This document shows, piece by piece, positions 1-64,000 of a stretch of DNA of 64,000 nucleotides. Source of the stretch: Antedon mediterranea (lineage: Eukaryota > Echinodermata > Crinoidea > Comatulida > Antedonidae). The notes under the pieces were generated by a model. The model worked only from the letters and a program-made list of their open reading frames with translations. It ran no database searches and was not told where the DNA came from. The stretch lies in NCBI RefSeq assembly GCF_964355755.1, contig NC_092672.1, forward strand, positions 124,001 through 188,000. Direction: 5' to 3'. Position numbers and translations under genes: made by a program. How positions within the stretch are numbered: the stretch's first letter is position 1; each line of letters opens with the position of its first letter.

Positions 1-267
1 TAAAGCAAACAGTAACTTCAAGCACATACTTTAAGTATATTTTTTAGTTTAGTAGTTTAGTATTATGGTTTATAACGCACCTCAGTATCTTTTCCATCAT
101 TATTGGTTAATTATCTTGTTTTTATTTCACAATGCATCACACATGTTATTAGATTAATATTTAAATTGTGATTACACAGACAATATTCAGTATTTAGGTA
201 ATTGTTAATTAGTATTAATTTGTATTAATATTAGATGCACAAAGTGTGATCAAGTTGAAAAACTTAC

Positions 268-2809
268 CCTGTGGCAACATTGTAAACTTTTCCTGCATCT
301 ACCATGGCTGAACATAACTTGACAAGCTAAATCAAAGTTAATGTTAATAATTGAGATACAATTTTTAAAATATTAAAAAACAAGTTTTGCATCAACAACA
401 ACATATGACTTACAAATATAGACCTTCTTAGATACAATTCTGGTAGAAGAAAAATAAATTTAATTTAAATTAGAAAATTAGAATGTATTATAAGATAGGC
501 TACTTTGATTAATTTTATGTTGTGTCATAAAAACCCTACGGGCATTACTATTATAGAGATAGGTATGAAAAACTTTTAACCAAAGCGTGCATTGCAAACA
601 ACTAAGCAGTTTATTTCAGAGAAATCATTGAAGAGAGAAAGTTTACCTTTTCAAGTTTAATTTCCAAATCAAATATATCAAGTTCCACGTCCTCCAATGA
701 AGCCCTATATATTAAAATTAAATGAATGAATGTAAAAATAGACCTTAGCTAGGCTAGATACTGGTACTGGTACTGGTTCAAATAACCGGCTCACAGAGAC
801 ATCTGGTAGCCATTGACTTGAAGTTGGCATTTGGATGTGTTACTTTTAAATGTAGGCCTACAGTATGAGAGTGACTACTACCAAATTACACAGTCACAAA
901 ACAACTTATAAAACAGTTCATATATACAGTTAAAACATTGCTGGGAATTATAAATTTCTGTTGATAGTATGGTACCTGTATTTTTGCGTAGACTACTAGT
1001 ATTAATGTTGCTATTTAAAAAAAAACATTATCCAAACCAGGGCCGTAGCCAGGATCTGTCAAGGGGGGGTTCGGACACTAAGTATTTGGGTTACCCCCCC
1101 ACCCCCCTCCTGGGGGTGGGGGTGGAGGTGGGGCCTGAGGCGAAGCGAATTTTGTTAAATGACACCCCTAGATGGCCGGAAAAGACACTCTCATGCAGCA
1201 AAACGATCGTACTTGGACTCGTGGACTATTTAAAGCTTGGTTCCCACTAGCGACGCAACGTAACGCAATCTAAGCAACATAAGCAAATGCCCTTCCAATA
1301 ATAATAATTGTGTTTTCCCCCGCCTGCGTGAAATTAAACCTACGACGTTTGCAGCACTATTGCGTCGTCGGTTCCCACTTATGATTACGTAATACAGCAC
1401 TTTGCATCGATACGTTGCTACGTTGCGTTCTAGTGGGAAGAACCACGCTTTAAGGACGATAACATTTGTTGCCGTATGTTAGATGCGCGTGCTGTGTGCG
1501 GAACCGCCGATTGTTTGATAATTCAGTCGGTATTTTGTTTTGCGTTCAAGTTCAATGCGAACGTACGTCTAAGAGAAGCCCAAAGCACACTGGGTGAAGG
1601 CAAATGCAATTCTTATTATAGCTCTATCTATAATATTTATTTACAGCAATTTGTTGATGAAATTAAATATGCCAATGTAAATAGGTGTTATTGATACAGT
1701 TTTGAGTATGTATCGGCTGGTGGTGGTCTAGAAAAAAATAATCGGATGCCATAATGTGAACTACAGTACATGATACCATAGATATTATAGTGTAATATAT
1801 TAATAATTCACTATAATCCTCTATGATGATGATACATTATACTCAAAGCCACACATAAATACTAATGTACGTTGGAAGGCTATATACTTTATGCATGCTG
1901 ACTGCCAGTGATCTAAACAATAGGTACGCAGTTGTCGGGCGGTGTTCTTTGTACGAATCGTTCGTGCCCCAGCTCGCTCTGAGACGCGTCAATATCATGT
2001 TACATATGCAGGAACCAAACATTTATTTTTCAGGTTATATTTGGCAATTCATTTACAGACACGTATCGCTCGAAGTACGCTCATACAGGGAAGAAGGTAC
2101 TGTATGAGTTATTCACGAACGAGTTTACGAATTTTTCAATTTACAAACAACCTTTTGTACTGTGGGGCACGTATTTAGAGGATTTTCGGGGATGAGGGTG
2201 AGGTATTGGGCATGTCGGGGATGGGGGTTCGCAGTCGGTTAAGGGGGGTTTGCTGTAAAGGGGGGGGTTCGCCCGAACCATAAAAACCCCCCCTGGCTAC
2301 GGGCCTGCAAAAAAACCATGCATGTGGTGTAGTAAATCCAGTATCATTTTGGCCTAGGCTAGGGTAGGCCTACCTAGGTAGGCTATTATATCAGCATGTT
2401 AAAATTGGAGATTAGGCCTAGAGGCCTACTACTACTAGCCTACTACTAGGCCTATACGTTTTGAGCTACTAGCCTAGCCTACTACTACTACTACTACTAC
2501 AGTAGGCCTAGGCTAGGCCTAGGCCGATATTCATAACTGCCTAGTAGGCCTACTAGCTAGGTCTAGGAATATAGCCTAGAAAAGGGCAATTTATTAATTG
2601 ATGCAAATCTAGGCCTAGGCGTAGGCCTATAGGCCTAGTAGTAGAAGGCTAGGCCTAGCTAGCCTACTAGGCCTAGGCCTAGCCTAGGCTCTAGGCCTAG
2701 GCCTAGGCCTAGCTAACAGACAGATATTATAAACAGATATTAGTTATTACTTACCGAAACCTGGGAGAATCCTTTAGGCATTCATCAAATGAAATATTAG
2801 GCTTCATGA
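268..2809 (-). CDS. ACAP: ACAP-family ArfGAP (BAR-PH-ArfGAP-ANK), 5' three coding exons only
   Basis: Minus-strand exons at 2755-2807 (ATG at 2807), 647-704 and 268-326; the rest lies beyond the left edge. Joined reading gives 56 residues, with phase kept at each GT-AG junction. The segments DECLKDSPRFR, ASLEDVEL and LVKLCSAMVDAGK match the N-terminus of ACAP1/2/3, where the BAR domain begins. ACAP proteins bind curved endosomal membrane through BAR and PH domains and stimulate GTP hydrolysis on Arf6. The visible part resembles ACAP2 and ACAP3 about equally, so no paralogue is assigned. The first coding exon is preceded by a strong pyrimidine tract and AG (2810-2811), so at least one more 5' exon should exist. 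The PH, ArfGAP and ankyrin parts are not in the window. Confidence 0.88.
1038..2307. mobile_element. hAT-like non-autonomous DNA transposon
   Basis: The ends are inverted: CAGGGCCGTAGCCAGG at the left, and the reverse complement of the right end reads CAGGCCCGTAGCCAGG. Both ends are followed inward by a G-rich GGGGGGGTTCGG-type stretch. A CAG-starting terminus of this type is usual for hAT elements, which make 8-bp target duplications. The flanks here (atccaaac / caaaaaaa) do not match well, so the insertion is old or the family call is wrong. No transposase reading frame is seen; short open frames inside (1476-1694, 1865-2178) show no recognisable domain. It sits in an ACAP intron. Confidence 0.65.
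1230..1453. mobile_element. 216-bp MITE with TTAA target duplication, nested
   Basis: TTAA at 1230-1233 and 1450-1453 flank a 216-bp segment with inverted ends: AGCTTGGTTCCCACTAG at the left and, reverse complemented, AGCGTGGTTCTTCCCACTAG at the right. The inner arms continue as GACGCAACGTAACG-type sequence on both sides. TTAA target sites fit piggyBac-like or Kolobok-like elements. It has no coding capacity and lies entirely inside the hAT-like element, so it inserted later. Confidence 0.7.
2330..2720. repeat. TAGGCC/CTAGGCCTAGG-rich low-complexity tract
   Basis: About 390 bp dominated by overlapping TAGGCC, CTAGGC and CTACTA words in both orientations, self-complementary over long stretches. 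The unit is irregular rather than a fixed-period satellite. It lies between the hAT-like element and the first ACAP coding exon. The same AGGCCT palindrome is scattered singly through the window. Confidence 0.75.
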
Positions 2810-5800
2810 CTAAAGTAAATCAACACAACACAAGAAAACACATATTTAACAATGATAATAAACTAGCCTAAGCTTACAGCTAGCAAAAAACTGCAGTAGC
2901 CGTTCGAAACACTACTCCTTCCGCCACGCAGCTGTAAATCTCGCCTTTTCAATTCCGATATTCCGAGAGCTGATGAGAGAGAGAGAGGCCGCTATACTCT
3001 AGGCTATTTCCGTTTTAGTTATTACCACGGCTGCCGTGTATATCCGACGTAATCGAATTTATAATAGATGTTTGATTGATGATGTGAATTAAATTTGTTT
3101 TTTATCCTTAATTAAATGTATTATTGCATCATTATGATAGCTGTATTAACGAATAGAATTTGCGCAAAAATGCTATCTTATTGTTAACAAATTTTTATTG
3201 AATAATTGAAGCAACTTAGTAGGCCTATGGAGACATTTTAAAGTCATATAAAATAATGTTACTCTTCCATCATGATTGCCATGAATCTGGCGCTGTTTTA
3301 ACTGTGGATCGATGGGTTTTAGAATACTATTTTTTAATCTTGTAATATTATTATAGGCCTAAGATTAAACGATGGTGAACAAAATATTGAATCGAATGTT
3401 TATAGTTTTAATAACGACGTATCAGTAGGCCTAAACACCTATATTTGAAAATGTAATGTTCTCGGGCCATGTACGCCGGTGTCCATGGGAACCAAACCCG
3501 ACACAAGCTAAAATACACAACGCGCATCAATTTAAGTCGTTCATAAACTAATTAAAATGGATTATAAACCCTAAAGCAGCATTATTATGTTACAATGAGA
3601 GGAGACACTACATACGTTATAATATTAAAATGTTCCCACTCTGAACAGTCCTTTGTCACATCTATCTTACGTAATTCGTATCTCTAAAGATATTGAATTA
3701 ATTACAGGTAATGACATTAAGTCAACTGACTTATCGTCAAGTATCAGCTTAAAATAGATGTGTAATTATATCATTATTGGTTGGTGTCCATAATTGATCC
3801 GTATATTAGTATAAAATAACCACTCTAGTAAAATGACATCATTTGTCGAGATAATATCTTTGGGAATATTACCGACGTGTTAAAAGTATGCCTACACATT
3901 GCACGGTTATGTGAAAATTATAAAAAATCTAAATTAATAATTTGTATATTGATATAATAACTGCTTAGTATAAGATTATTATTTGACTGTAAAAAAGCAC
4001 ACATACCCTCCGGTATAATAATAGCGCAAAAGAAAAAATAACATTCAAACTCTACCTCCCTTGAATGAATAAACTGAATACTCTGTGCATGTTATTATTC
4101 TAGAACAATTACGTCACAAATGAACACCCAGTCCCATAGGGGATGACATAAAACCATCTTATTTGTGCACATCATTATCATCACAGTCTGGAGAGACAGA
4201 GCCGACGCTGTCTGTCTGTCTGTCCACGCCGCCAACAATCAGTTCCCTCACCTTACTTACATCATCAATATTCACGTCAACAGTATATAATTATTCACAA
4301 AAACAAGAATGAATGATGTGTGAAAAATATTGATTATTGTAAAAGTAACAAGAATGTCAACATGAATGTTTCACACAAACAAAACATAATATTCATAATA
4401 ACGTTTTCGTTGTTGTCGATTTGTATGTCATTGTCGTTTATACGATATACTAGACGCAAGAAGAATTATTTTCCATGTATGCAGTAGACATAGCCTGTGC
4501 TTACTGACGGTATTATATGCGGATATTTTTAAAGTAGATTATCTTAGATGAATATTATGAAATCCATTACTAGATCTTATCGAAATACACTAAATGAATA
4601 AAAGTGATATTTCTATTTTAGGTGGCAATTCGTAGAATCTCAAATACATGATTTAAAAAAATATCATTTTGCATATTTTGTATAATAATATACATCACAA
4701 ATCGTAACATTCTAAAAAGTAAAAATGATGTATTATAATGAGGGTTACATATAACAATTGTTACGTGTCCTTTGTATTCAAAAACATAAAAATGAAATGT
4801 GTTTAACAGATGTATGGAATTAACATCTGCTTATGTGTTTTGTTAAACATGGTATATATATGATACTCCATGCATGGCTTATTTATTAATCTTATACACA
4901 TTATTCTAATAAGATCCATCCATGTAAGTGACGAACAAAGAATTGTTCTAATAACCTCTTTGTTTTTTTACATGATTTTAAGTAATTCTTTTAGGCCTAC
5001 TGAAAATATCTAGAAACACTACCATTTAGAAGGACTATGGTAAATTATAAATAGATATGATATCATAACAGAACAGCACAACTGCATTGGTTTGAGTTGA
5101 GCTACTGAGTAAAATAATAAATATTCATTTTAAATTGTGTTTAAGCAAAAGTCGGTTAATTATGTTTCTTGGACATAACACCTTTTGGGAGGATCTGATT
5201 TGAATCCCTTGCCAAAAGACTATCAACTGAAATATTTAAATGATCAACTTCAATACACATTGGTGGAATGATAAGAGAATAACAACAACAATTAAAAAAA
5301 TCTTTGCAGTGTGCCAAAGAAAGATATTTCCCATTGGATTCAATACGCCGCAGTTTAAAACAAATAAGTAGGTTTCTATAACTTGTTTGAATCACTGGAG
5401 CAAATCAGGTGCTGGTTTATTAGTTATGTTATTGTAGAAACGTTGCATATAGCAGCCTAGATTCTGTTTAATTATTGTGTATCGTACGTTGTTAAGAACA
5501 GTGTTCTTCCAAATATTCATAAATAAATTATTTTTCTTTCAAAATTGTGGTCAATTTAAATGCAAACATGTTGTAACCCATTCCAGTTGTCTTGCAAGTC
5601 ATAAATCTTCCTAAAATAGGCTTACAATCAAAATAAAGACAGTCTATAGGGCCTTCGGAAAGAAAACATGTCGAAAGAAGTAATTCTCTGACAGTCGTCT
5701 ATCAGAACAAACGGTGTATGCATTTCATTTTAATGTTAAATACATACTGGTACTTATCAATAAAACAAAGTACTAAACACTAGAATTTTATTTTCTTATG

Positions 5801-8800
5801 TGTGAATGGCATGTTTTTGTCCTGCTGTGGAATTAATAAACGTATTTTAAGGTAGTTTCGAAATGCTGCTTTTCTTTTTTCCTTCTTATTTATGATATAA
5901 AGTCCGGTCAGAGATACAAAAACTTGTTATTTTTGTTTTTATTTCTAGTGGAAATAAAGTCTGAATACTTTACTACAACAAGTGTAGTCTACTTGAGTAA
6001 CACGTCATACAAAGTTGTCAAAACAAGAAATTCACTGGTATGCACTGTATTGAAATCTACAATTAACGTGTTCGTTGGGAAAGACTCACATAACTATCGA
6101 AATTGATCTGCAGAATCCACCTTTGACAGCTTCACTTATTGTATCTAAACATTATTTTCTAATCATCCTAGTATCAACTAATAGATATTTATATTATATG
6201 AATAAAAAAGGGTATTCACGCAGAATACGTCGAATAATGTGACGTATACCAATCATCAAATGTGACATCTAACTAATTTCTTTTATACTTTAATTACATT
6301 TGGCTGGAAGCAATTGCCCCTGGTGCAATATTCTGATATTCTAATCAAACAAGATGATCGGTAATGGCCATGCTTCTTGTGTTTAACTTTGATAATTGCT
6401 CAAAATGTTGCAAATTAATCAGCATCTTATGGGTTACAAATGTGCGTGACTTTGTTACAGATTAACACAAATAAACAAAAAAAGGAATATCATTTAAAAA
6501 GGTATAAGTTTGTCAGTGGGATTCATGTGGGGAAATTTTTACTTATTTCCGTTTTGTGAACATTTCATTTGGTTATGACATTGAACAATCTATAGCATTT
6601 AGTTGGCAATCTTCGAACACCATCAGTAGTATAACCTACAGGTATACTACAAATTCATTATACTTTGACTTCGCGTACCTACATTTCATTCTTATTTCCA
6701 TTTTTAAGTACATTTCATTCTTATTTCCATTTTCTAGAACCAACAACATTCCTCTTCCTCGGACTAAACCCCACATAATGGTTTGTAGAAATGAGAATTA
6801 CTCTAGCAAGCCTTACCCTATACTACGTAAAAAGGAGTCACCTTCGCCACATTCTGTTATAAGAATATATTCTTTCTTGGACAAAATGTTAGATGATTTA
6901 ATACACAGGTCATCCATTTGGCATGGGTGAATCTTGAGATACAAAATCAACATATGATAGTACCCTGGTCACCATGGAATATTACATTTACGTTGAATGA
7001 GTGAATACACAGGTGATGAATTTGACATATGGATCAGGTGAATCAACGATATAAAACCAGAAGACCAGGACAGAAAGATACTATACTGGCTTGTCGCCGA
7101 TACACGTACGGCGGCACAAAGCGTTTGTTCTAGAAAGTTCATAGTGAAGCATGGTACGCCAAGTTGATCTCTAGTGAATCTGTTGATTGTTTCCCGAGTA
7201 ATCAAGATTAACATAAACCAAAGGATTAGTTTTCATGTGGTGTTCAAGTAGAAGAAGAAGAGTATAAAATCATTCTCATAGTTCACTCATCATCACTGAC
7301 AAGATAATCATTTCTAATAATGTTCGATGAAACAGTACGGTACGTAAATGGCAACTAATTGATATTAACACTGTCGGTGTTAAATGAGATTAACCTTCGG
7401 TTTATAATAAAGTACTCATCTTAGTCAGGTGTATAAGTACCATTCAAACCTTATCGTATGTTAGCCTATTTTACGTGTAAAACTTTCATATTCTTCAAAC
7501 ACTAAATCAACACGTTGTATTCGTGGAGAGAAAAAAAATAAGACCAAAAAAAAAATGTACAATAATAAAATGATTGCACTTGAAATATTATTTAGGATGA
7601 TTCTTAATTATACATTATATTTCAGTTAAGGTAACGCGAACGATGGAATTGAGTTTCACAAACTATAGACAAAAACAAAATACGACTAAACCTCTCCTAT
7701 TTCATTAATAATTGTATAAGTAGATCACGTCCTGATATACAATACGAATGAATTTCACTCGCCATCGAGTATAACATTTCACATTAAATCTATGGTTATT
7801 TGATAGAGCTGACTCGATCATCATATACGCCACAATAGCTTGGTTACCTCTTGGGCAAATGATTAATCCCAATAAGTTTTTCCGAAAAATAATAAATTGT
7901 TTAAAAAACAAACTAAATATACAGTAGTAAAGTAAATATATATATACATAATAATAGTCTTCTGATGAGTGAGTTGCACGACTCACGAAACAAGCCTGTA
8001 GAGACCAAACTGTAGTTTTTACTTCTTTTCCAGACTTAACGTATATATTGTAATAAAAACAATAGTCTGAAATAGTTTCAGAATTAATAGGTGGTAATAC
8101 TCAGAGATATCATATTAAATTAAGTGTATGCCGTAAAGTTTATAGTTATCTTTTACCTTTTATTTTACGACGAATAGCCTACATTTTATAAACTCACTAC
8201 TCATAAGTTGAAGGGTCTTTTTTATGATTACGTTTGAAGCCGAACAAGTTTCATTATCTCTTACTTAAAAACAAATCATTGAATGTCTGGATTAAAAAGA
8301 AGGTGTAGTTAAAATTATATTTGAAGTCATATTGAATGTCTTTTAACATATCACATAACAATAAATAGCGTCAAGCTAAACAAAAAAGTAAATCAAGAAT
8401 TGATGAGATATATGACGAGAGGAACCTAAAATCCTTTACTTAATGGTCGTTTGCATGACAACATACATATGACAGAGGCAAAACATCAAAATACCATGGG
8501 TACATACTTTGCACATTAGGCCTATGTTAATCCAAAAAAATATAAGTAGATAAAACAAACAAGAAACCAAGATTCTCTCCGTTGGCCTGATGCGGTTATA
8601 GTTAAAACGCCCACATTGTAACAATGTTCAAAGCACTTATACAATGTGTTTTTATCTTATATAACATGTTTAAATTGATTTAATTCATAATCATGATTTA
8701 TGCTACGACAATAGATCAATGTGTATTCACGGTTGAAAATCCCATAAAAACAATGCGATGCTTTACAGTTGACTGACAGTGACGTCATATTAATATCCTG

Positions 8801-10074
8801 CAAATGAAATGCCGGTATAGTACGTTATTATATTTTTATTATTTAACTTTGAGTAACAGGATATTGCTTTTATTTCTCGTTTATTGCTGAAAGGATCGAT
8901 TACATAAAATAGATGAGTAAACGTAATATAGATCAATCAGGAGCAGTAGCACTATCATAAAAATCAAAGAAACTTTCTAGACAGTGGTGGTGGTGGTTGT
9001 CATATTGAACAACAGCAGGATGGACTATCGGTATATTATAATATCATCACTGTAAAAGAAGTGTCATGGGGACTGATATTACGCACCAGCTTTCCATTGG
9101 CAATAAGGGAAATCATTTCACATTAAGCAGTAATATAATTATGATTCAAGATTCAAAAAATGTTTTTAAAATGGAATTTCATTTTGCTTGGCATAATTAA
9201 GACAATAAAACTACACTAAAAATACATCAAATTGCACAAACGCTATAGGGCATTGTTAAAATACTGTTAGAACGATTAAAAATTATTAAAACTATAAAAA
9301 AAATTACAGTATGGAGTTATTGTCGAAAATTTGAATTATACATAATGAATGCTATTTACAACAAAGGATGTCCTAGTTCTACATAGATTGGGTTTTGGTG
9401 GTCATAGTCTAATGACAGATCTATTGAAATTGTTATGTAACGGATGAGTATAGGTCTTTCATATCAACTGTTCTTATAATACACTTCTCGTAAATAAGTG
9501 AACATTGCGTTATTTCTGCTTTAATAAGACGTTATGCAATTGTACGTGGTCTCTCTATATTTGTCTTACCATAAAAACATTCAATGCTAAAAGATAATAC
9601 TTTGATAAAATAGGATTGAAATAGTGTTATTAACTCTAATTTTGCTTGAGCTTTCCGAGAAAGTCTTTGATAGGCCTATGCCTTCTGGGAAATCATAAGT
9701 TAGTTAGATTCCCAACTCTAATTTGTTATCTTTTATAGTTTAAGTACCGAAATATTTATATTGGGTGACTCTTTCAACCTTAGTAAATTATGTTCTAATG
9801 CAGTATTATGCAGTCTATCATCATCTCTTTGGTTTTGGTAATTTTAAGAATTAAGTGAATGTCTTAACTGTCACCACTTTACAAATCTCTCAACTTCATT
9901 AAATTATCATTTACATCTTGCTTTCCGTCAAAAGAAAGCCACTAATTACAGTATGGTCAGAAAATGTAACATTTTGCAAATTCTACTTTAAAATATTTAA
10001 ACTATACTAGAATAAAATGAAATCAAAATTGGAGAAATAATTCTTTATCCACGATAAGATACCGTTGTACTTAC
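2810..10074. other. Long non-coding stretch upstream of ACAP
   Basis: No supported exon. At 2890-3060 there is a locally GC-richer stretch with CpGs and a GA run, which may be a promoter next to the first ACAP coding exon. A short (TGTC)n run lies near 4211-4224. The rest is AT-rich single-copy-looking DNA. Short open frames such as 6556-6930 lack splice context, domains or composition bias and are treated as chance. Confidence 0.5.
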
Positions 10075-10135
10075 CATCTGCGGCACCCATTGCAGTAGCA
10101 AAAGCAGAGAGTTATAATAATACCTGTAGGTCTAA
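10075..10135 (-). CDS. Candidate upstream first exon of the ACAP gene
   Basis: On the minus strand a 61-base segment lies between a TTTTTACAG acceptor and a GTAAGT donor. It contains ATG GGT GCC GCA GAT G (from 10090). Spliced to the acceptor at 2810 it reads in frame as MGAADV followed by the ACAP start MKPNIS. This would give a 5' UTR exon with an alternative N-terminus and a 7.3-kb first intron. The evidence is only splice-site quality and phase compatibility; chance is possible, and the exon could serve another transcript. Confidence 0.3.
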
Positions 10136-10421
10136 CTGTAAAAATAACACATCACATATTACATAACACTATTACACATTTGCACCTACCATTACCACCG
10201 TCACATTAAATTTGCATATAGAGATACAATTTTCAAGTAATTAGCAATCAGTCGATAATTCTACCTATATTGTATGTTAATCAAATATCTCTCACAATAA
10301 TTAATCAACTATTTTAATTACCGTTAATTTAATTAAGTCATAATGTAGTATGTGGATGGCAAACTTATGGTTACAAATTTAAGGCATCAATTAGATTGGA
10401 TTGGGAACTCTGAACATGGAC

Positions 10422-10597
10422 AACGACACAAAAAGTACCCTACCCACTTCTAGTATAACGACACAACAAGTGCCCTACCCAATTCTAGTATAACGACACA
10501 AAAAGTGCCTTACCCACTTCTAGTATAACGACAAAAAAAGTGTCCTACCCAATTCTAGTATAACGACACAAAAAGTGCCCTACCCACTTCTAGTATA
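10422..10597. repeat. 35-bp minisatellite, five units
   Basis: Units start at 10422, 10457, 10492, 10527 and 10562 (aacgacacaaaaagtgccct and onward). Units 1, 3 and 5 carry ccacttc where units 2 and 4 carry ccaattc, giving a 70-bp two-unit pattern. Surrounding intergenic DNA (10136-11474) shows no other supported feature. Confidence 0.9.
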
Positions 10598-11474
10598 ATT
10601 TAATTCCATTACACCAATGAAAATATCAAAATGATGTTCAAAATATTATCATTAGAATTGTTTATTTTCATCCTTGTGATCACTCTTCGACATCGTACTA
10701 AACTATAATTATTACCAAATACTATTTTGTTTGGCTTCTGTGTCCTCTTGTATTTTTCAAAACGCATTAGAAGGCAGAACATTTCAAGAATTTAGGAGAA
10801 TTATTTCCTGTCCTTATACATCCTAAATATCCAAAACATGTCATGATGCCAAATGTATATATAGTATTTAAATTCAACATATAAGAACAGGATGATTTAT
10901 TTCTGTTCATACAACCAGAATATACCAATGTCTCCCGATATATATTTCAAGTAAGCTAAAAATAAATATTGTGATATTTTTTTTCTGTTTTGTCGGAAAA
11001 ATATCGATAATAAGAAATATAATTAGGATTGTATTTGTTTTAATAATAATAATAATAATAGTAAGTTATTTGAAAGGATGTTCTCTTTCAAATTATACTT
11101 TCAAAGTGTTTTAAACTGAAGACTTATCGTTACATCTGTGTGTATACGGAAGATATTCATCAGTTACCGTACTTAATGGATCGCCCTGTTAGGAATATTA
11201 ATGATACCACTCTGAAGGCACGTCTTTGAATAATATCGTAAATTCAACGTCAACAACAAATATTAAGACAAAAATATTTACTTGAATATTAATTGAATGA
11301 CGTTTATTGATTAGATTCGTGCATCTAAATCAAGTGCGTCAAGCTGACTTAGTAACGTTTTATAGTTTATTCGATCTGAAATGAAAACACGCAATATAAT
11401 ACTATATATCCAATCTGCAGACAGTACTGTTTCGATCTTATTAGATCTCACTATATATAGATTTTGAATTGGGG

Positions 11475-11810
11475 ACATATACAATGTAAGCATAAACACA
11501 CAACATATACAATGTAAGCATAAACACACAACATATACAATGTAAGCATAAACACACAACATATACAATGTAAGCATAAACACACAACATATACAATGTA
11601 AGCATAAACACACAACATATACAATGTAAGCATAAACACACAACATATACAATGTAAGCATAAACACACAACATATACAATGTAAGCATAAACACACAAC
11701 ATATACAATGTAAGCATAAACACACAACATATACAATGTAAGCATAAACACACAACATATACAATGTAAGCATAAACACACAACATATACAATGTAAGCA
11801 TAAACACACA
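11475..11810. repeat. 28-bp minisatellite, twelve near-identical units
   Basis: The unit acatatacaatgtaagcata plus aacacaca repeats exactly every 28 bp. Because 28 is not a multiple of three and the unit has no minus-strand stop in any frame, all three minus frames stay open through the array. This makes false open frames of up to 191 codons (11311-11886) of VCLCLHCICC type. There is no sign of coding. Units are nearly identical, suggesting recent expansion. Confidence 0.93.
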
Positions 11811-13743
11811 ACCAAAACACTTCTACCTTTATAGTATGAACAATTATTAATCGAATCTGATAAAAACATAACACAATTCGAAACAATAAATGGCCTAAAT
11901 GTAAAACCCTATATTTTTTTAATCATCGAAACGATATGAGACACATTTTTTTTTTTAGTTTAACAAACATACGTTCAGCAACAAGCCGAGTGAAGACTTG
12001 ATGGGCTAAATCCTAATAGGTCATTTATTACAGTAAATTAGCGGCGGCACTTGAAAGCATTATTATTAGCCTAAGTTTAAAGATTTATTCCATGTCGGTT
12101 GATAGCAAATTATACTGGATAAACGATGAGAAAGCTCATCTACAATGTTTACAGCACATTTAAATAGAGATTGTTTCAATGTAAATTATGTAAATTAAGC
12201 AGTTCAACACGAATATATCACATCGGATACAGGAGTGTTTAGAAGACAAACTTTTTTATAAGAAAACTAAGCCTAATCTGTGAATGGCTGTGAGATATAC
12301 TAATGATTCAGCGTAAAAAATGGTTATACCTACTACTTTAGTTTGTTTGTAAGTCACTCACGACTCACGCCAATTCGTGCACAAATCGCTACTGTCTCAA
12401 AAGTGCTATTCCAAATAAATTATTATTGTTATGTGTTTCATAATAAAATATCGTAGTTTAGCCAATTATGATAATTCGAGGTTATAAAATTATAATGAAT
12501 AAAACATAATGTGACTATCACAACTTTAGCAGCACGTCTAACCCGTCGTGTTAAAAATCATTTTAACAATTCATTCATTACTTGACTTACTGCTGGTTTC
12601 CGTGTAATTTAAAGTTAGTAGGTAAGTAAAATAATGATAGCATTAAAGATAAAAACAATCGTTATTAATGTAGGCAGATTTATTGATCAGTATTATTTGG
12701 GTACTCTGTTTTGTTGATGGTTTTACTGCAATAAACACAGTTTAGTGGATCATCAGTAAACGTTATCTGAATTGGTAATCTATTCATTTAATGCTCTCAT
12801 ACATTTTATTGTGTTACTATCTCTTAATATAATGCACAGTATCAAAGAGTTAGATTCACACCTAAAATGTATTTCATGTACTTTTTTGTCCTCCTGAACT
12901 ACGGTGTGACATTCGCATCTTGATCACGTTGCATGTTCATCTTCTTTCGCCAAATTATTTCTAGAACGGCGATTTCCAAAAAAAAAATATGTCGACGATG
13001 TCACACAGTTTCAGAATAGACGTAAAGAAGAAGGTTAATTTTAATTACATTCATTCATTTAACCAATTTTTTAACAGTTTTTTGAAACAAATGTTAGTAA
13101 AATGTGCTTACCGTAGACTAGAGTACATTTCCATAGATCAGAGTAGTACCATCAATAATAAATAAGTTTTACTTTATTGCGCACCAGTGGATTGAAATAT
13201 GTTCATATATAATCAAATAATTTTAATATATAAAATATTTGAGGGAATAAAGGATTAATCATCGCACAACAGGATTACAATTTAGCCAAATATGATTACA
13301 AACATTTGCATCAGCAACCTCATTTATAAAAAGCAAGGGTGATACAAATGAGTTTTATATATACAGGGTTTCTAAGAAATATAGACAATACAATAGACAA
13401 TGTCGTCCTCAAGACACGGGTACACTCCGTTATTATAAGCTCTTTACTATTTTAGCAACACAATACAAAATATCTAAATAGAAACCGACCATCAGTAAAA
13501 TTCTATCTGGTAAATGTACGTTAATTCGATACATACCATTCAGAGCATTTATTATGCGTTTATTTTAAACTGATAGATTATATCTAGTCCAATTCACCTG
13601 ATATAGAGATGTATAACCATCCAATCACGTTATCCAATTGCAAGAAACCGTACCTACTTTTTCATACACAATAGTTAAAATAACGTTATGGTTGGATCCA
13701 GCCAATCAAAAGTCGTATAGAGTCTGAGATTTGTGTAAAGAAG
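11811..13743. other. Intergenic DNA upstream of the cyclic-peptide gene
   Basis: AT-rich with no supported exon. Around 12880-12980 there is a less AT-rich patch without reading frame. No recognisable mobile element was seen. Confidence 0.45.
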
Positions 13744-13786
13744 ATTGGTCACGCAATAAAGGTTTCCAAGTCAGTTGTTATATAAA
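13744..13786 (+). promoter_or_regulatory. CCAAT-box (inverted) and TATA box of the cyclic-peptide gene
   Basis: ATTGG at 13744-13748 and TATATAAA at 13779-13786 stand 94 bp upstream of the ATG at 13880. The spacing predicts transcription start near 13810 and a 5' leader of about 70 nt. Assignment rests on motif and position only. Confidence 0.6.
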
Positions 13787-13879
13787 CTAAACTACACGCA
13801 TTGTGAAGCAATCAACTCGACATAAACCATCGTCTGTGGTCTTTTCTTTGCGTTCTTGCCAAGTACACCTTCTAAAAAC

Positions 13880-13960
13880 ATGAAAACTTTATTTCTTTCT
13901 GTAGTGTTAGCATGCAGTTTGTTGGTGGTATACACTTATCCATTAGATGAAGAGGAAAGG
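13880..13960 (+). CDS. Cyclic neuropeptide precursor, exon 1 (signal peptide)
   Basis: ATG at 13880 opens 27 codons ending at a GTGAGT donor (13961), phase 0. The product begins MKTLFLSVVLACSLLVVYTY, a textbook signal peptide with a basic n-region and a leucine/valine core. Cleavage is likely near VYT-YP (residues 19-20). It is followed by acidic PLDEEER. A TATA box lies 94 bp upstream. It is paired with the exon at 27822-27998 because both junctions are phase 0 and the joined product is a typical short peptide-hormone precursor (85 aa). The intron is 13.9 kb, so an additional internal exon cannot be excluded. Confidence 0.7.
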
Positions 13961-14151
13961 GTGAGTATACATTAATTATTGTATCAGTATTTCTTGTTTT
14001 AATCTATTCATGGGAATAGTGTGGAGGTGGAGTATTTTTTTAAACCAGAAAATGTACCAGCATCTAAAATTCTCATATAATGTAGTAATATAATAATGTT
14101 AGAATTGCCAGAAAATACAACGCACAAAAGATATAAACTACCTAATAGAAA

Positions 14152-15497
14152 ATGAATACCGACAGAGTGATTCAATTGGTAGGCCTATCTTAGCGAGAAA
14201 ACGGGATGTTAGGGTAACCAATACAAATGAATACCGACAGAGTGATTCAATGGTAGGTCTATCTTAGCGAGAAAACGGGATGTTAGGGTAACCAATACAA
14301 ATGAATACCGACAGAGTGATTCAATGGTAGGCCTATCTTAGCGAGAAAACGGGATGTTAGGGTAACCAATACAAATGAATACCGACAGAGTGATTCAATT
14401 GGTAGGTCTATCTTAGCGAGAAAACGCAATGTTAGGGTAACCAATACAAATGAATACCGACAGAGTGATTCAATTGGTAGGTCTATCTTAGCGAGAAAAC
14501 GGGATGTTAGGGTAACCAATACAAATGAATACCGACAGAGTGATTCAATGGTAGGTCTATCTTAGCGAGAAAACGGGATGTTAGGGTAACCAATACAAAT
14601 GAATACCGACAGAGTGATTCAATGGTAGGCCTATCTTAGCGAGAAAACGGGATGTTAGGGTAACCAATACAAATGAATACCGACAGAGTGATTCAATTGG
14701 TAGGTCTATCTTAGCGAGAAAACGCAATGTTAGGGTAACCAATACAAATGAATACCGACAGAGTGATTCAATTGGTAGGTCTATCTTAGCGAGAAAACGG
14801 GATGTTAGGGTAACCAATACAAATGAATACCGACAGAGTGATTCAATTGGTAGGTCTATCTTAGCGAGAAAACGGGATGTTAGGGTAACCAATACAAATG
14901 AATACCGACAGAGTGATTCAATTGGTAGGTCTATCTTTGCGAGAAAACGCAATGTTAGGGTAACCAATACAAATGAATACCGACAGAGTGATTCAATTGG
15001 TAGGCCTATCTTAGCGAGAAAACGGGATGTTAGGGTAACCAATACAAATGAATACCGACAGAGTGATTCAATTGGTAGGTCTATCTTAGCGAGAAAACGG
15101 GATGTTAGGGTAACCAATACAAATGAATACCGACAGAGTGATTCAATTGGTAGGCCTATCTTTGCGAGAAAACGCAATGTTAGGGTAACCAATACAAATG
15201 AATACCGACAGAGTGATTCAATTGGTAGGTCTATCTTAGCGAGAAAACGGGATGTTAGGGTAACCAATACAAATGAATACCGACAGAGTGATTCAATTGG
15301 TAGGCCTATCTTAGCGAGAAAACGCGATGTTAGGGTAACCAATACAAATGAATACCGACAGAGTGATTCAATTGGTAGGCCTATCTTTGCGAGAAAACGG
15401 GATGTTAGGGTAACCAATACAAATGAATACCGACAGAGTGATTCAATTGGTAGGCCTATCTTTGCGAGAAAACGGGATGTTAGGGTAACCAATACAA
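14152..15497. repeat. 75-bp minisatellite, 18 units, in the cyclic-peptide intron
   Basis: Eighteen units (fourteen of 75 bp, four of 74 bp) contain gaataccgacagagtgattc and gttagggtaaccaatacaa. Variant positions are caattgg/caatgg, ggtc/ggcc, ttagcg/tttgcg and gggat/gcaat. Units 2-5 and 6-9 share the same variant order, a 298-bp four-unit higher-order block. As 75 is divisible by three, the minus strand stays open for 303 codons (15492-14581) of VTLTSRFLAKI type; this reflects period, not coding. Confidence 0.93.
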
Positions 15498-16282
15498 ATC
15501 ATATACATATCATAAGTTATATTATATTGTGACATTTTATTGACTAATCGTTATTTTGAAAAGTATTATCAATGACAACTGCATTCGAATTATATACAGA
15601 AGTAGGATCAGACATTTCGTATCATTGCTTTCCATTAGACTCGGTACCAAACGTCACTTTGAACAATTAGGAAAAAGTAGAGTTAGAGTTGAAATGGTAT
15701 ATTATTTTAGGCGTAATAAAACATGTGGCTCGTAGATTTTATCCTACAGCATGTTAAATGTTGTTTTAGTCTGCTGGTTATATCTGTCATTGGATTTCCT
15801 TTGGTATTTATTTCTGTAAAAATTAAAAAACTTATCATACGACAATAGCCTAATACAATAAACGATACGGTACATTATTAGTCTATTATCTATTTTATTA
15901 CATTTATATCAAATTCATTATGCTTTTCCGGGTATTCTTATTACTAAACATGGACTGATGGGTTTACTTGCTTACTGTAAGGAACATAATTATAATGCAA
16001 TTATAATAATTCGAACAATAAAGTAGTATAGTTGATATCAGTAGGCCTGCTGTAGTATTATTTCATAGTATTCAATAATACTGAAAATACAAGTTGACAT
16101 AATAGTACCGCGAATATTCATGAGCTGTATAGGTATTTTATGTACGGAATAATTGAATTTTATCTAAGTAGTTAGAAGATGTTACTACCGGTAACTAGAA
16201 TTCAAACTGACGGGCGTGTATTCTTATTTAGAACAGTGCACTTTAACGAGAAGAAAAAAACCACATTGAGTGACGTGAACTA
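15498..16282. other. Intronic spacer
   Basis: AT-rich intron sequence between two minisatellites; no feature seen. Confidence 0.4.
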
Positions 16283-16872
16283 AATGTATCACAGTATATA
16301 CCTTCGGTTTTATGTTCGTAAACCTTTTGAAATATGTCTAACGCCGCGTTTGCCATTCTGAATGGGGGAGTTTACCATCATATTGATCGTCAGGTACAGT
16401 AATCAATTGACACTGAATGTATCACAGTATATTATACCTTCGGTGTTATGTTCGTAACGCCGCGTTTGCCTTTCTGATTGGGGGGGGACTTTACCATCAT
16501 ATTGATCGTCAGGTACAGTAATCAATTGACACTGAATATATCACAGTATATACCTTCGGTTTTATGTTCGTAACGCCGCGTTTGCCTTTCTGATTGGGGG
16601 ACTTTACCATCATATTGATCGTCAGGTACAGTAATCAATTGACACTGAATGTATCACAGTATATACCTTCGGTTTTATGTTCGTAACGCCGCGTTTGCCT
16701 TTCTGATTGGGGGACTTTACCATCATATTGATCGTCAGGTACAGTAATCAATTGACACTAATATATCACAGTATATACCTTCGGTTTTATGTTCGTAACG
16801 CCGCGTTTGCCTTTCTGAATGGGGGAGTTTACCATCACATTGATTGTCACGTAGAGTAATCAATTGACACAG
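16283..16872. repeat. 112-133-bp tandem repeat, five units
   Basis: Units begin with aatgtatcacagtatatacc near 16283, 16416, 16535, 16648 and 16760. Each carries the CpG-bearing words gttcgtaacgccgcgtttgcc and gatcgtcaggtacagtaatc. The first unit has an extra 20 bp or so. It is intronic to the cyclic-peptide gene. Confidence 0.88.
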
Positions 16873-17029
16873 AATGTAGCATCAAACAACTTTAAGTATG
16901 ATACCTTAACAATTAAAATAATCATAATTCTTTGTCTCAATAACATAATTGCTTATAAATTAATAAAATAAACATAATATAACGGGGAAAACATGAATTT
17001 GGAAGGCATAAAAACTAAGCCACAATTAC

Positions 17030-17265
17030 AGTTTAGACACAAAAGATAACCACCACTGTGCAGAACTATCATCATTTGAATTAGATAGTTCATGATATGT
17101 TTATATATAATAGTAATTAGAATATTGTACAGATAACTGTGCAAAACTATCATCATTTGAATTCAATAATTCATAATAATATTTAGATAATAATAATTAT
17201 ATTGTAACGATTGTGCAGAACTATGTGAATTCGATAGTTCATGATAATAGATAATGATTTAATTA
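17030..17265. repeat. Degenerate triplicated segment
   Basis: Three imperfect copies of a roughly 90-110-bp unit recognisable by gtgcagaactatcatcatttgaatt, atagttcatgata and attagaatattgta. AT-rich and diverged. Confidence 0.6.
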
Positions 17266-18695
17266 GAATATTGTATTTTAATGTTATGAACGTGACACAC
17301 TTTAAACTAGTAATTCAAGATAATCTCCATTTTAATCGCAATTAAAATATTCGATATAAGTGTAAATCCACTCTATATATCGATTAAGCTTCTAACGGGA
17401 TTTAAAATTACTTTACTGGACAAAATGGATTAAATAACATAATGCACTTGTTTAGATAGTTTTTTCCATAACATGAAAAGCTATCAGGTAAAACGGCTTT
17501 CAACGGTACCATTAAATCGCCTTATATCAATATGATTAGGTCACGTGATTCTATAATGATGATACTTTGATGCTGCAATCATCACCAGCGGCAAATAATT
17601 TACGTACGCATGCGCATTACATAATTGAGAAGGCGGAATAAGTTTGACAGTGGTAGGATTGCCAGAAGCAAACTAACGATAATTACCATTGCTGTAATAG
17701 TGGTTTGAAAAGCAATAACCATTCAAATGATTTACAGTAAATCTGATAAACGTCATCCTCTTCCAAATTTTGTAAAAACACAAGTTGCAGCAGCCCTACC
17801 AGTATATAATATATTATTTAACTATCTCTCGGTGGATTTCCGATGATTTGATGGTTAAATATCTAAAATGTTTACTTTCACAAGGTAGGCATATCGTACA
17901 TATTTCTTCAATGTAAATCAAGTAATAAATCTACAAAAATGAGTCTGTACTAAAGTCGTGACTTAAAATAAACATTATTCTATTCTATCCATACTTTAAT
18001 TGTTGTATGAACCCGTGGGCTGTCATTTACAAACACTTTTAAAAGTTTGCAACAACACCTATCAATTGGAATTTCACTAAAAACAGTTTGATTTTCAACA
18101 CAAATCCTTATAACGAACTTGTAAGGCGTAAATGTAATAGGTTACGTTGTACTTGTAGGTGTAATGAACCAATGCAAATTCGTGTACTTAATCCTCTTGT
18201 AATAATAAACACGCTGAGATCGACCTATACTGACGTCGTATATTATGCAAAATATTTTGACTTACTCAAACATAAAGTGCTTCAGCCAAAATGTTAAACA
18301 GAAGCACAAATAAATATTGTGTAAATATTCAAAGGTCATACAAGCCTAACTTTAAAAAAATGAAGCAAGAGATTAGAACAATAAACTTATCTAGGCAACA
18401 TTCCATTTTTGTTTAATTAAATTGTCATTTTATACAATATGCTACAAAGACTATAAATTAAAAATAGTATACATTCCTTCAAAATGGTAAATTGATATGG
18501 TCAAATTGGAAATATAAAATTTCCCACCGTCGGCCTATAAAATAAATTGACATTTTGGTCTACTCAAGACCACGAATTAAACCTACTAAGAAAAAGTTCA
18601 ACTTTTTTCAAAATTGGTAATTCTGACAGTTACGATACGGACAAGTTATATGATATTAACAGCATAGTCCTAATCATTCAAAATGAGAAATTTAG
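17266..18695. other. Intronic spacer with an NRF1-like palindrome
   Basis: TACGCATGCGCA (17605-17616) resembles the NRF1 site, in a slightly GC-richer patch. No supported exon nearby: the open frame 18088-18297 lacks an ATG start and splice context. The rest is AT-rich. Confidence 0.35.
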
Positions 18696-19920
18696 CAATT
18701 TACTTAACCTGTCCAATGTATTCAATGTTCAAACTGTTGGTAAAGTTCTATGGAAATGTACCTAACCTGTCCAATGTATTCTATGCTCAAACTGTTGGTA
18801 AAGTTCTATGACAATGTACCTAACCTGTCCAGTGTATTCAATGCTCAAACTGTTGGTAAAGTTCTATGGCAATGTACCTAACCTGTCTCATGTATTCAAT
18901 GCTCAAACTGTTGGTAAAGTTCTACTTCAATGTACCTAACATGTCTCATGTATTCAATGCTCAAACTGTTGGTAAAGTTCCATTACAATGTACCTAACCT
19001 GTCTCATGTATTCAATGCTCAAACTGTTGGTAAAGTTCCATTACAATGTACCTAACCTGTCTTATGTATTCAATGCTCAAACTGTTGGTAAAGTTCTACT
19101 TCAATGTACCTAACATGTCTCATGTATTCAATGCTCAAACTGTTGGTAAAGTTCCATTACAATGTACCTAACATGTCTCATGTATTCAATGTTCAAACTG
19201 TTGGTAAAGTTCTACTTCAATGTACCTAACATGTCTCATGTATTCAATGCTCAAACTGTTGGTAAAGTTCCATTACAATGTACCTAACATGTCTCATGTA
19301 TTCAATGCTCAAACTGTTGGTAAAGTTCCATTACAATGTACCTAACATGTCTCATGTATTCAATGCTCAAACTGTTGGTAAAGTTCTACTTCAATGTACC
19401 TAACATGTCTCATGTATTCAATGCTCAACCTATTGGTAAAGTTCTATGGCAATGTACCTAACCTGTCCAATGTATTCAATGCTCAACCTATTGGTAAAGT
19501 TCCATTACAATGTACCTAACCTGTCTCATGTATTCAATGCTCAAACTGTTGGTAAAGTTCCATTACAATGTACCTAACATGTCTCATGTATTCAATGCTC
19601 AAACTGTTGGTAAAGTTCTACTTCAATGTACCTAACATGTCTCATGTATTCAATGCTCAACCTATTGGTAAAGTTCTATGGCAATGTACCTAACCTGTCC
19701 AATGTATTCAATGCTCAACCTATTGGTAAAGTTCTACTTCAATGTTTATACACTATGCTCTTTGTAGCATGACTATTCAATGCTCAACCTATTGGTAAAG
19801 TTCTACTTCAATGTTTATACACTATGCTCTTTGTAGCATGACTATTCAATGCTCAAACTATTGGTAAAGTTCTACTTCAATGTTTATACACTATGCTCTT
19901 TGTAGCATGACTGTTTAAAT
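18696..19920. repeat. 58-bp minisatellite (about 18 units) with three derived 69-bp units
   Basis: The unit aatgtacctaacctgtccaa plus tgtattcaatgctcaaactgttggtaaagttc repeats every 58 bp to about 19740. Unit ends vary among ctatggc, ctacttc and ccattac. The last three units (from 19741, 19810 and 19879, period 69) replace the start with a segment ending ctctttgtagcatgact. It is intronic to the cyclic-peptide gene. Confidence 0.92.
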
Positions 19921-22900
19921 TCTACAGGGATTGTATTCGGTTTCTTATTTATATATGAATGATAGGTTCACCAAAACAATAATTATTACACAATGAGATG
20001 TTTCGCAACTGAGGGATATTTGATTCCAGACTATAAATTGATTATTAATGACTTTAAAAAAAAATACTAAATGTACGGTATGGTTATATATACCAACATA
20101 TTGTAGGTGTACTCCTACTCACAAAATAATTAAAAAATGAAAAAGTTATTTACAGTATGTCGGACTTATGGCTTTTAAGTCAAAGAGCTTCATACTGTCT
20201 CCCAGACTTTAAGTGATATAAATAAATCAAATGCAAGTAATTTCTTATGGTAGTTATATTTTAGTTCATTAAATTTAATTTAGATATTTTTTTCTTTTAA
20301 GCTGCCGGTGTAATTTTCTTAATAATCATTACGTCTTTCAAAAAAAATGAAATATTATACATATTATTTGATGGGAGTATTGGATAGAATTACAGAATAG
20401 TTAGTGTCAGATTAATAATTCATACAAGTATGAATAATTATTCGAATTAGTGTGTATAATACTCATGTGGTAGACTAGAGACTAGATTCCACTTATGAAA
20501 ATTGAAACAAAAAACCAGAAATAATCCATGTAGCCTACTGGCCTATATAATTACATTTAAGCACGGCCTAACACCCGTATTATTGACAAAATTATATTTC
20601 AAATGAAACTGGATATCCAATTTTTCGAATCTAATAAGGGCAACCAGAAGATTAGAAGATAAGTATAATTACATATTATTGATTTTGGCGAATACTATCA
20701 CTCTGTAGCCTAACATGATACAAAAATTACCTCGACAATTAATAATGTCATTATGCTACTTTTATTTTATGAAGAGTGGTTTGGAATTGACGGCCGAGTT
20801 GTCAAATCAAATGAACAATCCGTCTTTATTTTATTCTTTATCATTAGTTGTCTATGAAACGGAACAATTTAAAACATCCCAAAGTAATCTGATCGATAGG
20901 CTCCACTTTTTTCGTTATTTTAATCATTTTCAATGTTATTGTGTTATTTTTAATTGTTAATTCATTACTAAGCGTGTTTTAATTATAATATCACTGGTAA
21001 CAGTATAACTTAAATACATTGTAAACATAATATTTGCAATAAAGTGGTTATATGCCTACATTATTGAGGAACACAAACGAACTATGTTACTGTAAACATG
21101 GTATAGGCCTATGCTACATTTATCGTCGATGACGAATTATACCGTCTACTTCAGTGTTGGTTTCAAATAAAGATTCTTTGAAACATTGACCTATAAAACA
21201 TTTGCCATAAAATCACTTTTAACGTATAATTGTGTTCAATTTATACCATTGTATAATGTTTTGTAATTCTACTGAAACTGTTTAAACAATAATAATCGCA
21301 TCACCTTATTAATGAATAACTGAGAATAAATGGGAATTCTGTACGAACGACGATTTACGAGAATATAAATGTTCTTGTTGGATACCTCGGGTCTTCATTA
21401 GCTCGCATAATGACATATTGAACCAATACACCTACTGTATTATTAAATGATTTACTTTGTACCTACATGTTTAAGAGCTTATGATTCCTAGATTACCCAA
21501 ATGAAGCAAGGTGATAATGCAACAACATTTAGTGATTATTAAGAACATGGGCCATTAAAATACTTTAAGAGTCACAAGTGGATGTAATCCACAACTTATT
21601 AATAGTAACCGTTTGATACATATAGTCATTTAACTAATCCAGCGACTTGTTATATGCAATGTTTGATTAGTTACTCATTCACAGATTTGCTAAAGAGTTT
21701 TATTTCGATTTAAATGTAATATAGTAAAACTATTTAGATTAATATAATGCATTTTCAAGGACGCGGTTAGATATTAATTGATTTGCCCTACTTTCTGGGT
21801 GGGTGTAAGTAAATCTTGTATTTACTAATTGTAACATTGAATGTTCTAACTAACCACAATGTCTGAGTAAACCTGGTTCTATAAATAAAATCTTACCCAT
21901 CCTATCTTTATACTCATGGGGTTTGGTCAAAGTATGAAGGAAAATATATTTATTCTTTCATCCATGGTGAAAGCACCGTCGTTTAAATTTGATTCTACAA
22001 ACAACAGTTTAGGTTAGTTAGCTCCAAGACATTATACTCTTACTCCCTTTCTCTACTTTAAAACTTCAAAATTGCCTATTCAAAGTCTAATTTTTAAGAT
22101 CCTAATTGTTCATGTTTTTGGAGGACACATCTTTGATGGATATACCTTGATCATTTTTCGGAGTTTCTTCTATTGATTGTAAGTCGTTTAAAAATAATCA
22201 TAACCATATACAAATTGATATTAATAATAATAATTCTAACTGTCGTTTAAAAATTGCTCAGAAGTAGTTAATATTTCATAATCCCAGTACGCGTACACAT
22301 TTCACATACGAAATTCAATGATATTAATCTGACATTGGATATCAATATCAATAATATGTCTTGTAACGCACGGCCTCTCAATGTCAATTACACAACTTGT
22401 ATCGTATTCCAAAGATCTTAATCTTTGCAATTAAATATACATAATGTCTAAGAGGTAAATGCTATAGGACACAATTTTGTTTTATGAATAAATTTAAAAA
22501 TTAGCTGTGATACTTTCATTTATCTCTGACAACATTATATCATTTCAAAGGTATAACTTGATAAGACGCTAGTTTGATTCAACAACGCATGTATTTTGAA
22601 TGAATAGTTAAATATTAATTGTAAAACATACTTTTAAAATATACGTGTCAATTTATAATTGTTTTATATGGTTAGGCCTACGATTAGTGACATCAATTTC
22701 TTTTTATAAGATATAGAGGAGTATTCATAATTGGGTAGTGGTGAAATGTTATGAAGAGATACATTGTCTTAACACAAACTGTTTGGATTACTTTTCCTCA
22801 TTGTAGGAGAGATAATGACAACATCATAGTCTGGTTTGCGTATGGGAGGTGCATCTTGGGAGGTTTGGATAAATCATAATACAATAAAGATTTTCCGGGA

Positions 22901-22958
22901 TGATACCGTATAATATTATTAGGATGGGTAAGCTGTAATGGTTGTGATTTGTATTCCA
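19921..22958. other. Intronic spacer
   Basis: AT-rich intron sequence. Scattered AGGCCT palindromes occur (for example near 21110 and 22675). The open frame 20715-20960 has no signal or domain. Nothing else supported. Confidence 0.4.
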
Positions 22959-23107
22959 GTGAGGATGTGCTGATTTTGCTTAGGTGGAACTTATCTACAT
23001 CATTATTAGTGAGGATGTGCTGATTTTGCTTAGGTGGAACTTATCTACATTATTAGTGAAGATGTGCTGATTTTGCTTAGGTGGAACTTATCTACATCAT
23101 TGTTAGT
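22959..23107. repeat. 49-bp tandem repeat, three units
   Basis: Units begin agtgaggatgtgctgatttt at 22959 and 23008 and agtgaagatgtgctgatttt at 23055. Confidence 0.9.
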
Positions 23108-26100
23108 GTTTTACATGACGTACCGTGTATCAATATCATTAACTTGTTACTTACAATGAACTCCATAATCTCAATTTCAGCCTTTAAATTTCTACATGAT
23201 CATATTAAGACTTAAATAAAGAATAAATATGATTTTGATTTAAATTAAACATTTTTCTTATCATTAGACGTAGATCAGACTACACAGTGCATTTATAGTG
23301 TATGTACAGTAACAAGAAACAATCCGAATACACATAATAGTTTCCATCTATATAGTAATGATTCGACTGGGAATTAAATTCTACTTTTATTAATAATTAT
23401 AAATATCTATGTCAAAAGTGGTAATCATATTTCGCAATAAAAGTTCTATTATTTTTTCAATTTAAAGTAATGCATAGATAAATTTTGACACATAAAAGCA
23501 AGTGGCTATAAAGGAATAGTAATAAAGTTTAACTTAAATTCACGACTTGTGGTCATAAAATGATAGAAGATGCATCTCCTACAAATATACCAAAACCCAA
23601 CACTTTATCAGTCTACTGACACCGAATGAAAAAGAATACGAACACACACAAACCACGTATTGAATATATATTAGTAATTATTCAACAAAATTACACTCTC
23701 TCTTGATAATTCGTTCAAATTTGATTTTTTAAGGCTGACACGTCGAAGTACTTAGTGTTACCATCTATCTATACTTATCCAGATATTTTAAGATTTCTCA
23801 AGATTATCATGTTATCCTATAAAATTAAAAACCTGATAAAAAGTGACGTGATGTATTTGTTACAGTTATACTGATCGTCGGTAGTGTGTAAATTCTCCTT
23901 TCTTTATGTAGACTAAGTTTACAAATTAATAATGATCATCTTCTAGGGTATACTACCTTATTTTATACGCATCAGCTTAAAAATTGCGTTCAGCCAATTG
24001 CAGTTCTTTTAATTCGTATTGGTATTCTGAAAAAGTTCTTTCAAATGCTCTGGCTAAACGTGTTTGTAACGGTTGTTTTTTTTAAAGTGTTTAGCTGCTC
24101 AATCAATCCAAGTATAATTTGATAAACTAGTGAACAGTGGGGATTATGACCTGCTCAAATTGCACACTTCAAAACTTTCTAAGGATAAATCGGGTTCATA
24201 AACACTAATCATCATCTTAGTGTTTTGATCATTCTCTTGTGTTTCTACAATGTTCTAATATATTCTCAAACACGCGCACAGTCTCAATATGTTTGTGTTT
24301 CATAGTTGCGTTTGTTAATTACCAATATCCCGAACAATTAATTCAGTAATCATTCTTAACTACTTCTTACAATTAGTAACATTTAGGTATTTTTAGATTC
24401 AGTATTTCTAATTTACAACATCTGATATTGAAGAATATGGCACAAAACCGACTACTTACTTATAGCATTGTTTTCAATGTCGTATCAACATTTTTAAAGA
24501 TTTTCACATATTTTTAGTGAATGTCACAGCATACATCAATATTTTGCAAATAATCTTGATACACAATTAATACAATATAAAATAAGTGTACGATGCAAAA
24601 AAAGCTATCTCTTTACTTTATTATACAGTATCTATAAATATATTCTCCACTAATACTAAATCACTGTTCAGCATCAACTGAATTTAATCCGTGTAAATAA
24701 ATTGCAATTTATTGATTGACTGGAATTACCAATATAATTGAAGTTGCTTTTTTCAACGTATATTAATACTCTTAGTATCATTATAACCTTAATGAATTAA
24801 CGTAGACGACAAAAACAATAGATTGTTTCGAGTTCGAAAACAAGTTCACAAATTCTTGACTACATACTAGATACTATCTACATTATGCAAGAGTACGACG
24901 ATTTTCAATATGATGCGACCTGTTGAAATCAATCAATTTGAATTCTGCTACAAATGGTAACCTTTCTATCATTGATTTGTAATTAATCTCGTCACGATTA
25001 ACTTCCTTCTTTATTTTTTGAATTATGTGAACCTTTTATAATTGTCAAAACATGTATCGAAAGATACATGTCGCTTGGGTTCTAAATCACCGGTAATAAA
25101 TTGTGCATAACCAAAGTCGATTAATAGGGACTCCATAATTTCCAAAGAAATGAAACGCATACAAAAATTAAAAATCTAATGTACTTAAGTCTAAACTTCA
25201 TGGCTCCGATTTATTATTATACCTAGCAAGTGTTTTTTGTCTCGTAGACTGAGACAAATTAAACGAAGATTACTGTATATCTTTCACTAAATCTGTACAT
25301 TTTATTTATTATCTCTTGTCGTTTTTTTTTTCTTATATTAGGAAAATGTCAATAAACCGTCTACATAATTATTAAACTTTACAGAATCATTCTGTTTCCT
25401 TTAATTCATTATCATCATAAAACCAAAATAGGTGAAAAATCCTATTAACCTATATATACCACAAGAAAATAGAAGTGAAAATGAAGTGATTTAACTTAAA
25501 CAAGAAAAAACTTAATATAAACTAATACAAAATATTAATGTCTATCTCTGTTATAATAGAAGTTAAATCATGACTTCATCAGTTTGTAGAAGATGCCGTG
25601 CCAGTTCTTTCAAAGTCATTGTGATGACTGTATTAGATTGATTCCTTATTACATTTACGACTTTTTTTATAATAGCACTTTGGCGTCAAGCTAGTTCCAG
25701 TTTTCGAATTCGTTGTCGTGTTATATTCCTCTTCACAGTTTAAATTCTTTTTTTAAAATCTGGGTTTATGTTTCGCGTGCGAAATACAAGTTATTAATGT
25801 TTTTATAATAAACGATAGGCTATATAAAATAAAAGCTATTGTTTTGTGGGTCATTTTTTTTTTGCATACTGCCTTTAATCAATTTTAATATTTTTATCAA
25901 GGACATAGTTTGTTCAAAATAATAATACACCTTATAAGCATGTTTTGTTTATGGTGTAGTTAGGCCTAATAATAATAATAATAATCTTCGTTTATTATTT
26001 CATAGGCCTAATAATAATAATAATAATCTTCGTTTATGATTTCATTTAATAAGACGTTTATCAATAATTGCCTATCATTGTGTAGTTTTAATAACAATTT

Positions 26101-26919
26101 ATGTTTGTTAGTAGAAACTATGGAAGAGTGAAATTAGAATTAATTAAACCGAATGAACATTGTTAAATATCACAATTATTAATATTAATAACAGTAAACT
26201 TGGAATAAGGTACTTCTGAGTTAATTTCATATTAACCAATTTGTGGTAAATAACCATGGTGATTTTTAAATTGAAATGTTAGAAACCCGCAGTATGACTC
26301 ACTATGCGTTTGTCTTTATTAAAAATTAATATTGTAATAGGAAGCAATATCCCTTCAGACCAATAGTATAACGTTAGTATTTTAGCATTTAATTCTTAAA
26401 GGCTGGTTGTGATGTACACTTACAGATGACCTGATGAAAATATAACGGTAATATACTGGCAATATAAGATCAAAATGTACACCGACTTTTAAACACGTAA
26501 TTAAAATACATTGCATGAAAAATGTAGGCATTTTTCTTAGAAACAGTAAATCAAATATTTAATCTACGTGAACTTCGGGCTCCATTCATGATGTTCTTTT
26601 TTATCTCATTCTGAATTTCTTCAGCATGATATGTCACAAATAAAAACGACATAAGGAGTAGTTTATTTTCTAATAACTTCAAAATTACTCTTATTGATTT
26701 TTAAAAATAATTATCGTATATTGATTTGCATCAATAACATGAAAAAAGTGTCTATTTATCTACACCACTAGTTTAACACATAAACTATATTTATCATAGA
26801 GGAGCTGTTACGTGCATGGATGATTTTTAATAACCCACTAGAAGTATTTAATTATCTTCGGTTACCAGTATTCTAAGACTAATCAACTGAGAATGTTTTC
26901 TTAACCTACGTTACCACAC
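23108..26919. other. Intronic spacer with small duplications
   Basis: AT-rich intron. Near 25961 and 26003 a 42-bp unit (taggcctaataataataata followed by atcttcgttta) is present twice in tandem. No supported exon. Confidence 0.45.
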
Positions 26920-26920
26920 T

Positions 26921-27345
26921 ACAACTAAGATGCTGTACAATGACTACAACTAAGATGCTGTACAATGATTACAACTAAGATGCTGTACAATGATTACAAC
27001 TAAGATGCTGTACAATGATTACAACTAAGATGCTGTACAATGATTACAACTAAGATGCTGTACAATGATTACAACTAAGATGCTGTACAATGATTACAAC
27101 TAAGATGCTGTACAATGATTACAACTAAGATGCTGTACAATGACTATAACTAAGATGCTGTACAATGATTACAACTAAGATGCTGTACAATGATTACAAC
27201 TAAGATGCTGTACAATGATTACAACTAAGATGCTGTACAATGACTACAACTAAGATGCTGTACAATGATTATAACTAAGATGCTGTACAATGATTACAAC
27301 TAAGATGCTGTACAATGATTACAACTAAGATGCTGTACAATGATT
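26921..27345. repeat. 25-bp minisatellite, 17 units
   Basis: acaactaagatgctgtacaa plus tgatt repeats exactly every 25 bp for 425 bp with only a few substitutions (tgact, tataac). It lies about 480 bp upstream of exon 2 of the cyclic-peptide gene. Confidence 0.95.
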
Positions 27346-27821
27346 ATAATTATCAACTAAATTAGAAAAGAAAACAATTGAAAAACACCAAATGTAATAA
27401 ATGATGGACATAGGTTTACGATCCTATTGAATATTTAATATTAGGGAATAAAAGTGAAATCACAATAGCATCTTGTAACAAATATACATAAAATATAGAT
27501 GACTGAAGCAAAGACAAAATGCAAGCTATAAATATAGTTTAGTATTCCAAACACGTTTATTTTAATATATAATTATTATCAATAATAAATATATACCATG
27601 GCAACAGCAAATAAATGTTTTTCCGTTTTTAAATCTTATATTAATCAAGTAAATGCTAAGTTATCGTAGGACGTCCCAAAGAACAAGCGATACGGATTGT
27701 TTACAAAAAACGACTTTCTATATAAGTAGACTAATTATAATTTATTTGTTCAATTTCCAATATAATAAAATAATATTCATTTTCAATTTACTTACGGAAT
27801 CCAAATCATTCTATCTTCCAG

Positions 27822-27998
27822 GACTATCAGATGCTGAGGCGAATTTTGAAAGAAGTGGGTGAACTACATGAAAAGGCTGCTAAGAGAGGAAAACCTTGTT
27901 TCGCAGACAATCCAATGACGTTGTATGAATGTTACGGTTTCCATAAACGCGATGCTTCATCGGACCTTCTTAACGAATTAGGTCAAGACGGCAACTAG
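27822..27998 (+). CDS. Cyclic neuropeptide precursor, exon 2 (KR-flanked CX10C peptide)
   Basis: This terminal exon starts after the acceptor CTATCTTCCAG and gives 58 residues before TAG. In joined numbering: residues 28-47 form a charged, helix-like spacer (DYQMLRRILKEVGELHEKAA). KR is at 48-49, the peptide GKPCFADNPMTLYECYGFH at 50-68, KR at 69-70, and an acidic tail at 71-85. Cys53 and Cys64 are the only cysteines after the signal peptide, so a disulfide ring is expected. No glycine precedes the second KR, so the C-terminus is probably a free acid. The layout is that of a secreted neuropeptide precursor. I do not recognise the family: the CX10C spacing equals that of somatostatin-14 but the FWKT core is absent; allatostatin-C, MCH and GGNG-type peptides also have single rings but differ in spacing or core. 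Confidence 0.75.
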   Translation, partial: DYQMLRRILKEVGELHEKAAKRGKPCFADNPMTLYECYGFHKRDASSDLLNELGQDGN

Positions 27999-29914
27999 TA
28001 GTACAAATGCATTACAAAATTCATTCATTTTAGCAGCACTATTTTCTCTTGTTTCAACAGTACAAACTGTAGTAAATTATTCTTAAAATAGACTTATTTT
28101 TCTTAACGTATGATGTGACAAGAACAAATATTCAGAACATTTAAATTGCACGTGCATGGCTCACCTGGGTGTGTGAGTATGATGTCATCAAACAAGAGTC
28201 AAAAACAAGACTTCATTCTATAGCGCGTTATTTTATTAAAAACGTCATTTAAATGACGGAACATTTTAAAACACTAAAAAGAAAGTATCTTAACTTTGTT
28301 TTTTTTTATCTGAGAAATTCAATAAATTAATAACTAGATGCCTGACATGTATATGTAATCTATGGATAGTCGGGATTGTAATTAAGTGTTATTTGGGTGA
28401 CACATTGTGTTGGAAATGACAAAACAAAGCGTACATTATATTCTAAGTAGATACTGGCCGACAGTCTTATAAGATGATTAAATTATTAGACTATTAATAA
28501 GTAAAGCTATTAATATTTATAATTTATATAATCTCATGCATATATTAATTTGGCGTCTGGCTTTAATCCAATTTTGTATCTATTAAGGTGTAATGTTATT
28601 GTAAAAGTTACATTATTTGGCTCCAATTGGCCCAGACTTGTAACGTTATGTAAATTTGAATTATAATAAATTATTAATTATTATTTTCATTATCATTACA
28701 GTATAATTAACGACATTGGGACTTTCTAAACACAACCAAATTTAAAGTTAAATGAATATATAAATGATTACCAGTATATCTGTGTTATTTCGATATTGTA
28801 TTAAATCAGTGACATTTTTACTTCTGACAATTTTATTATCATATGATATAGGGCCTATTTAATATAAAAAATTAAATGGTAAAATTGTATTTTTATCTCA
28901 GAATAGCTTGAGCTTGACTTGAGTTATTATTAGTAATTTAATCATCACACTTAAATAATATTATAATATTTCAGTCTAAATCTATATTTATTTAGAATGT
29001 ATTTTATCACATCATTTGAATTGTTGTCCCAGGTGATTAAATGGTTTTAAAATACAGTCACATAGATAATTTGCAATATGTACAATTTATTATAATTTGC
29101 ATTTTTCATTTTTTTTTTGGTCAAATAAAGGTAAAAAAAACCTTCAAAGTAAATACTTACATAATTGGTTTTCTTTTTTCTAACACTGTAATTGGAGCAA
29201 TATATTGAGAGTAAGATTTATGGTAATGGTGACAACGGAGTTGATGGTGAACATCTCGCCAGTTAGAATACGGATAAAATTGGGTTTTTTTTATGATATT
29301 TATGTATTTTTAGTAAGTAATAATTAAAAAAAAGTCTGTCACCATTCACCCTCATATTTCACTTGCTGGATAGTATGCTGTATAAGTTATAATAATTAAA
29401 TAGCCTACTATTAAAGTATGTTGTGTAGAGTCCAATCTCTATGATTGTATATACTACGTATTATTTAAAAAATAATAATAAAATCCAATGGATCAATGCG
29501 GTGCACGACCTTTCGAGTATTTTGATTCTATTTTGTACATATTAAGCGAGCATGTTGATGGCCACTATAATGAAAGGCCGGCCGGCGACGACGCATACAA
29601 TATTACGTCCACACGTCCACAATCCATCCACTGCCTGGTGCTTCTGCCTTCTATTTTATAAGTTAGGCTACATGAAATTGAGCTTCCTCACATGTACCAC
29701 TGGCTGTAATTACGCGTTAATTCAATTCTATATGATGCAACAACACTGTGATATACAAAATTAATACAGATACAGAGGTCGAGCTTCAGATATTCTACTG
29801 GTGGACGTTTTTCTATATCGTATTCTTAAGGACAATTTCCTTCTAATGAAACATATCTTGGGAGACCTCTGTTAAATAGCCAATGCATTGGCTCTATTTA
29901 TATAATTATTAGTG
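27999..29914. other. 3' flank of the cyclic-peptide gene
   Basis: AT-rich DNA holding the probable 3' UTR of the peptide gene. The open frame 29552-29764 has no domain, signal or splice support. No repeat family recognised. Confidence 0.4.
28321..28326 (+). terminator. Poly(A) signal AATAAA
   Basis: AATAAA lies 323 bp after the stop codon of the cyclic-peptide gene. It is the clearest signal in the 3' flank. Confidence 0.45.
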
Positions 29915-30235
29915 TGTTGTTCGTAATTTTCTGACATTATAAAACGGATGTTCTTAAAATTGAGGGCGCTAAACATACAATTTACGAGATCATAAAAGGT
30001 TGCGTAAGCCAGAAGAAAAAAAAATGTGGTGTGCTCCCTTGCCTCTAGCACGGTAAGGCCCTCTCACAGCCTTGGGTACACATCAGATGCCTTGATGTTA
30101 CCGCCTCATGATAATCTGTGAACCCAAAACACAGAGGCTCGCATAGCTTTAACTCTTTTCCACCGAGACCGGCATGGGGTTTGAACCCACGATAATCGTG
30201 TTCCACGACGCTCTATCGACTGAGCTATCCGGCCC
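29915..30235 (-). mobile_element. tRNA-derived SINE (minus orientation), 5' end interrupted
   Basis: Read on the minus strand, the head begins GGGCCGGATAGCTCAGTCG (Pol III A box) and has a B box GGTTCAAACCC. T-stem and acceptor-like pairing is present, but the anticodon arm is degenerate, so it is a SINE head and not a working tRNA. The body follows with gttaaagctatgc, tcatgaggcggtaacatcaa and cttaccgtgctaga, and then cttctggcttacgc near 30000. A second copy lies at 31765-32075 in plus orientation. The Mutator-like element begins exactly at the SINE 5' end. The 3' limit is approximate. Confidence 0.75.
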
Positions 30236-31110
30236 GCGATTTTTTTTTTCGTACATAAGTTGGGGACCCCTCATGAAACGTCACAAAATAAACATGAATA
30301 ATTCATCAGTTCAACTTGTTGTTCCGTGTGCACCCAAGCGTATAGCAACAAGAAGTGATTACACAACTGCGATACGATACTTTCTACAGTTAGGCCTAGG
30401 ATTTTAAGTCAATTCACGTGATTGCCTTCGCGCACTCTTCTTCGAGTCGAGGCTAATCGACAGCTGCTAGGCAAGACATTAAACTAAGTAGTAATTCATT
30501 GGACAGCCCAAAGAAAGCTTAGACCCACAAGAATAAAGAATGTGTATAATTTGTGTACTGTAATTTTTTAATTCTGCTATTTTATTATCAAACAATATGC
30601 ATGTACTCAAAGGAACTTAAAAAATGCGCGTATATCAACACATGAGATGGGAAGATTAGACCCACGAGAATAAAAAATGTATTTTTGTGTAATGTTTATT
30701 GTTTAATTTTCCTGACTTATTACTCTGACTCTCTGACTGTGTCATAACTAAACTAACACACACGTCACACACACCAACACAGCTACTACTAGAATAGACA
30801 TGGGTTTAGAGACTAGTAATTAGGCCTAATAGTATCAATAGAAACTATAATTTTAACACGTAATTCTTTAGTAATAAATTATATTTAAAACACCATAAAC
30901 TAAAGGCTGATTATTTCGACAATCTACACGCGGCAACCACAGCGGAGATAGGCCTAGAATCGTACCGCACTTGTGTAAACTGTAATCACTTCTGGTTGCT
31001 ATACGCTTGGGTGCACACGGAACAAGAACATTTAAATGATGAATTATTCATGTTTATTTTGTGACGTTTCATGAGGGGGTCCCCAACTTATGTACGAAAA
31101 AAAAAATCGC
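30236..31110. mobile_element. 875-bp Mutator-like non-autonomous element with long TIRs and 9-bp TSD
   Basis: Inverted arms of about 150 bp begin GCGATTTTTTTTTTCGTACA at both ends. They run on with cataagttggggacccc, catgaaacgtcacaaaataa and gtgcacccaagcgtatagca, with a few mismatches. The element is flanked by perfect 9-bp direct repeats ATCCGGCCC at 30227-30235 and 31111-31119. Long TIRs with a 9-bp duplication are typical of Mutator-like elements. The interior is AT-rich with no transposase. The duplicated target is the first nine bases of the minus-strand SINE. Confidence 0.85.
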
Positions 31111-31764
31111 ATCCGGCCCTCTGATTCAAAGCCACGTAAAACTAATACTAGTTTTGTTCCCTCAAGATGCCGGTCATGAATATGCATATTTATGACGTAA
31201 CGATGACGTCATATAGGCTCGTAGGACAAATAAAATATTATGTGCCTTCTTTTTAGTCGTGTCCTTCTGTGGCGTAGCGAGTAATGCTTGGTTTTGAGTA
31301 CTCTCGGCTCTCTCTGATGTACGGTTTTTGGATTTTTTTCTTCTTTTTTTTTGCGCAAATAAATCGTTTTTCTTTTGAAGAGAGATATTTAGAAGGTTAA
31401 GGTAATTCAAGAAATAATAATAATAATGTAGACTTATATATTATTAAAAAGATAAATATTTTTGCACATATGGCGTTTCATACGTATACTACTTGAGCTC
31501 GTACAAACATCAAAAAGTTCTGAGGCGATATAAAGGATTAAAGTATTATCTGTAGATGGAACTATAAGTGGGGTTAGGCCCATGTTATTCACATTTTGTG
31601 GCATGATGAAGTAATCAAAATTTAGATTTTAGTTAGAGTGGAAATAATATGATGACGTCACAGAAGGCGAGATAATTACTCGTTACGCCATAATAAAGTA
31701 CTGTACACGTCTACAGTTGAAATTAGTCTTATCCACGTGCCTCATATTACGTCATTCTAATTGT

Positions 31765-32075
31765 TACGTCGTCTGAGCGTCGTGTTGATAACACGAATGT
31801 CATGTGTTCAAATCCCACGGTGGAAGAAGTTAAAGCTATGCTAGCTACTGTGTTTGAGGTTCACAGAATAATACGTTCTCCATTCCACCACACATCATGA
31901 GGAGGCAACATCAAGGTATCTGGTGTCATGGAACCGACCCAAGGCTGTGGAAGAACCTTACCGTGCTAGAGACAGGTGAGCACGCATCTTTATTTCTTCT
32001 GGCTTACGCTAATTAACGTAAATTAGCCCTCCATTTTAAGAATGTCAGAAAGCTAGGAGAATGCCCATTGATTTT
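31765..32075 (+). mobile_element. tRNA-derived SINE, second copy (plus orientation)
   Basis: Same family as 29915-30235. The tRNA head is truncated or diverged: gagcgtcgtgttgataacac, then the B box TGTTCAAATCCC. The body words aagttaaagctatgc, catcatgaggaggcaacatc and accttaccgtgctaga and the end cttctggcttacgc are all present in the same order. Both copies continue past this with ccctc(c/a)attttaagaa and aatgtcagaaa, so the true 3' end is further downstream than the tail word. Confidence 0.72.
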
Positions 32076-33165
32076 CAGGAAAAATTATATATTGGACACG
32101 TCACAATAGTATATTAAAATCGGACTTACCTATATCTTCCGTATAAGGTATTAGATAGCACGCCTTTTGAATTCTTGTAACGTGAATATTAAATAGTGAG
32201 CCCTCTCAGTCTCCGAATATAGTTTTCGCTGATGTATTTTGCCAAGTACTTCACTCAGTTTCTGAGTTCTTACATTGTTGGCTACAAAAACACAGCACTT
32301 AAGATTCTTACAACGCAATTAACAGCGCCCACTGTGGTTTGGTTGTCTTATGAGCCTTATGTGTATTGTATTTGTAACTAACCGGATATAAAAGGCTTTC
32401 TGCACAGTGACTTGGCGTCAGCATGCTAATGTTCAAATTCTTAGCCGTCCGTAACGTTTAAGACGACACTAAAGTGCAGTGAATCTCTTACGGTTCTTTA
32501 ATTAAAGTATCTATTAGGCCGCAGCCTACGTGACTGTACACATTAGCGTACTAATAATCAAAAGTAGTCAAATCCAATTGATGAATGATTTACAGTATTA
32601 CCAAGTTACAACTAGGGTGAAACATTACAACTACTCTTGTCGTACACATGAGACTACTAAGTTGCGCTTTAAACACCAACCTCTATGTTAATTGGGGCCC
32701 GAACATTTAACGTAATATCCTCTATAAAAAACGTGCTGGCCTTTTCTGTTTGAGTATGACCGGCGTGTGGTTGTGTACGTCCTATACATTCGCATTTTGG
32801 CTCTGTGATATTTATGTGTTGAATTTTTATTTATAATTCAGCCTTACTATCCAATTTAAAAATGTCTTTTAATCTATTTCATAGAGAGCATTAGTCTTCT
32901 CTACTTTGTGGTTCTGGAATAACTCCCATTATTACGCTACATAAGTATAGTTTTTATATACATACTATTTTTTTATTATATAATAGCAATTTAACTTTAT
33001 GATCAACTTTTATGTCATTTACAAAACGATCAAACACGGTAGTAACACTTCAACATGATATTGAATATGTGAGGACATTTTCAAATGTCCAATATACATT
33101 TTAATGCTGCATCAATTGAAATTAAACATCAATGAAATTACCATATTGGAATCAAGTCAAACTTT

Positions 33166-33240
33166 CATCAGTAAAACTGTCATCAGTAAAACTGTCATCA
33201 GTCAAACTGTCATCAGTAAAACTGTCATCAGTAAAACTGG
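33166..33240. repeat. 15-bp tandem repeat, about five units
   Basis: catcagtaaaactgt repeats with one gtcaaactgt variant. It creates a short ISKTV-repeat open frame that is not taken as coding. Confidence 0.9.
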
Positions 33241-33423
33241 TACCATTTTTAGTAATATCACAAAAATACTAGCTGTTTCTTCTATTTATTTGTTTTATTT
33301 AGTTGTATTGATTCAATTTTGTGGCGCGTTTTTTCCTACAGGATTTAAGACCAATGAAAACGTGCATTGACTCACAACGAGAAAATAATCTGAACAATAT
33401 GTATCATAACTACGTCACATAAA

Positions 33424-33429
33424 TTTATT
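33424..33429 (-). terminator. Candidate poly(A) signal of the pedal peptide gene
   Basis: TTTATT on the plus strand reads AATAAA on the minus strand, about 570 bp past the stop codon. Another AATAAA overlaps the stop itself (34002-34007) and is unlikely to be used. Confidence 0.3.
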
Positions 33430-34002
33430 AATTTTAATTTACAGGAAGATAACATAATTGTGATTTTCAATAAGCACACGTAACGTAATAGGCACTGTGT
33501 TTTCTAAAACAACTGAAATTAACATATTCATTTAGAAAATATATTATTTTACGTAATAGATGTCAATTAAAAATATCGACGGCAGAATATGGTAAATGTG
33601 ACTAATTTTGTTTCCATCCAAGCAAACGTTCTCACTTAGAGTCCTCCCTACTAACACCTCAACTTACCTCCCATTGGACATAATGCCGACGCGAAGTCCT
33701 TTGGAATTTATTGAGATCATACTTTGACTGTCAGTCTTATCATTTTTGTCATCACAATTTTGGTCAAAACAAATTATAATGAAACATAAAAAGTACTTTA
33801 AATCATTCAAAATTAAAAGTATCCGTTAGTTGGTCATGTCGTCAAAATTAAACCAAAATTAATTTGATATATAAATATAAATAAATTCTGTTTTCTTAAT
33901 TAATTCTACAGATTTTTGTTTTAGAAACTATGGGACAACATTGCAATTTCTTAAACATTTTAGTGGTTCCTGTCAAGGTATGTGTAATTATGTCCAGTAA
34001 AT

Positions 34003-35367
34003 TTATTCGGATTTTCCGTCATCTGAACTAATTGATCGTTTTTTGAATCCGGAAATACGACCATTCATTCCAGAGGAAAGGCCTCCATGTAAAAACGACG
34101 AACCTTTTTTGAAACCATGGAGACTGTCGTGTGTTTTAAAATCGTCAAATATTGCTCGCTTTCCATTAAAATATTTGCTACCTAATGTGTCCATACCACC
34201 ACTTCCCGGAAACGCTCGTTTTCCTGTAAAATATCCATTGCCAAGGGTGTCCATTCCACCACTTCCCGGAAAAGCTCGTTTTCCTGTGAAATAGCCATTT
34301 CCTAGTGTGTCCATTCCACCACTTCCCGGAAACGCTCGTTTTCCTTTGAAATATCCATTGCCTAGTGTGTCCATTCCACCACTTCCCGGAAACCCTCGTT
34401 TTCCTTTAAAATATCCATTACCAAGGGTGTCCATTCCACCACTTCCGGGAAACCCTCGTTTTCCTTTGAAATATCCATTGCCAAGGGTGTCCATTCCACC
34501 ACTTCCGGGAAACGCTCTTTTTCCTGTGAAATATCCATTGCCAAGGGTGTCCATTCCACCACTTCCGGGAAACGCCCTTTTTCCTGTGAAATATCCATTG
34601 CCTAGTGTGTCCATTCCACCACTTCCGGGAAAAGCTCTTTTACCTGTGAAATACCCATTGCCAAGTGTGTCCATTCCACCACTTCCGGGAAACGCTCTTT
34701 TTCCTGTGAAATATCCATTGCCAAGTGTGTCCATTCCACCACTTCCGGGGAACGCTCTTTTTCCTGTGAAATATCCATTGCCTAGTGTGTCCATTCCACC
34801 ACTTCCGGGGAACGCTCTTTTTCCTGTGAAATATCCATTGCCTAGTGTGTCCATTCCACCACTTCCGGGAAACGATCTTTTTCCTGTGAAATATCCATTG
34901 CCAAGCGTGTCCATTCCACCACTTCCGGGGAACGCTCTTTTTCCTGTGAAATATCCATTGCCAAGCGTGTCCATTCCACCACTTCCGGGAAATGCTCTTT
35001 TACCTGTAAAATATCCATTGCCTAGTGTGTCCATTCCACCACTTCCGGGAAACGCTCTTTTTCCTGTGAAATATCCATTGCCAAGTGTGTCCATTCCACC
35101 ACTTCCCGGAAACGCTCTTTTATCATTAAAACCTATTTTTTCTGAACTATCTTCAGTGCTATCTGCTGCTCGTTTTCCTGTAAAATATGACGCTCCTAGG
35201 GGATCCATTCCACCTGTAGGAAAAAGCCCACGTTTATCTTCATCATTTAATTGAAACAATTCATCATCGTTGGAACTAAAGTCCTTTTTGGATTTGATGA
35301 GGTTATCAATAAGTTCTTTGGCTTCTTCGTCCGCAATTTCTACATTACTAAGGACATCAGCTCGTGC
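34003..35367 (-). CDS. Pedal peptide/orcokinin-type neuropeptide precursor, exon 2 (17 peptide copies)
   Basis: This exon encodes residues 31-484 of a 484-residue precursor; the acceptor is TACTTTCAG at 35368-35376. After an acidic spacer (31-74), KR at 75-76 releases the first peptide, with core FPTGGMDPLGASYF. An 18-residue spacer (97-114) follows, then sixteen 20-residue units (115-434), consensus AFPGSGGMDTLGNGYFTGKR. Unit 5 starts with Ser, units 11-13 end YFKGKR, and unit 16 ends GSKYFNGKR. Gly before KR allows C-terminal amidation. The tail (435-484) has KK and KKR sites bounding two more possible peptides (435-449, 452-471). The MD-x-LG-x-x-YF core fits echinoderm pedal peptide/orcokinin peptides such as starfish myorelaxant peptide. 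Plus-strand open frames here are shadows. Confidence 0.9.
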   Translation of the reverse strand, partial: ARADVLSNVEIADEEAKELIDNLIKSKKDFSSNDDELFQLNDEDKRGLFPTGGMDPLGASYFTGKRAADSTEDSSEKIGFNDKRAFPGSGGMDTLGNGYFTGKRAFPGSGGMDTLGNGYFTGKRAFPGSGGMDTLGNGYFTGKRAFPGSGGMDTLGNGYFTGKRSFPGSGGMDTLGNGYFTGKRAFPGSGGMDTLGNGYFTGKRAFPGSGGMDTLGNGYFTGKRAFPGSGGMDTLGNGYFTGKRAFPGSGGMDTLGNGYFTGKRAFPGSGGMDTLGNGYFTGKRAFPGSGGMDTLGNGYFKGKRGFPGSGGMDTLGNGYFKGKRGFPGSGGMDTLGNGYFKGKRAFPGSGGMDTLGNGYFTGKRAFPGSGGMDTLGNGYFTGKRAFPGSGGMDTLGSKYFNGKRAIFDDFKTHDSLHGFKKGSSFLHGGLSSGMNGRISGFKKRSISSDDGKSE

Positions 35368-38300
35368 CTGAAAGTATGACATAAACATTTCAGTTTAATG
35401 ATATATCGTGTTATAGGAATAACTAATAACGTATATAATAATAATAATTATTACCAGTATACAATAATGTTTCTGTAAGTATTTATTTATCTACTAAAAT
35501 GTTCCAGTACAAATTGGTAGTAAAACCTCTGTGTACTAATATGTATTCAGGAAGTACTTGTTAGACCTGTTTAGGTTATTAATAGAAATAGCACTACCAC
35601 TACCAATGTTTTAGAATAATGAATGTGTATACTCGATCGTTGCAACACTATTTCAAACCAATTCTTTGTTAACAATCGCAAAATGTCTATCTAAGTTAAC
35701 ACATTTCCTTCAAAGCATCAATGTTGATTAATCTTAATGCACCCACCGATTAAGTTGAGAAAAAGAAAACTCTAGTAAACTAGTGCTCAACTGTATGTTA
35801 TTAACTTAATGTTTGTATCAAAGTACTATTGTATGTTACATGTTTAACTAATGGTTTACCATGTATATAACATATTTGTAAGATAAAGTATATACATTAT
35901 TAAATGACGTCAGAAGGAACAGATAAATTATCGATAACCAGTACAAATTTAAAGAAACAAACGTTTTATATAGTATTTAGAGCACGATGACACGATAATC
36001 ATAATAAATGGTCAGTAATGCGTGAGATAATGACAACAGTATGGACGAAAGAAGCAATGGTCGGGCTGCTAAGAGGTTTGGCGATTCCACGCTGGTGCTT
36101 ATTTTTGAAACAAATAATAATTACTCCCTAAATGCCTGTTACCAATTTCGCAACGTTAATGAAAGTAATCTTTAGTTAAAAGGACAGAATCATAAAGGAA
36201 TCAAGTAATAATTGCTCGCGATTAAAATAGTTTAGATGTATTCTGAGCATCCTCGCTCCTAGCAATTTATAGAATTGTTGTATTGACTGCTGCAGTTGAT
36301 GCTATGCCTCACTTGGTTTATCGTTGAATCAATCAGTTTACTATATAAGATTTCTATGAATCTATTAGTGAAGGTCTTTTGCTTCAAACACACAAATACT
36401 AATAAAAAAAACAATAATGATTTTCCAAAAGTATCGAGTTGGCCTGACGACAGTTTATCTTTTAGCGAAATAATAATTATTAATTTCAGTACTAAAATAA
36501 TGAGTCTATACAAAATTGATGCTGGAAAGGAAAGGTTAACATGCATGCAGTTGAATCCTATTTAAATAAAATTAATTATGGCACGAATATTTTACTTAAT
36601 TCAAGTAAATACAATTATAATTATAAACTGAATAGATTAGAAAATATATTATTATATTTAGCAATTGTAGGATACTAGGACTACTGTGAAATGTTTGTAA
36701 CTTCTAATGTACATTAAAACAAAATAATACATTTACAAACATTATGTTATGATTTATTATGACACTTCTTAGTAAAAATATAAAGCGATCCAAAATATGA
36801 CGAGTGTCTGGTTTACCCAGCTATGTTTAAGCTCATAAACAGATTTCATTATAAGGTGTAAACGTGTCTATGTGCTTCTTGTTGCAAGAGATGATACTAA
36901 ACCTCGTGTAAAATTCTTAGATTGAAAGGTAAGATGTTTTACGATTATGATTATGTTTCACGACATCTTAAGTTGAATAACCAATGGTATATTTTTTTAT
37001 ACAGGAACATTAAGAATATTTTTAGTGACAAAGCATTATTTCAATAAGTACACTAGATTATTAATTTATCCTTTTTAACAATTTATTTTTTAGACCTATT
37101 TGTTTTTATTTATTTATTATTATTTAAAGACAGGTAAATAGAAGTTCTTAGGAAGATCCAAGAGAAGAATAAAAGCCACTGTCATAAATTATGTAAACCT
37201 ACACCTATTTACTAACAGAAACTGTACATTACATAGTGTGTGTAGTATACGCAGTCAATAAATTACTAAAATTATTACTAATCACAAGTTTTTAAGGTGT
37301 GATTGAGAGTTTATTGATCAGGGTGCATTGCGCATGTCCAGTAATACCTACGAATTAGACACATGGGAAGCACCTTGGAAAGTATAATTTCGTAGTTTAT
37401 GATAAAACAAGCACAACGACGTTAATGTGGCCAAAAATTAACGACTCCCAGTAGACACAGTATATTACTTTATAGCTTGGTTTAATTAATTCATTTCTTA
37501 AACTCATAAATTGACTCCAATTGTGCGGGATTATGATCTGTCTCGTGATATGTTACGCTAGGCCACCTCACACCGTATGTATTAAAATCAATAGATCGTG
37601 ATCGTAGATTTAACAAAATCCTTGGAGAATAAAAAATATTCATTCGTAAAGTACTATGTTGTTTAAACTACTGCTTTATTTAAATTTTCAATCTTAAAAT
37701 ATCATTAATAGTATTTATAAAAACACTCCATAACTTAGTTCTTATCTGTTTTTTTTCCCTTTTTTTTCAAACTATAATATTACAGAACCATGGCTGATGT
37801 ATATGGTAAATGACTTCTGATAAATAGGCCTAAACAAATTATCGTTGAGCAGCAAACAGCACGTAAGACAACATATTGTATTATTATTACAACCTGAGAA
37901 AATATTTCAAAAGATTAAATATTTAGAATCATATTATCTCTAATGACTAGAAAATGTCAATGCTTTCGCTAGGAACTACTACTGGTCAATAACTCTGTAT
38001 ACTATTTAAATATTATCTTTATTTCTTCTTGTTCTCAATAGTACAATTTATGGAAATTATAAGAAGTGTTAGGTTAGAGAAACCACACAAATAAATCATA
38101 AACTAAATTGTCCATTAAAAATGTAAGACGTGTGCCATCTTTATGGTTAAGATGATCAAAGACATATTGGTTAAGCAATGTATGTGAATAAAAGCTTTTA
38201 AGAGTTAACGCAATTCACGCCGCGAAGGTCTTTACTAATATGTAAAGTGGAATTAAGACGAATCATTAGGAGGACGATTTACTATAAAGGGGTTAAATAT

Positions 38301-40360
38301 GATAAAAAAGTATTACGCAACAGATCTATTTTTAATTAAACTTAAGCATTCTACTTTTAAAATCACAATTAATTCATTGATTTAAAAATACAGGTCTAAT
38401 AAAAATGGAAAACAAGAAGATAAAATTCAGATAAAGATTTTTTTATAAAAAATATCTTTCGCTGAACTCTTTTTCGATAACCACCAGTGCAGAAAGGTAA
38501 GTGCTGCCATTTTGACCTCTCTCTCTCTCTCTCTCTCGTTCAAAGTCAACGTTCCAAGTTCAGATAGATGGAATACAGCATTTATTAAAAATGTATGATT
38601 GACTGACTTTTTAACTAAACAATTGAAATACAGAAAGCAATAGTTATTTCTGTGTAAACTTATAAAACTATTTCTAAATTTTTCCTGTCGCCAAAATAAT
38701 TTCTTTTTGGTTTAGGCCTAAACACATACTTATTCATTATCACTAAACTTCAGATAAAAGAAGGTTGGTTACGAATTACGAAAGCCTATCTTGACTAATT
38801 GTTTCAAAGTAAACATCGTGTAATAAACTTGAATCCTAATCGGCAACATTTCATACACGAGAGAATATTAAATTAAGTGAAAAATATGGTTCAGATAAAA
38901 GTGAGTCAGTCACTGGCCCCTCCTATCTCTAAAATGATTGTAATTGGTATTTTCTTCAATTTGAGGGAATATATAAGTTATACAAATAAATGGATTTTGA
39001 ATCTGAAATGAATAATTATTCCATCAACAAGAAATATAATAATACTAGACATTTAAAAGGCGGCTCTTATAAGAATATACGGTAATTTAGTAAAATTATA
39101 AGATGGCTATTAGCAACGTAGTAGGTATAAAATATGTTTACAAAGCGACATTTGTAGGTTGTATCACAACTTCAAAATGTGATTATTATTTTGAAATGAA
39201 CAATCTAATGTTTGTTGAGATTTTTTTCATTGTGATAATAATTATGGTGTACTATGACGGAACCCAATACGAAGACGCTTTCTTTGTTTCCATTTTAATA
39301 TTCATATCGTTAACAACGGAAAACTTTTTAAAATCTGAATTTGATTAGTTGAATATACACACAGTTTCAGGTTTATTAAAGTAGTGAGCTCATTATACCA
39401 CAGTACGATAAGACATTATTTAATGATATTTGTAAGTCGCCAGATACTATAGGATCGCATCGTTGCTTTATGATGAAAATGGGACGACTTTTTAGCTACT
39501 GTATTTAAAAAAAAGTGCGTGTGTTGTGGCTCATCAACCAATCTTACTGAAAGCTTAATAAAAGGGTAGAATGATTTCTATTCGTACAAAAAAATGCTGA
39601 GAATGATTATTATTTGGGATTAATAAATTTCAAAAATGAGGCCAAACTTATTACAACTTTCCATCTAAATCCCAGCTGTGAATGTCATCAAGTCATCGGT
39701 TCATCAATTTAAATGTCGAATAAAGTAATTGTTGTCTTTAGTGGATTATGATCTCTCTTCCTTTGGATTTCATTGAGGTCTATTCTTGTTCCTCATTATA
39801 CTTATAAAATATACTAATAATGATATTTTTCCCATCAACTTTCATTTTTTCAGTGGAAAAATAACTTGACTAAGATTATTTTATACATTGTTTACCTCTT
39901 TAAACATAAAGAAGACTTTGTATAGAAAAAAACTAACTTGGTAATGTTTTCCCAGTTAACTACCTGTCTACATTTTAAATACCTATTAATTTCATTTGCA
40001 TAAAACTAACTTGGTAATGTTTTCCCAGTTAACTACCTGTCTACATTTTAAATACCTATTAGTAAATCATTGCCGTTTGTACAAAAGGAATTATCAGATA
40101 CAATTTACGGTTTTGTAAATTTTGATTGATAATATTCTCATTAACTTAGAATTTTACAGAAATATTTCTCTGAGATTGTTACAATGCATATGAATATTAT
40201 TCTATGATGGTTTAAATACACACCTGCCTAAACAGAATTTATGGCGTTTTGCCGCCGAACGCCTAAACGTCAGTCGACTTTTTCTTAAAGTTGAATCTAC
40301 AATTTCACTATATTAAATTGATTTTACCTAATAGATGCATGCCATAATAACTAAACTTAC
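35368..40360. other. Intron of the pedal peptide gene
   Basis: AT-rich. It contains a (CT)n run at about 38518-38539 and a 59-bp direct duplication at 39930-40061. Open frames 36259-36565 and 39103-39348 have no domain, signal or conserved splice context. Confidence 0.55.
39930..40061. repeat. 59-bp direct duplication
   Basis: aaactaacttggtaatgttt through aatacctatta occurs at 39930-39988 and again at 40003-40061, with a 14-bp spacer. The copies are essentially identical. Confidence 0.9.
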
Positions 40361-40450
40361 CGCTTGTTCACTGCTCACTGTTGGTATTAGTGCCACATTC
40401 AGTAAACAGCCTACTAACCAAATACTACCAAACAATTTGAAATAAAACAT
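40361..40450 (-). CDS. Pedal peptide/orcokinin-type precursor, exon 1 (signal peptide)
   Basis: ATG at 40450 (minus) opens 30 codons ending at a GTAAGT donor (40355-40360), phase 0, matching the phase-0 acceptor of exon 2. The product begins MFYFKLFGSIWLVGCLLNVA and continues LIPTVSSEQA. A hydrophobic core is followed by a good signal-peptidase site after Ser27. The repeat exon has no signal sequence of its own (an ATG at 35388 lies in the intron side), so this exon supplies the secretory start. The intron is 4,993 bp. Confidence 0.85.
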
Positions 40451-40545
40451 TCTTTCACAAATGCCACTCTTACTGGTCAGATGTAATAACAACCAGGTGT
40501 TTCAAAATAGTTTTTCTGACTGTAAAAGACCCTACTCGTTACCTG

Positions 40546-40554
40546 CTTTTTATG
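40546..40554 (-). promoter_or_regulatory. TATA-like element of the pedal peptide gene
   Basis: CATAAAAAG on the minus strand, about 96 bp upstream of the ATG at 40450, the same distance as in the cyclic-peptide gene. Confidence 0.4.
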
Positions 40555-40612
40555 CGAACTCATAACAAGTCACTATCGTCCATGCAATCAACACAAGTAA
40601 CACATCGTATAG

Positions 40613-40624
40613 TGCGCATGCGTT
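40613..40624. promoter_or_regulatory. NRF1-like site upstream of the pedal peptide gene
   Basis: TGCGCATGCGTT closely fits the NRF1 consensus YGCGCAYGCGCR, about 165 bp upstream of the ATG. Confidence 0.35.
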
Positions 40625-43600
40625 TCTAATCGCGTGTATCCTTGCATTTGATTGGCGAGATGTCGAAGAACGTTTTAAAAGAAGGTTTTTAATTACACGT
40701 TACTGGAAATAACTATCGATTATTTAAGTCCGTGTTTCGTGGGCATTAAGCTGTCGAACGATCCAATATCTCCATTCAGGTAGCAGTCACCAACGCATTT
40801 ACTAGCAACGAAAAAGTTGGAATTATTTTATCACATAAACAAAGCAATTAGACACTAAGAAGGTGTGTTACTTTTTATATCGACTCAAACTAATATAATA
40901 AAATATAGTAATGTTTATAATACCTAAAATACCAGTGCAACAATTATACAATTTTGACAAATATTTGTGTTCTTCTTCTATTTATGCATAATTTGGATTT
41001 ATTTAAATTTATCGTGAGCTATAATTTACCTTCAATTATTTGAAATTAATACCCACGTATTTCAACTTCTGATATAAAGTATCGGATAATGTTTTACAAA
41101 ACCACAATATTTTAATTGATTCTTCAAACTTTAGAAATACAATTATTGTCTTACATGAGTACATTTGTAATGTCTAATAGGAAACTGTGAATGTTGCAGT
41201 ATATTTTAAAAATGTCCTTGAATTAAAAGTTTTTTTTCAGATGCTGTACTTGTAGTTATTAAAAATTAAATAAATGCTTCTAAACTACGACTTCGTAAAT
41301 AAGATATTAGAACACAAGTTAATTAGATAGGTCAGAGTACACAAATGGCAGAATTATTTATTCAATAATGGGGATGCATTATTATTCCAATAAGTAAATT
41401 ATTGAGCAAAATTAGATTAATTCTTAAAGTATACCAATTAGCGCATACGCATGGTGGCATCTCTCTGTCAAAATGTTTATTATCATTGTCAATTTATCAG
41501 GTAATAACTTTATTTATTATATATTTCGTCATTATAAAGCTTTAATTATCTTTCGTGTTGCCGATTTATTATTACAGTGTCAAGTTTCCATTATCATCTG
41601 CATTACAAACCAAAAATAATTCAACAAAATGACAATCTAACTTTAGAGTAGAAGACCAATGGGAAGTGGTGTCGAGGATTGGTCTATAGGTGGATACTTG
41701 CACTGATAACGACATTGATTATTACACATTAAACAAATTATTTATCGATATCTTACTAATACAGCCCTTTTATTTTGAATTATACATGTAAACTAATTCT
41801 TAAAAAGTAGTTAAATCATTTGACTGCTTTTTAGTAAAACACTCTACATCTTAAATAAAAGCATTATAACGTTATTACATTATATTTTTTTTAGTATTTT
41901 CCAACGTATTAGTTCAATAATACGTTTACTATACTTTGAGAAGAATTTAAGATTACTACAAGGCCAAGATAGGTGAACAAACAGATCTTAATATAATAAT
42001 ATTATTGTTCAATTAATGAGGCTTTTATGGGGTTTTGAGAAAACAATAGGGAAAATATTGGATTTAAATCTACATTGTTTGGCTACAGCCATATTGTGAT
42101 AATAGTTGGCTCCAAACATTAATGGATATATTTTACTTAATCTTGCATTAAAACGGATTAGATTTAAATTCTTCATAAATTCAATCAAGTTCAGAGATTG
42201 TCGAACAGTAGTTTATTCATCAGCTATGTACCTGTGATTGAGAAATAAGCGTATTGCTCGTCTTGTCGCGAACCTTTCGGTTCTTATTAGGAGCAAAATG
42301 TATGAGATATATAACTTATAAGATACAATATAATTATTATTTCCTGAAATCCACATAAAAATCAAAGTATATATTTAAATAAGTGGGATTGAAATATGTT
42401 ATATCTGTTAACTAACCTGTCTACAAAATAACTGATACAATTTTCAAAAACCATGAATATATTTACGTATAAAATACTTTTATAAATCATGAATATCTAC
42501 TTTTAGTCTCATAGATACCATTATAATTTATTCTTGGCAGTTTGTGTCCTCAAATGATTTCATATTCAGACATATTCATATAGAAATGTTATTCCCATGT
42601 TTGTGACTTAGTATGCACTTAGTCATTTTGCGCTTGTGGTTTATTATGAAAGAAAACTGATCAATAATCATGGCAAGTAATGTCATCAATTGTTCTTTAC
42701 TGTAATTTTCAAAACGCATAAATTTCATTATAATTAAGACGTTAAAGGAAAATTAATTCCTCGTTACTACACATATGTAGTTTGAACGAACGATATGATA
42801 TCTAATAATGTGTCAATATGTACATTGCACCAATAGTTTCGTTGTCAGCTCTGTTGATATTTAATAACTTTCACGATAGCAAATAATGCTAGTATTTGAG
42901 TACTAACTTGCTGTCAGTGACCGGTTAGCTTAACATTTTAATAAGTTTGTATAACGTAGGAATGTTGTGTTTACAGCTTCTGTGACGCGACGATGACGTA
43001 GCTAGGAGATGTGTTCCTAAAGATAATTTATAATTGATTTTGAACCTATGTTATATTATGATATTCTTTTATAAAAGGTAGGCGTACTAATATAAATGAT
43101 CATCGCAAAAGAAGGAATGGCTTACATTGTAATCAGGGAAGAGTAAAATTATATTACAGAGTGTAATTTCAATCTTCCCTGAGTGTGAAAAAGAGAAATG
43201 ACATAATATTTGGTCCCAGGTAACAGCAAAATAAAAATCGATTTTCTTATTATCTCTTTTTTTCTCAGTTATTTTTCTACATTCGTTCAAAAACAGTAGC
43301 TACTTTCGCTTAATATCTCATTACCACTCTATCATGCAATAAAATATTGAAACTCAAAGATAAGTTCGGATTCAAAATTAGACAAGGTTCGGAAGAATGA
43401 TACAAAAAAAAAATATGAAAGTGTTACGTAGCATAGACATCAGATAGCTAATATCAGTTGTTGGACGGATTATAATGTTATATAATCTAATATCCATGTA
43501 CAATATCGAGTATTAATCGGTGTTTTGTGTTTAAATATCAGTTATCGACGAGGTGGCTACAAACATATATTTTAATGTCAAGAAAGAGGTATACTAAGAT

Positions 43601-46600
43601 AAGGTTGAAAAGTAAGCTTTATATTCGATATGACATTCGTGATATGTCCAGTATAACCTAGAGATCCGAGATTACTGATTTTTTGTAGTCAAAATTGTGA
43701 TTGTTTTCTGTAAAATCTATTCATGGTGTGTTATAATTGTATGTCTAATGATCATTCAAATCATCTCAAACGACTATCTTCATATTAAGCGATTTGTGCC
43801 CGAATATTCACTCATTGTGTCATAATTACCAGTTTGTTTAATAGCAAGCGCGGCATCGTCCATTCATGTCTCATTAATGATATTGTCAATGTCAAATCTT
43901 TTTACTGGTCTCAAAATTTCCTATTTCAAAAACGAATTAATTTAGAATAATTAATATTCTTCCCTGAAATAATATGATCAAATATGCCGAACAACTACAG
44001 GTACAGATATTCATTATAATTGTTCTCTATTGAACCTAATTACTGAATACTATAATAAGACACGTTTGTGTGTATAATAGTCAATTTCTATTAAAGCTTA
44101 AAGATTTCGAGTCTAACCAAAATAGACAGTGTTATCATAGACCTATAATTTATAGGTCTATTTATAGTTTTAATTTTTATTCATTTAATTCAAGGTATAC
44201 ACGTCACAGCAAACTTAATATTTTTCAATAATTGTTGATTAAGATTAAAGAGATACACATAAATCATCACTTTTCGATCAATGTGCTACCACAGATGTCT
44301 TTTACAAATAGTGGACAGCACGCGCATGCTTTTGGGTTGACCCATAATAGATTGGAGAATTGGCAGAAAGATAAAGTGGATGACTTTTCTATTACCCATA
44401 GGCTGACTCCTAGTAATTTCCCGATGCACACTGGGAATGGCTTGATGCACAAATCTTCTAAATTGTTAAAAACAAAACAACAAAAACGTCTATAACCGCA
44501 GACATACAAGATTGGTAATTTGACGATAAATAATGAGTTTAATATTGGATTAAGCTATCATAACCTATGTCATTTTTATTACACTGTTTGTCGTTTATTA
44601 TTCACTAATTTCAATTTAAATCTCCAGTTTGATCGACATTTTCTGCATCGTTAGTATCATTACCCTATTAATAATTCATTTTAACATTTTCTCATCATAA
44701 ACATTGCTATGTTGGCAAAAGATGCAAGTAGGTCTACAGTTGTAAACATTCAGTGCTTAGCAATCGGTACAATGGCAAGTGACAACATAGTATAAACAAA
44801 TGTAATGTATTTACATCGAAACAAATAAATACCATACTTAGCGTAATTATGAGGTTTCACTGATTAAAAGTAAACAAACCAAATACAACTTTATTACAAA
44901 TTTGAAAAAAAAACAAGCATCTGATGATTTATGTTTTATATTGTAGTGCATTCCATATTTTGAATAGATCGAATAGACCTTCCGTAATATAATTTATTTA
45001 AAATACTTTCATACACGTATATTCGACAGTGATATACTGAAATACATGTGAATATATTGACGACTCTATCATACCTAGTTTTTCAGTTCATAACTAATCC
45101 AGTTGGCAATACGTATCAATAACTTATGTCAACATGGCGCATATGATCACTACGCCCACTTCTAATGACAGGTCGTGGTTCATATTGCGACAGAATCGCG
45201 CAAATTGCTCAGTAAATTGACTTGTTCACAGGTGGTTACCCAATCAATATTCGCATTGAATACGTACATAGAGAAATGATGCGAGGTGATAGATCTAGCG
45301 GGGATCGACGCTTGCAATACCGCTATCAAATTGCATCTTAGGCTATTGAGTGGCAAGATAATCGCTTACGATTTCCTTCTCATATCTTTTGAGTTAACGT
45401 CCTGTAAGCATAGTTGATCGATAGACATTTTGATGAGCACAACATATTACATACTATAATTGACATTAAGATTCAACCAGAAGCATTTACGAAATCTAGC
45501 TAGATAACCACTGACAATTATTTTGTGACACATGTCTAAAACTAGTTCGCTATTAAAAAAAACATAGACCAAGTTTATTGATACAACCAAATCATTTGAA
45601 ATAAAAAATTTTATATTTTAACATTGTCTTTATTATTTATTTCATTTATCATCAGTGATAATGGGAATAGACATGATCCGCGTACACAATCTACATCCTT
45701 AATCATCAGGATATCGACGCGCATGTCATTAGCTCTCCGCGGGACTGAAAGAAATCATACATCAGATTTTGGATGTCAAATCTCAGTAAGGTTGGTTGCC
45801 AAATTTAATAACTATACAACCTTCACTGTCTTCGTTATAATTCAGTATTATCGATTTCAATTTAAAAGTAATACTAATTCTTCAATACGATATATGCGTA
45901 CCCATTTCAGGGTAAACATGGGAAAGCGTTTCTCTGCATGTAGGTAATGAAACAACTGATCATCTTGACAAGAGATAATTGATAAAACCGCAAGGTGGTA
46001 TCGCCACTTAGCTCAAGTTTTGTAAACAGTATAGATGAGTGAGCCATGACACATTTGAACTTGCTGCAAGAACAACGCACCATAATAATGATGTTGATTG
46101 TGCTTTTAATATATTGTATTTTTATATATTCTGCATAATACATTATTTACATATTATATGTTAGCTGTTTTCCCTCAACTCGTGGAAGAACAAGTGTTTT
46201 ATCTTGTATGCTGTACTTTTTCATGAATAAATAAAGCTAATACGATATTGAATGTAAATGATTCAGTAAAATAATAATAGTAACAATAACTATAAGTATA
46301 CTGTATAACATTTAGTTAACTTAACTTGTACAAGATCTTTTTACTTAAACAATTCAATAATGATAATGACATTTGTGATGACGTAAAACCTAACTCTTCA
46401 CTAAAAAGTTAGGAACACATTAATATAATATTTTACTCAGTACCGTAGTTATTCTTAACAGAATTGTTTTATCATTTTATATTTTGTATTGTTTTAAACT
46501 GACTTTATTGTTTTCTTCGTCTTCTCTCTTCGTTTCACTGCTTTCTTTTGTGACGTATAGTTGCAAACTCTTTCATTACTTCTCGGTTTATTGACGATGC

Positions 46601-47691
46601 CGGTCACTTTTATTACAAACATGCATTTGTATTGGACTTTTGTGATTGTACATTTATGTGGAGAAGAACTCATTAATGTAATATTTACATTTCCGGTGAA
46701 TTGAAAATTCCGTTAATTTAAAATAAGTTTAATTTCATTTTTATCTACATCAACATCATCAAGGTTTTTTGTCATACTTTAGATGTGTGCAACTACCAGT
46801 TAATATCCTCCAGTCTAATAATAACAACGAATTAGTGTCATCAGTCACAATCTAAACAATACGGTTTCATTCCATCTCTTGTAAATTAAATTGATGTTTA
46901 TACTAGGTTTAAGATTGAAAGCCAAGCTGAACCAGATGCGATATTCTACTATTCAGTTAATTTCAGTCTAACACTTTCTCGTTTTTATAGTTTGGCTTAC
47001 GAGCGATTTTCTTACAACAACAGTAGTATAAGTTAATAGCCACCCGAAAGTATTTTAATTACGACGACTACTGCGTTAACTTTCCACAACGATAGAATCA
47101 AAGTAGCAGTAGACAGCAATGTTACTCTGCTACATTAACACAATTGGATAATGTTCATGGGTACTTACATTTAACGTGATTCTCAAAATACATTTACAAA
47201 AAGAGATTGGTAGTAATTAAACAAAGACATTATGTTTTAATAAAAAAAGACTTCCCACGCCTGCGATAACGCGAGACAACAATTTTGCAAGATATCTGAA
47301 TGCCAATCTTGTTTGTTTCATAGTGATTGGTAAAATGATAATTTAAATAATGGTTCGGTAACTGACTGTAGTAAGGATATATAGAAGAAATCAAGGCAAT
47401 CTTTATGATAAAATTGTAATGTTAAAATACTTATTCCTCGAACATTTATTATATTATATGACTGAATTCATCAAGTTAGATCAGTTCAAAGACGAACTGA
47501 AGCTTCTAGATATTATTAGCATTTAATAATAGTGTTTTATTGACAATATTATATTATTTTTTTGTTGAAAAAATGTTGGTTTACTATGTTTATGAAATTA
47601 TCTATAAATTAAAAGGAAGTTCGATATTTGAAATATAGCACCTTAAGATATTGTGTTCTATAGACATATACTGTATGGAAAAGAAAACAGA
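40625..47691. other. Gene-poor intergenic DNA
   Basis: No exon with homology or a consistent splice model. At 44232-44509 both strands are open for 80-87 codons with a somewhat richer composition than the surroundings; no domain is recognised. A CpG-bearing stretch lies at 45120-45360. Confidence 0.45.
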
Positions 47692-47911
47692 AGGAATTCT
47701 TGAACAAGTTGAAGCCATGGAAGATCAGTGAAATTCCTGACATAAGAGGAATTCTTGAACAAGTTGAAGCCATGGAAGATCAGTGAAATTCCTGACATAA
47801 GAGGAATTCTTGAACAAGTTGAAGCCATGGAAGATCAGTGAAATTCCTGACATAAGAGGAATTCTTGAACAAGTTGAAGCCATGGAAGATCAGTGAAATT
47901 CCTGACATAAG
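47692..47911. repeat. 55-bp tandem repeat, four units
   Basis: Units start aggaattcttgaacaagttg at 47692, 47747, 47802 and 47857 and are virtually identical. The period is not a multiple of three and stops interrupt each frame. Confidence 0.94.
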
Positions 47912-48154
47912 AATCGACTAAGTTGTGCAATAAATGGAGATTACGCAACAAGTGGACATTGTGAATATACGTTTAAATGACACATGAGATGGGTATATGA
48001 AACTGAGAATGGACTTATTACCAAAATACATTAGTGAGAATATGTGTATCTATAACTATCTCTTTATTCTTTTCGTAAAAATTGTAAAAAATATCTTATT
48101 TCTTTATACTAATTTTAATATTATTATGATTGTAGTACACTGAAAGTATCTATT

Positions 48155-49000
48155 TTTAGTCGCGTGGAAGCGACTCTATAGTTCACTATGTCGGTCGGTT
48201 GGTCGGTCTGTCTGTCTGTCTGTCGGTCGGTCTGTCTGTCGGTCTCTGTCTGTCTGTCGGTCTGTCGGTCCAGTATCACTATGCGTTTTATCGCTTTCTG
48301 ACCTTATCTTGATATCAGTTTAATCTAGCTAGGTCAATTTTTCACAGTATATTCCTTATGGCCAGGAATCAATGTGGTTATGTTTTCACGGTGCGCAATA
48401 AAAAATTACGCGGTCTACGCACGATTTAACGAAATCACGTTTGTAATCATATCTTCACAACCATGAATCACAATTAAATAAAATTTGGTACTCATAAATT
48501 TCAGGGCATAAATCATCATATGGCAATACAATTACGTGCGTAGCGCATGTAACGCATGCGTACGCGCGCTTAAAATTTTCAAAACTTATTTTCGATGAAA
48601 TAAGAGTACGTTTCAGGCAATTTTAAGCGTTTACAAAATTGCTATGAGTGCGCATATTTTTGCGCGCGCACTGCGCGTTAAATGTTATTGCGCACTCTTT
48701 TTGCCAGATTTCTGTTTTCTTGACTTACTTTTCAACTCGAAATTACGTTATACGAGCACGTCAAAAGTGACAGGCTACGCACGTGTAAATTAAAAAAATA
48801 TAAATGTTTTTAAACATTTCAACATTTTTAAACATGTTCAGTAATTTCGGTCAGTATAGTTCACTATGTCGGTCGGTCGGTCTGTCTGTCTGTCTGTCGG
48901 TCTGTCTGTCGGTCTGTCGGTCTGTCTGTCGGTCTGTCTGTCGGTCTGTCGGTCTGTCGGTATGTCTGTCGGTCCGGTATCACTATGCATTGTAGCACGC
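48155..49000. repeat. Interspersed repeat with two GTCTGTCGG microsatellite cores
   Basis: The sequence tatagttcactatgtcggtcggt leads into (GTCGGTCTGTCT)n and ends (t)ccagtatcactatgc at both 48178-48285 and 48857-48990. The first is preceded by a hairpin AGTCGCGTGGAAGCGACT (about 48158-48175). Between them lies an unusually CpG-rich 480 bp (gcgcgcg words near 48545-48680). It looks like copies of one repeat family or one duplicated element. Open frames here are microsatellite artefacts. Confidence 0.7.
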
Positions 49001-49252
49001 GACCTAATGGCTGTTGGCCTTGTTATTTCATCGTTTTTGTTTTTATTTATTATTTTATGTAGTAAGTTGTATTAGTTTAAATGTATGTGTATTGTTTCTG
49101 GGGTCTTTCTCGAGACAAGAAACTTGATTTCTTCTAGAGAAGACCCCAAATGATGGCTTATTACTAATGTTTTCATTTATGTACACATCTATATATTATA
49201 CTGTATAATGCCATTGTTGAACAAATAAATGTTTTTTGAATTTGAATTTGAA
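49000..49252 (+). mobile_element. Probable 3' tail of a non-LTR retrotransposon
   Basis: An AT-rich 3'-UTR-like segment contains an imperfect hairpin (ggggtctttctcgagacaag / cttctagagaagacccc), AATAAA at 49224-49229, and a short (TTTGAA)n tail at 49234-49252. A 5'-truncated LINE tail is the simplest reading. No reverse transcriptase remains. Confidence 0.5.
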
Positions 49253-50018
49253 TCTTGCGAACAAGTTAATATATTTATCGGCCTTAGTATGGTAGTTTAT
49301 GTACTAAAGTGTGTATCTATAACTATCTTGCGAACAAGTTAATATATTTATCGGCCTTAGTACGGTAGTTTATGTACTAAAGTGTGTATCTATAACTATC
49401 TTGCGAACAAGTTAATATAATTATCGGCCTTAGTATGGTAGTTTATGTACTAAAGTGTGTATAACTATCTTGCGAACAAGTTAATATATTTATCGGCCTT
49501 AGTATGGTAGTTTATGTACTAAAGTGTGTATCTAGAACTATCTTGCGAACAAGTTAATATATTTATCGGCCTTAGTACGGTAGTTTATGTACTAAAGTGT
49601 GTATCTATAACTATCTTGCGAACAAGTTAATATAATTATCGGCCTTAGTATGGTAGTTTATGTACTAAAGTGTGTATAACTATCTTGCGAACAAGTTAAT
49701 ATATTTATCGGCCTTAGTATGGTAGTTTATGTACTAAAGTGTGTATCTAGAACTATCTTGCGAACAAGTTAATATATTTATCGGCCTTAGTACGGTAGTT
49801 TATGTACTAAAGTGTGTATCTATAACTGTCTTGCGAACAAGTTAATATAACTATCGGCCTTAGTATGGTATTTTATGTACTAAAGTGTGTATAACTATCT
49901 TGCGAACAAGTTAATATAATTATCGGCCTTAGTATGGTAGTTTATGTACTAAAGTGTGTATCTATAACTATCTTGCGAACAAGTTAATATATTTATCGAC
50001 CTAAAGTGCGTATTGATC
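49253..50018. repeat. Higher-order satellite: 215-bp trimer of 73+73+69-bp units
   Basis: The unit tcttgcgaacaagttaatat plus atttatcggccttagtatgg and gtttatgtactaaagtgtg repeats about 10.5 times. Three unit types alternate: a tatgg unit, a tacgg unit, and a shorter unit with ataattatcgg that lacks tcta. Trimers start at 49253, 49468, 49683 and 49898, exactly 215 bp apart. The array abuts the LINE-like tail. Confidence 0.93.
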
Positions 50019-53000
50019 TAATTAAGTTTTGAATTATACATGTTACCTTCCATTATTATTTTTCTTTATCCAACACATTTCTCTATTAGTTCTCACAATG
50101 TAATAAACCACAGTTAAAATTAGGGTTTTTTTTGTACATTTCTAAGATTTTGTCTAAACAATATCTGTCAAAAGTTCACAAGAAGTACATGCGCTGTTAG
50201 TAATAAATTGAAATTAGACTGACTATCTGATGTTCTATTTTAGTAGGGATATAAGTAAGAAACTACTTTTCTCGACGTGTTATTGATATATTTACGAGAA
50301 TGACACTTGTTTTCACGTCTTTATAATTAACTGTTGAGTCAGTTGCTTAAGCCAATCACTCAATTTCATCTATCATTTTATCAGATCGGGTTGCAAGAGC
50401 GTATCCTATAGAAGCGATCATTTTTTGGATGTCTATCTATACCTCCCGAATAGATACACTAACTTAGTACAACACTACAATTTTTCGTCTCATTTTGTTG
50501 TAAAATGATAAGATAAGATAATTTTGTTTGATCACAGAACAAGTGGAAATAATGGTGATTGTCTCATACATTTTATTACAATTTGTAGTCACATTTTTTA
50601 AATCCCCCTCTCTCCCAGTATCTCTTCTGTGGTAAAACATCAGGAGACAATTATATACGAATTCAAATTATCTTTTATTAATCCTTTCGGAAATTCATTG
50701 CTCGTTTTACAAATACATAAAAATAGTAACAATACAAAAGGTAACAGATTACAAAACAGGAAAAAAACGTCATTAAACATGAGTAAACATTAACTAACCT
50801 TTTGCAAATCATCAGTTTAAAATGTTTATTAAAAAGTTGAATGACTTGTGGAAGGAAGGTTGGTGAGAGTGTTAAGTAGTAAATAATCACATTTCTGGTT
50901 TAATTAATCGTAGATGTAAAAATTAACAATTGTTTAAAATGAATAAGACTGTAGAACATTTAGCTATATGTAAATGTACCACTTCTTCTTACATTATAGT
51001 GTTTTATTGTTGTTTCTACATAAATATTTAAGATTTAAATCCTGAATACACAAGTTTCTTTGAGAGGTGTTATTATTCCTAATATATTAGTTAATCTTTA
51101 ATGTGAAAATGTATTAAAAGTACCTTGATCAAATTTACGAGCAAGGTCTAACGTACTTAGTATTAAATGAAAATGCGATTTCTTATCCATAAACTAATGC
51201 GCATGCGCAGTTATTATAAACTCTGCCGCGTGCCTCAGGAACGAACTAATAGGAGGAGCTTTCGTACGGAAAATAATTTAGCGGAACCGATATGTAAATA
51301 CATGCAGGACGTACAGACAAAAACATTCGGATAAAGTTGGGTTTCATCTGCTATAAACACCCACACTATATCATTATAAATATTTTTATTAAAAAATAAT
51401 ACATCAGCGAGATAGATAACAAACCATGATTGTATTAGACTGTTATGCTCCATGCTGTAATTAAATCACAGAAATTGTAAGAGTTAGTGAATTTGTTAAG
51501 CACTTAAAGAAACCTATTGAAATTAGTTCAGCTTTGCTAAAGCATACACAAATCACTTGTGAAACTTATCAACGCCGAAAATTACAAACGAGTTACAAGT
51601 GATAAATTATTCAAGAATTCATTTTGTTCTGTCCAGACGTCATTATTGTGGATACTTACGTTTATATCCCGGATACGGAACGCACAACATCCTCGTGTAA
51701 ACTTAAATTAATTTAATTCCTTAGCTAAGATGTTTGATTGTCGTTTGTGGCAAGAGATATTTTTATACTATTGACTGTTTCCCATAAATGTGATAACGAA
51801 GTAATCGTCGACATCAATTACGTAATCCATTAATTTTTGGTGGGTGGGGGAAAACACGCACGTGATAATAAAAAGAACTTTAAACACTGTCCCAGTTAGT
51901 TATCTGGCCTACTGTCTGCAAACGCTTTGACCCACTATTTACCCAACTAGGGCATTTTTAATATAGAAAGTGTGTAACGATTCAAATAGAGATGTTCTTG
52001 ACCAAATCTGATTATCTTTTCAGCAGGCGATCAAGTGTATATAATAGATAACATACTACGAAATGAAATGCAGCTCTGAACCTCTCTCTGGAGAGTAATT
52101 CAGAATACATAAGATGAGTTGGAGATGAATGATTCACAAATGACATACTAATTGACTATCAGAAGCATTATACAACTAGCTTGTTTAAAGATAAAATAAA
52201 CATATTACGGATAATTACTGACTTGAATAAATGGTTGTTTTTCCATGTGTATCGGCCTAAATGAGGGTGATAAGGAATCGTGGCTATTAATGGCTGCTAG
52301 GGATTGAAATTCACTGATAGTTGCATTAGCTTTATCAATCTGCAGTAATAAAAATTGTCTGGAAAGCTACCATTCTCGAGAAGAATTCTTCGATAGATAT
52401 CATTAACAGCGCTTTTGAAATGTGGATTTCGGCACTGCTAATAAAATGCAGCGTAATAATAATATGCTTAGCACCGGTGGAACCAGATGGCTTAACAATA
52501 AGAATTATTATAAATTATCTGCTATGCAAAACTACTTTACACTTCTTATCGTATTTGCTGAAATAAGGGATTAGGTTTGTTGGTGAATATTTGTTTAGAG
52601 ATCCGACAATGTTTAGAGTACATTTACGTATGTTATATTCATTACTATTCCCCATTTGCGAGCATACACACATTTATTATCCTTATCATTTTCAAACAAA
52701 AAATTTTCCGGGTTTTTTTTTTTTTATTTCTCATCTGAACACACTATCATTGTAGGACCACCCATGACATTTCATTCCTGTAATTACGTAGAACAGCCCC
52801 GGTTGTTATGCGGACAAAGCAGCACCAAATGCCACATAAGTCTAAACCTCACTTTTGACGGTCTGTTCACCACGATGTAACACTGCTTCATAGCCGTGTC
52901 CTATTTAAACATTCAAATGTAAGAGGTGAGCGTGCCCGCGTTCATAATGAACTGTCTTGAAAAGTAATATCCAGTAATGTAATATACCCGCATAAAAGAA

Positions 53001-54107
53001 ATTAACGTCAAAGTTTTGTGAAATGAGCAAGGAATTAAGCAGGTAATTAGTCAAAATAAAGCCTCAAAAGCAGAGGGACGGCACGGAAACCTATTAGCTA
53101 TATTTCCTTTAAATTGTACAACAATAGAGATGTAGATTAAGTTAGAAGTTTCCATCGAGTTCACCGGTGATACGCGCTCCAACCAGTCGCTGATTCTTTC
53201 TTTAAAAGCACGTCTTGTTTTGTAAATCTCATCATTTTGTTTCCGTATTATTTAGATGACGTAAATTAAGGCCCAACGTTACAACACTAATTTTTTTGCA
53301 TTTTTTTAAAAATGGGATTATTGGTATAGATATCTGAATAACAATTTCATGACATATTTTGAAAGCGTATGAGGGGATAGTACCTCTATGCTCAGCAGCC
53401 ACACAGGGGAATGTGACAATGTATTATACATAATGGTTATCGTAGCATCGGAGTAATAAAGTCACCAGTTGTTTGGGTTTTAGATATCAACTACAGTAGG
53501 CCTAGGATAAGATCCTAAAGAATATTTAAATTTAACTAATTAAACTAGTAAAAGAAGAAAGACTAAAAGTGGGGGTTGTCCTCATCCACCCGAATTCACT
53601 GAATTGGATTTAAAAAGTTAGATTGGCTATGAACTCCAGAGGGCGTAAATATAGCAATCAATTTGGCAGCATGGCGCTAGCTTAGCTTTTGCTAGGCTCT
53701 TTGCATATAATGTTAGAAATCGACTAAAATATAGCCTAGGTAGGCCTACCCTCTATACAATATAATGCATTACAAACATAATGTGTATTTAACAAAAGTA
53801 CTGCTACGGTTAAGTTAAGGCCTAGGCTCCTAGGCATACTAGCTAGGTAGGCTGAGTATTAGATAGGGTAAAGCATTCTGAATGGCCTCGTATTTACTTA
53901 TAGATGACTGGTGTAGGCTAGTAAGAGAAAGAGGTGTGTACTAAAATATGGCGCGCAAAAGTCGTATTAAATGTGTAAAGCAGGTTACGTTTAAATTTCG
54001 GTAAAATTTGAACAAAAAAATAAATATTGAATCAAATGTCAATGTAATGTATCATCGAATTAACTAATTAATTTTTTTAATGATATCTCATAAAATTAGG
54101 TGTGAAA
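50019..54107. other. Intergenic DNA upstream of PEX10
   Basis: No supported gene. TGCGCATGCGCA at 51198-51209 is a perfect NRF1-type palindrome without an identified gene. At 52742-52880 an acceptor-like CATTGTAG precedes a cysteine-containing open frame, unassigned. AGGCCT/CTAGG words cluster at 53500-53850 next to PEX10. AG at 54098-54099 may close a PEX10 5'-UTR intron. Confidence 0.45.
51198..51209. promoter_or_regulatory. Perfect NRF1-type palindrome
   Basis: TGCGCATGCGCA in a CpG-bearing patch (51190-51250) within otherwise AT-rich DNA. No gene was identified to either side within several kb. Confidence 0.3.
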
Positions 54108-57100
54108 ATGGTATTGCACAAAGCTGGGCAGGCTGAACTGATTCGTTCCAATCAGAAGGATGTTTATTATTCCCACCAAATTTATAAAAAGCTCTCTGAA
54201 TTATGGCATATGTTTGCAGGTAGGGTATCACTGACTCAGATGCAGGTTCTTGTACAGGAAGTTGATATGTAAAAATCCATCAATAATAAACTACAGTATA
54301 CAACATCCAACAATAACAATTTAACCTGTAAAAAACGGTTTAAATATTTGCATATACAGTAACTGTATGTTATTTAAAACCTGCTTGCTGGCTAAAAAGA
54401 AATCGCATAAATATCTTATTTACAAACAGCTTGCCAGCAGACATAATTTTTGATAGAGACAAAAGTAGGAATAAATAGCTAAAATGGTAAAGTACTGTAT
54501 GGTATTAAACTGAAATAATTGGTCTTTGACTTTCATTTCATTCATTATTGTATAAATGATGTTTTTTAAATATTTATGTAAAATTTAGATTTGTCATCAC
54601 TTTGTTTGTAATTTAAATGATGTAGAAAGAAGGAAAGTTAGTAGATGAATTATTAGAGTCATAAACAGCAATTACATTTTTCATCCATTTCTTTAAATCG
54701 AGTTTTTTTTTTTACATGATTAATTGGTTGTTATTAAAGGAGCAAGGTCTTGGATTGTGTGGCGAAAGGAAATTGATATCATAGCTAATGTGGCCTACTT
54801 TACTCTTACAACATTATCAGGTAAATCTTGACATTTAGTTTCTCAATCATGAGTACATCTATGGAATGCCAATTATTAGTTTATGACATCATCTCTATTA
54901 AAAGTATAATTAATAATAACAGTATAACTGTAAATGCCCATAAAGAAGGTTGTTCTCTGCTGAGAATGTGTGCTAGTAGTTTACCAATTGTAATAGCACG
55001 GTTGTATTTCATGTGGTATATATCTTAATCTCCCGATTTATTATAAAAATATTAAATTTTAAGGTGCATTAAATCACTGGGTAATAATTGTGGCATATAC
55101 AGTAACTCTATATTAATTTTAAAACCATTTTACTTAATTTCATGACAAAATGATTCTAGTTTTACAGAAAATAAAAACTTTGGATTTAATTTTTATGTGC
55201 AGAGATCATCATCAGATCAAGTTATTCTTATGTTCTTATTGTATAAAATATGTCCTATCAAAAGTGTTTACTGAAACTATTTGTAAACCATGTCCTACAG
55301 TATCAAAATTACTTTAAAAACACTTTGTGTAAAGGTTGCCCATCAACATATACTAGACTTTAAAGACTAAAATATTTGTAGTTTAAACACTTGTATATGT
55401 ATATAACTAGATAGTAATGGGTTAAAGTTAGCTTATTTTTTCATATCAATAACTAGTACTATAAATAGCGTATAAAGTATGCCCTACAGTATCCAAGTTA
55501 TATAGAAAATTCTGTAAATTATGTACAGAAAAGAAATTCTGACATCTTTCTAAAAAATAATATTACTTTATTTAATCAATACTGTTGTTGTTAATCAGGT
55601 CTGCAAAGTTTAGGAGAAGAATATGTCAATGTTGTGCAAGTAAAGACTACTGAACGAAAGATACCATCACATAATGTAAGTTTGAAGGTTATGTGTTTTG
55701 TATATCAAAATTAATTTAATCAAATAGTAACATTGCTGTATGGTGTGAACAATTAATGATAAATGATATAATACTAGGATAAACACTTTATCCGGTTTTT
55801 ATACTACAGTACTTTACCTTTCTTTGATAACAGCAAAGATTCACTCTTGTGTTGATGTACTCGCTAGGCCCATACCTCACAGATAAATTGTTAGTATCTC
55901 TGGAAAGGCGGCTGCAGCAACAAGAGCAAGAGGAGGCGTCAGGTCATTTGTCAGCTCATAAGAAAAACGCATTGCAATATTTATCAGTGCTTCGGAGTAT
56001 AATTAGATATGTCTCTAGGGCACATTTAGCATGGTTTTATCTAGATGGAACATTTTACCATATAGCTAAAAGAATAGCTGGTATTCAATATGTAAGTACA
56101 ACACAATTATTATATTCATTAAATCAGATGCATGTTAGCAAATTGCCAATATATATGCATAAAATAAAGGGTAATGAAAACTATAAAAACGTGTACTGTA
56201 CTGTACCGTATATCATTTATTGTGTCACTAGTTGTCCCAACAATTGGTAAAACAAATATGGAAGAAATTGTTATCATAATTTTTATTAATTTTATAATTA
56301 GATGTAATTGAAAATAATATACCTGTAAACAAAATAACTTATCCATTTTTTAGAATTATTAGTAAATACTTAATGTGCTGGCTGTGGTTATAAATTGTTT
56401 TGAATTTGATTATGTTCGGTAGGAATGTTCTTAACTACCTCAGTAATAAATCATTAATAAAACTTTGTTTAGATAGAAATCTAGAATTTAGATTTATTGA
56501 AGATTATCTAAACACAAAATAATAGAATATAAATGAAATGTTGATTTATGTACAATTCTTCATGCAAATCTACAGACTACAATAACATGGCATAACTAGA
56601 GGCTACTCAGAGAGTACAAACCTCCGCCTACTGTAAAATTCCCTACATAAAATGTCCCCGGAAAATATATATATTATTAAGTGTAAATAGGCTAACTGCA
56701 CACTACAAAGTTGTGGATGAGCGTTTGGTGTAATGGTTATGTATCCAGCCTCTCACAGCTGAGATCGCTTGTTCAAGTCCCACTGAGGTTTTTTTTTATT
56801 ATTATTATTTTTTTATTACTTTTTTTTTTTGACCTTGATCTTTGACCCTTTAACCACAATTATATGATGAGTCATTGATCATTGTGGCTAAGTTTGGTGA
56901 GAATTGATAAAAACTGTGGTCTCTAGGCAGTAAATTAGTTTTTTGTTAGTTGTAACCTTGACCTATGACGTTTTCCCCTCAAATTCAAACTCGTCCGAGC
57001 TTTTGGGGCATAGATCATTGTGACTAAATTTGGTGAGAATCTGCTAAAAACTGTGGCCTCCAGGCTGTTCACAGACACACAAATATACAGGGTGAAAATA

Positions 57101-58308
57101 TAACCTCTTTGGCGGAGGTAACTACACTATTTTGGGGATTTTCTCTGTTATTTAGTAAATTAATTTAACCTTCTTTACTATCACATTTAGAAATGTTTAA
57201 AATGACCATACATTTACTGACAATTTCCTGACTCAGTTTACTTTTACATTCATGTTATAATAGGTACTTGTACGGCAAGGTCACATGTCATCAGCATTAA
57301 AGCAAAGTTTTACGTTTTTGGGTTACATGGCATTAGCTCAGTTAATAGTTAGTGTTCTTTTGAAAAGTCAGTTTTTGTGGAATCAAATTGAGCAAGATGA
57401 TAATAATCAAATGCAAAGTTTAAAGTAAGTAAACATTTGCTTAAATCTTAAAAACCAAGAAATATTTCATCACAAAATAATTATAACAAAAAATTGCATA
57501 ATAAAAACAATAAAACATAGCATAATTCATTGCAATAATTTATATCATGATTCAACTTTAGCCGGTCATTTACAATATTCCCTTAAGATAACATCACAGT
57601 GTATAAATCATAGATACATTGAATAATACCCCTGTGTGTTATCAACATAGCCAACATTAACACATATATTGAGATACATAAGGATAGATTCACTTCTTTA
57701 ATATATAATCAATTCTTATTTCATACTCCAAGTATATGAACAAATCACTTTCATAATAATCTGCAGGTTCAAAGGTCAAACTAAAGAATGCCAATATATA
57801 CACTTTATTTTCTGCTACATTTTAGTTTCATGAATTAGTATACATCTTTCTAAACACAAGAATTTCAATTGCATATTTTATTTATCACTTTTAGTTACAA
57901 TGTCACCAAGGAGAGTACATCTAATGCATCTCACTGCGCACTTTGTCTTGAAGAGCGCCACCATCCTACAGCAACTCCCTGTGGTCACTTATTTTGTTGG
58001 AAATGTATTGTGGAGTGGTGTTCAACAAAGGTAAACAGTTTATATGTGTGGACTGTAGTGTGAAAAGTAAAAAACTTGTATACCATAAATTATTAAAAGT
58101 GTAATTTAGGTAGCAGCAATTTTCTCTGAAGAAAATCACAAATTGCTTTTTTTTAAATCTATACCATATATCTATGCACATTTTTGCAAAATTCATTAGT
58201 AAAAATAATAAAATAGATATTGTTTTAATCCATTTGCAGCCTGAGTGTCCTTTATGTAGAGATGAAGTTCAACAACAACAACTAGTTCTTTTACAAAATT
58301 ATATTTAA
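54108..58308 (+). CDS. PEX10: Peroxin 10, peroxisomal RING E3 ubiquitin ligase (complete)
   Basis: Seven exons: 54108-54219, 54740-54820, 55599-55675, 55834-56091, 57264-57424, 57895-58030 and 58240-58308. They join without frame breaks into 297 residues, close to human PEX10 (326). Landmarks are the N-terminal Pex2/Pex12 domain ([20 protein letters not shown], then [12 protein letters not shown]), the membrane part ([19 protein letters not shown]), and a C-terminal C3HC4 RING. RING ligands are Cys244, Cys247, Cys259, His261, Cys264, Cys267, Cys278 and Cys281, in the words [20 protein letters not shown] and CPLC. PEX10 acts with PEX2 and PEX12 in the peroxisomal membrane to ubiquitinate the receptor PEX5 for recycling. 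A 5'-UTR intron may end at 54099. Candidate poly(A) signals are at 59441 and 59497. Confidence 0.96.
56618..57122. mobile_element. Interspersed repeat with inverted ACCTCCGCC ends, in PEX10 intron 4
   Basis: The left end reads AACCTCCGCC; the right end, reverse complemented, reads GTTACCTCCGCC. On the minus strand it opens as an aggttatattttcaccctg / tgtctgtgaacagcctggag type repeat seen widely in marine invertebrate genomes. Two internal copies of tgtg(g/a)cta(a)gtttggtgagaat show an internal duplication. A tRNA-like stretch sits at 56718-56788 (box A gtgtaatggtta, box B gttcaagtccc), so the element may be composite. Confidence 0.6.
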
Positions 58309-58868
58309 ATGTTCGAGATACAGTAAAATAGATGATGTTGATAAAGCATTACTTACATTGGACCTTGATTGGATAGAGTGTGTCAGTTAATGGAATCTGA
58401 TTGGTTGAAGTATTATGGTTTCTGAAATGCGGTTGGCTATTTAAACAGGGTTAGTGACATTTTATTAGCTAAAACAGCATAATTTGTGAAATTTGATTTA
58501 AATCAGTTCTAATGATGCCTTGAGTATTCATAAAGTGATTTCCATTATAAGTGTGATGATTGCAACCCTTAGTAAGTAGAAGACAGCAAGCTATACAATC
58601 TGTTTATTTGTTGAGATTTCTTTTGGAATTCATAGACTGAGCATGTAACTAAAGGACAAAGATTTGTTTGCTATTGAGCTAAATGCTACCAACCCTACAC
58701 TGGTCATTTTCAATGACAATTCAAACCTCAGCTGTAACTTGAAGTCCAACTTAGGCATATTAGACCATTAATCTTTTACAAAACAACCATGAGGCTGGAA
58801 TTGTGTACACATGTTTTATTCACGATTGATTTAACCTACTCTTCTATTAAACATTTTTTCTTCTGTAT

Positions 58869-59275
58869 TATAGTACACTTACTTACTACAATGTATAGTA
58901 TGAATAGTATTTACTATTATAGTACACTTACTTACTACAATGTATAGTATTTGAATAGTATTTACTATTATAGTACACTTACTTACTACAATGTATAGTA
59001 TGAATAGTATTTACTATTATAGTACACTTACTTACTACAATGTATAGTATGAATAGTATTTACTATTATAGTACACTTACTTACTACAATGTATAGTATG
59101 AATAGTATTTACTATTATTATAGTACACTTACTTACTACAATGTATAGTATGAATAGTATTTACTATTATTATAGTACACTTACTTACTACAATGTATAG
59201 TATGAATAGTATTTACTATTATAGTACACTTACTTACTACAATGTATAGTATGAATAGTATTTACTATTATTATC
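58869..59275. repeat. 49-52-bp tandem repeat, eight units
   Basis: The unit tatagtacacttacttacta plus caatgtatagtatgaatagtatttactat; length varies by extra (TTA) steps. It lies in the probable PEX10 3' UTR or just past it. Confidence 0.93.
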
Positions 59276-59383
59276 TGATATCTTTCATTAGTTTAATCTC
59301 CATCCGGATGATTTATGTGTATATACATATATATGTTTCATGTTGCCTATTGATTTATATATTTTCAATTAGTTAATGTTCTG

Positions 59384-59389
59384 TTTATT
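59384..59389 (-). terminator. Candidate poly(A) signal of the MIB2-like gene
   Basis: TTTATT on the plus strand is AATAAA on the minus strand, about 240 bp after the proposed stop. Confidence 0.4.
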
Positions 59390-59440
59390 TCCTTATTAAC
59401 CATTAATGTAAACAAGTTTTGCTACATTGTTCCATTATTG

Positions 59441-59502
59441 AATAAATAATGTAATGGACTTGTTTGTACTGTACTACTGTATACTACTACCATCACAATA
59501 AA
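59441..59502 (+). terminator. Candidate poly(A) signals of PEX10 (two AATAAA)
   Basis: AATAAA at 59441-59446 and 59497-59502, each within the same short duplicated sequence. They would give a 3' UTR of about 1.1-1.2 kb, overlapping the tandem array. Confidence 0.4.
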
Positions 59503-59625
59503 TAATGTAATGGACTTGTAAGTAAAAACAACTCTTAATATTCAGACTGTTATTTGTGAAGAACAACAAACTATAGGGAAACACACTGCATTTTCTGTGT
59601 ATTGGTATCATGTGTCAAAAACTAC

Positions 59626-59656
59626 TTAAAACACATTCAGGCCGCCATCACGAAGC
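59626..59656 (-). CDS. Terminal exon of the MIB2-like gene (RING-less end)
   Basis: After a strong acceptor (TTCTTTTTTATCAACAG, minus strand) the exon completes the split Lys codon and reads LRDGGLNVF, then TAA. It fits the phase of the GTAAGT donor at 60148-60153. AATAAA (minus) follows about 240 bp later at 59384-59389. It is so short that chance cannot be excluded; a longer isoform using more distant RING exons is the main alternative. Confidence 0.55.
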
Positions 59657-62600
59657 CTGTTGATAAAAAAGAAGTTAAACACATTATGAAGTTTACACTT
59701 TGCAGATGTTCGATAATTATAAACGCATAAAACTTGCTATATACATCCATAACATATCGATTCTCAATACATTGTTCATTTTAAAACAAATCAAATATAA
59801 ATATACCAGTGTATATAAATTATAATGAATGAATGATATGGCCAATGGAAACACATTAAAGGATTAAAAGATTGTCCTAAATCTATTTTGTATTGTAATA
59901 TATAAGTTTGAAATTAAAGAAACATGCATTCAAGTACGAAATTTTAAAAAAAGCTGAAACTTTGTTATAAAACACCAAGATTCAATCAGTCGGTCAGAAT
60001 ACAATGTTTTCATTTCATTTATTTCGTCATGAAAGAACAAAGAAATAACAAAACAAAACAAATGACTGGATAACCAAAAAGGGAAATGAATCACTGTCAA
60101 TTGGCTCACTAAAATGAAAAAAGAAATGCAATGTTATTGAGCGTGATACTTACTTTCTTTTCTGCTGAATTGCAATCAGTTTGTTACGCTTTAACATGTT
60201 ATCAACAAGGTCTATTGGTCGTTTTCCTCTGTTGTTCTTGATAGATAAATCTGCACCGTTTAACACAAGAAAAGATGCAATAGCAAAGCCTTTACTATCG
60301 TCACCGACTCCTACATTAGCACCTGCTAATAATCCAAGCTGTGAAATCAAGTTAATGTTAATATACTAATACAACAAGATGATTTAAATTTGAACTTGGT
60401 GAATTTAGACATCTATTTCCTATAAAGGAATTAAATACTTGGATGGTAAAGTTACATTAACAGTTTCTTGACTGAACCAATGAGGTAACTTTACCATCAA
60501 GTATTTACTAATAAAATGTTTGTACAGTATTTATTTTACTGTAGGTATGATTGAGATTGAAGAGGACATCAGTCCTAAATCCGTAAGTTTTACACATACT
60601 AACATACAGTAAACTTACTAGTTGCAATTCAGGTGGTAGTGATACCCTACTTATCATCAAAGCAATATGTAGACATGTATCACCGTCATTGTCTCGAATG
60701 TTCATGTTTGCACCTCCTTTAACTAGAACTTCGATCACTGTGTTGTTTCCTTTGGTTACTGCATGGTGCAATGGTGTTGAACCACTCTTATCCTGAATGT
60801 TTTTATTACACATTGGCTATTGGTCAGATTGAAAATGAAGTTTTAAAAAATGGTATCGAGTCAAAGGGCCGAGCGGTTAAGGCAAGGCAGAGGCCTCGTT
60901 TACCATACATATAAAAGAGCAATATCAGGATGGGTTCGAGCTCTACTCGCTCCTACTTGTGGTGAAACAAATTTTCTCGGATAAGAAAAACCGTTAGTCC
61001 AGTATACAGTTAACCCAGTTAATCATTCGAGATGATGTGTAGTGGGTAGTGACCCCGGTCAACTGGTCCACAACAACAAGCGCACATGTGTCATTACCAC
61101 CTATCTGATAGGAGAGTGATTAATCTAAATTCACTATTGCTAATCCTTGGCCATAACAGTACATATTAAACATTATCGAAATTATTTAAATGTAGACTAC
61201 AACGTTGTTCTTGGGTTGTTGTAGTAAAATAATTAGGGTTGATATAGCTAATGATACATATTACTAAAGTAATAATATTGTCTTGAAAGATCGCTGTCTT
61301 ACCAGAGAGATGAAATATTTAACAACAGCATGACTATCGTACCTCGCAGCAACGTGCAATGGTGTCAGTCCATCAGTTGCCTTTGTATTTGTAAGTCCTG
61401 GCTTTTTCTCAACTATTTTCTTAATTGACCTATGATTCAATTAGTACAAGTACTTAATGTCTTGTGCCTATGATTCAATTAGTACAAGTACTTAATGTCT
61501 TGTGCTTTGCGCTCTATTCTACATAAAATGTTTGTATTTGTTCCCTAAAATGTTTCACTATAATATGGAGTTTTACTAAAGCAGGATATAGTATGTACTA
61601 ACTTTTAAGAATATGTTTATAAGAATATATTTAAGTATAGTATTTATATAATAATAGCTGTGAGTGACATCACAGTGTATATGTGTATTATTTCGTAGTT
61701 ATGCCTTATCTGTATAGGGTGTATTTATGCCTTATGTATACAATCAAAATTGCATCTCAATGCATCGAAGCGAAAACAAAATTTGATACGCCATCGTCAC
61801 AAAACGTAGTTCCGTCGAGGTGAATTTCCCGCCGACTGTGTGCCAGTTGAGCATCGGCCATTGGCACATTTCAGACCTCTTTGAACTATATCGTAACATT
61901 TAAAGAATGGAATGTTGAAGCAGTGGAGTGGATGGTAACTAGTATTAGTTTGAACATCATTGTGAACTTACATGACATCTCCGTGTGCTGCTGCCGAGTG
62001 GATGACTAGTATACCTTTGTTGTTACAAATAAGCAAATCAATACGAGGATTGTTAACTAGTATTGCGGTAACATTACTATGTTTTTGAGATACAGCATCA
62101 TGGAGTGCTGTGTCTCCATCATTATCCTATTAAACAAAATTAATTAAGAACATGGAAAAGTTAATTCATCAAATAGATAAGAACATTTTTTGGTACAGTA
62201 GTAAAGAAAAAAGACGTCCGTGTAACAATTAAAAACTGTTGTATTTTGGTACTTAAAGATACACATATATTTACCAAACCAAAACAATTGTAAGAATGTA
62301 AATGAAATGAAATTTTTTTCCCGTTACCTTTATGTTGGGATCACAATTGAAACGCGTTGCCATCAGAACTGTAACGCATTTGTCGAAACCTTTTCTTGAT
62401 GCTAAATGCAGACACGTGCTTCCATTATTACTGCGAACATTTGCATTACAACTTTTAGAAAGGAGAAACTCGACGATATGAGGATGATTCCTGCAATTTA
62501 AAGTCTTAAGTCAATATAAAATATAGAAAACGTTATATAATACACAAACCCACGATATATTTTAAAAATCGTTCACATAATGAAAAGAATAACTCACTCA

Positions 62601-64000
62601 TTGACAGCAAAGAAAATAGCAGTCCATCTATCTTTGTCTGTTTTTTCGATGTTTGCCCCTCCTTGCAGAAGACGGTCGGCAATATTTTTGTGACCTTTAC
62701 CAGCTGCTGCCATCAATGCTGTGACGTTCTGATGCATTGTATCCACCTATATAACATGCAATATTGTATTAATTTTACATCGTCTCGTAATTTCCAAATT
62801 GCAAAGTATATATTGATACAAAAAGTGAAAGATTACCGAAGAAGGATTGCGTCTGATGCATTGGTCAACTGTAGAAAGGTCGCCGTTTGCAGCGGCAGCA
62901 ACAATCAGTGATACTGTTGACTGGCCGATTAACAACCGAAGAAGTTCTCCCTCTATTCACGAAAAGAAATATTGGTTTATGAATAGTTTTATTAGTAACA
63001 TGCTATAAACAAATTGTTAGATGGTTAGGGTTAGGACTCACCTAGACTGCTACGACCTGTATAAGATGATGTACCATCTCCACGTGAGACCAGCTCCAGA
63101 CAAGCAGGGTTAAAGTAGAAATTACGGCCTGTTGAAAAGCTAACATGCACATCCCCATCACTGTCAACTTCCATTACATTTCCAGTTTCCCCAATAGTCT
63201 GACGATAACAAGTGATAAGTCGTTTTAAATAACATATAATTTGCTCCTGTCAATTTCCTTAAAGTAAGTTCATTAGGCCTATGTTTTGTGCACTATACCA
63301 TCACCCACAAAAGTTACATTACAACTGTAACGAAAAAAACTATATGAATTGAAATTCAGTCTTTAAATTGTAACAAATTACAAAGTAACTTCCATAAATG
63401 ATTCATATTATTTATATATACATATATATATATATAAAGGGCTAGTGTTGCCCGAAAGCTCTGCTAACTTTTCTGGCTGTTTTACTTCTCGTTTTGATTT
63501 ATCTTTTCGCTTTTATTTTGTATCTCCATTGAGATCCAGCCACTGATACCCACAGCATTGTCATTTGTTCAGTAATTTGCCTTTGGATTTATATTGGTAC
63601 GGCGGAACAGCACTAGTCCTATAAAATACAAATCAATAGCTACTTTAATTTGTTTACCTGTGTCAATTCAAGGACGAATCCTCCATGACCTGATTGAAGT
63701 TTCATCAATGAGTCCATACTTAAACTTGATTTAACTCGGACAACGTCTCCTCTTCGTATCGGTCCATCGTCCGTCTTTGTATCCGTTGTTGAAGATAAGG
63801 AGCCTGTGGTTATAAGTTATAGCATTATCTTTAAAACTTTGGCGAAGTACAGTACGTAGTTATAAAGAAAATCAATTGTTATTTTTTATTTTGTGAGGAA
63901 ATGAAATGCTTACCATAAAGTTTTTTTGATCGTGGACCTTGTTCAATTAGATTAATGCAAGCTGGGTTAAACTTGAATGACCTCCCTCCAAGTGACACAG
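59626..64000 (-). CDS. MIB2: Mind bomb 2-like protein, C-terminal 503 residues, apparently without RING fingers
   Basis: Minus-strand exons: 63914-64000 (partial), 63658-63803, 63042-63198, 62837-62952, 62598-62746, 62328-62490, 61972-62126, 61303-61429, 60619-60816, 60154-60338 and 59626-59656. All eleven join in phase (1,512 nt with stop). Visible residues 1-28 close one REP/SH3-like Mind bomb repeat (RSFKFNPAC). Residues about 47-118 are a second (GDVVRVK, LQSGHGGF, IGETGNV, GRNFYFNPACLELV). Residues about 140-485 are eight to nine ankyrin repeats (DGDTALHDA, DGLTPLHVAA, SGSTPLHHAV, NGADLSIKNNRGKRPIDL). Mind bomb proteins ubiquitinate Notch ligands for endocytosis, and MIB2 normally ends with two RING fingers. 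Here a short exon ending LRDGGLNVF-stop follows the ankyrin block. The N-terminal MIB/HERC2 and ZZ domains lie beyond the right edge. Confidence 0.9.
60862..61150 (+). mobile_element. tRNA-derived SINE with a Leu/Ser-type head, in a MIB2-like intron
   Basis: GGGCCGAGCGGTTAAGGC (60867-60884) is a class II tRNA A box and GGGTTCGAGCTCT (60932-60944) a B box. The spacing suits a tRNA with a long variable arm, but acceptor arms do not pair, so it is a SINE head. A non-tRNA body follows (gtgaccccggtcaactggtc, acaagcgcacatgtgtcatt). It differs from the SINE at 29915-32075. The 3' end was not located. Confidence 0.6.

What the first reader, a model, noticed from the sequence alone, without database searches (positions are those of the whole stretch)
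13880..27998. Unassigned cyclic neuropeptide precursor (GKPCFADNPMTLYECYGFH)
Seen: a signal peptide exon and a phase-matched terminal exon join into an 85-aa precursor. A single 19-residue peptide sits between two KR sites, with exactly two cysteines (CX10C) and no amidation glycine. A TATA box lies at the right distance. Known: this is the standard design of secreted cyclic neuropeptides. The ring spacing equals that of somatostatin-14, but the FWKT core is absent and the sequence fits none of the echinoderm families I can recall. Inference: a divergent or undescribed peptide hormone.
Basis: partly seen in the sequence, partly recalled or inferred. Interest (0 to 1): 0.8.

Follow-up and report, generated by a model that had tools for sequence, protein, structure and literature searches.

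The report
Undescribed feather-star cyclic neuropeptide gene
A crinoid (feather star) genome carries a two-exon gene for a small secreted precursor that should release one ring-shaped 19-residue peptide hormone that fits none of the known families it was compared with; [quoted passage not shown]

Summary
Exon 1 (13880-13960) and exon 2 (27822-27998) join in phase 0 into an 85-residue precursor with a signal peptide and one dibasic-bounded 19-mer, GKPCFADNPMTLYECYGFH (CX10C, no amidation glycine). No second close copy was found in the genome. A strict pair of this design arose once in 800 simulated 64-kb strands; the same scan picked out a somatostatin-type gene elsewhere.

The genome is a crinoid's: the neighbouring pedal peptide/orcokinin gene encodes GLFPTGGMDPLGASYFT, identical to a peptide printed for Antedon mediterranea.

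The candidate is not the somatostatin or allatostatin-C orthologue: this genome has a separate SS2-type gene (CIPDFWKGRGRC, contig C3) and an SS1/allatostatin-C-type terminal exon (CVGRFGPLVSKC, C2). Residues that mark echinoderm MCH-type peptides are absent. Insect CCHamides share the ending C-aromatic-G-x-H (recalled), but the amidation glycine is lacking.

Most likely it is an undescribed, non-amidated cyclic neuropeptide acting through an unknown receptor. No transcript, second species or mass spectrum was available, so expression and conservation are untested.

The parts
13779..13786 (+). TATATAAA, possible TATA box
   Evidence: read, located
13880..13960 (+). exon 1: signal peptide (about residues 1-19) and start of the acidic spacer (YPLDEEER)
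   Evidence: cleavage place from a simple -3/-1 rule, not from a trained predictor
13961..27821 (+). 13.9-kb intron, phase 0 (GTGAGT ... TCTTCCAG)
   Evidence: sequence; splicing not shown by any transcript
27822..27998 (+). exon 2: spacer with RR site, KR, 19-mer, KR, 15-residue tail, stop
27888..27944 (+). predicted mature cyclic peptide GKPCFADNPMTLYECYGFH
   Evidence: position agrees
28321..28326 (+). AATAAA, possible polyadenylation signal
   Evidence: ATTAAA or AATAAA occurs at five further places up to 29000

Best explanation
This is a real gene for a cyclic neuropeptide or peptide hormone of crinoids that belongs to none of the families tested here. Mechanism: the signal peptide takes the precursor into the secretory pathway. 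The two cysteines close a ring of 12 residues. Prohormone convertases cut at the two KR sites and a carboxypeptidase trims the basic residues, leaving a 19-mer with a free C-terminus, because no glycine precedes the second KR. The peptide is stored, released and acts on a G-protein-coupled receptor that is not known. Shown by sequence: the two exons, their phase, signal peptide, cleavage sites and cysteines. Inferred from how such precursors work in general: splicing, disulphide, processing, neuronal expression, receptor.
For: Exact two-exon model with good splice sites, phase 0, signal peptide, single peptide between KR sites; strict pairs of this design are rare in simulated DNA, 1 in 800 strands of 64 kb; the same scan, run on two 10-kb stretches around an SS2 motif, picked out both exons of that gene and nothing else there; a second neuropeptide gene of the same general design is its neighbour; genes of SS1 and SS2 type exist separately; no Pfam family at E up to 10; no text hit in a neuropeptide paper for strings of the peptide.
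Against: No transcript, no orthologue in a second species and no peptide data. The intron is long, though the SS2 gene found here has a 15.4-kb one. At genome scale the scan would give some false pairs. Figures and supplements of the crinoid survey PMC9793003 could not be read, so it may already be listed there or in a public gene annotation.
Confidence: 0.6

Rival explanations
1. A divergent member of the CCHamide / excitatory-peptide / bombesin / endothelin group. The ending C-Y-G-F-H would correspond to the C-[W/Y/F]-G-[A/G]-H-amide ending of insect CCHamides, with the amidation glycine lost and the ring enlarged.
For: Best local alignments of the 19-mer among 12 cyclic peptides were to Drosophila CCHamide-2 and CCHamide-1, shuffle p 0.036 and 0.029 (both sequences recalled). 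CCHamides have two cysteines and a terminal histidine; CCHamide-2 has a dibasic site between signal peptide and peptide (PMC5627052 section 7).
Against: p about 0.03 is unremarkable among 12 comparisons. No amidation glycine. The brittle-star CCHamide-like peptides are amidated and lack that histidine. Ring CX10C is larger than in the two recalled CCHamides (CX6C).
Confidence: 0.12
2. A third, diverged paralogue of the somatostatin / allatostatin-C group that stayed on the same chromosome as SS2 and lost the FWK and FXP cores.
For: Same contig as SS2, about 1.18 Mb apart; by my arithmetic a random place in 354 Mb falls that close about 1 time in 150. CX10C ring as in ArSS1 and in the SS2 peptide found here, no amidation, phase-0 intron near the signal peptide.
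Against: The linkage was noticed afterwards. Phase-0 introns there are also seen in SALMFamide genes. No similarity of precursors (BLASTP E 0.15 in a single comparison) or peptides (shuffle p 0.66 to the SS2 peptide, 0.47 to ArSS1, 0.09 to ArSS2). The peptide is followed by KR and a 15-residue tail.
Confidence: 0.12
3. A secreted cyclic peptide that is not a neural signal, for example a host-defence or local tissue peptide.
For: Nothing in the sequence shows expression in neurons; the design (signal peptide, KR sites, disulphide) is not exclusive to neuropeptides.
Against: One short peptide neatly between two KR sites with an acidic spacer is the usual neuropeptide layout; only one net ring and few basic residues in the 19-mer (sequence).
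Confidence: 0.1
4. A chance pairing of an unrelated signal exon with an open frame.
For: At about 0.0025 per window the whole genome (about 5,500 windows) would give roughly 14 such pairs; exon-2-like frames alone occurred 4 times in 120 kb.
Against: The same 120 kb held no signal exon; good donor and acceptor, TATA and polyadenylation signals in place, exon 2 richer in GC than its flanks.
Confidence: 0.06

Closest known systems
Echinoderm SS1 / allatostatin-C-type peptides (ArSS1 KCIGRFQPFSMPC, PMC7536072)
   Same: two cysteines in CX10C, no amidation, phase-0 intron near the signal peptide
   Different: no GR and no FXP motif; no second, phase-1 intron; KR and a tail follow the peptide; an SS1-type exon exists separately on C2
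Echinoderm SS2 / somatostatin-type peptides (ArSS2 RAKNARCMADFWKGRGLVDC, PMC7536072)
   Same: cyclic, no amidation, one phase-0 intron in the coding region
   Different: no FWK/IWK core; an SS2-type gene exists separately on C3
Echinoderm MCH-type peptides (PMC9793003, PMC4772807)
   Same: two cysteines in CX10C
   Different: D, W and R within the ring, M/I after the first Cys and the basic residue near the second Cys are absent
CCHamide-type peptides (PMC5627052 section 7)
   Same: two cysteines, terminal histidine, one peptide per precursor; C-aromatic-G-x-H ending (recalled)
   Different: no amidation glycine, larger ring, 30-residue spacer after the signal peptide
Stichopin (DRQGWPACYDSKGNYKC, PMC3432112)
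   Same: two cysteines, no amidation, aromatic residue after the first Cys, Y two places before the last Cys
   Different: CX8C; precursor is only signal peptide plus peptide; alignment at shuffle level (p 0.39)
Predicted crinoid neuropeptide precursors PCNP2-20 (PMC9793003)
   Same: crinoid precursors with signal peptide and dibasic sites; PCNP3a, 3b and 19 have two cysteines
   Different: the two-cysteine ones are described as amidated; none described in the text matches this peptide

Membership tests
SS2 / somatostatin-type | FWK or IWK core in the ring | tested here: not met
   sequence against the motif; an SS2-type gene with CIPDFWKGRGRC lies at C3:1.33 Mb
SS2 / somatostatin-type | phase-0 intron interrupting the N-terminal coding region | tested here: met
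   shared with other neuropeptide genes, so not decisive
SS1 / allatostatin-C-type | FXP core and, in echinoderms, GR | tested here: not met
   ring is CFADNPMTLYEC; motifs; an SS1-type exon with CVGRFGPLVSKC lies on C2
SS1 / allatostatin-C-type | ten residues between the cysteines | tested here: met
SS1 / allatostatin-C-type | second, phase-1 intron in the C-terminal coding region | tested here: not met
   exon 2 runs open from residue 28 to the stop; the SS1-type exon on C2 does open in phase 1
MCH-type (echinoderm) | two cysteines ten residues apart | tested here: met
MCH-type (echinoderm) | D, W and R at +2, +8 and +9 from the first Cys; M or I after it | tested here: not met
   candidate has A, L, Y and F there (features)
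CCHamide-type | two cysteines and a terminal histidine | tested here: met
   feature
CCHamide-type | C-terminal amidation | tested here: not met
   no glycine before the KR
Urotensin II-type | phase-1 intron in the N-terminal part (human genes) | tested here: not met
   phase 0; feature
Urotensin II-type | CFWKYC core (recalled) | tested here: not met
Crinoid PCNP2-20 (PMC9793003) | peptide as described in the text of the survey | tested here: inconclusive
   no peptide described in section 36 matches, but figures and supplements were not readable
Secreted neuropeptide precursor (general kind) | signal peptide and peptide bounded by dibasic sites | tested here: met
Secreted neuropeptide precursor (general kind) | expression in neurons and mature peptide in tissue | not testable with these tools
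   no transcript or mass-spectrometry data held

The most novel reading that the evidence does not exclude
A neuropeptide family not yet described in any animal: a non-amidated CX10C cyclic peptide with an NP-containing ring and a CYGFH tail, present in a crinoid beside both ancestral somatostatin-group types, possibly a third branch of that group that stayed linked to SS2.
Probability: 0.4. Interest if true: 0.55.

Novelty: new member of a known kind. Interest (0 to 1): 0.42.

Why it matters
Crinoids are the sister group of the other living echinoderms, and PMC9793003 calls itself the first comprehensive survey of their neuropeptide precursors; the parts of its text that I read list no somatostatin- or allatostatin-C-type precursor. 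A new cyclic peptide gives a defined 19-mer to pair with orphan receptors. The control work also finds both somatostatin-group paralogues in a crinoid genome, with the diagnostic cores and, as far as seen, intron phases. If they are orthologues, both types were present before crinoids split from other echinoderms, as the published urbilaterian-duplication model (PMC8851493) predicts.

Tried and rejected
Rejected as SS2, SS1, MCH-type and urotensin by the features above and, for SS1 and SS2, by finding genes of those types elsewhere. GN-19 (GGRLPNYAGPPRMPWLIHN, no cysteines) and vasopressin/oxytocin-type peptides (CX4C) were considered and dropped. Pfam gave nothing for the precursor at E up to 10. 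A PDB sequence search gave one weak hit, residues 27-46 (the spacer) to a C-type lectin chain, E 0.028; not followed. The only paper holding one of three peptide strings is on a conotoxin by its title (PMC9781320, listing only); not followed. A bacterial-type promoter scan does not apply here. A protein query made of ArSS2 and ArSS1 letters found nothing although an SS2 gene is present: short protein queries are insensitive here, so empty answers were not used as absence. The same caution applies to 'single copy' (only close copies excluded) and to the miss of the A. mediterranea PCNP15 peptide, which I do not read as excluding Antedon. No structure prediction was run.

Papers, what I saw: PMC9793003 outline, sections 22 (part 1 of 3), 30, 36, 41, 45 and passages; PMC8851493 outline and section 5 (part 1 of 2); PMC6586643 outline, sections 22 and 51; PMC5627052 passages and section 7; PMC7536072, PMC4772807, PMC12002301, PMC3432112, PMC8557429, PMC10603993 and PMC9598280 passages; all others search listings only.
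Full report
What is there. Exon 1 at 13880-13960 encodes MKTLFLSVVLACSLLVVYTYPLDEEER and ends at a good donor (AGG|GTGAGT); exon 2 at 27822-27998 begins after CTATCTTCCAG and ends with TAG. They join in phase 0 to 85 residues. One peptide of 19 residues, GKPCFADNPMTLYECYGFH, lies between KR sites, with two cysteines in CX10C and no glycine for amidation. Upstream are TATATAAA at 13779-13786 and an A at -3 of the ATG; downstream is AATAAA at 28321. In the 354-Mb assembly, exon 2 and the 23-residue stretch KR-peptide-KR each match only themselves at E up to 10; these searches would miss distant copies. The window is C3:124001-188000 of that assembly.

Is it more than chance. I scored signal exons (ATG, hydrophobic core, cleavage rule, donor) and terminal exons (acceptor, dibasic site, two cysteines, second dibasic site or stop). 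The window holds two signal exons, one on each strand, and one terminal exon. In 800 third-order Markov strands of 64 kb there were 132 signal exons, 582 terminal exons (96 with dibasic sites on both sides), 10 phase-compatible pairs within 25 kb and 1 strict pair. Twelve arbitrarily chosen 10-kb stretches of the genome, both strands, gave 0 signal exons and 4 terminal exons, 3 of them strict. So the terminal exon alone proves little, the pair is unusual, and the thresholds were set after seeing the candidate. A positive control came unplanned: in the two 10-kb stretches fetched at and upstream of an SS2 motif the same scan picked out both exons of the SS2 gene and nothing else there.

Which organism. 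On the minus strand of the window, exon 40450-40361 joins exon 35367-34003 into a 484-residue pedal peptide/orcokinin-type precursor with 17 GGMD[TP]LG copies. Its first peptide, GLFPTGGMDPLGASYFT followed by an amidation Gly and KR, is identical to the peptide given for AmedPCNP4 of the feather star Antedon mediterranea (PMC9793003 section 36). The genome is therefore read as a crinoid's. Genus and species were not established; a second A. mediterranea peptide (of PCNP15) was not found by an insensitive search.

Which family. Echinoderms have two somatostatin-group peptides, SS1 (allatostatin-C orthologue) and SS2 (somatostatin orthologue), told apart by FXP and FWK/IWK cores; SS1 genes have an extra phase-1 intron (PMC7536072 passages; PMC8851493 section 5). 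A DNA pattern for the SS2 core had one match, and none for the pattern read backwards: C3:1327402-1327430, minus. With its signal exon it gives a 123-residue precursor with a 15.4-kb phase-0 intron and the peptide ...SNCIPDFWKGRGRC.... A first SS1 core pattern gave 213 places, 100 of them listed, many of them one repeated 20-mer with Ser for Arg; two stricter patterns gave 48 and 21 places, all listed. Of these 69 I read 57 and left out 12: ten with a 20-mer identical to one that I read, and two with an in-frame stop. Five of the 57 have a cysteine at the SS1 spacing. Only one of the five, at C2:24388726, minus, has a basic run ahead of it...KKKFNRRKGCVGRFGPLVSKCYNNRS, stop; its exon opens with a strong acceptor in phase 1, as SS1 genes do. 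Its signal exon was not found in the 20 kb searched, so this gene is seen only in part. Both somatostatin-group types thus have other genes in this genome, and the candidate is neither.

The candidate also lacks the residues given for echinoderm MCH-type peptides and the amidation of CCHamides. Local alignment of the 19-mer to 12 cyclic peptides (six recalled), with shuffles that hold the cysteines, gave the best scores to the two CCHamides (p 0.029 and 0.036), which 12 comparisons make unremarkable; the other ten had p from 0.09 (ArSS2) to 1.0. Text searches for strings of the peptide found no neuropeptide paper, and none for strings of the SS2 peptide. Three searches for crinoid somatostatin or later crinoid neuropeptide work (25 of 45 papers listed, 12 of 18, 7 of 7) showed one crinoid-wide catalogue, PMC9793003. 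Its text names calcitonin, eclosion hormone, kisspeptin, luqin, MCH, orexin, pedal peptide/orcokinin, PrRP/sNPF, sulfakinin/CCK and vasopressin/oxytocin as monomeric families, not somatostatin or allatostatin-C. Figures and supplements could not be read, so absence from print is not shown.

How it most likely works. Sequence shows: signal peptide, spacer with an RR site, ring peptide between two KR sites, 15-residue tail. Inferred: disulphide ring, convertase cleavage, free C-terminus, regulated release, a G-protein-coupled receptor. The linkage to SS2 (about 1.18 Mb, same contig) with the same ring size and intron phase is the only hint of ancestry, and it is weak: about 1 in 150 by chance by my arithmetic, noticed afterwards, with no sequence similarity to support it.

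Verdict. A probable new neuropeptide gene of ordinary design and unassigned family. Its value rises if other crinoids have it.

Noticed in passing
40450-40361 and 35367-34003, minus strand: Pedal peptide/orcokinin-type precursor gene, 484 aa, 17 GGMD[TP]LG copies, tail to tail with the candidate. Its first peptide is identical to that of AmedPCNP4, which PMC9793003 gives as a single-peptide precursor without known relatives, while reporting no such family in A. mediterranea: PCNP4 is probably a piece of this precursor.
   Followed up: partly
L005 6132-6022 and L004 628-368, minus (C3:1343132-1343022 and C3:1327628-1327368): Somatostatin (SS2)-type precursor of this crinoid, 123 aa, peptide CIPDFWKGRGRC, 15.4-kb phase-0 intron. 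Its ring has ten residues, against 12-15 stated for other echinoderm SS2 peptides.
   Followed up: partly
L027 and L076, minus (peptide from C2:24388726, exon acceptor at C2:24388788): SS1/allatostatin-C-type terminal exon with CVGRFGPLVSKC and a phase-1 acceptor; upstream exons not found in 20 kb. SS1 and SS2 lie on different contigs, as in the starfish Asterias rubens.
   Followed up: partly
14150-15499, in the intron: Minisatellite of about 18 copies of a 75-base unit that opens frames of 304 and 305 aa on the two strands. The + frame has repeated RKR sites and looks like a multi-copy peptide precursor, but 4 of 17 unit spacings are 74 bases, which breaks the frame; probably not coding.
   Followed up: partly
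55831-56250 (+) and 60508-60816 (-): Frames matching Pfam Pex2_Pex12 (E 3.2e-16) and ankyrin repeats (E 2.2e-11): exons of ordinary neighbouring genes.
   Followed up: no
11311-11922, minus: Long open frames in all three minus frames with repeated VCLCLHCICCVFMLTLYML; looks like a tandem array rather than a gene; not checked.
   Followed up: no
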